DNA from: Spirochaetota bacterium
Lineage (GTDB): Bacteria > Spirochaetota > UBA12135 > COTS27 > JAFLEE01
Length of the DNA: 44,171 nucleotides
Assembly: GCA_017302015.1 (NCBI GenBank)
Contig: JAFLEE010000041.1
Location: 1-44,171 of the forward strand
Direction of reading: 5' to 3'
A model generated the notes under the pieces. It made no database searches and had not been told where the DNA came from. It was given only the letters and a program-made list of their open reading frames with translations. Shown here one piece after another: positions 1-44,171 of the stretch. The number at the start of each line of letters is the position of its first letter. Position 1 is the first letter of the stretch. The position numbers and the translations under genes are program-made.

Positions 1-110
1 CGCGCCGAGCTCGTCATCGTTGACATAAAAAAGCCAGCGTGCTAGCATCTGGGAAGTGACGCGCAGAGAGGTCTGCGGGTGGCTTTTTTAAATCGGAACG
101 CCCGGCTTTT

Positions 111-2483
111 TTGATCGGTGTGGGCAGCTCTGAAAAAATTGCCACGTCAATCGGCGACGATCTGGTTAAATATGGCCGCCTGCTCACACGAATCGATCGA
201 GATAAGATAGCCGATTTGATCAAATTGAAGCTCCACATTGAAAAGCAGATGAAGGAGTATATTGCTAGAACCGAGCGGATTCTCTTCGAGGGGAAAGCGC
301 ATTTTACCGAACGGCTCATGCAAAATAATGAAACCATTGTTCCCCGAACAGAATGGTTGTCACAATGGTTTTCACTGAAGAATGAGGTGAGTAGTCCCCG
401 GACGTATTTAAGTCTTTGGCGTTCCGGACAGGCGCCCCTTTCTTACATGAAGTCAAAGTATAAGGTTTTAGCGGGTGTGAAAACCCCCAAGGGGCCCCGA
501 AACCGGGAACTCTATACAGCCCTGAAAGCCCCTTTTCCAAACCCAAAATTGCAATACATTTGGGAGGAATTGCTCGATGGGGGTTCCACTTGGCCCTACC
601 TTTGGTTACCACCGACCCGGCCGTATTATCCGTCCCATGGGATCTACAATGAAAAGACGGTAGATAACACGAAGGTGAGAAAGGGCCTGGTTTTCTCATC
701 ATGGAATTTTGTGCCTACGTTGATTGCGGCTGAACTTTCAAATGAAATCTCGAAAGGTCATTCGAAGGGGCCTAAACACGCCTTAAAAGAAGGCACGGGC
801 CTTTGGGCTAGGTTTTGGCATCCGAGCCCTTATCTGTGCAATGTCATCAAACACGATTTCTTTTCGAGTCGACAAGGGTTGAGTTTTGATGAATTAATGC
901 GTTCAGCCATCGAGGTTATAAAGAAGGACCTTGATAAACGACAGTGGGCGGATACTGGCAGAGCCCTGTCCGGCTGGCAAGCACTGATTCATCTCGATTT
1001 CGAAGGAAAAAGCAGTAAGATAGATAAGGATCTGCTCAGTGTCATCACCGGCACAAAATCACGTTTCCCCCTGCGAGAGTCTAAAAACACCCCCATCGTC
1101 GTTTCACAAAAGCTCAGCGAGTACAAAAGCACTTCTAAAAATGCATATTCGAAGGACTTGTTGAGTTTTCTGGCCAAAACCGCGCTCCTTTCGCCATCGG
1201 TATGTTTGTTGCGCGCCCTGATTTCTTCGAGGACAGTGGGGGCTGCACCATCCAGAGATGAAATCAAAATGCTGATGGATTTTTGTGGTCGCCACTGGAA
1301 AGCGTTTTTCAATCGGGAAGGCATCGCTGCCGTAATCAACTCGGTCAAGGGCAAGAAGAAATTTCCCGATCGCCTCGAGGCCTACCTTCAAGATGGCAAT
1401 ATCCAGGCGATGTTGGATGAATATACCCACCATGCGGCAGAACCCCGTAAATCGGGGGAAAAAAGCCCAGCGTTAAACCGATTCCTGGTGAAATTATCCC
1501 TGGCACTTGGGTCCCGTAAGTCTTCCCTGACCGTCAAGAAAGGCCACCGTCAGCGTGCTCGGGTAGCCACCGATCGGATCAAGGCTTTCGGGCAGGATGA
1601 AGACCAAAATGATTCCCGGGAGAGTCTGCGGGAGGCCTTCAACAGCCCCTTTTGGCCCTTTGTACTGGTGACCACGTCCGTTGGGCAAGAGGGCCTCGAT
1701 TTCCATCTTTACTGCAAAGAAATTTTCCATTGGAATCTTCCATCAAACCCCATCCAATTCGAACAACGGGAAGGGCGCATTAACCGCTACAGTGCCCTTT
1801 GGGTCCGAGAAGCGGTTTCAAAGGCCTTGCCCGAAAAGGACCATTGGGGCCAGGACCATTGGCGCGGTTTGTTTGATGAAGCAAAGAGATTGGGTGACCG
1901 GTTTGTTCGCCACGGGGTGGGCATCTCGCCACGGTGGAGCTATTCAAAGACAGAAAAAGGACCCAAAGTGAGAGACGTTGGGTATGTCCGTCACGTATTG
2001 GCCATACCGGGTTCCGAAGAGTCCCTGCGATACCAGCAAATGCTTTCGAGCCTCGAGCAGTATCGACTGACGCTCGGCCAGAGCAATCAAGAACAATTTC
2101 TGAAACGACTTAAAGAACTGAACCTAAAGAAAATGGGCTATGATGCCAAAGGATTGATGATCTGCCTGTTTCCTGGTGAGATGGGGGTGCATCGGACTCG
2201 GCTATATAAGGAATTGAAAAAGCCCGAAGATTATGAAAGCCTCTGCGTAGATGCCAACAAACATCTATTGTCGATGGAAGCGGACGCCAAAAAGAAGATA
2301 CAACCATTGGTCACCCGGGCAATTCAGCAGATTCGGGCCGGTGGCAAGAAAGAGAAGGAGGCTTGCACCAAGGCGCTACTTTATTTCATTGATCCCTTCG
2401 ATGAGATTAAGGATTTCACTCCTGGCAGGGGGTGGGATGATGATATTGAGGTATTTCAAAAGGCGTTGATGGTAAAGGGGTAG
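111..2483 (+). CDS. SF2 helicase-like protein, N-terminal half missing
   Basis: The encoded chain (790 residues from a TTG at 111) carries the second half of a superfamily 2 helicase. A motif IV-like segment (GLVFSSWNFVP) lies near residue 193, a motif V-like segment (TTSVGQEGLDFH) at 521-532 and a motif VI-like segment (QREGRINRY) at 552-560. No Walker A or DEAH box is present in this frame. The frame is open upstream only to 60, after a TGA at 57-59. The first bases of the window, in another frame, read ELVIVD, which resembles the start of a motif II; frameshift or deletion in a gene that begins outside the window is therefore possible. Such long helicases often sit in defence or restriction loci, which fits the convergent ATPase gene. 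Base composition is visibly lower in GC than the bulk of the window. The helicase C-terminal assignment is firm; the function and intactness are not. Confidence 0.72.
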   Translation: MIGVGSSEKIATSIGDDLVKYGRLLTRIDRDKIADLIKLKLHIEKQMKEYIARTERILFEGKAHFTERLMQNNETIVPRTEWLSQWFSLKNEVSSPRTYLSLWRSGQAPLSYMKSKYKVLAGVKTPKGPRNRELYTALKAPFPNPKLQYIWEELLDGGSTWPYLWLPPTRPYYPSHGIYNEKTVDNTKVRKGLVFSSWNFVPTLIAAELSNEISKGHSKGPKHALKEGTGLWARFWHPSPYLCNVIKHDFFSSRQGLSFDELMRSAIEVIKKDLDKRQWADTGRALSGWQALIHLDFEGKSSKIDKDLLSVITGTKSRFPLRESKNTPIVVSQKLSEYKSTSKNAYSKDLLSFLAKTALLSPSVCLLRALISSRTVGAAPSRDEIKMLMDFCGRHWKAFFNREGIAAVINSVKGKKKFPDRLEAYLQDGNIQAMLDEYTHHAAEPRKSGEKSPALNRFLVKLSLALGSRKSSLTVKKGHRQRARVATDRIKAFGQDEDQNDSRESLREAFNSPFWPFVLVTTSVGQEGLDFHLYCKEIFHWNLPSNPIQFEQREGRINRYSALWVREAVSKALPEKDHWGQDHWRGLFDEAKRLGDRFVRHGVGISPRWSYSKTEKGPKVRDVGYVRHVLAIPGSEESLRYQQMLSSLEQYRLTLGQSNQEQFLKRLKELNLKKMGYDAKGLMICLFPGEMGVHRTRLYKELKKPEDYESLCVDANKHLLSMEADAKKKIQPLVTRAIQQIRAGGKKEKEACTKALLYFIDPFDEIKDFTPGRGWDDDIEVFQKALMVKG

Positions 2484-2613
2484 AATGACCGCAGGATTTA
2501 TAAAGACAGGTAAATAAACCGAATGCATCAAGTTGATTCATCCTATTATTTTTTTTTCGTTAAGTTGATTATGACTCAATTCCTGTAGCCACGAATTCCG
2601 GTGATGTTTCTTC

Positions 2614-2673
2614 GTTTAATGCTGATTTAAGCCGCAACGCGAAGCGTTGTCGCGCTTGAAATCTTTGTTAGAA
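2614..2673 (-). other. attC-like integron recombination site
   Basis: Read on the minus strand this 60-bp imperfect palindrome starts with TTCTAAC (RYYYAAC-like, 6 of 7), then a spacer, TTCAAGCGCGA, an inner hairpin CAACGC-TTC-GCGTTG, GCGGCTTAA, a second spacer, and ends with ATTAAAC (GTTRRRY-like, 6 of 7). Order, length, the TTCAAGC/GGCTTAA arms and the TTC loop match my memory of the classic 59-base element of aadA-type integron cassettes. It begins five bases after the TAG stop of the minus-strand ATPase gene, exactly where a cassette attC belongs. The oddity is the A replacing the invariant G of the cleaved R' core, so the site may be degenerate. A plain terminator hairpin is the alternative, but no T tract follows. 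Confidence 0.72.
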
Positions 2674-2678
2674 CTCTT

Positions 2679-4256
2679 CTAAAAGATATCACGTTCGAGA
2701 GTACTAAAGGTATTGGTGCCAGGCAAAACGAATGCCGATAGTATGTCGCGCATAAACGCATCAGCATTATTGCCGCATTTAGTTAGTGCCATGAGTTTCT
2801 TTGTTTCCACGTAGATTTCCCCGGACGCGGACTTAATATCATCCGGAGCGTTGCCGCGGGATATGGATCTGGAGAGTGCGTTTTGCTTGATCGCTTGCAC
2901 CAAGGCCCACTTTGTGGGGTCAATGGATTCTACAAACGCTCGTAATACTTCGTCACTGAATAGATAAGATTCAAGATTGCGATCTGTCAGAACCCTGATT
3001 CCCTTCGCATTGAAAGCAGCGACATCTGCAGGCGAGTAGTCATCCCGATCAACAATGCGCAAAATGGCGCTACTCTTCAGGAGAGCCTTCAGCGCAAGAT
3101 AGACTGGATGGTCGTCCTTGACTATGTCATTGCAGGCTCCGCCAGACAGAAACACCGCATCTGGATACTTAACTTGAAAGATTCGCGAGTAGATCTCTGC
3201 GTCGAAGTCTTTTCTGCGAACTCCTGTATAGTCACCTTCACAGATAAATACCTTTCCCGGCGAAACCATCCTCGAGAAGTCACCGAAAGAGACGGACAGA
3301 AATTTCTCCCATAGAACCTTATCCATTCTTGAAGGCGTGAGTACGGTCGGCGTATCGAAGTCTCGATCTGCAAAGTCTAGTATTGCCACCGTGCCCGGGT
3401 TAGCACCTTCTATTTCTCGTGCTTCCTGCATTATTCCAAAAGAATGGGTATTGACCCATAACTGCGATTTTTCCGGCAATACGCTGTAGATCTCACGAAT
3501 CAATGACGCTTGCAGACTCGTATGCATATGCGTCTCTGGTTCATCAATAAAGAAAACAGTGTCTTCGTAGTCATCAAGTTTGATAACTAGGTCCAGGATC
3601 AGATCAAACGCTGCTTTCTCACCCCCAGAAAGATTCTTGTACAAAAACGACTTCACAGCCCCTTTCTCAAACTTGAAAGTGCCATCTGAAAGTGGATCAC
3701 CAATATTGTTAAGTCTCAGATCAGAAAAGACATTCTGCATCGACTGTCGAATCTTTCCGATTAGTTCGATCCGAAGGTCCAGCACAGATACTGCGTCGTA
3801 GGCAGTATCGTAGAGTTTTTCCATTGTATTGTGTATGAGTCTCTGATAGTTACCAGAAACCGCTTGATCATTATCGATGAGCTTGTCGAATTTCAAATTT
3901 TCAGAGGGTGCCCCAACTTTAGTGAAGGAACTAACACTGAAGTCAGGATCGTTTCTATAGGCTGAGCGAAAATACATCGACTTCTTTGAAATAGGGCTTG
4001 ATCCATAAAAGTCAACTTGCACTGCGTTTTGATTATCAAAAGCAACGCCTTGTTCCTTTTGGTAATATGTCATGTCTTGATCTAGGCCAAAACCTGTTGT
4101 CTTTTTGTACCAGCGATAGAAACAATCGAATAGCGAGGATTTTCCGGAACCGTTTGGTCCAACAACGAGAACAAGTTTTGTGGATTCGGGAATACTTCTA
4201 ATCTCGAGGTCAGTGAATCTCTTTATGTTCTTCGCCATCAAGTGTTTGACTTTCAT
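2679..4256 (-). CDS. Fused AAA ATPase and DUF4435/TOPRIM-like protein (PARIS-like, single chain)
   Basis: This 525-residue protein joins two modules. Residues 1-300 are an SMC/OLD-type AAA (AAA_15/AAA_21) ATPase: Walker A GPNGSGKSS at 33-41, signature LSGGEK at 209-214, Walker B VFFIDE at 234-239 and an H-loop histidine at 271. Residues 330-450 look like DUF4435, a TOPRIM-related nuclease fold: VFICEGD with Glu340, IVDRD with Asp403 and Asp405, and NLESYL with Glu429. In PARIS anti-phage systems the ATPase (AriA) and DUF4435 effector (AriB) are usually separate but fused versions are known; OLD nucleases have a similar plan. The start is an ATG with GAGGAG about eight bases upstream. An attC-like site follows the stop, and GC content is low, both pointing to horizontal acquisition. 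Domain assignments are solid; anti-phage function is inferred. Confidence 0.85.
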   Translation of the reverse strand: MKVKHLMAKNIKRFTDLEIRSIPESTKLVLVVGPNGSGKSSLFDCFYRWYKKTTGFGLDQDMTYYQKEQGVAFDNQNAVQVDFYGSSPISKKSMYFRSAYRNDPDFSVSSFTKVGAPSENLKFDKLIDNDQAVSGNYQRLIHNTMEKLYDTAYDAVSVLDLRIELIGKIRQSMQNVFSDLRLNNIGDPLSDGTFKFEKGAVKSFLYKNLSGGEKAAFDLILDLVIKLDDYEDTVFFIDEPETHMHTSLQASLIREIYSVLPEKSQLWVNTHSFGIMQEAREIEGANPGTVAILDFADRDFDTPTVLTPSRMDKVLWEKFLSVSFGDFSRMVSPGKVFICEGDYTGVRRKDFDAEIYSRIFQVKYPDAVFLSGGACNDIVKDDHPVYLALKALLKSSAILRIVDRDDYSPADVAAFNAKGIRVLTDRNLESYLFSDEVLRAFVESIDPTKWALVQAIKQNALSRSISRGNAPDDIKSASGEIYVETKKLMALTKCGNNADAFMRDILSAFVLPGTNTFSTLERDIF

Positions 4257-4594
4257 TTCATCTCCTCACTGCGTGAAGCGTCCTTCTAAATTGAATTAGG
4301 CAGCATGCTCAACTAAATTGAGCAAGGTTATGCGCACTCAAATATCTATAGGGAAGCGTGCGGCAAAAAATATATTATCTTTTTCGCCCGAATCATGTTC
4401 GCCTCCCTTCCTCAATTCCTCTTTCAATACGGTCAATTGCTGAAAATTAAAATGAAGGAACATTCTGACCTAAAATCAAAGCCAATTCTGGCAATTCCAA
4501 CTCAAGATTCATGATCGGCACGTTTTGAACCCAAAAAAGGTCTTTTTATTAATAACCTAAAAGAATTCGATCAGAAACCCCAAAGCCCCTCTCA
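4257..4594. other. AT-rich intergenic region with a 7-bp hairpin
   Basis: This 338-bp stretch separates the ATPase gene from the small gene next to the sigma factor. It is AT-rich and I see no ORF with coding character. It contains a perfect 7-bp stem TGCTCAA-CTAAA-TTGAGCA (4306-4324) in the leader of the ATPase gene; on the minus strand this includes GTTGAGC, a full match to the integron core GTTRRRY. On the minus strand downstream of the 4595 stop there is a short AGGT/ACCT stem (4538-4558) followed by six T residues, a weak terminator candidate. Confidence 0.45.
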
Positions 4595-4855
4595 CTACCC
4601 CTCCTCCTCATCCCAAATCCTCGAAACCTCCCGCACCGAAGCCATCTCACCTGAAACCCTCCTCCCCAACTCCTCCGTAGCCTCCATCCCCGAATACCCC
4701 TCACTCCGAATTTGAAGCAAATTAGTAAGGATCGCCGTATTAAGAAAATCCTTGGCTAAAGCCTCGGGTATGGAAGCCCCGCTCGCATCGAGATTGACGA
4801 TGCGAAGAAGGAGAGACTTGAGTTCTCGATGAGCCTGGGGGTCGGGATGGTTCAT
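4595..4855 (-). CDS. Small hypothetical protein downstream of ECF sigma factor
   Basis: The ATG at 4855 gives an 86-residue, mostly helical, charged protein (starting MNHPDPQAHRELKSLL, ending WDEEEG). I do not recognise a family and see no signal peptide or membrane segment. The frame stays open to a GTG at 5056, ten bases past the sigma-factor stop, which would add 67 residues rich in Ser, Leu and His that do not look coding; I chose the inner ATG although it lacks a strong ribosome-binding site. It follows the sigma factor gene on the same strand, so co-transcription and a role such as a small regulator of the sigma factor are possible but unproven. Confidence 0.5.
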   Translation of the reverse strand: MNHPDPQAHRELKSLLLRIVNLDASGASIPEALAKDFLNTAILTNLLQIRSEGYSGMEATEELGRRVSGEMASVREVSRIWDEEEG

Positions 4856-5066
4856 GGGTGCTTGGTTTAACAGTGGTGGTGATTTTTTTAATTGATTCCT
4901 TAATCGCCCAAATGAAAGCAGATGATGTCCATGATACGGGATTATAAGTTTTTGGTCAATGGGAAGACATTTTTTATAGCGACCCAAACAAGAACGACTC
5001 AAGTAAAACTTCACCGATCGCAAAGATTCTTCCGGTATCTGACTCGTCGAGTACACTTAAAAATCC

Positions 5067-5708
5067 TCATCCCCCCACCCCACACCCCTCCCTAACCACC
5101 CGCATCGCTCGAAAATAAGCCACCCGCGCCGCCCCCCCGCTCATCCCAAACTCCTCCCCAAGTTCCGAAAACGAAACCCCCTCCTGCCGCCGAAGCAGCA
5201 GCCCCTGATCGCGGGCCGAGAGCCGAGAAAGCGCCGCCTGTAAAAGTTCCATCTCGCGCATCACCGCGTTATTCCCCTGGCCGAGGGAGGCCCCGGGTGT
5301 ATTCGACGACAGCCCGTGGAGAATTTCCACGGCGAAATCGCCAGAGGCCGGATACTCGTCATCCAGGGGAAGGGGAGAGGGCCGGCGCCGCAGGGCGCGT
5401 AAGGTATTCAGGGCATGGTTTCGGGAGAGCCGGCGGATCCAAGTGGAGAGGCGGGCCTTCTGGGGGTTGAAGCGGCCCAATTGGGAGACGATCTTAAAGA
5501 GCACCTCATTGGCGACCTCTTGCCGATCCTCGGGGTCGGGGAGCACGGCGTGAATTTGGGAGTGGATAAGCCGCCCGAAGCGCTTCCAAAGGGTTCGAGG
5601 GGCGGCAGGGTCTCCGGTAAAAAGCCCGCCCGTGCCTGCCTGAGTTTCGGTGCATTCCGGCCCCATTTCTTGCGGAACCATGGGAATTTTGATGATATTC
5701 TGATCCAT
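5067..5708 (-). CDS. ECF-type RNA polymerase sigma factor
   Basis: The 213-residue product has the two-domain layout of an extracytoplasmic-function sigma factor. A sigma-70 region 2 spans roughly residues 40-105, with the region 2.4-like helix STWIRRLSRNHALNTLR that would contact the -10 element. After a variable linker, region 4 (about 150-205) includes LSARDQGLLLRRQEGVSFSELGEEFGMS, a typical -35 binding helix-turn-helix. Region 3 is absent, as expected. The N-terminal 35 residues are a low-complexity extension. The ATG at 5708 has AAGAG about eight bases upstream. No recognisable anti-sigma factor with membrane helices is adjacent; the small gene downstream is the only same-strand neighbour. 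It is divergent to the DUF6266-like gene, whose upstream region has strong repeats. Confidence 0.88.
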   Translation of the reverse strand: MDQNIIKIPMVPQEMGPECTETQAGTGGLFTGDPAAPRTLWKRFGRLIHSQIHAVLPDPEDRQEVANEVLFKIVSQLGRFNPQKARLSTWIRRLSRNHALNTLRALRRRPSPLPLDDEYPASGDFAVEILHGLSSNTPGASLGQGNNAVMREMELLQAALSRLSARDQGLLLRRQEGVSFSELGEEFGMSGGAARVAYFRAMRVVREGCGVGG

Positions 5709-6076
5709 ACGTCACTCTTGAACTGATTTATGATAGATATCGTCAATAAATATCCAAGTTTTTAGTGTTATTCATAAAATACGACAATTAAATTGATCGA
5801 AATAGATAAATATTTGAGTGTCGTCAACTAAAATTTACTTTTTGGTGATTTTTTAACCATCCACCAAGAAATGCAAACGTATTTCACGGGGGAACGGGTA
5901 GGGGAAGGCTCCGTTTCAGCTCCGTATCAGCTCCGTTTCTGCTCCGTTCCGAATCCCTTGTAACGCCCCGGTGTATATAAGGGCAGGAACGAGGGAAAGG
6001 CGGCGCGGCTGCAGCGGCGCTGGGGGAGGCCTCCCCCAAGCCCTTCCCCCGGTCCATAAAACAAAAGGAGCCAAAC
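5709..6076. promoter_or_regulatory. Divergent control region between sigma factor and DUF6266-like gene
   Basis: This 368-bp stretch has no gene. The half next to the sigma factor (5709-5880) is strongly AT-rich and contains TCGTCAA at 5740-5746 and again at 5821-5827. The half next to the + strand gene is GC-rich and holds the 11-bp spaced GCTCCGT boxes described separately, then a TATATAAG element at 5974-5981. No classical -35 lies 17 bp before that TATA-like element. A very GC-rich leader of about 90 bp separates it from the ATG at 6077. Confidence 0.5.
5908..5947 (+). repeat. Four GCTCCGT boxes at 11-bp spacing
   Basis: GCTCCGT occurs at 5908, 5919, 5930 and 5941, each start exactly 11 bp after the last, with mostly TTTC or ATCA spacers. 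The boxes lie on one helical face and end 26 bp before a TATATAAG element. That arrangement is typical of an array of activator or repressor binding sites; which protein binds is unknown. Confidence 0.8.
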
Positions 6077-6703
6077 ATGGCACGTCTCAAACTCAATTTC
6101 GTCCTCTCCGATCTGCGCGACCGGGTGGGCAATGTGGTCTTCTCCAAGTGGAAGGGGGTGAATTACCTGAAAGAGTACACCCCCCACCCGGTGAGCAACT
6201 CGCCCGAACAAATGCAGGTGCGAAGCAATTTCTCGCGCCTCGTCGCCGCCTGGCGCCCCCTCGCCCCGGCCCTGCGCCGCACCTGGGATGCCGCGGCCCA
6301 CGGCCTCGACATGACCGGCTATAACCTCTTCATTGGCGAGAACTCCAAGCATCTCGACAAGGGCGAGCCCATCGAACTATCCCGGGCCTCCCACGGGGAG
6401 CCGCTCACCGGTTTCACCGTGACCCCCCGCACTCCGGGCCAGGGCCTGCAGGTGGCCTTCGCCTACCCCGCCTCGGCATCCGGGCTGCACCTGCTCCTCG
6501 GGGTGCAGAAGGTCGACTCCAATAACGCGCTTTCTCCGGTGGTCTTCACGGATCACGGCGCGGATGCCGTGAGCCCCATCACGGTCTCTTCCCTCGAAGC
6601 CGGCGTGACCTACGTGGTCTACGGCTACCTGGCTAACGGCGATCTCGCCACCGCCACGAGCCTGTCTCCGGCGGTGTCGGGGAGCGCGGCGCCGGGGGCT
6701 TGA
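6077..6703 (+). CDS. DUF6266-like protein of unknown function
   Basis: The 208-residue product starts with a basic, conserved-looking segment (RDRVGNVVFSKWKGVNYLKEY, residues about 14-34) followed by a PxxxNSPEQMQVRSNF stretch. This resembles the N-terminus of DUF6266 proteins, which share a (G/R)KVGN-V-(Y/S)KWKG-(x)-(Y) core and an ALxQRxxF element; I assign it on that similarity. The second half (from about residue 110) is Ala/Val/Thr-rich beta, with a fibronectin-like pattern. No signal peptide or membrane helix is visible. It is monocistronic: a GC-rich hairpin begins 13 bp after the stop. Upstream lie four phased 7-bp boxes and a divergent ECF sigma factor, suggesting tight control. Function unknown. 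Confidence 0.6.
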   Translation: MARLKLNFVLSDLRDRVGNVVFSKWKGVNYLKEYTPHPVSNSPEQMQVRSNFSRLVAAWRPLAPALRRTWDAAAHGLDMTGYNLFIGENSKHLDKGEPIELSRASHGEPLTGFTVTPRTPGQGLQVAFAYPASASGLHLLLGVQKVDSNNALSPVVFTDHGADAVSPITVSSLEAGVTYVVYGYLANGDLATATSLSPAVSGSAAPGA

Positions 6704-6716
6704 CCCATACGGCTGT

Positions 6717-6749
6717 CCCCCTTCCTTCGCCTGGGGCGGAGGGAGGGGG
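6717..6749 (+). terminator. GC-rich hairpin after the DUF6266-like gene
   Basis: CCCCCTTCCTTCGCC pairs with GGCGGAGGGAGGGGG over 15 positions (G-U pairs allowed) with a 3-nt loop. It starts 13 bp past the stop. There is no U-tract, so it may act as an RNA 3'-end stabiliser or terminate poorly. Related hairpins occur at 7487 and 12707. Confidence 0.5.
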
Positions 6750-6847
6750 GGAGCTGGATGATCGCTGTTTTTATATTCGCCCAGTCGGATGATGGCGTTT
6801 TTATCGGGATGAAGGGTAGACTTGAGGAGATCGAAGGGACCCTATCC

Positions 6848-7141
6848 ATGAATCGGGATCAAGTGCTTGATGTTTTGCGCCGCGACGCGAAAGGGCTCAT
6901 GTCCAGCTTCAACCTGGAACATTTGTCCGTATTCGGCTCGGCGGCCCGCGACGAACTCCGGCCCGAGAGCGACATCGACATTCTCGTGGAGTTCAAGGGC
7001 TTACCGACCCTCGCCGCCTATTGCGCCCTTCAAGACCGGCTGACCGGCCTGCTCGGTCGTCGGGTCGATCTCGTGACGGAAAAGGGGCTCAAGCCCAGGG
7101 TGCGGCCGCACGTCGAGAAGGATCTCATCCGTGTCGCATGA
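6848..7141 (+). CDS. mntA: MntA-type nucleotidyltransferase antitoxin
   Basis: The 97-residue product is a minimal nucleotidyltransferase of the MNT family. It contains the signature GSX10DXD: Gly30-Ser31, ten residues, then Asp42-x-Asp44, which bind the NTP and metal. In MntA/HepT modules this enzyme AMPylates the HepT toxin and so neutralises it. I chose the ATG at 6848 because family members start about 30 residues before the GS motif; the frame is open further upstream to 6758 and an ATG at 6809 is possible. The 3' end overlaps the next gene by 11 bp, so translation is coupled. The cassette-like pair is a type VII toxin-antitoxin module. Confidence 0.85.
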   Translation: MNRDQVLDVLRRDAKGLMSSFNLEHLSVFGSAARDELRPESDIDILVEFKGLPTLAAYCALQDRLTGLLGRRVDLVTEKGLKPRVRPHVEKDLIRVA

Positions 7142-7475
7142 CTGGCGGCTTCGCTTAGATGATCTCATCGAGAGCGCCGAAAAGATCGGGCGTCTGGTGG
7201 ATGGAAAAGACCTGGAAACTTTCCAATTGAACGAGGCCATCTTTGATGCCGTTCTTTTTAATCTGCAGGTGATTGGAGAGTCGGTGAAGGGGATCCCTGC
7301 GGAGATCAAGGCTGAAATTCCAGGTCGGGATTGGTCATTGCCGGCGCGATTGCGCGACCTCATCGCGCACCATTATTTCGATTTGGATGCCGGGCTGATT
7401 TGGCACACCGCGAGTGTGGAAATTCCGAAGATTCTTGTGGATGCAAAGATTTTGAAGGAAAAGTACCAGGCTTGA
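7131..7475 (+). CDS. hepT: HepT-like toxin (DUF86)
   Basis: The 114-residue all-helical product belongs to the HEPN superfamily, HepT/DUF86 branch. The ribonuclease motif RX4HXY is present as Arg75-DLIA-His80-His-Tyr82. HepT cleaves RNA and is silenced by AMPylation of the motif tyrosine by MntA. Translation starts at the GTG at 7131, inside the last codons of mntA (11-bp overlap, +1 relative frame); the nearby ATG at 7138 is in a different frame. The length is normal for the family and the catalytic residues are intact, so the pair appears functional. A hairpin follows 12 bp after the stop. Confidence 0.87.
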   Translation: MSHDWRLRLDDLIESAEKIGRLVDGKDLETFQLNEAIFDAVLFNLQVIGESVKGIPAEIKAEIPGRDWSLPARLRDLIAHHYFDLDAGLIWHTASVEIPKILVDAKILKEKYQA

Positions 7476-7486
7476 CCCACCCCCTG

Positions 7487-7519
7487 CCCCTCCCTTCGCC
7501 GAAAGCGAAAGGAGTGGGG
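7487..7519 (+). terminator. GC-rich hairpin after hepT
   Basis: CCCCTCCCTTCGC pairs imperfectly with GCGAAAGGAGTGGGG around a CGAAA loop. It begins 12 bp after the hepT stop and is related in sequence (CCCTTCG arm) to the hairpins at 6717 and 12707. No U-tract follows. Confidence 0.45.
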
Positions 7520-7542
7520 AATTGATTTCGCAATCTTTTCTT

Positions 7543-7739
7543 ACCCTTCCCCTTGGCTTTCGTGCCGGCGCCCGGAAGGCGCAAGACTGGCGGAGCGCAG
7601 GGATGCGCGTGAGCCGGTCCGGCGCCCGGATGGCGCAAGACTGGCGGAGCGCACGGATGCGCGGGAGCAGGGCCGGCGCCCGGATGGCGCAAGACTGGCG
7701 GAGCGCACGGATGCGCGGGAGCCAGCCAAGGGGAAGGGT
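7543..7739. repeat. 3 x 54-bp tandem array inside a perfect 16-bp inverted repeat
   Basis: Three copies of a 54-bp unit start at 7567, 7621 and 7675 with GGCGCCCGGA; all contain GGCGCAAGACTGGCGGAGCG, and copies 2 and 3 differ only near their ends. The array is framed by ACCCTTCCCCTTGGCT (7543-7558) and its exact reverse complement (7724-7739). Because 54 is a multiple of three, several frames stay open across it, but the short ORFs have no coding character. The 490-bp gap between hepT and the receptor gene is otherwise empty. Confidence 0.85.
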
Positions 7740-7750
7740 TGGGATGGGGT
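7730..7750 (+). repeat. 21-bp direct repeat, copy 1
   Basis: GGGGAAGGGTTGGGATGGGG plus a T, found again exactly at 10303-10323. The two copies bracket the TonB-dependent receptor gene. Copy 1 overlaps the right arm of the inverted repeat around the tandem array. Confidence 0.75.
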
Positions 7751-7965
7751 CTCCCTCTTCCCCCCGTAATCGACCCTGAAGTCCTACGGGAAAATTGTTT
7801 CGCAAAGGTTTCTTCCTATTATGCCTCCCGCATTCGCATTTATGTCGTATGATAGGGGGCCGACGCAGCCCAAGTGATCCCGTTCTCGGCGGCCCTTTGA
7901 TTCCATCCGGTCCGCCGGAATCTCCCCCAGAAGTCTTTCATCAATTTTTACTTGCTAAAGGTGGC

Positions 7966-10302
7966 ATGATGTTGACGAAGCCCATCGTTGCGCTTATTCT
8001 CGGGTGCGTCGCTTTGCACGCCGATCCGTTCACCGTTCTCGTTATGGATAGCCAAAGGCATGCGGTGGCCCGTGCCCAGGTCTCTGTCGTCGGAAAACTT
8101 TCGGCCATGGAGACCGGCGTTCCGGGTGCCTATGTTTTCGCCGAGCGCCCCGGGGAAGAGGATGTTCTTCTGGTTTCCCACCCCGCCTTTGTGGCCGTGA
8201 CGCGGTCCATGGGCTTATACACCAACACCAACATCGTGGAGCTCGTCCTCCAGTCCCCCCGCCAAAAACGCCTGAGCGAAGTCACCGTCACCGGGGAGGG
8301 GCGCACCGGGGGCAGTCGTATGGCCAGCCAAGAGGATCTTCGCCGTAGTTCCCAACTCAATTGGGGGGATGCGGCGCGCACCCTCCAGGCGCTTCCCGGG
8401 GTGGTCGCGACGGGCAATTCATTCGATAGCCGCATGTATATCCAGGGAGGCTCCGACCAGGAATGGGTGGGGATGCTCGATCACGTGGCCCTTTTCAACC
8501 CCGTGCGTTGGAACGGGGCGGTGAGCATGTTGAATCCCAAGGTCCTCGAAAGCGTGGGGCTCTCCATGGCCGGCTATCCCGCGATCTACGGCCAGGGCCT
8601 TTCCGGGATCTTGGTGGCTAAGACCCTAGAACCCTCCCGGCAGGGGTGGCATGGCTTCTTCGGGTTCGACGCAGGGTTCGAGGGCCTCCTCACCGGTCCA
8701 TTGGGTCGTCACGGGGGGATCCTCATCTCGGCGCGCCGATCCTGGTTGGATGCCGTCATCAATCTCGGGAAAGCCGACCCGAATTTCCGGTTTCCCTTCA
8801 TCGCCGATGGGCTCCTCAAGGTGCAATGGCGCCCCGAAGCCCGCACCGCCCTCGAGTTCCTCGCCTATGCCTCTTCGGAGGGGATGGACATGCCGTCGGG
8901 CCCCGGGGCGCCGGGGAGGTCGGTCAACGAGACCAATGGCTCCACCCAATTCGACTACCGCGATGTGAACCTCATCTTGTCGGTGCTCTTCAAGCAGGGG
9001 TTCGGGGCGAAATCCGACCTGTCCCTTTCGTGCACGGCCCTGCCGCGGTGGAATAGCAACGCGTTGTCGGCGAGCACCCTCCAGTCGTTCGATAACGATA
9101 ATGCGAGCCTCTCCTGGCAGGCCGCCGGCGATCTCCGCCTGGGCGATCTCGCGGGAAACGATTTCCACCTGGGCGCCCTCGTCGTGCCGTACCAGGCCGA
9201 CATCAAACTACGCAGCGCGATCTCGTATTTGAGCGCCTCCGGGGCATGGACCAACGAAACCCGCGTCGTCACCAACCAAACCACCGATCTCTATCTGCGT
9301 TTGTTCGCCCAAGACGCCATCCAAATCCATCCCCGACTCGTCTTGACCGCCGGGTTCGGGGCCGCCTGGTTGCGCCATACGGGCGAGTGGGTTTGGGAGC
9401 CCCGGGGCGACCTGACCTGGAAGCCATCGGAAGCCTGGCAATTGTTCGCCAGAGGCGGGCTCTACCACGCCCAAGAGATCGACTCCGTCACCCTGCGCCG
9501 GGCGCCTTCCGCCATGGCTTCTCCCGCCGCCCTCCACGGGTCCATCGGTTTCCAATTCGCCGCTTCCGGTTGGCTCGTTTCCGGCGAGGGTTTCTACAAG
9601 TCATATACGGGCCTCCTGGTGCCCGCGCCCGACCAATTGCTGACCAATACGGGCTCGCGCCAAGTGTGGGGAGCCAGCGCCTATCTGCGGCGCCAGCGCG
9701 GCAAAGGCGAAGCAATGGGGGGATATCTCTCCTATACCTTCACCCGCGCCGATGAGAAGGTCGCCTCACGGGCCTCGGGGACGGCCTTCGAGCCCCTGCC
9801 CGAGGTGGGCGAGGTCTATACCCCTTCGTTCATTCGGGCCCATAGCCTTGCCGCGACCCTCGAAGTGCTGCCCTTATTCGCCCTGCGCCGGGCTCCCGAA
9901 ACCTTCCGCTTCCTCGAACTCCTCCTCGAAGGGCGCCTTCAATCGGGAAACCCGTATACCTCGGTGACGAATGTGATGCGTTTCGAGATCCCCGGGGTGG
10001 GTTACCGCTATCAATTGCTCTATGGGGGCTATGATCGGGAGGAGAATCCACTCATGGCGGGTTTGGATCTCAAAATCACCTTTCCCATCGGGTCCCATGT
10101 CCGCACCTTCTTCACCGTGGTGAATCTCCTGGGGTCGGTGAAGATCATCGATACGGTCTACCGCGTTCTCGACACGCCCCCGGCGGGGGGGCCCATATTC
10201 TATCGAACGACGCTACTCGGTCCTGGGGCGGTGCAATCGGTGGTGGTGAAGGATCAGGATGGGGCGGTTCAATTTCGTGGCGGGGTGAACGTGGAGTTTT
10301 AG
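7966..10302 (+). CDS. TonB-dependent outer-membrane receptor
   Basis: I start at ATG 7966 (or the adjacent ATG 7969) because AAAGGTGG sits just upstream and the next residues form a signal peptide (KPIVALILGCVALHA, cut before DPF); the frame is open further upstream without coding character. The ~778-residue protein has an N-terminal carboxypeptidase-regulatory-like beta domain (about 20-105), then a plug domain (about 110-230, including LQALPGVVATGNSFDSRMYI and IQGG), then a long beta-barrel rich in alternating aromatic strands. It ends in Val-Glu-Phe, the C-terminal aromatic expected of BAM-assembled porins. It should import a ligand across the outer membrane with TonB energy. The next gene, a GH78-like enzyme 94 bp downstream, makes a carbohydrate ligand plausible, but no SusD partner is present. 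Confidence 0.87.
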   Translation: MMLTKPIVALILGCVALHADPFTVLVMDSQRHAVARAQVSVVGKLSAMETGVPGAYVFAERPGEEDVLLVSHPAFVAVTRSMGLYTNTNIVELVLQSPRQKRLSEVTVTGEGRTGGSRMASQEDLRRSSQLNWGDAARTLQALPGVVATGNSFDSRMYIQGGSDQEWVGMLDHVALFNPVRWNGAVSMLNPKVLESVGLSMAGYPAIYGQGLSGILVAKTLEPSRQGWHGFFGFDAGFEGLLTGPLGRHGGILISARRSWLDAVINLGKADPNFRFPFIADGLLKVQWRPEARTALEFLAYASSEGMDMPSGPGAPGRSVNETNGSTQFDYRDVNLILSVLFKQGFGAKSDLSLSCTALPRWNSNALSASTLQSFDNDNASLSWQAAGDLRLGDLAGNDFHLGALVVPYQADIKLRSAISYLSASGAWTNETRVVTNQTTDLYLRLFAQDAIQIHPRLVLTAGFGAAWLRHTGEWVWEPRGDLTWKPSEAWQLFARGGLYHAQEIDSVTLRRAPSAMASPAALHGSIGFQFAASGWLVSGEGFYKSYTGLLVPAPDQLLTNTGSRQVWGASAYLRRQRGKGEAMGGYLSYTFTRADEKVASRASGTAFEPLPEVGEVYTPSFIRAHSLAATLEVLPLFALRRAPETFRFLELLLEGRLQSGNPYTSVTNVMRFEIPGVGYRYQLLYGGYDREENPLMAGLDLKITFPIGSHVRTFFTVVNLLGSVKIIDTVYRVLDTPPAGGPIFYRTTLLGPGAVQSVVVKDQDGAVQFRGGVNVEF

Positions 10303-10323
10303 GGGGAAGGGTTGGGATGGGGT
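10303..10323 (+). repeat. 21-bp direct repeat, copy 2
   Basis: Exact copy of 7730-7750, beginning at the base after the receptor stop codon. Confidence 0.75.
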
Positions 10324-10396
10324 GCGTCCCCCACGTTTCCAAGCGTATGATTGGGGATCCCCACCTGCTAAAAACCTTCCACAAAAAGGCCCCCCC

Positions 10397-12019
10397 ATGC
10401 TCCCCTCCCGCCTCAATGACCCCGCCGCCCTCCTCGGTCCCGCTCCCCTCGAGGCCATGCGCTCGCGCCGCCAAGAATGGCTTGCCCGCGCCGAATCCCT
10501 GAAGCCGGTTTTAAAAATAAACGAAAGGCTTCCCGTAGGTTTGGTCTCTGTAGTCAATGACCCCAAGGCTTTCCAGGGTTGCCGCATGGAGGCCCGGGGC
10601 GCCGTAGAGTCTGTCCTCGGCAAACCCCTTAAGACGGGAGACTCCTTCATCCTCGATTTCGGGGAGCATCTCACCGGGCGCCTCGCCTTTAGCCTCGTGG
10701 AGCCCGGCGAGGCGGCCGATGCGCCCCTGCGCCTCGCCCTCGTGTTCGCCGAGAGGCCTTGCGAACTTGAGAAGCCCTTCGATCCCTACCCGGGCACCCT
10801 GGTGCGCTCCTGGCTGCAAGACGAGGTCTTCACCCTCGACCATCCCTTGGGGTTCGCCCGGGTCCCCCGCCGCTGCGCTTTCCGCTACGTGAAACTCACC
10901 GTGTTCGCCGTGCGCGACGGGCGAACGGCCTTCGAAAAAGTAATGGTCGAGGCCCAGTCAGCGGTGGAGATGGACGAGGGGGCGCCGGTCCCACCGGGCC
11001 TTTCGCCCGTCGCCGCGGCCATCGATCTCGTCTCCCGGCGGACCCTGCGGGAATGCATGCACACGGTCTTCGAAGACGGCCCCAAGCGCGACCGGAGATT
11101 ATGGCTGGGAGATCTGCGCCTGCAGGCCCTCGCCAATGGGGTGAGTTTCCGCCGCTTCGACCTGGTGAAGCGCTGCCTCTACCTCTTCGCGGCCCTTCCC
11201 CTGGAAGATGGCCTCGTCTCCGCCTGCGTCTACGACGAGCCCCGAGTTCGCACGGGGAACACGCGCATCCCCGACTATGCGGCGCTCTTCGCCTCCACCG
11301 TCCTCGAATACATCCAAGAAAGCGGCGACCGCGCCATCGCCGCCGAGCTCTGGCCCGTGGCCGCCCGCCAGGCCGCGGTGCTCCTCTCCCTCGTGGGCGA
11401 CGATGGCCTCGCCAAGGTCCCCGAGAAGGGCTGGTGGCTCTTCTTCGACTGGAACCCCGAACTCGATCGTCAGGCGCCGCTCCACGGGGCGATCCTTCTT
11501 TGCCTGCGGCGCACCGCGATGCTCGCCCGCATCGCCGGCGTTCCAGATGAAGACGCACGAGTCTATGGGGATGCGGCGTCGAAGATGGAAGCCGCGGCCC
11601 GAAAAGACCTCTATGACGAGGCGAAGGGCTTCTTCGTCAGCGGCGCCTCGGGGCAGGTCTCGGTGCTCTCCCAGGCCTGGATGATCCTCGCGGGGGCCTG
11701 CACGCCGGGGGAAGGGGAGAAACTCCTAACCCGCGTCCTGCGCGAAAGCGGGGCCCTCCCCCCCGTCTCTCCCTACGGCTGGCATTACCTCATGGAGGCC
11801 TGCGCCCTCTGCGGCGGCGAGGCGGCCGGTGCCGGGCGGCGGATCATGGAGGATTATTGGGGCGGGATGCTCGACCGCGGCGCCGATACCTTTTGGGAGG
11901 TCTACGACCCCAAGAACGAGTTCCTCTCCCCCTACGGCGACCACCGCATGAATAGTTATTGCCACGCTTGGAGTTGTAGTCCGCTTTGGTTTATCCGAGG
12001 GGGTGGGTTTGTTCGATGA
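10397..12019 (+). CDS. GH78-like alpha-L-rhamnosidase family protein
   Basis: The product (540 residues from ATG 10397) has the layout of a family 78 glycoside hydrolase: an N-terminal beta-sandwich region (about 60-210) and an (alpha/alpha)6 barrel. The family signature is clear in EDGPKRDRRLWLGDLR at residues 226-241, where the acidic residues and the DGPKRDR turn form part of the active site; DTFWEVYDP near residue 500 is the usual second acidic motif and YGDHRMNSYCHAW closes the barrel. GH78 enzymes release terminal rhamnose, but distant members have other specificities. There is no signal peptide, so it should be cytoplasmic. It lies 94 bp behind the TonB-dependent receptor on the same strand. 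The start is uncertain; the frame stays open to 10322, and AAGG lies 8 bp before the chosen ATG. Confidence 0.8.
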   Translation: MLPSRLNDPAALLGPAPLEAMRSRRQEWLARAESLKPVLKINERLPVGLVSVVNDPKAFQGCRMEARGAVESVLGKPLKTGDSFILDFGEHLTGRLAFSLVEPGEAADAPLRLALVFAERPCELEKPFDPYPGTLVRSWLQDEVFTLDHPLGFARVPRRCAFRYVKLTVFAVRDGRTAFEKVMVEAQSAVEMDEGAPVPPGLSPVAAAIDLVSRRTLRECMHTVFEDGPKRDRRLWLGDLRLQALANGVSFRRFDLVKRCLYLFAALPLEDGLVSACVYDEPRVRTGNTRIPDYAALFASTVLEYIQESGDRAIAAELWPVAARQAAVLLSLVGDDGLAKVPEKGWWLFFDWNPELDRQAPLHGAILLCLRRTAMLARIAGVPDEDARVYGDAASKMEAAARKDLYDEAKGFFVSGASGQVSVLSQAWMILAGACTPGEGEKLLTRVLRESGALPPVSPYGWHYLMEACALCGGEAAGAGRRIMEDYWGGMLDRGADTFWEVYDPKNEFLSPYGDHRMNSYCHAWSCSPLWFIRGGGFVR

Positions 12020-12046
12020 GGCATTCATGAAAAGAAAAAGGCCGAA

Positions 12047-12075
12047 TTGCTCTTACAGCATATGTGTTGTATAAT
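12047..12075 (+). promoter_or_regulatory. Sigma-70-type promoter of the hicAB locus
   Basis: TTGCTC (12047-12052) and a perfect TATAAT (12070-12075) are separated by 17 bp. Transcription would start near 12082, which is already within the remaining hicA codons, showing how much 5' sequence hicA has lost. Confidence 0.6.
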
Positions 12076-12080
12076 CTTGA

Positions 12081-12266
12081 GCGACTGGGAAAGACCTCGT
12101 TCGGCTCCTTGAAGAGGGTGGGTGGCAATTAAAGCGCATCCGCGGTAGCCACCACATTTTGACCAAAGACGGGAAAACGATACCCGTCCCCGTTCATGGC
12201 AATCAAGATATCGGAAAAGGTTTAGCCCACAAGATATTGAAGGCCGCTGGAATCAATCTGAGGTAA
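12081..12266 (+). pseudogene. hicA: hicA toxin remnant without a start codon
   Basis: After a TGA at 12078-12080, 61 codons read ATGKDLVRLLEEGGW, then QLKRIRGSHHIL and VPVHGNQDIGKGLAHKILKAAGI. This is the HicA double-stranded-RNA-binding-like mRNA interferase, including the catalytic histidine in GSHH. It normally starts with M plus about five residues before TGKD; here no ATG, GTG or TTG precedes these codons in frame, and the TATAAT promoter box ends only five bases before the first one. A small deletion or frameshift appears to have removed the start. The stop is two bases before hicB. A sequencing error or a non-canonical start cannot be excluded. Confidence 0.82.
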
Positions 12267-12268
12267 TT

Positions 12269-12691
12269 ATGGAATACGCCGCTCGAATTGTTTGGGACGA
12301 AGGCGACAGGCATTACTCGGTCTCGTTCCCCGAATTCCCCAATATTCATACCTACGGCCGAAGCCTTCCCGAAGCCATGGCTGCCGCCCATGAGGCGCTC
12401 AACGGCACCTTGGAAGCTGATTTTGAGCACGGGCGGCGGCTTCCCGTAGCCAAAAAACACCTGGGGAAGGGGTACCATCCCATCGCCCTCGAACCGTCGG
12501 TCCTCCTCGCCTATCGGTTACGCCAGAAGCGCGGTGCCCAACCCCAATTGGCCATGGCCAAACAACTCGGCATTTCATACCAAGCCTATCAACGGTATGA
12601 AAACCCGGCCCAATGCAACCCGACGCTCAAAACCCTGAAAAAAATCGTCCAAGTGTTCCACATCCCAGCGAAGGATCTTATCGAGGCTTAA
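12269..12691 (+). CDS. hicB: HicB antitoxin with C-terminal HTH
   Basis: The 140-residue product has the HicB fold (MEYAARIVWDEGDRHYSVSF... FPNIHTYGRSLPEAMAAAHEAL, residues 1-50), a degenerate RNase H-like domain that caps HicA, and a C-terminal XRE-type helix-turn-helix (about 75-135, MAKQLGISYQAYQRYENP) that binds the locus promoter. The ATG is preceded by GAGG at 5 bp, inside the last hicA codons. The length and domain order match HicB of the HTH class. It is intact while the partner toxin is not, so it may now be an orphan antitoxin or repressor, able to neutralise other HicA toxins. Confidence 0.9.
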   Translation: MEYAARIVWDEGDRHYSVSFPEFPNIHTYGRSLPEAMAAAHEALNGTLEADFEHGRRLPVAKKHLGKGYHPIALEPSVLLAYRLRQKRGAQPQLAMAKQLGISYQAYQRYENPAQCNPTLKTLKKIVQVFHIPAKDLIEA

Positions 12692-12706
12692 GAACCCGCC
12701 CACTAG

Positions 12707-12738
12707 CCCTTCTCTTCGGCGGATGCGAAGGGAGGGGG
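12707..12738 (+). terminator. GC-rich hairpin after hicB
   Basis: CCCTTCTCTTCG pairs with CGAAGGGAGGGG (two G-U pairs) around a GCGGATG loop, 15 bp past the hicB stop and in the convergent gap before the ABC-F gene. Third member of the hairpin set with 6717 and 7487. Confidence 0.5.
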
Positions 12739-12763
12739 AATAGGATCGCGAACGATTCTTGCC

Positions 12764-14389
12764 CTACCCCTCTGCCCTCTTCTTCTCCAAATAATATGCA
12801 TAGTCCCCATCCACGATGCGGATGCGCCCGTGGTCGACTTCGAAGACCCGGGTGGTGATCTCGCGGAGGAAGAAGCGGTCGTGACTCACCAAGAGGAGCG
12901 TACCCTCGTAGCGCTTGAGGGCTTCCAGGAGGATCTCACGGGATCTTAGGTCGAGGTGGTTGGTGGGCTCATCGAGCACCAGGCAATTATGGGGGGTGGA
13001 GAGGAGGTAGGCGAGGATGACGCGGGTCTTCTCCCCGCCGGAGAGTACCCGGATCTTTTTATTGATGTCGTCGTCGCGGAAGAGGAAGGCGGCCAGAAGG
13101 CCGCGAAGGCCGCCCTCGGTTTCTTTTAGAAGATGGCTCTTCACGACTTCGTAGACTGTCTGGTCTTGGGGCAGGCCCTCGAGGGTGCTCTGGCCGAAGT
13201 AGCCGATGGAGATGCTGGGCCCCACCTGCACCTCGCCCGAGCTGGGCGGGGTGAGGCCGCAGAGCACCTTGAGGAACGATGATTTTCCGGCCCCGTTGAC
13301 CCCCACGATGGCGACCTTGTCTTGGCGGTGCACCGTGGCGCTTAGGCCCGAGAAGACGGGTTTGTCGCTGCCGTCGCTATTCTTCCACGATTTGCCGAGG
13401 TCTTTGATGATGACGACGTCGTTGCCGCCCCGGGGGAGGTTCGGCAGTTTGATGCTGATCTCCGCCTCTTCGGCCACCTGTTCTACCCGCTCGATCTTGT
13501 CGATCTTCTTCACCCGCGATTGCACCTGGGCGGCGTGGCTGGCCCGGGCCTTGAACTTGGCGATGAAGTCTTCTTCCTTCTTCAGCATGCTCTGCTGGCG
13601 GCCGAAGGCGGCCTCCTGCTGGGCGATGCGCACGGCCCGCTCCTTCTCGTAGAAATCGTAATTGCCAGAGTAGACGGTGACCTTGCCGCCTGCGACCTCC
13701 ACGATCTTGCCGGCGACCCGGTTCATGAAATCCCGGTCGTGGGTGGTCATGAGGATGGCCCCCTTGAAGGCCCGAAGCCACCCTTCCAGCCACAGGATCG
13801 TTTCCATGTCGAGGTAATTCGTCGGCTCATCCATGAGGATGAGGTCGGGCATGCGGATGAGCACCTTGGCCAGCGCGATGCGCATCTTCCAGCCGCTGCT
13901 GAAATCTTCCACCGGCTTGTCGTGGTCGGCGGGCTCGATGCCCAGGCCCGAGAGGATGGTCTGGGCGTTGTTCTCGATCTCGAAGCCGCCCAGATGCTCA
14001 TACTCAGTCTGCTCGTCGCCCAATAGTTCGAGCACGCGGGTCATCTCGTCGGGGTCGAGGTCGCTCTCGCTTAGTTTATTCTCGTGGGCCCGCATGCGTT
14101 TGGCGAGTTCGCACACGCGCTCGTGGCCCTCCACCACTTCCTGCATGGCGCTTCGGCCCTTCATCTCGCCCACGTCCTGGGAGAAATAGGCCATGTGCAC
14201 GTTGTTCTGCACGCTGATCGTGCCCACGTCGGGCTGCAGGTCGCCGATGATCATGCGGAAGAAGGTGGTCTTGCCGGCCCCATTGGGGCCCACCAGGCCC
14301 ACCTTTTCGCCGGGGTTCACCTGGAAACTGGCGCCGCTATAGAGGGGGATGCCCCCCACGGTCTTGGTCACGTTGGAAATGCTGATCAC
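12764..14389 (-). CDS. ABC-F family ATPase (translation-associated)
   Basis: The product (541 residues) has two ATP-binding cassettes in one chain and no membrane helices, the ABC-F plan. The first has Walker A GPNGAGKTT at 34-42, a FSSGW signature variant and Walker B LILMDEPTNYLD; the second has GVNGAGKSS, LSGGEKTR and LVLDEPTNHLD. A long charged linker (YSGNYDFYEKERAVRIAQQ and onward, about 225-300) between them is the P-site tRNA interaction motif. ABC-F proteins bind the ribosomal E site and relieve stalling or protect against antibiotics. I use the GTG at 14389 because family members begin (M)ISISN and GAGG lies about 8 bp upstream; an ATG at 14473 would add a proline-rich tail with no homology. 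Subtype (EttA, Uup or ABCF3-like) is not certain. Confidence 0.9.
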   Translation of the reverse strand: MISISNVTKTVGGIPLYSGASFQVNPGEKVGLVGPNGAGKTTFFRMIIGDLQPDVGTISVQNNVHMAYFSQDVGEMKGRSAMQEVVEGHERVCELAKRMRAHENKLSESDLDPDEMTRVLELLGDEQTEYEHLGGFEIENNAQTILSGLGIEPADHDKPVEDFSSGWKMRIALAKVLIRMPDLILMDEPTNYLDMETILWLEGWLRAFKGAILMTTHDRDFMNRVAGKIVEVAGGKVTVYSGNYDFYEKERAVRIAQQEAAFGRQQSMLKKEEDFIAKFKARASHAAQVQSRVKKIDKIERVEQVAEEAEISIKLPNLPRGGNDVVIIKDLGKSWKNSDGSDKPVFSGLSATVHRQDKVAIVGVNGAGKSSFLKVLCGLTPPSSGEVQVGPSISIGYFGQSTLEGLPQDQTVYEVVKSHLLKETEGGLRGLLAAFLFRDDDINKKIRVLSGGEKTRVILAYLLSTPHNCLVLDEPTNHLDLRSREILLEALKRYEGTLLLVSHDRFFLREITTRVFEVDHGRIRIVDGDYAYYLEKKRAEG

Positions 14390-14665
14390 GGGGGCCTCGG
14401 GTGCTTCGGGAGAAGGGGGGGTGGGTGGATGGGATGCGCCCCCGGATTTCCGGGGGAACGGGGCGACGGCCACCTACGCGGCCGCGCCTTCGGGGGAGGG
14501 TATTTTACCCTCAGGATGGGCCCTGTTCAGACAGAGGGCCTCACCCCCCCGGCCCCTCTCCGAGGCCAATCATGCGCCCTGCCACGAAGCGTGGGGTTGG
14601 CATACAGGGCCCATCCCTTGGGAAACCCGCCATTTTGGCCCGATCCCGATGGGATAATTCGGCCA

Positions 14666-16183
14666 ATGGAAGCCTTCCAAGCCGCCCTCCCTTCCCGCCG
14701 GCGCACTTTCTTCTATATATTACTGCCCTTCTTCCTCTTTCTGGTCTTTGCGGCCCTACCCACCTGGATTCGGGGGATGCTCTACGGCTACCACACCTAT
14801 GACCTCGGTATCTACGCCCAGGCCATGGCCCGCCTCTCATTTTTCGATCCCAACCCCTTCCTCACAGTGCGCCAACTCCACATCTTCAGCGACCATTTCG
14901 ATCCGGTGCTCTGGACGGCCGTGCCCTTCGCGCGGCTACTACCAATGCCCTTCGCCGCGCTCCTCGTGGAACTCATTTGGATAACCCTTGCGGGCCTCTT
15001 TCCGGTCTGGCTCTATCTCCGCGGAAGGGTTTCCTACTCATCGGCCCTCCTCGCCACGGTCCTCGTGTTCTTCAGCGCGGGCACCCTTTCGGCCCTGGGC
15101 TTCCCCGTGCATCCCACCACCTGGTCGATCTTCCCGGCGCTCCTCCTCGCCTATGCCATGCACCGCCGCCGTCCCATCATGACCCTCCTCGCCCTCCAAC
15201 TCCTCTTCGCTTGTAAAGAAGAGTTCATCTTCGTGGGGGTCATGCTCTGCCTCTTGCAGCTGTGGAAGCGCGAGTGGAAATGGGCCGCCTGGGCCGCTCT
15301 GGTGACCGTGGTCTGGGGCGTCTTCGTTTTCTGGGGGCGCTTTCATTATTTCGCCCCTCCCTTCGAGAATTACGGGGCGGGCCTGCTCTCCGGGGTCATC
15401 GGCGATCCTTCGGGCACCTTGGGCCACGCCATCTTCGGGCGCAAGGCCCTCCAGCACATGCTCGTGCTCCTCGTCCCCTTCGCCTTTCTCGCGGTCATCG
15501 CCAGAAAAAACGGCGGAAAAATAATTTGGGATTTCGCCATCCTCTCCATCCCGATTTTCCTCATCCGCTTCCTGAGCGCCAAATGGGGGAACCATTATCT
15601 ACCCCCCCTCATCGGGTTCTACGCCGCCACGATCCTTTTCTCGTTCCCCGAGCGGCGCTGGCCCCGCTGGGTGATCGTGGCCCTTTGCGTCTTCCTCGCG
15701 GCGGTCAACGGCGAGGCCCTCGTTAAATGGGCGCGCCTCGACGTGCCCTTCCTGCGAGGCTTGAGCGTGGAAGAGAAGTTTGAGAGAAAGGCGAGCCTCG
15801 ACCGCATGAGGACTCGCATCGAAGAGGGCGGAAGCGGGGTCGTGGTGGCCGAAGCGAACCTGGTGCCGAACCTGGTGAAGCGCGAGGGCCTCGCCCAATT
15901 CAGGCCCATCCTCGGCGCCACCGGTGATTACCGCCCCTTCCTGGTGAAGACCAATGCCCTCGGGCGCACTTGGGTGCTCCAGACCCGGGCCTTCTACCGC
16001 AACCCGATTACGGCCTACCGCTGGGTCTTCCTGGAGAAGCCGCCCTTCGGGGACGGCTTCGATGTCGGCCATGGGCACGTGGGCGCCATGATCCAGGCCC
16101 TGAAAGACGTCGTGCCTGAATGGGTCGTGATGGAAGACCGCTACGCCATCCTCGTGGAAGGCGATTTCCGCATCGCGCCCTAG
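14666..16183 (+). CDS. DUF2079 family polytopic membrane protein
   Basis: The 505-residue product has about ten hydrophobic segments and a soluble C-terminal quarter. Diagnostic of DUF2079 are YHTYDLGIYAQAMARLSFFDPN near residues 35-55 and FSDHFDPVLWTAVPF near 75-90; the conserved acidic residues in the first external loop recall GT-C glycosyltransferases such as PMT and ArnT, so a lipid-linked sugar transfer role is possible but not established. The ATG at 14666 immediately precedes a short cytoplasmic arm and the first helix. It is divergent to the ABC-F gene, with a 276-bp GC-rich spacer in which I see no gene or clear promoter, and it is followed by the DUF4838 gene on the same strand 102 bp later. 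Confidence 0.8.
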   Translation: MEAFQAALPSRRRTFFYILLPFFLFLVFAALPTWIRGMLYGYHTYDLGIYAQAMARLSFFDPNPFLTVRQLHIFSDHFDPVLWTAVPFARLLPMPFAALLVELIWITLAGLFPVWLYLRGRVSYSSALLATVLVFFSAGTLSALGFPVHPTTWSIFPALLLAYAMHRRRPIMTLLALQLLFACKEEFIFVGVMLCLLQLWKREWKWAAWAALVTVVWGVFVFWGRFHYFAPPFENYGAGLLSGVIGDPSGTLGHAIFGRKALQHMLVLLVPFAFLAVIARKNGGKIIWDFAILSIPIFLIRFLSAKWGNHYLPPLIGFYAATILFSFPERRWPRWVIVALCVFLAAVNGEALVKWARLDVPFLRGLSVEEKFERKASLDRMRTRIEEGGSGVVVAEANLVPNLVKREGLAQFRPILGATGDYRPFLVKTNALGRTWVLQTRAFYRNPITAYRWVFLEKPPFGDGFDVGHGHVGAMIQALKDVVPEWVVMEDRYAILVEGDFRIAP

Positions 16184-16285
16184 GTTTCGCCGCGCCTTCC
16201 CAAATCTGCCATCCCCCCGCAGCCATGCCATAGCCACCCCCGCGGCTTTGTGCTATCGTTCCCCCATCCCCCCGGGAGGGCTTCC

Positions 16286-19200
16286 ATGGCGAAATCGATC
16301 CTCGTGTGGTGTTGCGTGCTTGCGGCCTGGCCCCTTCTCGCCTGGGGGCAAGAGGGGGTTTTCCAGGCCCGCCCCGCCGACCGAGTTTCCAAGAACCACC
16401 GGGGCGCCTACGACCACGCCCATCCCCTTACCTTGGCCGAAAACGGTGTCTTCAAGGCGGTGATCCTCGTTCCCGAAGACGCGACGCCCGTCGCCCGCTA
16501 CGCGGCGAGCGAACTGAAAAGCGCCCTCGACCGCATCGTCGGCGACCGCATCCCCATCGTCTCCGCCCCCGTGCCCGGGGTGGTCCAGATCTCCATCGGC
16601 CTCCAATCCCATTCCCGACGCCTCGCCCCCGGGGCCGACGCCTGGCCCCGGGATGCCTTCGTCATCCGCCACGCCAAGGAGGCCGGCGAGGTGATCGTCA
16701 TCGCCGGCCGCGATGACCAGACGAAGGACCCCGCCGCCCTGCTGAACCGGTGGTGGTTCTGGGGCTGGTACTACGACAAGGCCACGCTCTTCGCCGTGCG
16801 CGAGTTCCTCGAGCGCTTCTGCGGCGCCGGGTTCTATTTCCCCGACGAGGCCGGCCGGCCCCTGCCCCGCGCCCGTACCCTGCGGGTGCCCTCCATGGAG
16901 GTCTACGAGGCCCCCGATTTCGAGGAGCGCACCTGGAATTACGGCTATGATTCGTTTGTCACCCTCGACCGCAAGATGGCCTTTCACGGCACCAACCAGG
17001 CCGCCTGGGCCAACCTCGAGCGGGATTTCTACCGGCACCAGAACCTCTCGATCCCCGCCTGCCACGGCTTCCGCCAATTCGGCCTCAACCAGCGCTTCGC
17101 CCAGTCGCACCCCGAGTACTTCTCCCTCCTCCCCAATGGCCAGCGCGACCTGGAGACCGGGGAATGCAAGGGGCACCTCTGCTTGAGTAGCCGCGAACTC
17201 GAGGATATTATTTTCGAAGATACCCTCTCGTATTTTAAGGGCGAGCCCGCCGACAAGCGCGGCGTCTTCGATACCTACAATAAGAAAACTCCGGCGTGGG
17301 CCCCGTCCACCTTCCAGCCCGGCTACGTGAACCTCATGCCCGAAGACGGCTTCGGCGCCGCCAATTTTTGCCGTTGCCCCGCCTGCGCCCCGGCCTTCGC
17401 CGCCGACGGCAATTATAGCGAGTACGTCTTCGGCTTCGTCGGCCGCATCGCCCGGCGCCTGAAAGAAGCCGGCGCCGTCGGCAAGGTGACGACGATGGCC
17501 TATAACGGCTATACCGCCATCCCCAAGATCGACCTCCCCGACAATCTGGTGGTGAAGGTGGCCACCCCCGGGGCCTGGAACGAGAAATTCCCCGAGGTGC
17601 AGAAGCAGCAGGATGAACTCATTCGCGCCTGGAACCGCAAACTCGGCGGCGAGCGCGCGGTCACCCTGTGGACCTACATGAACGATTTCGGTGGCAAGAT
17701 CCCCGTCGGCGTGCCCGCCCTGAGCCCCCGGGCCATCGTCTCTTATTTCAACCGCATCGGGCCCTCGGTGCGGGGCGCCTTCGTGGAATCCGAGATCAGC
17801 GAGCGCTTCTACAATTACCTCAATTGGTACGTCTTCGGCAAGGTGGCCTGGGATAACGCCGTCGACGGCGAGGCCCTCTTGGCCGAGCACCATGCGCGCC
17901 TCTTCGGCCCCGCCGCGGCGCCCATGGCCAAGGCCTATGACCGCCTCGAGGCCCTCTGGCGCCGCTGCCTGGGCGGCTACCAATCCACCACCGCCGGCCC
18001 CGTGCTCATGACCCCGCCCGAGAGCGAGATCTGGGCCGAGATCTTCAGCGCCTCCGCCCTCGCCGAAATGAGGGGCCTCGTCGCCCAGGGCGAAGCGGCC
18101 GCCAGCGGCGACCCCGCCGCGCTCTCCCGGGTGCGCTATGTCGGCTCGAACCTCTTCGGCGCCGTGGAGCGCTACCGCTCCGATTTCCAGCGGCGAAAGC
18201 GCGAGCCCGAAGACCTCGTGGTGCCCGCCTTCGCCGTCGCCGATTTGAAGATGAAGATCGACGGCGCCCTCGATGAGGCGGCCTGGGGCGCAGCCGAGGT
18301 CTATTCCCTGGTGCCCCTGAAACGGGGCGAAGACCCCCTGGCGCTTACCCGCGTGCGAAGCGTCTGGAGCGCCACCACCCTCTACCTCGCCTTCGAATGC
18401 CTGGAAGAGCGCCCCGACGAGATGTTCGCCATCGCCCGCCCCCCCGACGACCCCGAGATCTGGAAGGATAATTCGGTGGAGGTCTTTCTGCGCCCCCCGG
18501 GAGAGGCCAAGCCGTATTTCCAATTCGTGGTCAATTCGGCGGGCGCGTTCATGGACGGGCGCTTCGATGCCCCCAAAGTCGCCGACCGAACCTGGAATAG
18601 CGGCATGCGCTTAGCGGCGCAGAAGACCCGGGAAGGATGGGCCGCCGAACTCGCCATCCCCTTTGCGTCCATGGGCCTAAAGGGCGGAGGAGAACTCGTG
18701 GCGAACTTTTGCCGCTCGCGCATCCTCAAAGACCATCGGGGAGACCAACTCCAGACCCTCACTCCCTTCCTCGTAAATGGATTCCACGAATGGGAGCGCT
18801 TCGGTCGCCTGCAATTGGTGAAAGACCGTGAGGCCATCCCCAGCGATGGATCCCTCCTCAAAAACGGCAGTTTCGAGGAGGGGGAAGAGGAAGGCGCATC
18901 GGAATGGACCCTCCCCGCCAAGGTAGGGGCCGTAGTGGCGAATACCTTCCGCCACGGATCCCGGTGCCTGCGATTAAGCGCCCCCGATTTCTTCGAGGGC
19001 AAGAGCGTCTTCGCCAGCCAGAGCCTCGGCACGCTTAAGCCGAATACGCGCTACCTCATCTCGTATTTCGTGCGCACCGACAAACTCGAACCCAAGCCCG
19101 GGGCCCAGTACGGGGGCGGCTTCGTCAATCTATGGGGAGCCCCGGGCAATGTCTGGTTCCCCCCCAATGCCTACGAGCCGGCCCGCAGTTATTCCGGCAC

Positions 19201-19339
19201 CCGGCCCTGGGCCAAGGAGAGTTACGTTTTCAAGACCGGCGAGAAGCCCACCCCCGCCACGGTGCGCATCGGCCTCCATCCGGCCAAGGGAACCATGTGG
19301 ATCGACGACCTGCGCTTGCGGGAGCTTCCGCCCGAGTAG
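16286..19339 (+). CDS. Secreted DUF4838 protein with C-terminal carbohydrate-binding modules
   Basis: The 1017-residue product starts at an ATG with GGGAGG 6 bp upstream and a signal peptide (KSILVWCCVLAAWPLLAWG). The N-terminal part (about 45-190) resembles the alpha-glucuronidase-type N-terminal domain (ARYAASELKSALDRIVG). A DUF4838 core follows (about 190-560; WNYGYD, HPEYFSLLPNGQR, CRCPAC with paired cysteines). A CBM9/DOMON-like beta-sandwich spans about 650-840 (LKMKIDGALDEAAW, WKDNSVEVFLRP), and a CBM4/9-like module ends the protein (LLKNGSFEEGEE onward). DUF4838 proteins are glycoside-hydrolase-like and abundant in polysaccharide-degrading bacteria; the substrate is unknown. Convergent with the sulfatase gene, 34 bp away, which suggests a joint role on a sulfated glycan. 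Confidence 0.85.
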   Translation: MAKSILVWCCVLAAWPLLAWGQEGVFQARPADRVSKNHRGAYDHAHPLTLAENGVFKAVILVPEDATPVARYAASELKSALDRIVGDRIPIVSAPVPGVVQISIGLQSHSRRLAPGADAWPRDAFVIRHAKEAGEVIVIAGRDDQTKDPAALLNRWWFWGWYYDKATLFAVREFLERFCGAGFYFPDEAGRPLPRARTLRVPSMEVYEAPDFEERTWNYGYDSFVTLDRKMAFHGTNQAAWANLERDFYRHQNLSIPACHGFRQFGLNQRFAQSHPEYFSLLPNGQRDLETGECKGHLCLSSRELEDIIFEDTLSYFKGEPADKRGVFDTYNKKTPAWAPSTFQPGYVNLMPEDGFGAANFCRCPACAPAFAADGNYSEYVFGFVGRIARRLKEAGAVGKVTTMAYNGYTAIPKIDLPDNLVVKVATPGAWNEKFPEVQKQQDELIRAWNRKLGGERAVTLWTYMNDFGGKIPVGVPALSPRAIVSYFNRIGPSVRGAFVESEISERFYNYLNWYVFGKVAWDNAVDGEALLAEHHARLFGPAAAPMAKAYDRLEALWRRCLGGYQSTTAGPVLMTPPESEIWAEIFSASALAEMRGLVAQGEAAASGDPAALSRVRYVGSNLFGAVERYRSDFQRRKREPEDLVVPAFAVADLKMKIDGALDEAAWGAAEVYSLVPLKRGEDPLALTRVRSVWSATTLYLAFECLEERPDEMFAIARPPDDPEIWKDNSVEVFLRPPGEAKPYFQFVVNSAGAFMDGRFDAPKVADRTWNSGMRLAAQKTREGWAAELAIPFASMGLKGGGELVANFCRSRILKDHRGDQLQTLTPFLVNGFHEWERFGRLQLVKDREAIPSDGSLLKNGSFEEGEEEGASEWTLPAKVGAVVANTFRHGSRCLRLSAPDFFEGKSVFASQSLGTLKPNTRYLISYFVRTDKLEPKPGAQYGGGFVNLWGAPGNVWFPPNAYEPARSYSGTRPWAKESYVFKTGEKPTPATVRIGLHPAKGTMWIDDLRLRELPPE

Positions 19340-19373
19340 GCTCATTCGGGCGGCTGGGCAACTCGGTCGCCGC

Positions 19374-20804
19374 CTAGGCCCCCGTAAGGGCGCAAGCGAG
19401 CACGGGCGTGGCCTTCTTTCCGGGGATGAGGCGCGTGCCGTCGCTATAGCCCTCTTCCCGCCCCGCGAGTTCTTTCGCCAGGCGAGTTCTCCATTTGGAA
19501 AGCCGCTCGGGTTCGAGGCGAGAGAGTTCATGGATTTCCCCGGGGTCTTTCTCCAGATCAAAGAGTTCTTCCCGCCCGGTTTGGGAGTACCAGGCGTACT
19601 TCGTTTTCCCGTCGCTGAGCCATTGGTTCGACCCCTCGCCCCATTCGTGCTCGCCGTGCACCGCTTCGCGCCACTGGGGCGCCTCGCCCCTCGCGAAGGG
19701 TAGCAGGCTCTTGCCTTCCACCGACGGGGGCACCGCCACTCCGGCGATCTCGCAGCAGGTGGGGAAGATATCCCGTAGTTCCACCGGAGCGTCGACCTGG
19801 CGCCCGCGCGCCAGTGTCTTCTGCGAATCGGGCAGGCGCATGAGGAGGGGAACCCGCGCGCTCCCCTCGTAGGGCAGCGCCTTGGCGATGTGCCCGTGGT
19901 CGTAGAGCATATCGCCATGGTCCGAGACGAAGAGGATCCATGTGTTGGAAAGCACGCCGCGCTCGTGGAGGGCGTGGGTGAGGCGATTGATCTGGTGGTC
20001 GATGAAGGTGATCTGGGCGTAATAGGCCTTGCGCGCCCGGTCGATCTCGTCGGGCTTCACGGGCACTGGGCTATCGAAATAGCCCCGGCGCAGGGGGTGG
20101 TCGACCCAGTCCCCGCGAAGGGGAGGCGGAAGTTCTTTCTTGTCGTAGAGCGCGAGGTAATCCCGCGGGGGGTCGAGGGGCGGATGGGGCCGGTGGAAAG
20201 AGGCGTAGAGGAAGAACGGCCGGGAAGGATCCCGCCGCCTGAGGAAATCGATGGATTCGTCGGCGACCCACGCCGTCGGGTGTTCGCTATTGTCATAGCA
20301 CCAGGGCGCGACGGTATAGCCATTGCAGCCCATCCCCGTATCGATGAAATCCGCCCGGGGCCCGCGCCGCCCCCGGATCCAGGGGAGATAATCGTCGCGG
20401 TCTTCATGGCTTCCATGGGAGCGGGAATGGTGGAGATAGCCGTCGTGGAGCACGACGTGGTGGAAGCCCAGCAGGCTTCGCTCGGGGTAGGCGTGGAGTT
20501 TGCCCACGGCCTGGGTATGGTAGCCCGCCGCCGCCAGGGTTCCGGCGAGGGTGACGGGGTAATTCCAGGGGACTCCGTCGCGGTAGCCGACGCGGCCATG
20601 GCTCCTTGGGGTGAGGCCGGTCATGATCGAGGCCCGCGCCGCGATGCACGAGGGCACCGCCGCGTAGGCCTTTGAGAAGTTCACCCCCTGGCGGAAGAAG
20701 GCGTCGAGGTGCGGGGTTTCCACCGTCGGGTGACCCGCGAAGCCGAGGCAATCGGCCCTCCACTGGTCGACTTGGAGGATGACGATATTGGGTCGATCGG
20801 CCAT
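19374..20804 (-). CDS. Type I sulfatase
   Basis: The 476-residue product belongs to the formylglycine-dependent sulfatases. The maturation motif CxAxR is present as Cys53-Ile-Ala-Ala-Arg57, so an FGE-type enzyme (not in this window) would convert Cys53. Metal ligands are visible in ILQVDQWRADC (Asp13, Gln14) and VSDHGDMLYDHG; the C-terminal region has the usual LFDLEKDPGEIHELS. Sulfate ester hydrolysis is therefore well supported, the substrate is not. The start ATG has AGGAG at 7 bp and lies 10 bp behind the IclR stop, so the two genes form an operon. No N-terminal signal peptide is visible (MADRPNIVILQVDQW), so it should act inside the cell on imported sulfated sugars, unless the true start is elsewhere. 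Confidence 0.92.
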   Translation of the reverse strand: MADRPNIVILQVDQWRADCLGFAGHPTVETPHLDAFFRQGVNFSKAYAAVPSCIAARASIMTGLTPRSHGRVGYRDGVPWNYPVTLAGTLAAAGYHTQAVGKLHAYPERSLLGFHHVVLHDGYLHHSRSHGSHEDRDDYLPWIRGRRGPRADFIDTGMGCNGYTVAPWCYDNSEHPTAWVADESIDFLRRRDPSRPFFLYASFHRPHPPLDPPRDYLALYDKKELPPPLRGDWVDHPLRRGYFDSPVPVKPDEIDRARKAYYAQITFIDHQINRLTHALHERGVLSNTWILFVSDHGDMLYDHGHIAKALPYEGSARVPLLMRLPDSQKTLARGRQVDAPVELRDIFPTCCEIAGVAVPPSVEGKSLLPFARGEAPQWREAVHGEHEWGEGSNQWLSDGKTKYAWYSQTGREELFDLEKDPGEIHELSRLEPERLSKWRTRLAKELAGREEGYSDGTRLIPGKKATPVLACALTGA

Positions 20805-20814
20805 GGGGGTGCTC

Positions 20815-21615
20815 CTAATGGATTCGAGTCGACGGGCGGCGCGCCGTCGTGGTGTTCGGTAGTTTGGTTTGGGAAGCTCGCGCGGGTTTGAGGATGGTAA
20901 CCAGTTCTTCCTGGGCCGCCGCCAGGCGCACGAGGATGGCCTTCTTATTCTTAAGGCTCTCAGGGGGGCCGATCACGCCGAGGGCGAGTTCGGGAACTCC
21001 GCTTATAACCCGGGCCACCGAGACGGTAAAGCGCGCCACATGGGGCTGCCATTCCATGGCCTCCACCGCGAAGCCCGACTTGGCCGTGGCGTCGAGGGCG
21101 GCGTTCCAGGCGTTAAAGGGCGGCTTCTGGTGGATGACGTAGCGCGCCAGGGCGCTATAGACCTCGTGGCGCACCGCGGGAGAGGCGTGGGCCAGGAAGA
21201 TCTTGGCGAACCCGTGCACCGCGTACTGGGGCATCTCGGTGCCCGGAACAGCCACGGAGGCCCCCTCTTCGACGTTATTGCGCGCCACGATCGTCATGCA
21301 CGTGCGGCCTAGGGGCGCGAAGATCCCCGCGGAGAGGCCGAGATCCCGGGAGAGGGCTTCGAGGATGCCCTGGAAAGCCTCGGGCCACTCTCCGGCCCCC
21401 GAGCCGGGGCGCAGTCCGCGCGTGAGGCGATACCCCTCCTCGACCTTCGCGACGTAGCCGAGGGTCTCGAGGTCGGAGAGCAGGCGCGAGAGGGACGCGT
21501 GGGAGATGCCCCCGCAGGCCTCGGCGAGTTCGCGGTAGCGCGCCGAGGGCCCGGCGGAGAGCCGCTCCAGGATCTTCAGGCTCCGCTGGATGGCGGGATT
21601 AATCGTCGATTTCAT
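20815..21615 (-). CDS. IclR-family transcriptional regulator
   Basis: The 266-residue product has an N-terminal winged helix-turn-helix (residues about 5-65: SLKILERLSAGPSARYRELAEACGG... LSRLLSDLETLGYV) and a C-terminal IclR effector-binding domain (about 75-250) that binds a small metabolite. A basic tail (PARASQTKLPNTTTARRPSTR) ends it. It is the first gene of an operon with the sulfatase, which it likely controls in response to a sugar or aromatic ligand. The start codon is embedded in a perfect 14-bp palindrome and a TTGACA-type promoter lies 55 bp upstream, both consistent with autoregulation. It is divergent to the thi operon. Confidence 0.87.
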   Translation of the reverse strand: MKSTINPAIQRSLKILERLSAGPSARYRELAEACGGISHASLSRLLSDLETLGYVAKVEEGYRLTRGLRPGSGAGEWPEAFQGILEALSRDLGLSAGIFAPLGRTCMTIVARNNVEEGASVAVPGTEMPQYAVHGFAKIFLAHASPAVRHEVYSALARYVIHQKPPFNAWNAALDATAKSGFAVEAMEWQPHVARFTVSVARVISGVPELALGVIGPPESLKNKKAILVRLAAAQEELVTILKPARASQTKLPNTTTARRPSTRIH

Positions 21616-21623
21616 ATATGAAA
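21610..21623. promoter_or_regulatory. 14-bp palindrome over the iclR start codon (candidate operator)
   Basis: TTTCATATATGAAA is a perfect palindrome containing the iclR start codon. IclR-type regulators bind A/T-rich dyads of this size near their own promoters, so this is a candidate autoregulatory site. Confidence 0.5.
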
Positions 21624-21646
21624 CCTAAGGTATTGAATACGATATT

Positions 21647-21675
21647 AGTATGGACCTTCGGGGCCTCGTTGTCAA
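21647..21675 (-). promoter_or_regulatory. Candidate promoter of the iclR-sulfatase operon
   Basis: On the minus strand a perfect TTGACA (21675-21670) is followed after 17 bp by CATACT (21652-21647, 4 of 6 to the -10 consensus). Transcription would start near 21640, 25 bp before the start codon. Confidence 0.5.
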
Positions 21676-21824
21676 CCAGCGCCCGCGGTGACAGGGGAAG
21701 GGGTGGCTCGGGTCCACCGCCTAAGCAATTCCGGTGAAATGGGACAAAGTGCGTCGAAAAGCCCCCCGTGGCCCATACGACGGGAAAGGGAACCCCCAGG
21801 GGAAAATGCCCGTGAGCCGAACCG

Positions 21825-22037
21825 ATGAACCCGAAACAAATCTACGTAAACGATGAGCCGCGCAAAATCGAGGCCGATGCGACCCTCCACGCCCTTCTTT
21901 TGGAACTCGCCCTTGCCGAGCGAAAGGGCATCGCCGTCGCCGTCAACGACGAGATCGCCCCGCGGGAGCGGTGGGGTGAGCGGGCCCTGGCCCCCGGGGA
22001 TCGCGTCCTGATCCTCCAGGCGACCCAGGGGGGGTAG
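21825..22037 (+). CDS. thiS: ThiS sulfur-carrier protein
   Basis: The 70-residue product is a ubiquitin-fold sulfur carrier ending in Gly-Gly (ILQATQGG). ThiF adenylates that terminal glycine, it is converted to a thiocarboxylate, and it donates sulfur to ThiG for thiazole synthesis. The N-terminal MNPKQIYVNDEPRKIE and central VAVNDEIAPRERW match the family. First gene of the run thiS-thiE-thiG-thiH-thiF. The 209-bp region upstream, shared with divergent iclR, contains GC hairpins (GGTGG/CCACC at 21702-21718 and CCCGT/ACGGG at 21765-21784) but not the TPP riboswitch core motifs. Confidence 0.9.
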   Translation: MNPKQIYVNDEPRKIEADATLHALLLELALAERKGIAVAVNDEIAPRERWGERALAPGDRVLILQATQGG

Positions 22038-22051
22038 GGCGCTCCATCCCC

Positions 22052-22654
22052 ATGCGACTGGTCGTGGTCACTCCCGAATCTGATTATCCCCGCGAGCACG
22101 AAATCTTGGCCGCGCTCTTTGGCGAAGGCCTCACCCACGTGCACGTGCGCAAACCCGCCTGGGGCAAAGAGGCCTTCGGCGCGTGGATGGTCCGCATACC
22201 CGCCGAGTACCGCCCGCGCCTCGTACTCCACCAACACCATGAACTCGGCGACCCGAGCGGCGGCTTGCACCAGACCGAGAGATCTGCGGGGCAGCTCCCG
22301 CGCGAGGGCGGCTTTCGCAGCCGGGCGGTGCACGATCTTAAAACCCTCGCCACGGCGTGGGGGTGCTATGACCGCGTGCTCCTAAGCCCCGTCTTTCCTT
22401 CGATCTCCAAGCCCGGTCATGGGCCCGATGCGCGCCTCGACCATAGGGCCATCGCCTCGGCCCTCGCCGCCCGGCCCGCCAAAGAGCGCCCCACGGAGGT
22501 GCTCGCCCTAGGTGGCGTCGATGCGACACGCATTCCCCTTTGCGCCGCCCTCGGTTTCGATGGGGTCGCCGTTCTGGGGGCCGTCTGGAATGCCCCCGAT
22601 CCCCTGATTGCCTTCCGCGGCCTAAGCGCCGCTTGCCGAAAGGAACGCCCATGA
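22052..22654 (+). CDS. ThiE/TenI-like thiamine phosphate synthase or thiazole tautomerase
   Basis: The 200-residue product is a TIM-barrel of the ThiE/TenI family (MRLVVVTPE at the first strand; VHVRKP at the second; [10 protein letters not shown] and [11 protein letters not shown] near the phosphate-binding end). ThiE joins the thiazole and pyrimidine phosphates; TenI aromatises the thiazole. The short form, the weakly conserved pyrophosphate-binding segment ([19 protein letters not shown]) and its place between thiS and thiG fit the TenI-like branch found in some thi operons, so the gene symbol is left open. It starts 14 bp after thiS and its stop overlaps the thiG start (ATGA), so translation is coupled. 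Confidence 0.8.
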
Positions 22655-23445
22655 ACAAGCCCCTCACCATCGCCGGCACCGTCTTTACCTCTCGCCTCTT
22701 CCTCGGCACGGGGAAGTACGCCTCCCCCGATGCCATGGCCGAAAGCCTGGAGGCGACGGGAACCGGCTTAGTCACCGTCGCCTTGCGCCGGGTGCGCACC
22801 GATGGCGCCCCCGACGGGATCCTCGACCGCCTGGATAAATCCCGCTACCGCCTCATGCCCAATACCTCGGGGGTGCGCGACGCCAAAGAAGCGATCCTCG
22901 CCGCCGAACTCGCCCGCGAGGCATTAGGCACCTCGTGGCTTAAACTCGAGATCCACCCCGACCCCAAGTACCTCCTCCCCGATGCCGTCGAGACCCTCGC
23001 CGCCACCCGCGAACTCGTTAAGCGCGGCTTCATCGTGTTGCCCTACGTCCACGCCGACCCCGTGCTCTGCAAGCAATTGGAAGAGGCCGGGGCCGCGGCG
23101 GTCATGCCCCTGGGCGCGCCCATCGGCAGCAATCGGGGCCTCGAGACCCGGGCCTTCCTCGAGATCATCCTCGCCCAGGCCCGGGTGCCCGTGGTCATCG
23201 ACGCCGGCCTGGGGGCTCCCTCCCACGCCGCCGCGGCCATGGAACTCGGCGCCGATGCGGTGCTCGTGAACACCGCCATCGCCACCGCCACCGACCCCGT
23301 CGCCATGGGCCGGGCCTTCCGCCTGGCCGTCGAGGCGGGGCGCTTGGCTTTCGAATCCGGCCTCGCCCCGGCGAGCGCATCCGGGGAAGCGCGGGCGAGT
23401 TCGCCCCTGACCTCCTTCCTCTCAAGTCCCGGGGGGGCCCGGTGA
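22651..23445 (+). CDS. thiG: Thiazole synthase ThiG
   Basis: The 264-residue product is a TIM-barrel thiazole synthase. It condenses 1-deoxy-D-xylulose 5-phosphate, dehydroglycine from ThiH and the ThiS thiocarboxylate. The Schiff-base lysine is Lys98 in [39 protein letters not shown] and the phosphate-binding [13 protein letters not shown] are all in place. ATG 22651 overlaps the upstream stop by 4 bp and AAAGGA precedes it by 7 bp; the open frame further upstream is not coding. A Ser/Ala-rich C-terminal tail of about 25 residues is longer than usual. Its stop overlaps the thiH start (GTGA). Confidence 0.95.
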
Positions 23446-24635
23446 GTTTCCACGAACTTTGGAAACAGCACGATTTCGACGCGGTCGCCCGCCGCATCCG
23501 CGAGATGGGTGCGGGCGACGTGCGGCGCGCCCTCTCCCGAGCGCCCGGCACGCTCTCCCTGGACGATCTCGCCGCGCTCCTTTCCCCGGCCGCCGATGCC
23601 TTCCTCGAGGAACTCGCCGTGAAGAGCCGGGCCCTCACCCAGGAGCGCTTCGGGCGCACCATGCAACTCTACGCCCCGCTCTACCTCACCAATATCTGCG
23701 CCAACGTGTGCACCTATTGCGGCTTCAGCGCCCAAAACCGCATCCCGCGCAAGGCCCTGGACGACCGCGAAGCCCTCGCCGAGGCGCACGCCCTTCGGGG
23801 CCTCGGCTTCGAGCAGATCCTCCTCGTCACGGGTGAATCGGCGCGATACGGGCGCAATTACCTCGCCCAAATGATTCGGCTCCTTCGCCCCCATTTTTCC
23901 GCCCTCTCCATGGAGGTGCAGCCCCTCTCCACCGAGGAATACCGAAGTCTCGCCGGGGAAGGGCTCAGCGCCGTCTACGTCTATCAAGAGACCTACCACG
24001 CGCCGACCTACGCCGCGCACCATTTAAGCGGGCCCAAGGCCGATATGGCTTTCCGCCTCGATACCCCCGACCGCCTCGGCGAAGCCGGCCTCAAGAAGAT
24101 CGGCCTCGGTGCCCTCTACGGTCTCTCGGATTGGCGCGCCGAGGCCTGGTTCCTCGGCCTCCACCTCCAGTACCTGGAGCGGCGCTTCTGGCGCTCGCGC
24201 TATAGCCTTTCCTTCCCGCGCCTGCGCCCCCACGAGGGCCGGGAAACCGAGGCCGCCTCCTTCACCGAGCGCGATCTCGTCCAAGCCGCCTGCGCCTTCC
24301 GGCTCTTCGACCGCGAGGTGGAACTCTCCCTTTCCACCCGTGAATGCGCCGCCTTCCGCGACCGGGCCTTCTCCCTCGGCTTCACCGCCATGAGCGCCGG
24401 CTCCCGCACCAACCCGGGCGGGTACGCCGGCGAAGCCGAGTCGCTGGAGCAATTCGCCATCGACGACGACCGCAGCCCCGCCCAAATCTCGGACATGCTG
24501 CGCCGCAACGGCTACGACCCGGTGTGGAAGGATTGGGATCCGAGTTACGACGGCTTCGCGCCGGTGGGGCCGGCCTCCGTGACGGCCCACTCATCGACGG
24601 CGCCGGGTATTCCGGCGGACCGGATTTCTCCATGA
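23442..24635 (+). CDS. thiH: 2-iminoacetate synthase ThiH
   Basis: The 397-residue product is a radical-SAM tyrosine lyase that supplies dehydroglycine to ThiG. The [4Fe-4S] cluster motif CX3CX2C reads CANVCTYC near residue 87 and is followed by the usual GFSAQNRI. The tyrosine-lyase C-terminal region ([28 protein letters not shown]) is complete. The start is GTG in a 4-bp overlap with thiG, and its end overlaps thiF by 4 bp. The dependence on anaerobic-type radical chemistry rather than the ThiO glycine oxidase fits an organism living with little oxygen. The last ~25 residues are Pro/Ser-rich and not conserved. Confidence 0.95.
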
Positions 24636-25747
24636 CGACCTCGGAGATCTTCTTCTCGCTTGAGGAGAGAAAGCGCTATGCTCGCCAAATTGGTCTTGCG
24701 GGTTTCGGCGAAGCGGCCCAAGCGAAATTAAAAAAAGGTTCGGTGCTCGTGGTGGGAGCGGGCGGGCTCGGTTGCCCTGCGCTCCTTTATTTGGCCGCCT
24801 CGGGCGTCGGCCGCCTCGTCATCATCGACCCTGACCACGTGGACATCTCCAATCTCCATCGCCAGGTGCTCTTCACCACCGCGGACGCGGGCCAACCGAA
24901 GGCTCAGGTCGCCGCCACCCGCCTGCGCGATCTCAATCCCCACCTCCGCATCGAGGCGATCGTGGGGCGCCTCAGCCGGTCCAACGCCCTGGAACTGATC
25001 CGCTCCGTCGATGTGGTGGTGGACGGCTCGGATAATTTTCCCACGCGCTACCTCGTAAACGACGCCTGCGTCATCGCGGGGCGGCCCTTCGTCTACGGCG
25101 CCCTCCAGGGCTTCCAGGGGCAGGTCTCGGTCTTTAATTGGAACGGGGGCCCGACCTATCGCTGCCTCTATCCCGAACCCCCCGCCCCGGAGGACGCTCC
25201 CAATTGCGCCGAGGCCGGCGTGCTCGGCGTGCTCCCCGGCCTCATCGGAACGGCCCAGGCCTGCGAGGCCCTGAAGCTTCTCTCCGGCATCGGCGAGCCG
25301 CTCTCCGGCCGCCTCATGTTGTGGGACGCCCTGACCATGGCGGTGCGGCAGCTTCGCCTCAAGGTAAATCCCGACCGGGCGCCCATCCTCGACCTACCTC
25401 CCGATGGGTACGGAGAGACCTGCGCGGTTCCCGCCGATGAAGAGATCGGGGTCGATGAACTTGCGGCCATGGGGCCCGATACCCAACTCCTCGATGTGCG
25501 GGAAGTCCATGAGCGCGCCCGGGGGGCCATCCTTCCTTCCATCCACCTTCCCCTCGGCATCCTCGGCGAAGGGGAATGCGAGGGGGCCCTGGCGGGTTTC
25601 GACCGCGCCAAGCCCCTCGTAGTCTATTGCGCCGCCGGGGTGCGGAGCCTGCGGGCCCTGCCGCTACTTCGAGCTCGCTGGGGATTTACCCGAGCGGTGA
25701 GCCTTCGGGGCGGCTATCACGCCTGGGCCGACGGCCCATCGGGGTGA
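24632..25747 (+). CDS. thiF: ThiF/MoeB-type adenylyltransferase fused to rhodanese
   Basis: The 371-residue product has an E1-like domain (1-250) with the nucleotide loop VVGAGGLGCPALLYLAASG, the metal-binding DGSDNFPTRYL and the C-terminal GVLGVLPGLIGTAQACEALKLL, then a rhodanese domain (about 275-370) with active-site loop VVYCAAGVRS. It should adenylate ThiS, and the fused rhodanese can supply the persulfide sulfur, so one protein would make ThiS-thiocarboxylate. Odd: the two CxxC pairs that bind zinc in MoeB and ThiF are mostly lost (TYRC replaces CxxC, and no second pair is seen). Start ATG overlaps thiH by 4 bp. The last 62 bp overlap the convergent DUF1854 gene. Confidence 0.9.
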   Translation: MTTSEIFFSLEERKRYARQIGLAGFGEAAQAKLKKGSVLVVGAGGLGCPALLYLAASGVGRLVIIDPDHVDISNLHRQVLFTTADAGQPKAQVAATRLRDLNPHLRIEAIVGRLSRSNALELIRSVDVVVDGSDNFPTRYLVNDACVIAGRPFVYGALQGFQGQVSVFNWNGGPTYRCLYPEPPAPEDAPNCAEAGVLGVLPGLIGTAQACEALKLLSGIGEPLSGRLMLWDALTMAVRQLRLKVNPDRAPILDLPPDGYGETCAVPADEEIGVDELAAMGPDTQLLDVREVHERARGAILPSIHLPLGILGEGECEGALAGFDRAKPLVVYCAAGVRSLRALPLLRARWGFTRAVSLRGGYHAWADGPSG

Positions 25748-26237
25748 GTCTTCCCCCGGCCCGCCACCTTCGGGTCACCTTTTCGATCTCGGCCCGGGAA
25801 TGGGCGTCGAGGGCCGCGAACGACGTTATATGGAAGCGGTTGCCGATGACGTCTTTGATGAGTAGTTCGTCTTCGCGGATCCACCGGATGCTTAAGAAGG
25901 GGTTCTTCATGGCGAACTCCCGGGGCCCCCGGTCGGTTTCGACCTTCCATTGACGGGTGCCGAAGACGGCTTCCGTGCGCACGACCCGGGTGATCTCGGG
26001 GGCGAAATAGCGAAGATCTAGTTCTTCCAGGGCGAGGGCCCGGGAGGCAGGCTCGAGAGCGTCGGGGCTCGGGAGCGTGGCGAGTACTTCTTTCGCTCCC
26101 AGGATCGCAATCTCGCCCCCCCGGCGGGTGAGGGGGCGCAGCCATACCACGCTCGCCTGCTCTTCCTTGCCGCCCAGAAGGGCGAAGAGTTGGGAACCCT
26201 TCTTGGCGAGGGTGATCGGGACTCGGGTCTCATCCAT
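25686..26237 (-). CDS. DUF1854 protein, partner of the ABC exporter
   Basis: The 183-residue product matches DUF1854: VVWLRPLTRRGGEIAIL, FFG-like KNPFLSIRWIREDELLIKDVIGNRFHITSFAALDAHSRAEIEKV are characteristic. DUF1854 genes typically follow an ABC transporter, as here: its ATG overlaps the exporter stop by 8 bp (ATGGATGA), a sign of translational coupling. Database names link this pair with cyanophycin metabolism in some genomes, but no cyanophycin synthetase or cyanophycinase is in this window. No signal peptide or membrane helix is visible; a cytoplasmic regulatory subunit is likely. The C-terminal ~25 residues are basic and proline-rich and lie in the overlap with thiF, so they may be a recent extension. 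Confidence 0.85.
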   Translation of the reverse strand: MDETRVPITLAKKGSQLFALLGGKEEQASVVWLRPLTRRGGEIAILGAKEVLATLPSPDALEPASRALALEELDLRYFAPEITRVVRTEAVFGTRQWKVETDRGPREFAMKNPFLSIRWIREDELLIKDVIGNRFHITSFAALDAHSRAEIEKVTRRWRAGGRLTPMGRRPRRDSRPEGSPLG

Positions 26238-28431
26238 TCCACACCACCTGGCGCAGGGTATTCATCTCGGTATAGGTCTCGGCGAGTTTGGCGTAGACGC
26301 CCTTCTTGGCCAGGAGTTCCTCGTGGGTGCCCAGTTCGGCGATCTGGCCGTTATCGACCACGATGAGGCGGTGGGCGTTCCTCAGGGTGGAGAGGCGGTG
26401 GGCGATGGCGATGGTGGTGCGCCCCGCGATGAGTTTGGCGATGGCTTCCTGGATATGCTTTTCGGTATCCACGTCCACCGAAGAAGTGGCCTCGTCGAGG
26501 ATGAGGATCGGCGGGTTCTGCAGGATGGCCCGGGCGATGGCGATGCGCTGTTTCTCGCCGCCCGAGAGTTTGGCCCCGCTCTCGCCCACCAGGGTGTCGT
26601 AGCCGTCGTCCTTCCTCAGGATGAACTCGTGGGCGTGGGCCGCCTTGGCCGCCGCGACGATGTCGTCGAAGGCCGCGTGCTCCATGCCGAAGGCGATGTT
26701 CTCGGCGATGGTGGCGTTGAAGAGGAAGGGGTCTTGCATCACGACGCCCATGCTGCGGCGCAGCTGCTCGAGGGGGATATCGCGCAGGGGCACCCCGTCG
26801 ATGCGCACCTCCCCGCTATCGGCCTCGAAGAAGCGGTTGAGCAGCCCGATCATGGTGCTCTTGCCCGAGCCCGATTTCCCGATGAGCCCGATGACCTCCC
26901 CGGGGGCGATGGCGAAGGACATCCCCTTAAGCACTTCCTTGCCGCGCTCGTAGGAGAAGCGAACATCCCGGAACTCGATGGCGCCGCGGATGGTCGGCAG
27001 GGGGACGGCGTTCGGGTTGTGGTAGGCCTCGGGCTTGGAGTCGATCACCTCGAAGATGCGCTCGGCGGCGGTGAAGGCGTGGCTCATCCAATTGAGGATG
27101 GCCGAGAACCATTGCAGCGGCCCGTAGAAGAGCCAGATATAGCCCACGAAGGCGAGCAGGTCGCCCAGGGTCATGGTCGGGGGCTTCCCCGTGATCTTCC
27201 TCACGGCGAAGAGCCACACGAGGGCCACGCCCAGGGACATCACCCAGAACATGACCTCGTTGAAGCTGCCGAAGACCCGCTGGATGCCGATATGGGTGGA
27301 GAAGAGGCGCCGGTTGAGTTTCTCGAAGGCGTCGATGCGCCGCTTCTCCTGGGAGAACGCCTTCACCACGCGGAGTCCCGCGAGGGATTCCGAGATGGTG
27401 GAGTGCAGGTGGGCGATGGTGCTGCCCTGGCGGTGGAAGAGCGGGATGAGGCGCTTCCAGAACCAGCGCCCGCCGAGGATGAGCACGGGCACGGGGAGGA
27501 AGACGAAGATCGCGAGTTGCCAGTGGATGCGCACCAGGATCACGCCGATGGCCAAAAGCAGCAGCCCGTTGATGAGCAGGAAGGGGAGGCCCTCCACGAG
27601 GAATTGCAGGAGTTCATTGGTGTCGTGCATGATACGCCCGACGAGTTCCCCCGGCTCGCGCTTATTGAAGAAGGCCAGGCGCAGGTACTGCACCACGGTG
27701 TGGAGTTCCCGCCGCAGGTCGGAGACCACCCGCGCCGAGATCCAGGCCGACAGCCAGATATTGGACAGGCGCATGCAGAGGTAGAGGAGGCCCGTGGCCG
27801 CCATGGCGCCGATATACATGGGGAGCTTGGCGCTTTGCCCCTTGCCGATGACCTCGTCGACGATGAGTTTGGTGATGTAGGGCGGGAGCACCTGGAAGCC
27901 CACCCCGCAGGCCGTCACCAGCATGAGCAGGAAGACGCGGCCCCGGTAGGGCGCCGTGAGCGACAAGAGGCGGGAGAGGATCTTAAGCCTGGGCACGCAG
28001 CGGGGGCAAGTGGCGTCGCGGTCGGAGAGCGGGCCCCCGCATTTCGCGCAGAGGGCGCTCTTCTGGGCCTCGGGAAGTTCCATGGCGGTGCCCCGCACGC
28101 GATCGTTGACGTACCGGGCGAAGACCGCGAAATGGGGCACGAGGTGCACCGAATAATTCACGAGGGCGTGGATGGCGCCATTCTGGAGCACCACCGAGAG
28201 CCGGCCCGCGCCCACGAGTTCGTCCACCCGCACTTCTTTGATCGAGGCCAGGGGATACTCGCCCTGGATGGCGCGCTCCCCGGCGACCCAGAGGCAATGC
28301 TCGGTGAGCACGAGATGATTATTGCCGAAGGCGCGCCCCTCCGAGAGGTCGGAGCTCTGGGCGAGGAGGATGGGGCCCTTCCCGTCGAGGAGGGCCCGGA
28401 TCGGTTCCGGGAGTTCCAAGGGTTTGGGCAT
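26230..28431 (-). CDS. ABC exporter with N-terminal PH-like and zinc-ribbon domains
   Basis: The 733-residue chain has an unusual N-terminus. Residues 20-112 resemble a bacterial PH-like domain (LVLTEHCLWVAGERAIQG, SIKEVRVDEL). Residues 128-145 are a four-cysteine zinc ribbon (Cys128/131 and Cys142/145). Six transmembrane helices follow (about 165-450), then a nucleotide-binding domain with Walker A GKSGSGKST, Q-loop VMQDPF, signature LSGGEKQR, Walker B ILILDEATSS and an H-loop histidine. It is a complete homodimeric type IV exporter half. The substrate is unknown; the DUF1854 partner is translationally coupled downstream. The leader holds a very strong GC hairpin 17 bp upstream of the start, which could affect expression. 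Confidence 0.9.
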   Translation of the reverse strand: MPKPLELPEPIRALLDGKGPILLAQSSDLSEGRAFGNNHLVLTEHCLWVAGERAIQGEYPLASIKEVRVDELVGAGRLSVVLQNGAIHALVNYSVHLVPHFAVFARYVNDRVRGTAMELPEAQKSALCAKCGGPLSDRDATCPRCVPRLKILSRLLSLTAPYRGRVFLLMLVTACGVGFQVLPPYITKLIVDEVIGKGQSAKLPMYIGAMAATGLLYLCMRLSNIWLSAWISARVVSDLRRELHTVVQYLRLAFFNKREPGELVGRIMHDTNELLQFLVEGLPFLLINGLLLLAIGVILVRIHWQLAIFVFLPVPVLILGGRWFWKRLIPLFHRQGSTIAHLHSTISESLAGLRVVKAFSQEKRRIDAFEKLNRRLFSTHIGIQRVFGSFNEVMFWVMSLGVALVWLFAVRKITGKPPTMTLGDLLAFVGYIWLFYGPLQWFSAILNWMSHAFTAAERIFEVIDSKPEAYHNPNAVPLPTIRGAIEFRDVRFSYERGKEVLKGMSFAIAPGEVIGLIGKSGSGKSTMIGLLNRFFEADSGEVRIDGVPLRDIPLEQLRRSMGVVMQDPFLFNATIAENIAFGMEHAAFDDIVAAAKAAHAHEFILRKDDGYDTLVGESGAKLSGGEKQRIAIARAILQNPPILILDEATSSVDVDTEKHIQEAIAKLIAGRTTIAIAHRLSTLRNAHRLIVVDNGQIAELGTHEELLAKKGVYAKLAETYTEMNTLRQVVWNG

Positions 28432-28778
28432 GGGCGATTTTCCCTTGAAACCCGGGGGGCGGGGGGCCCCCTGGGCCCGGGTTCCGTTATATTGTCCAAA
28501 TGGCTTATTTCATCTAAAGCGGACCCAAAGAGTCCAAATACGAGAGTGCCCAGGGGGGGTGTGGATGGAAAAAGGGGCGGGATAGCACCCCCCCTGCTTT
28601 GCGGAACGAACGTGAAAGGAGCAACTTCGATTTACGATTTAGTGGGTCTCGGAGCCCTCTCCCGGAAGATCTGCCTTGCAATGACTATCGGGACCGTGAA
28701 AATAAATTCTTGCGCGTCGAGAAAGTCGTTTCCACGCGTTCTCCATCATAAAATTCGTTGACAAGGGGTCGCTCCAAG
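28432..28778. promoter_or_regulatory. Structured divergent region between ABC exporter and FecR lipoprotein
   Basis: This 347-bp stretch contains no credible ORF but several structured elements. AACCCGGG/CCCGGGTT arms enclose a GGGGGCCCCC core (28449-28483) in the exporter leader. GTCCAAAT occurs at 28494-28501 and 28532-28539, with GACCCAAAG between them. CAGGGGGGGTG (28551-28561) and its exact reverse complement (28586-28596) form an 11-bp stem with a 24-nt loop. TAAAAT at 28749-28754 is a possible -10 box for the FecR operon, without a good -35. Confidence 0.55.
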
Positions 28779-29633
28779 ATGAATAAGCACGCTCGTTTCG
28801 TTCCCGCTTCCGTACTGACGCTCGCCCTGCTTGCGGCCTTCGCCCTGATTTCCTGCCACAAGCAGCCCGTGAGCACGGGGGCCGAGAGTTTCGTCGTGAC
28901 CCGGGTGCAGGGGCCCGCGCGCCTCTTGCGCGGCGAGAAAGCCCTCCCGGTGACGAAGGGGCTGCGCCTCGAGCAGGGGGATGTGCTCACCACCGCCGCC
29001 GAGGGTTCCGTCGATTTCACCCTCGAGAACCGCGGGCTCTTCCAACTCGGCCCCGATTCCCATTTCACCCTCGGGAACCTCCAAGGCGCCCGCAGCGTCC
29101 AACTCAAACTCCAGAAGGGGAAGGTGCTCCTCGTCCTCCATAAATTGGGCGCCAATGATTCCTTCCAGCTCCAGACCCCCACGGCCATCGCCGGCGTGCG
29201 GGGCACCTCCTTCGTGGTCACCGCCGCCGCGGACCGCTCGCGGGTCGTGGTGCTCACGGGCAAGGTGGCCCTCGATGTGGGCGCGAAATCGGTGGAGGTC
29301 GAAGGAAAACAAGAGGCCTTCGCCGCCAGCGGCGCGCCGGCCTACGTCAGTTCTATCCGCGGCTCTTCGGTGGCCGCGGCCCGGGAACTCCTGGCCCTGC
29401 CCGGGGTCGAGGCCATGCCCGACTTCGAGGCCATGAAGGCCAATCTTCGCCTGCTGGAACTCGGCGACCAGAAACTCAGCGACGAAGAACTGCGACTGCG
29501 CGGCGAACTCCAGGGCCAGAGTTTCGGCGGCACCCGGGGCGATGTGCGCGAGGGCGTCTCGGGCGGCACCAATAAGGCGACGCGCAAGCGCACGGACCAA
29601 TTCAGTTCCGATAAGGACCTGATGGTCAAGTGA
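28779..29633 (+). CDS. FecR-domain lipoprotein
   Basis: The 284-residue product begins at ATG 28779 with a type II signal peptide and lipobox (LALLAAFALISC, Cys about 25), so it is a membrane-anchored lipoprotein. Residues 45-150 form a FecR domain: GDVLTTAAEGSVDFTLENRG, FQLGPDSHFTLG and the signature TPTAIAGVRGTSFVV. The remaining C-terminal part is helical and charged. Unlike classical FecR it is not a cytoplasmic-membrane sigma regulator: no anti-sigma helix and no FecI next door. Such FecR-lipoproteins are common in envelope operons of several Gram-negative phyla. It is the first of five co-oriented genes (to 41679), followed after 71 bp by the barrel protein; an inverted repeat (29642-29676) sits in that gap. 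Confidence 0.85.
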   Translation: MNKHARFVPASVLTLALLAAFALISCHKQPVSTGAESFVVTRVQGPARLLRGEKALPVTKGLRLEQGDVLTTAAEGSVDFTLENRGLFQLGPDSHFTLGNLQGARSVQLKLQKGKVLLVLHKLGANDSFQLQTPTAIAGVRGTSFVVTAAADRSRVVVLTGKVALDVGAKSVEVEGKQEAFAASGAPAYVSSIRGSSVAAARELLALPGVEAMPDFEAMKANLRLLELGDQKLSDEELRLRGELQGQSFGGTRGDVREGVSGGTNKATRKRTDQFSSDKDLMVK

Positions 29634-29641
29634 TGCCCCGT

Positions 29642-29676
29642 GGGGAAGCGTGAGCGGGTCCCGCCCCGCGCTCCCC
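29642..29676 (+). terminator. Inverted repeat between FecR and barrel genes
   Basis: GGGGAAGCG and CGCTCCCC (one bulge) enclose GC-rich self-complementary sequence, eight bases after the FecR stop. No U-tract follows, so partial attenuation or mRNA processing is more likely than full termination. Confidence 0.3.
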
Positions 29677-29704
29677 CGTGAATTAAAATGAAGAAAGGCG
29701 GAAG

Positions 29705-32158
29705 ATGAGCAACCGGGGATCACGCCTCGCGTGGTTCCAAAAAACGGCGCTCCTCGCGATCGGTTTCGCAAGCGTTTACATCGGGGCCCAGGTGCCCTTC
29801 TCCGCCCAGAGCGAGGGGCTCAAGTACGCGGGGCACGCCTTCGTCGACGGGGCGCTCGCCCTGGCGTTCAACCCGGCGATGATGAGCCGCTCGCGGGTTT
29901 TCGACGCCACCTTCTCCAGCACGCCACTGCCGTTCCAGAACCACGCCGAGACCGCGGCGGTGCTCCTGCCCCTGGGCCGGTGGACGATGGCCTTCGACCT
30001 CGCCTTCACCTTTCCGGGAAACCTTGCGGACCAGCCCCTCTATCGCGACGGCATCCAGCAGGGCCAGCTGAGTTTCGGCGATTTCGCCATAAGCGGCGGC
30101 GCGTCCCTGGCCCTTTCCCGCGGGCTGTCGGTGGGCTTCGCCGCCGTGCAGGAGAACCATTTTTTCCTAAATGACTACGGGTTCTCGACTTGGGTGAAGG
30201 GCGGCGTGCGCTATGAAACGCGCCTCTTCCGCAGGCTCCCCTTGCGCCTCGGGGCCGACCTCGAGAAGGAACTCGTGGGCAATCTCTCCACCGCCCTGGC
30301 GGGCTTGGAAAAGGGCTTCCGCGCCGATGTGGCCGGGGCCCTGGCCGTACCGGCCATCCGCAGCGAGTTCGGCATCGATTTGGGGATGGAATCGGGCCTC
30401 ACCCCGGGGACGAACGGGGCGTTTTTTAATAGCCTCGGCATCGGCGTCGAGGCCTTCCGGGATTTCTACGTCACCCCGAGACTTTCCCTGCGGCTGCCGG
30501 TCTTCGACAAGCCCTTCGGGCTCTCCGCGGGCCTTTCCCTCGCCCTTCCCGTGAAGGCCCTGCGCTATGAACTCGCCTACGCCCTCGTGAAGGATTTCTC
30601 CGAGGATCCCGTGGAGGGCGAGTTCCGCCATGTCTTCACCCTCTCGCTGCGGGGCAATGTGGATCTCTTCTCCAAGGTGCGCCGCGGAGACCTGGCCTTC
30701 CCCGAGCGCGCGTTGCGCTTCCACGAACTCACGCGCCCCGAGCGCCCGAGCGCGCCGCTGACCAACGGCAGCCTCGATCTTCGGGTCTTCGTCGGCCTCG
30801 CCACAGTGAGGGCGGCCGGCCTCGAGAGCGACCCGGGCGACCTCGCCGGCTTCCTCGCCCATGCCGTGGAATCCAGCTTGCGCGGCCAGGAAGCGGTGGA
30901 AGTGCGGGAAGCGGGGGCCGAACTCACCGTCGCCCCGTCGCTTTCGGTGAAGGGCGAAGCCCTCTCGCTGCGCCTCGACGCCTACGACGCATCGGGCACG
31001 CCGCTTTTCGCGAGGTCCTACGCCGCAGATTTTGCCGCCCCCATGGAACGGGAAGACCGGGTCGACCGCGTGCGCGCCCTCGCCCAGGGCGGCCGGCTCG
31101 AACTCCTGGGCTTCGGGGAACCCTACCACCGGCGCAAGAACCGCGAGACCCTCTCGGCCTTCGTGCGCGAATGGGAGCGGGATTTCGCCCTCTTCCTCGC
31201 CCAGGAATACCTGAAGCCGGTCACCGTCACCGCCAACCTCTCGCGCCCGATCCTCCACCTCGACGAGAAGCCGGTGGGCATCCTCGGGCCGGAGGGGCTG
31301 AAACTTTCCCTGAAGCCCGGCCTGCACGTCTTCCGCGCCGTGCGCCGCGGCTATCCCGATGCGGTGGCGCGCCAGCGCATCGACGCCCCGGCGAAGGTGG
31401 CCCTGCAATTCCCCACCCAACTCTATTCCGTCGACGTCTACCCCGTCCTCCTGGCCGAGAAGAGCGGGGTCGAACTCGCCCTGGGGGGGAAGACCCGCAA
31501 GCTGCGCAAGGGGCAGGAGGCCGTCTTCGAGGAGGTGCTCAGCACCAACCGCGCGCTCTCCGTCAGCGGGTTCTACGGCCTGCGCGCCATTCCTTTGGCC
31601 ATCCAGAGCAGCCTCGACCACCAGGTCTTCCTCATGCCCGACTTCATCGAGAATTTCCGCGAGGCCGGCTTCTGGTCGATCTGCGGCGAGGGCGCCGAGT
31701 TCCGCCCGCGCTTCGGCCCCGTGGGGCTCGAGCTGCGCGGGGTCAAACGCGCCCAGGGGCCCCGCCCCCTGGGGGTCCAGACGCCGCCCTTCCAGGCCCG
31801 GGATTTCCAGATCGAACTTGCGGCCTCCTGCGAAGACGCGGGCCAGGGCTATCTCGCCCTCATTGGCCCCCAGGGCAAGAAATGGGTGCTCGTGCTGCAG
31901 CGCCAGAAGGCGTGGGTGGAATCGGACTACGAGGCCGAGACGGCGGAGACCCGCGCCCGGGCCCTCGTCGACCGGGAGGCCCCGCTTCGGGTGTGGAAGC
32001 ACGAGAAAACCATCGAAGCGTTCCTCGGGGATGAGCGGCTCTCCATCGGCCCCTTCCCCGAAGAGGGGCCGCTGCGCATCTTCGTCGGCGTCGATGCGCC
32101 CGTCGAGGGCGATTCCGTACAATTTTCCGCCACCGAACTGGTCTTTAAGCACCGATGA
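29705..32158 (+). CDS. Outer-membrane barrel protein with TolB-like and PEGA domains
   Basis: The 817-residue product has a signal or anchor segment (FQKTALLAIGFASVYIGA), then about 290 residues of amphipathic beta-strands beginning GLKYAGHAFVDGALALAFNPAMMS, like PorV/UPF0164-type outer-membrane proteins. Residues about 350-480 look like a TolB/CsgG-type alpha-beta domain (DLRVFVGLATVRAAGLES... LAHAVESSLRG), and residues about 500-560 like a PEGA domain (PILHLDEKPVGILGPEGLKLSLKPGLHVF). The C-terminal ~200 residues are beta-rich and resemble a carbohydrate-binding sandwich, but I cannot name the family. The domain string suggests an outer-membrane protein with large periplasmic parts. It overlaps the TPR gene by 4 bp (ATGA). 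The barrel assignment rests on pattern, not on a family match. Confidence 0.6.
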   Translation: MSNRGSRLAWFQKTALLAIGFASVYIGAQVPFSAQSEGLKYAGHAFVDGALALAFNPAMMSRSRVFDATFSSTPLPFQNHAETAAVLLPLGRWTMAFDLAFTFPGNLADQPLYRDGIQQGQLSFGDFAISGGASLALSRGLSVGFAAVQENHFFLNDYGFSTWVKGGVRYETRLFRRLPLRLGADLEKELVGNLSTALAGLEKGFRADVAGALAVPAIRSEFGIDLGMESGLTPGTNGAFFNSLGIGVEAFRDFYVTPRLSLRLPVFDKPFGLSAGLSLALPVKALRYELAYALVKDFSEDPVEGEFRHVFTLSLRGNVDLFSKVRRGDLAFPERALRFHELTRPERPSAPLTNGSLDLRVFVGLATVRAAGLESDPGDLAGFLAHAVESSLRGQEAVEVREAGAELTVAPSLSVKGEALSLRLDAYDASGTPLFARSYAADFAAPMEREDRVDRVRALAQGGRLELLGFGEPYHRRKNRETLSAFVREWERDFALFLAQEYLKPVTVTANLSRPILHLDEKPVGILGPEGLKLSLKPGLHVFRAVRRGYPDAVARQRIDAPAKVALQFPTQLYSVDVYPVLLAEKSGVELALGGKTRKLRKGQEAVFEEVLSTNRALSVSGFYGLRAIPLAIQSSLDHQVFLMPDFIENFREAGFWSICGEGAEFRPRFGPVGLELRGVKRAQGPRPLGVQTPPFQARDFQIELAASCEDAGQGYLALIGPQGKKWVLVLQRQKAWVESDYEAETAETRARALVDREAPLRVWKHEKTIEAFLGDERLSIGPFPEEGPLRIFVGVDAPVEGDSVQFSATELVFKHR

Positions 32159-35100
32159 GGCTCCCCGTGAAGTTCAAGCCGCTCCTCATCTCCCTCTCCC
32201 TCGCGCTCTCCCTCGGCGCCCAGACCGCGCCGGACCCCCGGTCGGCCCTGAAAGAGAGCCTGGAGCAATTGCGCTCGGCCCGCTACTTCGAAGCGCGCCG
32301 CGGCCTCCTCGCCTTGGTACAAGGCGGCCAATTGAAAGACGACCGCCTCTACCCCGCGCTCTTCCGCGCCTATTTCCGCTGCGAGGAGTTCGCCGAGGCG
32401 CGGGCCCTGGCGAAAGACCATCCCGAAATCCTTACCGACGGGGCGGCCCTCCTGGATTACGTCGGCCTCCTCCAGCGCCAGGGCGCCTGGGAAGATTCCG
32501 CCGCCGCGATGCGCCGCGCGCCCCGGGGCGGGCGCTACGCCGAACTCCAGTACGCCTACCTGCGGCAGAAGGGCGATTTCACCGAGCTCCGCGGGCTGCT
32601 CCTGGGCTCCTCCAACCTGCTCCCGCCGTCGCTCTACCGGGAGGGGAAGAAGCTCCTCCTCGACGAGGCGGTGCGCGAACTCGAGAAGGTCCGCGAGCGG
32701 GGGGATGTGGCGCGCGGGCTGGAATTATGCCAGGCGGCCCTTGCCCTCCAGCGCAGCACCTATTTCGTCCTCCAACTCGCGGCGCTCCATTATCGCCGGG
32801 GCGATTTCCGCGAGGCCCTGGAGGCCCTGCGCGATACGCGCCTGGAGGAGTTCACCGACCCCGCCCAACTCTTCCAGTTCCACAAGATCCGGGGGATGGC
32901 CCTGGCGAAATTAAGGCGTTTTTCGGAAGCATTGGGGGCGCTCAAATTGGCCAAGGCGGCGGGGGGGATGGACTTCGACCTGGCGTATTACCTCGCCGAG
33001 GCCCACGAACGCCTGGGCGAATTGGAATTGGCCGAAGAACGGGCGAAAGACGCCGTGGCCCTGAACCCGGGCCGCGAGGGACTGCGCCTGCAGGCCCGCA
33101 TCCTGGTGGCGGCGGGGAAGAACGCCCCCGCCCGCGACGTGCTGGCCCGCTACCTGGCCCTGGCGCCCGATGACGCCGCGCTGCGCGAGGTCTACCGCAA
33201 GGTTTCCGCCACCGCGGCCTTCGACGAGGGCAATCGCCTCTACCGCGGGAGCAATTACGAGGGGGCCGTCGCCTCCTTCGAGAAGGCCGCCGAACTCTTC
33301 CCCCCGCCCGCCCACCCGGTGGTGCGCATCATGTGGGCCAACGCGCTCTACCTGGCCGGCGAGAAGAATCCGGCCAAGCGCGCCGAGTACCACCCGAAGG
33401 CCGAGCGCCTGGCCGAGGCCTACGTGAACGAGCCCTCCCAATTCCTCCAGGTCTACGACCTGCTCTTCAGCCTCGCCTCGGCCCGCAGCAATTTCGAGCG
33501 CACCGGGCAACTCTTGGCCCTGCGCCAGAAGATCTTAAAGACCCCCGACGCGCCGCTGCTCCTCGATACCGGCTACCAATACGAATTGCAGAAAGACTAC
33601 GCCCGGGCCCTGGAGGCCTACGAGAAGGCCTACGCCCTCGCCCCCGGGGGCGAGACGCGGCGCAAGCTGCTCCTCGCCCTCTGCAATCTGGGCGCCGATC
33701 GCCTCAACCGCGGGCTCGCCGCCGAGGCCGAGGCCCTCGTCGCCCGGGGCGAGAAACTCGCCCCCAAAGACAGCGGGGTGCTCGCCCTGAAGCGCAGCCT
33801 GCTGCTCGCCCAGGAGCGCGCCCAATTGGAGAAGCGCATGGGCGAGGCCGAGAAGGCCGTTTCGGCGGGGAACCACGCCGAGGCGCTGCGGATCTACCGG
33901 GAGGTGGAGGCCCGCGACCCGGCCTTCCCCGAACTGCGGGCCAATATCGCCTCGGCGCTCTTCGAGTCGAAGAAATATGCGGAAGCACTCGTGTATTACC
34001 GCTCCGAAGACGACCTGGGGCGGGGCTTCTACCCGGCCCTGGGCGTGCTCTATTGCCTCCACCACCTCGGGCGGTCCCGGGAGGCCCTCGCCCTCCTGCC
34101 CGCCGCCCAGGCGCGATTCCCGGGCCTGGAAGAAGGGCGGGATCTCGTGAAGTTCCAGGTCCAGGCCCTGCGCGCCCTCGGCGACCTACGGGGGGCCACG
34201 GAGGCCCTGCGAGAGCGGGCGGCGAGCGACCCGGGCGAGGCCTCCTTCCAGGTGCTCCTGGGGAACCTGTACTTCGAGATGAAGGATTACGACCGGGCGG
34301 AGGCCTGCTATGCCCGGGGCGGGAGCAAGCGCGACGCGCTCCTCTCCTACAATCTCGGCGTGGTGCAATTAAAACGAGGGAACCTGGAGGAGGCCCTGCG
34401 GCTCCTCGGCTTCGCCGCCGAGAAGACGGACCGCGCCGCCCGCGTCGAACTCTACCAGGGATCGCGGTTCCAGAAGGTGCAATGCCTCTTCCGCCTCAAG
34501 CGCTTCGAGCCGGCGCGGGCCGAGATGGCCGACCTCCTGGCCTTCCACGAGAGCACGGCCGAGGGCCGGGCCCACCCCAACGTGGAGTACCTCTGGTGGT
34601 GGGCGATGCTCCACGCCATGGATGAGGCGAAGACGCGGGAGCCGGCCCTGCGCGAGCGGCTATTGGCGACCCTCGACCGCTGCATCCAGCAGAAGGAGAA
34701 CCGCCCGGTGGCGACCCGGGCCTCCTACCTGCGGGTGCTCCTCGACCCCGCCACGCGACTGGAACTCTCGAGCCCGGTGCGCGAACTTCGGGGCGCCGCG
34801 CCCCATTGCGTGGGCGATCTCATCCTCTACCAGAACCGCGGCCTCGATCTCCTCTGCGTCAGCGAAGAGAGCGGGGCGACGAATTGGCGCTTCAGCGAGC
34901 GCGTGCCGCTCTCGGCCCCGCTTTCCGACGACGGGCGCTGGCTGGCCTGCGCCCTGGAGAACGGCTTCATCCAGGTGCTCGACCTGCTCACCGGGGCCCC
35001 CGTCTACCGGGTGAAGGCCTACGCCCGCGCCGTGCGCCTCGTCGACGGCGACCTGGTCACCGCGGGGGCCTCCCTGGTGCGCCAAGGGCAGGACGGGGTG

Positions 35101-35661
35101 CGCTATAGCGTCGCGCTCGCCGACTTAGACCCCAAGCGCCTGGAGATTTCCGGCAACGTCGCGGCGGTGGTCGGCGCAAGCCGAACCCGCCTCTTCGACC
35201 TGCGCAAGGGCGCGGCCATCTTCACGGCGGACTGCCCCGCCCGAAGCCTCACCGGCTTCGGGGGCCCCTGGTTCTATGCGGTGGAGGCCGACAGCAACCA
35301 TTGCGTCGTCCGCCTGCTGCCCACCGAAAAGCGCGCCCAGAGGGGCGGCGAGCGGACCCTCCAATGGGAACTCGCCGAGCCCGGGGACCCGGGCGACCAT
35401 TTCCTCCTCTCCGGGACGCTCCTCGTCCACGCGCAAGCCGGCGGCGCCCTTTCCGCCTGGTCCATGGAGACGGGGAAACAGGCCTGGCGCACCGTGCGCC
35501 GGGACGGTTACGTGGACGCCCTCGAGTCCGAAGGGGCGATCTACCTCACGACGAAATCTTCCACCACCGTGAAGGTCCGGGCCGCCGACGGCGCCGTGCT
35601 TTGGGAACAGGCGAGCCGGCCCGGGAAAGAGGGCCTCTTTACGATCCTGGCGGGCAAGTGA
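32155..35661 (+). CDS. Periplasmic TPR-repeat protein with C-terminal beta-propeller
   Basis: The 1168-residue product carries a signal peptide (FKPLLISLSLALSLGAQ) and then about 850 residues of tetratricopeptide-like helical repeats (for example YARALEAYEKAYALAPGG, HAEALRIYREVEARDPAFPE, DYDRAEACYARG). The last ~280 residues form a WD/PQQ-like beta-propeller (DLILYQNRGLDLLCVSEESGATNWRF; AWSMETGKQAWRTVRRDGYVDALE; VRAADGAVLWEQAS). TPR-propeller proteins act as scaffolds for envelope complexes; here the neighbours are a FecR lipoprotein, a barrel protein and two secreted beta-helix proteins. The start ATG overlaps the barrel gene stop, and the next gene begins 16 bp after its own stop, so co-expression is likely. 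Confidence 0.8.
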   Translation: MRLPVKFKPLLISLSLALSLGAQTAPDPRSALKESLEQLRSARYFEARRGLLALVQGGQLKDDRLYPALFRAYFRCEEFAEARALAKDHPEILTDGAALLDYVGLLQRQGAWEDSAAAMRRAPRGGRYAELQYAYLRQKGDFTELRGLLLGSSNLLPPSLYREGKKLLLDEAVRELEKVRERGDVARGLELCQAALALQRSTYFVLQLAALHYRRGDFREALEALRDTRLEEFTDPAQLFQFHKIRGMALAKLRRFSEALGALKLAKAAGGMDFDLAYYLAEAHERLGELELAEERAKDAVALNPGREGLRLQARILVAAGKNAPARDVLARYLALAPDDAALREVYRKVSATAAFDEGNRLYRGSNYEGAVASFEKAAELFPPPAHPVVRIMWANALYLAGEKNPAKRAEYHPKAERLAEAYVNEPSQFLQVYDLLFSLASARSNFERTGQLLALRQKILKTPDAPLLLDTGYQYELQKDYARALEAYEKAYALAPGGETRRKLLLALCNLGADRLNRGLAAEAEALVARGEKLAPKDSGVLALKRSLLLAQERAQLEKRMGEAEKAVSAGNHAEALRIYREVEARDPAFPELRANIASALFESKKYAEALVYYRSEDDLGRGFYPALGVLYCLHHLGRSREALALLPAAQARFPGLEEGRDLVKFQVQALRALGDLRGATEALRERAASDPGEASFQVLLGNLYFEMKDYDRAEACYARGGSKRDALLSYNLGVVQLKRGNLEEALRLLGFAAEKTDRAARVELYQGSRFQKVQCLFRLKRFEPARAEMADLLAFHESTAEGRAHPNVEYLWWWAMLHAMDEAKTREPALRERLLATLDRCIQQKENRPVATRASYLRVLLDPATRLELSSPVRELRGAAPHCVGDLILYQNRGLDLLCVSEESGATNWRFSERVPLSAPLSDDGRWLACALENGFIQVLDLLTGAPVYRVKAYARAVRLVDGDLVTAGASLVRQGQDGVRYSVALADLDPKRLEISGNVAAVVGASRTRLFDLRKGAAIFTADCPARSLTGFGGPWFYAVEADSNHCVVRLLPTEKRAQRGGERTLQWELAEPGDPGDHFLLSGTLLVHAQAGGALSAWSMETGKQAWRTVRRDGYVDALESEGAIYLTTKSSTTVKVRAADGAVLWEQASRPGKEGLFTILAGK

Positions 35662-35677
35662 ACACGGGGAACGCTCC

Positions 35678-38584
35678 ATGAAAGCAATCGGCGCGATCTT
35701 GATCCTTCTTTTGGCCCTCTCCGGGCCCCTGGGGGCCCAGGTGGCGAGCAATTCCTTGGTCCCCGGAACCTCCTACCCCTCGCTCCAGGCCGCCATCGAC
35801 GCGGGGACGAACAACTACACCGTCTGGGTCTACGCGGACAGCAGCAGCGCCGGGGTCTACATCACCCATAAGGCCAACCTGAACCTCGTCATCGAGCCCG
35901 GCCACGCGGGCCCCGTGCGCCTGACCCCCCTGAGCCCGGGGATGGGAAACGGCCTCTTCATCACCAATAGCACCAACGTGGTGGTGCGGGGCTTCACCAT
36001 CAGCAATTACTCCACCGGCGTGTGGCTGCGGGAGGGGTGCACGAATATCCGCCTCACCCAACTCGAGATCGTCTCCAACACGCTCTACGGGATCAAACTC
36101 GACGGGCCGGCCTCGGTAGGTTGCGAGTTCTCCAGCAACCTGATCATCGGCGGCACGGGGGCCATGGGGGTGACGCTCAGCGGGGGGTCCTTCGCGAACG
36201 CGGTGTTCTCCAATACCCTGCGAGGCCTCTCCTATGGCGTTTGGCTGGGACTGAGTTCGGGGGTCACCAATAACCGAGTCACGGGGAATTTGTTCGTCTC
36301 GAACGTGAATAGCGGCATCTACGGCATCAATAATAGCAGCGGGAATCTCCTGGCGAACAATACGATGTTCGGGAGCGGGACCCATCGGGGCGTCTCCCTC
36401 TCCGGCGGCGCCTCCAGCAACCGCATCGCCTCCAACGCGGTGACCGGGGGGCAGTACGGGGTCTTCTGCGATTCCATCTCGGATCAATTTATCCTCTGGA
36501 ACGCCCTCAACGACCAGACGGCCTACGGCGTGGCCATCTGGAACGGCCCGAGCCGGGGCTTCCTGGTGGCGAGCAATTTCATCCGGTCCACGAACACCGT
36601 CGCCGGCATCGTCCTCGGCCCGAGTGCGCAAAGCAATCAACTCATCGCCAATACCCTCCAGAGGCAGACCCTCGCGATCCAGCTCACCAACGCCATCGGA
36701 CTTTTCCCGAACCAGCTCTTTTGGAACGACATCTCGTCGAACACGGGCATCGGGATTTCCATCGCGGGTTTGAGCCATAACGCGGTGCTGATCGGCAACG
36801 TTCTCCACGACAACGCGGGGGTGGGCCTGCAGGTCGAGCACGGCCCCACCAATCTCCAGATCCTGACGAATCTGTTCGCCCGAAACGGGTCTAAGGGTGT
36901 GTGGTTCATCTCGAACGCCACCAATATCCTTTTCAGCGCGAACACGGTGTGCTCCAACGGGCTGGGTTTGGCCAGCGGGATGGGGAATGTCGCCATCCAA
37001 CTCATCTTCAATAACATCTTCAGCAACGGGAACACCAATATCCTGAACGTCGTGGCCACGCCGACCCTCCTCGCCACGAGTAATTTTTTCGGCGCCACCA
37101 ACCGGGCGGCGGCCTCCAAGGGCCTCGCCGGAACCGGGTTGACGATCATCGATCCCTGGCTCCACGCCCCCTTCGGCTCTGGGGGGGATTTTTCCATCCC
37201 CGCGCCCCCGACCGCCCTGGTGGCGAGCAACGGGCTTCCCGGGAAAGTGAACCTCTCCTGGGGCATGGCCCCCCCCGGGGATTTCGCCGGCGTGCGCTTC
37301 TACCGCACCACGATCGCCGGGGGGTACCCCTATCTCATCGATAGCGACCTGGTGGCGACCAGTTCGGGGAGTTCCGTCACCCATGCGGTCGACTCGCCCC
37401 CGGCCAGCCGGACCTATTATTACTACGCCACCGTCCTCGATGCATCGGGGAATGAGTCCTGGTATTCCCCCCAGGCCACGGTGGCGATGGACCCCCCGGC
37501 GGCCTTCACCGGGCCCGCATATTGGAGCACGAACCTCCTGGCGAGCTTCACCTGCCCCTCCAACGGCGGTTCGGCCAATATCACCAATTATCTCTGGCGC
37601 TTCGGGGATGGCTCGTCTGCCTTCGGCACGAATACGGCCACCCATGCCTACGCCGCCGCGCTCAGTGGGTGGGTGACGCTCACGGTCTTCAATAACCAGG
37701 GCCAGAGCAATACCGCGAGCAACCGCATCGAAATCTTCGCCCTTTCCCCCGTTTCCGGGAATATCCTCGGCACGATCACCAACGGCGTGGCGCTCACCCT
37801 CTCGGGCGCCCAGGGCACCTACACGACCAATTCGACGGCCGCCGGCTTCGTGTTCCTCGTCAGTAATGGCGCCTTCACCCTCACCCCGGGAAAATTGGGC
37901 TATCGTTTCAGCCCCTCCTCCAGGTCGGTGACGGTGCTGGATGCGCCGATGCTGGGGCAGGACTTCACCGCCGCCGACATCTATCCGGTCCTCTCCTTTA
38001 CGAATTTCTCCAACCGGCAATACGTGGTGCGCGACCTCGTGATGAACGTTTCGGCGGACGCGCCCGAGATCCTCAGCGCCGTCGCCTACCGATTCTGGAA
38101 TGAACCGGGCACCCCGACATTCTCCACCAACCTCTCCGCGGCCTACGGAAAGGAGGCAGTCTTAGATACCACGCTCCTCCAGGATGGATTCTATAACCTG
38201 CGCGCCGAGGCCGTGGATATCGTTTTCGGGCGCACCCATTCGAACCAGATCCTCTGCTTCCTCGACAACCAGGTATTCAAGATCCTGGGGAAGGGGCTCG
38301 AGGACCGCCACGCCATCGTCTACGACAATGTGATCCCCTTGGGGGGGGATAGCCCGGTCGAACTCTTTTTCCACCTGAAGGAAAACCAGAAGGTCCAGAT
38401 CGGGGTCTACGACAAGTGGGGAAAGGCCATCGGGCGCTTCCCGGACCGAGTCTACCCCCACGGGCCCAACCGGCTTGTGTGGGACCGGGTTCCGAAGGAT
38501 CTTCCCGCCGGGGTCTATTATGCCTTCGTCAAATGCGCCGAGTACTCGGTCTCGGTGCCGATCGTATTTACGCGGCGGGGCTGA
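35678..38584 (+). CDS. Secreted beta-helix / FnIII / PKD protein with FlgD-like C-terminus (paralogue A)
   Basis: The 968-residue product has a signal peptide (IGAILILLLALSGPLGA) and a right-handed parallel beta-helix (about 25-500), shown by short Asn/Ser/Gly-rich turns such as NSTNVVVRGFTISNYS and NNSSGNLLANNTM. Then come a fibronectin type III-like domain (PPTALVASNGLPGKVNLSW), a PKD domain with the YLWRFGDGS core, a carboxypeptidase-regulatory-like domain (GNILGTITNGVALTLSG) and a C-terminal FlgD-type Ig domain (QIGVYDKWGKAIGRF, NRLVWDRVPKDLPAGVYYAFV). The mix is typical of large surface or secreted adhesins and polysaccharide-binding proteins; the last domain resembles C-terminal sorting domains of the type IX kind. 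No catalytic motif was recognised in the helix. Coding sequence contains a G8 tract at 38341-38348. Confidence 0.82.
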   Translation: MKAIGAILILLLALSGPLGAQVASNSLVPGTSYPSLQAAIDAGTNNYTVWVYADSSSAGVYITHKANLNLVIEPGHAGPVRLTPLSPGMGNGLFITNSTNVVVRGFTISNYSTGVWLREGCTNIRLTQLEIVSNTLYGIKLDGPASVGCEFSSNLIIGGTGAMGVTLSGGSFANAVFSNTLRGLSYGVWLGLSSGVTNNRVTGNLFVSNVNSGIYGINNSSGNLLANNTMFGSGTHRGVSLSGGASSNRIASNAVTGGQYGVFCDSISDQFILWNALNDQTAYGVAIWNGPSRGFLVASNFIRSTNTVAGIVLGPSAQSNQLIANTLQRQTLAIQLTNAIGLFPNQLFWNDISSNTGIGISIAGLSHNAVLIGNVLHDNAGVGLQVEHGPTNLQILTNLFARNGSKGVWFISNATNILFSANTVCSNGLGLASGMGNVAIQLIFNNIFSNGNTNILNVVATPTLLATSNFFGATNRAAASKGLAGTGLTIIDPWLHAPFGSGGDFSIPAPPTALVASNGLPGKVNLSWGMAPPGDFAGVRFYRTTIAGGYPYLIDSDLVATSSGSSVTHAVDSPPASRTYYYYATVLDASGNESWYSPQATVAMDPPAAFTGPAYWSTNLLASFTCPSNGGSANITNYLWRFGDGSSAFGTNTATHAYAAALSGWVTLTVFNNQGQSNTASNRIEIFALSPVSGNILGTITNGVALTLSGAQGTYTTNSTAAGFVFLVSNGAFTLTPGKLGYRFSPSSRSVTVLDAPMLGQDFTAADIYPVLSFTNFSNRQYVVRDLVMNVSADAPEILSAVAYRFWNEPGTPTFSTNLSAAYGKEAVLDTTLLQDGFYNLRAEAVDIVFGRTHSNQILCFLDNQVFKILGKGLEDRHAIVYDNVIPLGGDSPVELFFHLKENQKVQIGVYDKWGKAIGRFPDRVYPHGPNRLVWDRVPKDLPAGVYYAFVKCAEYSVSVPIVFTRRG
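38018..38577 (+). repeat. Homogenised C-terminal module, copy A
   Basis: These ~560 bp match 41116-41675 at a constant offset of 3098 bp without indels. Counting by eye I find about 25 differences, roughly 95% identity, while the beta-helix halves of the two genes are far more diverged. Confidence 0.9.
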
Positions 38585-38784
38585 GGATGCGCTCTCCCAA
38601 AGCCATTTACCCGATCGCCGTGGTGCCTTGCCCCGCCGAGGCCTTCGCCTTCTTTGGACCACCGGCTGCGGAGCCTCCACGCGCGTTCGGGGCCAAGCGC
38701 TGGGAACGCGCGAGCCCGGGGGGGGGCCGGCTTGGGAGCGGGCTTCCAGGAAAGACGGGGTGGGGGCATTTCCTAAAGAAAGCG

Positions 38785-41679
38785 ATGGTCCCCGCGCTTT
38801 GGCTGCTCACCTTGCCCCTCGGGGCCGCGGTCGCGAGCAATTCCCTGGGCCCCACGGTCTACTCCACCGTCCAGGCCGCCATCGACGGGGGTACCAACCT
38901 TTATACCGTGTGGGTGTTCGGGGCGGAGACGAATAACGGTCTGACGATCTCCAATAAGTCGAGCATGAACCTCCGCGTCGACCCGGCGGCGGCGGGGGCG
39001 GTGCGGTTCACCTCGGCGGTTCCTGGGGCCGGGCAGGGCCTCCGCATCCAGGCGGGTGTGAATATCCTGGTGGAGGGTCTCTGCTTCTCCAATTACTCGG
39101 GGGGCCTGACCATCGAAACGAGCACGACCAATATCCGGATTTCCAAGAATGCCTTCCTCCAGAACTCGAATTCCGGGATCGTGCTCAAGGGGCCGCGGGT
39201 GACGCTCACCAGCAACACCGTCTTGGGCCCGGCGTTCAGCAGCGCGGGCTTGATCTTGTCAAACGGAACCCACTCGAATCTCGTGCTGTCCAATCGCTTC
39301 GCGGGCCATACCGCCGGGATCGAGTTCGCCATGGGCTCCTTCACCTCCAATAACCAGGTGCTCGGCAACCTCCTCGAGTCCAACCAGTCCCGCGGGGTGA
39401 ATCTGTTCGGTTCCAGCTGGAACAACCTCTTGGCCTACAATACCGTCATCGGGGCGAGTCAGATCGGGATCTACGCGGCAGGGGGGTCGTACGGGAATGA
39501 CTTGGTCTCGAACACGTTCATCGGCGGCACGTACGCGATCCTCTGCGATAGCATCACCACCCACAAGATCCTCTGGAACGACTGCCAGGGCCAGTCCTCC
39601 TACGGGATCGCCGTCTGGAACACCCCCGGCCAGGGGTTCCAGGTATCGAGCAACACGGTCCGTTCGAGCGCGGTGGGGGTTCTCGCCGGGATCATCATCG
39701 GCACGAGTTCCAAGAGCAACCGGGTGATCGGGAATACCGTGGCCCAACAGCCCGTCGGCATCCAGATCGGCGGCGGCAGCGGCTCCGCGAGCAATTTCCT
39801 CTCCGGCAACGACGTCTATGCGACCACCCAATGCGCGGTCCAGATCGACGGAACGAGCCATAGCCTGGTCTTGGTGGATAACCGGATCCACGACAATCTC
39901 GGCGCGGGGGTGCGCGTGGACGGGGGGCCGACGAACCTCCAAATCACCCGCAACCTCATCCTCGGGAACGCGGGGATCGGCCTCTCCTTTTCGAGCAATT
40001 CCACGAACCATCTGGTGGCCTCGAATATCCTCAGCAATAACGGCGGCGGATTCGCCAGCGGCCCGGGGAATGCGGGCCACCGGATCATCCAGAACCTCTT
40101 CTTCGCCAACGGTTCCAACCAATTCAACAACACGGTGGCGACCCCCGCCCTCTACGCCCCCAGCAATTATTTCGGCCCCGGCAACCGCCCCTTTTCCGCG
40201 AAGGGCATCGCCGGCAGCGGCCAGACCGCGGCCGACCCCTGGCTCAACGGGCCCATCGGGGGCAGCGGCGATTGGGTCGCCCCATCGGCGCCCACGACCC
40301 TGGTGGCCAGCAACGGCCTCGCCGGCCAGGTGAACCTCCATTGGGCGAGAGTCCTGCCCATCGACTTTTCCCGCACGCGGATCTTCCGCACGCAGGTGAG
40401 CAACGCCTATTCCAACCTCACGGACGGGGACCAGGTGGGAACCATCCTCGTGGGCGCCACGACGAATTGGGTGGATACCCCGTCGGCCGGGGGCACCTAC
40501 CATTATTACGTCACGATTTCGGACACCAATAGCAACGAATCGTGGTACTCGCCCCAGGCCTCGGTGGCCTACCTCTCCAATATGCCGCCGACGGCCGCGT
40601 TCAGCGGCCCGGCCTATTGGAGCACGAACCTGGCCGCCTCTTTCACCAACGCGTCGATCCCCGGCACGGGGATCCTCACCAATTTCCTCTGGGATTTCGG
40701 CGACGGGGCCACGCTCTTGGGGTCGAACACCGCCGCCACCCACCTCTACGCCGTTCCCATGAACGGCTTCGTCTCCCTGACCGTATGGAACGACCTCGGC
40801 CAAAGCAATACGGTCAGCAATGCCCTCGGCGTCTACGCCCTCTCCCCCGTCTCGGGGAAGATCTTGGGCACGGTCACGAACGGGGTCTCCCTCACCTTAA
40901 GCGGAGCCACGGGCAACTTCGCCACCAATTCCACGGCCGCCGGCTTCGTCTTCCTGGTCAGTAATGGTTCTTATGCCCTCGCGGTCTCCAAACTCGGCTA
41001 TCGTTTCTCGCCGGCTTCGCGGTCGGTGACCGTCCTCAACAGTCCCGTGCTGGGCCAGGACTTCACGGCCTCCGACATCTATCCGGCGCTCTCGTTCAGC
41101 AACCTCACCAATCGGCAATACGTGGTGCGCGACCTCGTGATGAACGTTTCGGCTGACGCGCCCGAGATTCTCAGCTCCATCACCTACCGCTTCTGGAACG
41201 AACCGGGCACCCCGGCATTCTCCACCAACCTCTCCGCGGCCTACGGAAAGGAGGCCGTCTTAGATACCACGCTCCTCCAGGATGGATTCTATAACCTGCG
41301 CGCCGAGGCCGCGGATATCGTTTTCGGGCGCACCCATTCGAACCAGATCCTCTGCTTCCTCGACAACCAGGTATTCAAGATCCTGGGGAAGGGGCTCGAG
41401 GACCGCCACGCCATCGTCTACGATAATGTGATCCCCTTGGGGGGGGATAGCCCGGTCGAACTCTTCTTCCACCTGAAGGAAAACCAGAAGGTCCAGATCG
41501 GGGTCTACGACAAGTGGGGAAAGGCCGTCGGGCGCTTCCCGGACCGACTCTACCCCCACGGCCCCAATCGGCTCGTGTGGGACCGTGTTCCGAAGGACCT
41601 CCCCGCTGGGGTCTATTACGCCTTCGTCAAATGCGCCGAGTACTCGGTCTCGGTGCCGATCGTGTTCACGCGGCGTTAG
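38785..41679 (+). CDS. Secreted beta-helix / FnIII / PKD protein with FlgD-like C-terminus (paralogue B)
   Basis: I start at ATG 38785, which gives a signal peptide (VPALWLLTLPLGAAVA) and 964 residues, nearly the length of paralogue A (968). An in-frame ATG at 38587 would add 66 residues of non-conserved sequence across a G9 run, so I reject it; the chosen ATG has only a weak AAAGAAAG upstream. Domain order is the same as A: SNSLGPTVYSTVQAAIDGGTN, beta-helix, FnIII-like (TLVASNGLAGQVNLHW), PKD (FLWDFGDGA), regulatory-like domain and FlgD-type Ig end. The helices have diverged while the last ~190 residues are almost identical to A. The G8 tract is kept at 41439-41446. It is the last gene of the co-oriented set and is followed by a strong hairpin. 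Confidence 0.82.
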   Translation: MVPALWLLTLPLGAAVASNSLGPTVYSTVQAAIDGGTNLYTVWVFGAETNNGLTISNKSSMNLRVDPAAAGAVRFTSAVPGAGQGLRIQAGVNILVEGLCFSNYSGGLTIETSTTNIRISKNAFLQNSNSGIVLKGPRVTLTSNTVLGPAFSSAGLILSNGTHSNLVLSNRFAGHTAGIEFAMGSFTSNNQVLGNLLESNQSRGVNLFGSSWNNLLAYNTVIGASQIGIYAAGGSYGNDLVSNTFIGGTYAILCDSITTHKILWNDCQGQSSYGIAVWNTPGQGFQVSSNTVRSSAVGVLAGIIIGTSSKSNRVIGNTVAQQPVGIQIGGGSGSASNFLSGNDVYATTQCAVQIDGTSHSLVLVDNRIHDNLGAGVRVDGGPTNLQITRNLILGNAGIGLSFSSNSTNHLVASNILSNNGGGFASGPGNAGHRIIQNLFFANGSNQFNNTVATPALYAPSNYFGPGNRPFSAKGIAGSGQTAADPWLNGPIGGSGDWVAPSAPTTLVASNGLAGQVNLHWARVLPIDFSRTRIFRTQVSNAYSNLTDGDQVGTILVGATTNWVDTPSAGGTYHYYVTISDTNSNESWYSPQASVAYLSNMPPTAAFSGPAYWSTNLAASFTNASIPGTGILTNFLWDFGDGATLLGSNTAATHLYAVPMNGFVSLTVWNDLGQSNTVSNALGVYALSPVSGKILGTVTNGVSLTLSGATGNFATNSTAAGFVFLVSNGSYALAVSKLGYRFSPASRSVTVLNSPVLGQDFTASDIYPALSFSNLTNRQYVVRDLVMNVSADAPEILSSITYRFWNEPGTPAFSTNLSAAYGKEAVLDTTLLQDGFYNLRAEAADIVFGRTHSNQILCFLDNQVFKILGKGLEDRHAIVYDNVIPLGGDSPVELFFHLKENQKVQIGVYDKWGKAVGRFPDRLYPHGPNRLVWDRVPKDLPAGVYYAFVKCAEYSVSVPIVFTRR
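41116..41675 (+). repeat. Homogenised C-terminal module, copy B
   Basis: Partner of 38018-38577; see there. The identity is highest between the Ala-Tyr-Gly-Lys-Glu segment and the FlgD-like domain. Confidence 0.9.
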
Positions 41680-41704
41680 GCGGGCCGGAAAAAGTGGCCC
41701 CGCC
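41679..41704. terminator. Hairpin between convergent paralogue B and MFS genes
   Basis: GGCGGGCC and GGCCCCGCC (one bulge) flank a GGAAAAAGT loop, starting at the last base of the paralogue B stop codon. It could serve both convergent genes. Confidence 0.5.
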
Positions 41705-41725
41705 TTCTCGGCTCTTGGCCCAACC

Positions 41726-43453
41726 CTAATGCCCGGGCCCTTCACCGCCCTGCGGGCGGCCCCGCAGCGGCAGGCTCGGGAGCAGGAAGGTGAAGAGCGC
41801 GAGGAGGGCCATGATGATAAGCACCCCCGCGAACACCCGGTGGATCGCTTCCGCGAAGGACCGCTTCACCCCGAGCACCATGCGGTCGATCGTCTCGGCC
41901 TTCACGACCTCGAGGCGTTTGCGCGCGCCCTCGAGTTCGGCGATGGCCTGCGCCGATGGCGCGCTGGCGCGCAGGGCCTTTAGCCGCTCATCGATGCCGG
42001 CGATCTGACGGTCGATCTTCGCCTCGACGGCGGCGCGGATCTCTTGGGGGCCCTTCGATGTCGTTTGCCCCGAGACGGAGGATCGGGCGGCCTGGTGGGT
42101 GGGCGAGGGCGGCATGTTCTTTTCAAGCGCCAGGGTAAGGCTCGCGCTGAAGACGGCCCCAAGGACCGCGGCGGCCACCGTGGAGCCGATCTGGCGAGAG
42201 AATTGGTTGAAGCTCGTGGCCTGGCCGATCTCGGCGGGCGGCACGGAGTTCTGCACGGCGATGGAATAGAGGGATTGGGCCGGCCCGAGGCCGATGCCCG
42301 CCACCACCATGATGGCGATGACCACGCCCATGGGCGTATCGATCCCCAGGCCCAAGAGCAGCGCCGCCGCGACGAGGGCCACGACGGACCCGATGGCCAG
42401 GATGGCTTTGTAGCGGCCCAATTTGGAGGCCAGGGGCCCGCCCAGGGAGGCGCCGAAGATCACCCCGACGGTGAGGGGGATGATGGAGACGCCCGCCCGG
42501 GTGGCGCTCACGCCCTGGATCTGGACCATGTAGAGCGGCAGGAAGATGATGAGGGAGAGGAAGCCGGCCCCGAAAAAGAAGGTGGCGATATTGCCGAGGG
42601 TGAATACGTGGTTACGGAAGAGGGAGAGGTCGAGGACGGGGTGCTTGGCGACCTTGAGGGAATGCCAGACCCAGGCGGTAAGGGCGACAAGTGAGCCGCC
42701 CAGTAGGGCGAGCACCCGGGGGCTGCCCCAGGGATGGGCGTTCTTGTCCAATTGGAGGGCGAGCACGAGGGGGAAGAACGAAGCGACCATGAGGAATGCC
42801 GAGACGAAATTGAAGGCATGGGACGGATCGAGGGGGGCGAGGTGGGGCATGCGCGCGATGAGGAACCATAGGGCCACGACGCCGATGGGGAGGTTCACGT
42901 AGAAGACCCAGCGCCAGCCCTCGACGCCCGCGAGGAGCCCCCCCGCGTGGTCGGTGAGGAGCCCTCCGAAGAGGGGGCCCAGCACGCTGGCGAGGCCGAA
43001 GATCGCCCCGAAGACGCCGCCGATCTTGCTGCGCTCGCGGGGCGGGTAGAGGTCGCTGATGACGATGAAGGCGAGGGTGAAGAGCCCGCCGCCGCCGAGG
43101 CCCTGGAGGCCGCGGAAGGCGACCAATTGCCCCATGCCATCGCCGAGGAGGGGGAGCGTTCCCCATTCGCCCGCCATGCCGCACAGCGCGGAGCCGCCCA
43201 GGAAGGTGAGCGTGGCGAAGAGCATGAGGCGCTTCTTGTCGAAGATGTCGGCGAGTTTCCCGTAGATGGGCACCACCAGGGTCGACACGAGGATGTAGGT
43301 GGAGAAGACCCAGCCGTAGCGCTCCATGCCGCCCAGGTCGGCGACGATGCGCGGGAGGGCGGTGGACACGATGGTCTGGTCGAGGGCGCCGAGGAACATG
43401 ATGAGCGCCACCCCGAAGAGGGTCGCGCCGCGGTGGAGGGGATCGTTCGTCAT
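41726..43453 (-). CDS. MFS drug exporter, DHA2 (EmrB/QacA) type
   Basis: The 575-residue product has about 14 hydrophobic segments, the DHA2 count. The family starts with FLGALDQTIVSTALPRI (motif D1-like), followed by motif A (GKLADIFDKKRLML) after helix 2 and the ARG-like RGLQGLGGGG of motif B. A long cytoplasmic or periplasmic insert of ~110 residues before the last helix (MPPSPTHQAARSSVSG... LKALRASAPSAQAIAELEGARKRLEVVKAE) is coiled-coil-like and unusual for this family. ATG 43453 is preferred over 43489 because AGGGA lies just upstream and the added 12 residues are not conserved. It should export amphipathic or toxic compounds by proton antiport. No EmrA-like fusion protein or TetR-type regulator is adjacent in the window. 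Confidence 0.9.
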   Translation of the reverse strand: MTNDPLHRGATLFGVALIMFLGALDQTIVSTALPRIVADLGGMERYGWVFSTYILVSTLVVPIYGKLADIFDKKRLMLFATLTFLGGSALCGMAGEWGTLPLLGDGMGQLVAFRGLQGLGGGGLFTLAFIVISDLYPPRERSKIGGVFGAIFGLASVLGPLFGGLLTDHAGGLLAGVEGWRWVFYVNLPIGVVALWFLIARMPHLAPLDPSHAFNFVSAFLMVASFFPLVLALQLDKNAHPWGSPRVLALLGGSLVALTAWVWHSLKVAKHPVLDLSLFRNHVFTLGNIATFFFGAGFLSLIIFLPLYMVQIQGVSATRAGVSIIPLTVGVIFGASLGGPLASKLGRYKAILAIGSVVALVAAALLLGLGIDTPMGVVIAIMVVAGIGLGPAQSLYSIAVQNSVPPAEIGQATSFNQFSRQIGSTVAAAVLGAVFSASLTLALEKNMPPSPTHQAARSSVSGQTTSKGPQEIRAAVEAKIDRQIAGIDERLKALRASAPSAQAIAELEGARKRLEVVKAETIDRMVLGVKRSFAEAIHRVFAGVLIIMALLALFTFLLPSLPLRGRPQGGEGPGH

Positions 43454-43528
43454 ATCCCTAAATGTACCCCGTTCCGCCGCCGGGGTCAAAAAGGGGAGGG
43501 CGCGCGCGGGCCAACTCCCGCTGGTCGC

Positions 43529-44171
43529 TCAGGCGTAGCAGCGCACTTCGTAGATCGCCGCGCTGGGGTCACCGTTGGTGGCGAGCACGACGACGCGGAG
43601 TTTTTCGACGTCTACGGGGGCCTGGAGGGCGTGGCGGCGGTGGCGTTGATAATTGCCGGCGGCCTCGATGAGCGTGTGCCAAGCGCCGTTTCGATAGCCC
43701 TCGATGCGGTAATCCCGCGGGCATTGGGGATCGCGGTAGAACGGCGGGTAGGCGTGCACTTCCGCCACCAATTGCCCGGGGAATGAGAGTTCCACATGGC
43801 GGATGGTTTGCGGCTTCGCCCAGGCGAGTTCCACCCATTGGGGGAGGGGCTGCCCCGCGTCGGAGCGCCAGAGGTTCACCCCCCGGTGGGGCCGGGTTTC
43901 GCCGCTTACCACGTTCTCGGGGCCATAGACGGCCTGGGCCGGCGCGACGCGGAAGGCGAGGGGATGGAAGATGGCGCGCATGCGCGGGTGGTTTCCCATC
44001 CGGTACATCGACACCTGGCCGGGCAGGAAGGTGCCGCTGGCGCACCAGCCGACCTCGGGGTTCGGCCCGAGTTCCAGGCGCACATACCCGTCGGGCACCC
44101 CGACGAGGTTCACCGGCCATTCCACCCATTGCTGGACGCCGGGGGGAACCAGGATCTCGCCGGTGGCGAGG
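43529..44171 (-). CDS. C-terminal part of a discoidin (F5/8-type)-domain protein, truncated by window edge
   Basis: The frame is open through the right edge of the window, so only the last ~214 residues are visible. It ends with a F5/8 type C-like (discoidin) module: QWVELAWAKPQTIRHVELSF... CPRDYRIEGYRNGAWHTLIEA... KLRVVVLATNGDPSAAIYEVRCYA, about residues 110-214 of the fragment. The preceding beta-rich part (PVNLVGVPDGYVRLELGPNP) resembles another sandwich domain. Such C-termini occur on secreted FAD-dependent oxidoreductases and glycan-active proteins in polysaccharide degraders, which is my best guess for the whole gene. A possible internal GTG at 44125 is not a credible start. Confidence 0.65.
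   Translation of the reverse strand, partial: LATGEILVPPGVQQWVEWPVNLVGVPDGYVRLELGPNPEVGWCASGTFLPGQVSMYRMGNHPRMRAIFHPLAFRVAPAQAVYGPENVVSGETRPHRGVNLWRSDAGQPLPQWVELAWAKPQTIRHVELSFPGQLVAEVHAYPPFYRDPQCPRDYRIEGYRNGAWHTLIEAAGNYQRHRRHALQAPVDVEKLRVVVLATNGDPSAAIYEVRCYA

What the first reader, a model, noticed from the sequence alone, without database searches (positions are those of the whole stretch)
2614..4256. A fused defence-like ATPase sits in an integron-cassette context
Seen: five bases after the stop of the minus-strand AAA/DUF4435 gene lies a 60-bp imperfect palindrome whose order (RYYYAAC-like, TTCAAGC arm, CGC-TTC-GCG tip, GGCTTAA arm, GTTRRRY-like) equals an integron attC site. Known: cassettes place attC immediately 3' of the ORF. 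Inference: this ATPase was captured as a cassette in a chromosome whose neighbourhood is otherwise GC-rich. No integrase is in the window, so it would be a stray or CALIN-type cassette; the core G is replaced by A.
Basis: partly seen in the sequence, partly recalled or inferred. Interest (0 to 1): 0.8.

Follow-up and report, generated by a model that had tools for sequence, protein, structure and literature searches.

The report
Lone integron cassette carrying PARIS-like gene
A predicted single-gene phage-defence protein sits in this bacterial chromosome as a lone integron gene cassette with a real but probably worn-out recombination site, away from the integron that the same genome carries; it is a neat new example of a recently described phenomenon (integrons carrying phage defences) rather than a new kind of system.

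Summary
On the minus strand, five bases after the stop of the 525-aa AAA gene (2679-4256), lies a 60-nt imperfect palindrome (2614-2673) with attC anatomy. A covariance model trained only on ten clinical class 1 attC sites hits exactly 2614-2673(-): 31.3 bits, E 1.5e-5; next window hit 12.8 bits. It is the best hit in the 5.4-Mb genome, single-copy and not called as a terminator. A 52%-identical homologue in Billgrantia pellis ends in an attC within a tandem cassette array. The same genome carries an IntI above the curated cut-off, with its own array, on another contig. The protein is an SMC/PtuA-like ATPase plus a TOPRIM domain whose closest solved fold is AriB of PARIS. Best reading: a PARIS-like defence gene moved by an integron integrase and left singly at a secondary site beside a zacABC defence operon; the core G-to-A change (2620) probably fixes it there. 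The upstream boundary, excision and defence activity are untested. Defence genes as integron cassettes are already known.

The parts
2614..2673 (-). attC site, 60 nt: R'' 2667-2673 (TTCTAAC), L'' 2654-2660 (TTCAAGC), terminal structure 2634-2653 with CGCTTCGCG tip, L' 2627-2633 (GGCTTAA), R' 2614-2620 (ATTAAAC)
   Evidence: CM R1 31.3 bits, E 1.5e-5; best hit genome-wide; nhmmer E 1.1e-7; shuffles at most 14.1 bits
2620..2620 (-). core base of the R' box: A instead of the G of GTTRRRY; probably lowers or abolishes excision (inference)
   Evidence: sequence; GTTRRRY core and cleavage next to the G as described in PMC10127599
2679..4256 (-). 525-aa AAA_21 ATPase with C-terminal TOPRIM/DUF4435-like domain, PARIS AriAB-like
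   Evidence: Pfam AAA_21 6.5e-18; PADLOC AriA 1.6e-20, AriAB 3.3e-18; C-terminal domain closest to AriB, Z 11.2
4307..4313 (-). proposed upstream cassette boundary G|TTGAGC (between 4313 and 4312), the only GTT in the 200 nt upstream of the start codon and a full match to GTTRRRY
   Evidence: inference
2620..4312 (-). proposed extent of the gene cassette (1693 bp); removing it would leave G|TTAAAC, again a full GTTRRRY, as the target site
   Evidence: inference, no relative with the empty site was available
111..2483 (+). C-terminal two thirds of zacC (defence-associated helicase), convergent neighbour; the N-terminal third lies on contig C144
   Evidence: PADLOC ZacC 5.8e-118 covering profile 323-1016; profile 9-323 at C144:118-1062(-)

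Best explanation
A genuine integron gene cassette with a single gene. The gene encodes a one-protein, PARIS-like (AAA ATPase + TOPRIM/DUF4435) abortive defence effector. At some time an integron integrase, either the resident one (contig C77) or that of an earlier carrier, handled the circular cassette through its folded bottom-strand attC and inserted it outside any array at a GTT-type secondary (attG-like) site just downstream of a zacABC defence operon. The cassette's attC remains 3' of the gene, but its core G has become A, so it is probably no longer excisable and the gene is fixed as a chromosomal defence gene. Shown: the attC, its place and orientation, the domain architecture, a resident IntI, a homologue in a true cassette array. 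Inferred: the upstream boundary, secondary-site insertion, loss of mobility, defence activity.
For: CM hit at exactly the expected place and strand, with sound controls: R1 also recovers the resident array (33.2, 28.4 bits) and the Billgrantia attCs (31.2, 21.2 bits), while 112 of 119 other genomes of the phylum have no hit at E 0.05 or better. Homologue in a cassette array. Curated IntI in the same genome; the contigs belong together (tetranucleotide r = 0.99 between window 6-44 kb and C77). Cassette GC 0.445 against 0.65. GTTGAGC upstream and GTTAAAC after removal, both full GTTRRRY. Secondary-site and attG insertion is documented (PMC10127599, PMC12901181). TOPRIM-type residues E340, D403, D405 invariant in 14 proteins.
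Against: One attC alone is the weakest class of integron evidence. The R' and R'' boxes pair poorly in situ. The core G is missing. The cassette's attC type differs from those of the resident array, so the resident IntI need not have placed it. Most homologues (all but Billgrantia, and perhaps L014) are not in cassettes. Low GC is shared with the neighbouring zac genes. The upstream boundary rests on a 7-nt match.
Confidence: 0.72

Rival explanations
1. The site is a real attC, but the cassette is the last remnant of an older array or integron at this spot (decayed CALIN) rather than a single insertion at a secondary site.
For: CALINs are regarded as degraded integrons (PMC9024848); the core G is mutated, suggesting age; a GCATAAC box (one mismatch to RYYYAAC) lies just upstream of the proposed boundary.
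Against: No second attC in the window (next 12.8 bits) or in the 20 kb of C144 to its left; the neighbours are the multi-gene zac operon on one side and ordinary chromosomal genes on the other.
Confidence: 0.2
2. The palindrome is a non-integron element: transcription terminator, REP/MITE or chance hairpin that resembles attC.
For: It is a strong hairpin just after a stop codon, the usual place of a terminator.
Against: No T-run follows it and the terminator scan does not call it; single copy in the genome, so no REP/MITE; the match extends to attC boxes outside the hairpin; shuffles never come near; a homologue has an attC at the same place.
Confidence: 0.05
3. The protein is an OLD-like, Gabija-like or PtuA-like ATPase-nuclease acting on DNA, rather than a PARIS-like effector (PARIS AriB acts on tRNA; own knowledge).
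For: The ATPase half matches PtuA of Septu/retron systems best (Z about 21); the TOPRIM half also matches OLD (Z 8.0) and GajA (Z 6.7); Pfam DUF4435 is not significant in the window protein.
Against: The C-terminal half is closest to AriB (Z 11.2 and 10.2, 177 and 173 of 208 residues); PADLOC AriAB matches all 11 scanned homologues, best 3.7e-33.
Confidence: 0.3

Closest known systems
attC sites of class 1 integron cassettes (aadA/catB type, 60 nt)
   Same: Length 60 nt, box order, TTCAAGC and GGCTTAA arms, CGCTTCGCG tip, position right after the stop codon
   Different: Core G of R' is A; no neighbouring attC, attI or intI
Defence cassettes of sedentary and mobile integrons (Darracq et al. 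2025; reviewed in PMC12409362)
   Same: Single-gene phage-defence candidate carried as a cassette
   Different: Lies alone, outside any array; 525 aa is long for a cassette gene
Cassette insertions at secondary/attG sites (Recchia and Hall 1995, Loot et al. 2024, as cited in PMC10127599 and PMC12901181)
   Same: Single cassette outside an array with GTT-type borders
   Different: Inferred from borders only, in a natural genome, attC core mutated
PARIS, single-protein AriAB form (PMC9122126)
   Same: AAA_15/AAA_21 ATPase fused to a TOPRIM/DUF4435-type domain; AriB is the nearest solved fold of the C-terminal half
   Different: Pfam DUF4435 not significant in this protein; a family of its own (39-52% identity among homologues); trigger unknown

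Membership tests
attC site | R'' and R' boxes RYYYAAC and GTTRRRY | tested here: inconclusive
   R'' one mismatch (TTCTAAC, also seen in the blaIMP-4 attC); R' ATTAAAC lacks the core G
attC site | Structure-and-sequence model score above background | tested here: met
   R1: 31.3 bits, E 1.5e-5, best in genome
attC site | L'' and L' arms forming an imperfect hairpin with unpaired bases | tested here: met
attC site | Recombined by an integron integrase | not testable with these tools
   needs a conjugation or excision assay
Integron gene cassette | attC directly 3' of the ORF, same orientation | tested here: met
   5-nt gap, minus strand
Integron gene cassette | 5' boundary TTRRRY after a G | tested here: inconclusive
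   GTTGAGC at 4313-4307, only GTT within 200 nt; no empty site to compare
CALIN (IntegronFinder 2) | At least two clustered attC sites without intI | tested here: not met
   one attC only; definition in PMC9024848
Complete integron | intI next to the array | tested here: not met
   the IntI search of the genome finds none on C102, which is the window; the curated IntI is on C77
PARIS (AriAB fusion) | AAA_15 or AAA_21 ATPase domain | tested here: met
   AAA_21 66.3 bits, cut-off 27
PARIS (AriAB fusion) | DUF4435/TOPRIM domain | tested here: inconclusive
   Pfam DUF4435 in 4 of 11 homologues, not in this one; fold closest to AriB, Z 11.2; E340, D403, D405 invariant
PARIS (AriAB fusion) | Triggered by anti-restriction proteins such as Ocr, growth arrest | not testable with these tools
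   experiment needed; feature as in PMC9122126

The most novel reading that the evidence does not exclude
One PARIS-like defence family has become an integron cassette several times in unrelated bacteria (this genome, Billgrantia, perhaps a Chitinophagales MAG with an adjacent Xer-like recombinase and a different palindrome type), and here integron traffic seeded a chromosomal defence island outside any array, after which loss of the attC core base locked the gene in place.
Probability: 0.35. Interest if true: 0.55.

Novelty: new member of a known kind. Interest (0 to 1): 0.42.

Why it matters
It is a concrete natural case in which an integron cassette may have carried a single-gene phage defence to a place outside any array, next to another defence operon, in a genome that still has an integron integrase. 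That makes the proposed route 'cassette to chromosome via a secondary site, then fixation by attC decay' testable on one locus. It also adds a PARIS-like ATPase-TOPRIM family to the candidate defence cassettes.

Tried and rejected
Similarity of the 5' leaders of the window gene and the Billgrantia gene looked suggestive by eye (ATGCTGCC) but was not significant (180 of 1000 shuffles as good): dropped. BLAST of the 76-nt site against plasmids found only chance matches. Sampling 369 genomes of Billgrantia's class found no homologue besides B. pellis's own, and 149 genomes of the window's phylum no close homologue besides the window's own; phage records gave none. Homologues L068-L073 from viral contigs have no attC. 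The L014 palindrome is very stable (z -6.7), but R1 does not recognise it (12 bits, E 2) and the adjacent recombinase is below the IntI cut-off (93.7 and 76.6 bits), so it is only 'cassette-like'. C46:13972 (22.7 bits) was judged a chance hit: not adjacent to an ORF end. Rfam gave nothing. AriA was not among the 50 rows of the fold comparison of the whole model, which is no evidence against it.

Full report
Observation. The window is the whole of contig C102 of a 5.4-Mb, 165-contig assembly (the genome search places the window at C102:1-44171). The minus-strand ORF 2679-4256 (525 aa) is followed after five bases by TTCTAACAAAGATTTCAAGCGCGACAACGCTTCGCGTTGCGGCTTAAATCAGCATTAAAC (2673-2614). The order R'', spacer, L'', terminal hairpin, L', spacer, R' is that of an attC; the R' core G is A at 2620.

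Is it more than chance? I took attC sites from clinical class 1 integrons in public plasmids, aligned ten of them and built a covariance model, R1, with the R and L boxes and the terminal stem paired. With filters off, R1 finds the site at exactly 2614-2673(-) with 31.3 bits and E 1.5e-5; the next window hit has 12.8 bits. In the whole genome it is the best hit (E 1.8e-3). A sequence-only HMM of the 60-nt class 1 sites gives 28.2 bits, E 1.1e-7, against at most 14.1 bits in about 8.4 Mb of first-order shuffled sequence. R1 is neither blind nor promiscuous: it recovers strong sites of the resident array in C77 and two in Billgrantia, whereas 112 of 119 other genomes of the phylum have no hit at E 0.05, and one of the seven that do has a run of hits up to 58 bits, as expected of an integron. 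The site is single-copy and is not called as a terminator.

Homologues. Thirteen loci came from GTDB genomes, one from a plasmid, six from viral contigs. Two of the GTDB loci match only the ATPase half weakly (24% and 22%); the rest are 39-54% identical. In Billgrantia pellis (L010, 52% identical) the stop codon overlaps an attC (4651-4699, 21.2 bits), a second cassette follows with its own attC (5339-5398, 31.2 bits), and there is no IntI above the cut-off in that genome: a small CALIN. In a Chitinophagales contig (L014) the gene follows a Xer-like tyrosine recombinase and another small gene, each gene ending in a long palindrome with GTATAAC/GTACAAC-type boxes; this looks like a cassette array of another type, but R1 does not recognise it and the recombinase fails the IntI cut-off. 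The other homologues lie among restriction-like genes, in prophage-like contigs or elsewhere, without an attC. So being a cassette is occasional for this family, but it occurs independently of the window.

Genome context. An IntI with 358 bits (cut-off 265) is on C77:6508-7440, with an array of small ORFs and several different attC types to its left (sites); a further array end is at C46:1-1356. Window 6-44 kb and C77 7.6-20 kb have tetranucleotide correlation 0.99, so the two contigs are very probably of one genome. Left of the window the sequence can be followed: zacC is split, its first 323 profile positions at C144:118-1062(-) and the rest in the window, with zacB and zacA behind it. Both contig ends carry copies of a 20-23 bp repeat (GTGGCTTTTTTAAATCGGAA), as expected if an insertion sequence with repeated ends interrupts zacC (inference). 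R1 finds no attC in the first 20 kb of C144, and the genome-wide IntI search lists none there.

Borders. Within 200 nt upstream of the start codon there is one GTT, and it is GTTGAGC, a full GTTRRRY (4313-4307). If the cassette is 2620-4312, the joined flanks read G|TTAAAC, again a full GTTRRRY. This is what insertion of one cassette at a GTT-type secondary or attG site would leave (PMC10127599, PMC12901181). With a 7-nt motif and no empty-site relative this stays an inference.

Protein. AAA_21 covers residues 29-273. AlphaFold2 models put the ATPase half with PtuA of Septu/retron systems and with SMC heads (Z about 21 and 19) and the C-terminal 208 residues with AriB of PARIS (Z 11.2 over 177 residues) ahead of OLD (8.0) and GajA (6.7). 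TOPRIM-type residues E340, D403 and D405 are invariant in the 14 proteins. PADLOC AriAB matches all 11 scanned homologues. In PARIS, AriAB also occurs as a single-gene fusion (PMC9122126). I therefore read it as a PARIS-like one-protein abortive defence effector; trigger and substrate are unknown, and membership in PARIS proper stays open because Pfam DUF4435 is not significant here.

Comparison with the known. Integron cassettes as phage-defence carriers were established in 2025 (Darracq et al., discussed in PMC12409362), and insertion of cassettes outside arrays is also known. What is added is one well-supported natural case, with a PARIS-like family, at the edge of a zac defence operon, with a mutated core. 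It is not a CALIN in the sense of IntegronFinder 2, which needs two attC sites.

Noticed in passing
L009 (G000:C77) 1-7452: Complete integron: IntI (410-aa ORF 6220-7452) and an array of small ORFs with several distinct attC types (about 57, 125-130 and 200+ nt). None of five cassette ORFs tested matches PADLOC.
   Followed up: partly
L056 (G000:C46) 1-1356: Another end of a cassette array: what looks like a MazEF-type pair followed by an attC (1296-1356) with a degenerate R' box, similar to an attC of the C77 array.
   Followed up: partly
window 1-110 and L083 (G000:C144) 1-124: zacC is interrupted: its N-terminal third is on C144, the rest in the window, and both contig ends carry 20-23 bp repeats as at the ends of an insertion sequence. 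A split IS21-like transposase (rve, weak Mu-transpos_C) lies at C144:6124-7689.
   Followed up: partly
L014 820-4664: Chitinophagales contig with a Xer-like recombinase below the IntI cut-off, followed by genes that each end in a long, nearly perfect palindrome with GTATAAC/GTTATACGC-type boxes: possibly a cassette array of an unusual type.
   Followed up: partly
L038 (G000:C87) 16S rRNA: The 16S sequence looks spirochaetal to me (from memory, not tested); no genome of the same genus or family turned up in the samples.
   Followed up: no
window 7795-19336: Right of the island: TonB-dependent receptor, GH78-type alpha-L-rhamnosidase, DUF2079 membrane protein, DUF4838/CBM9 protein: probably a polysaccharide-use region of normal genomic GC.
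   Followed up: no
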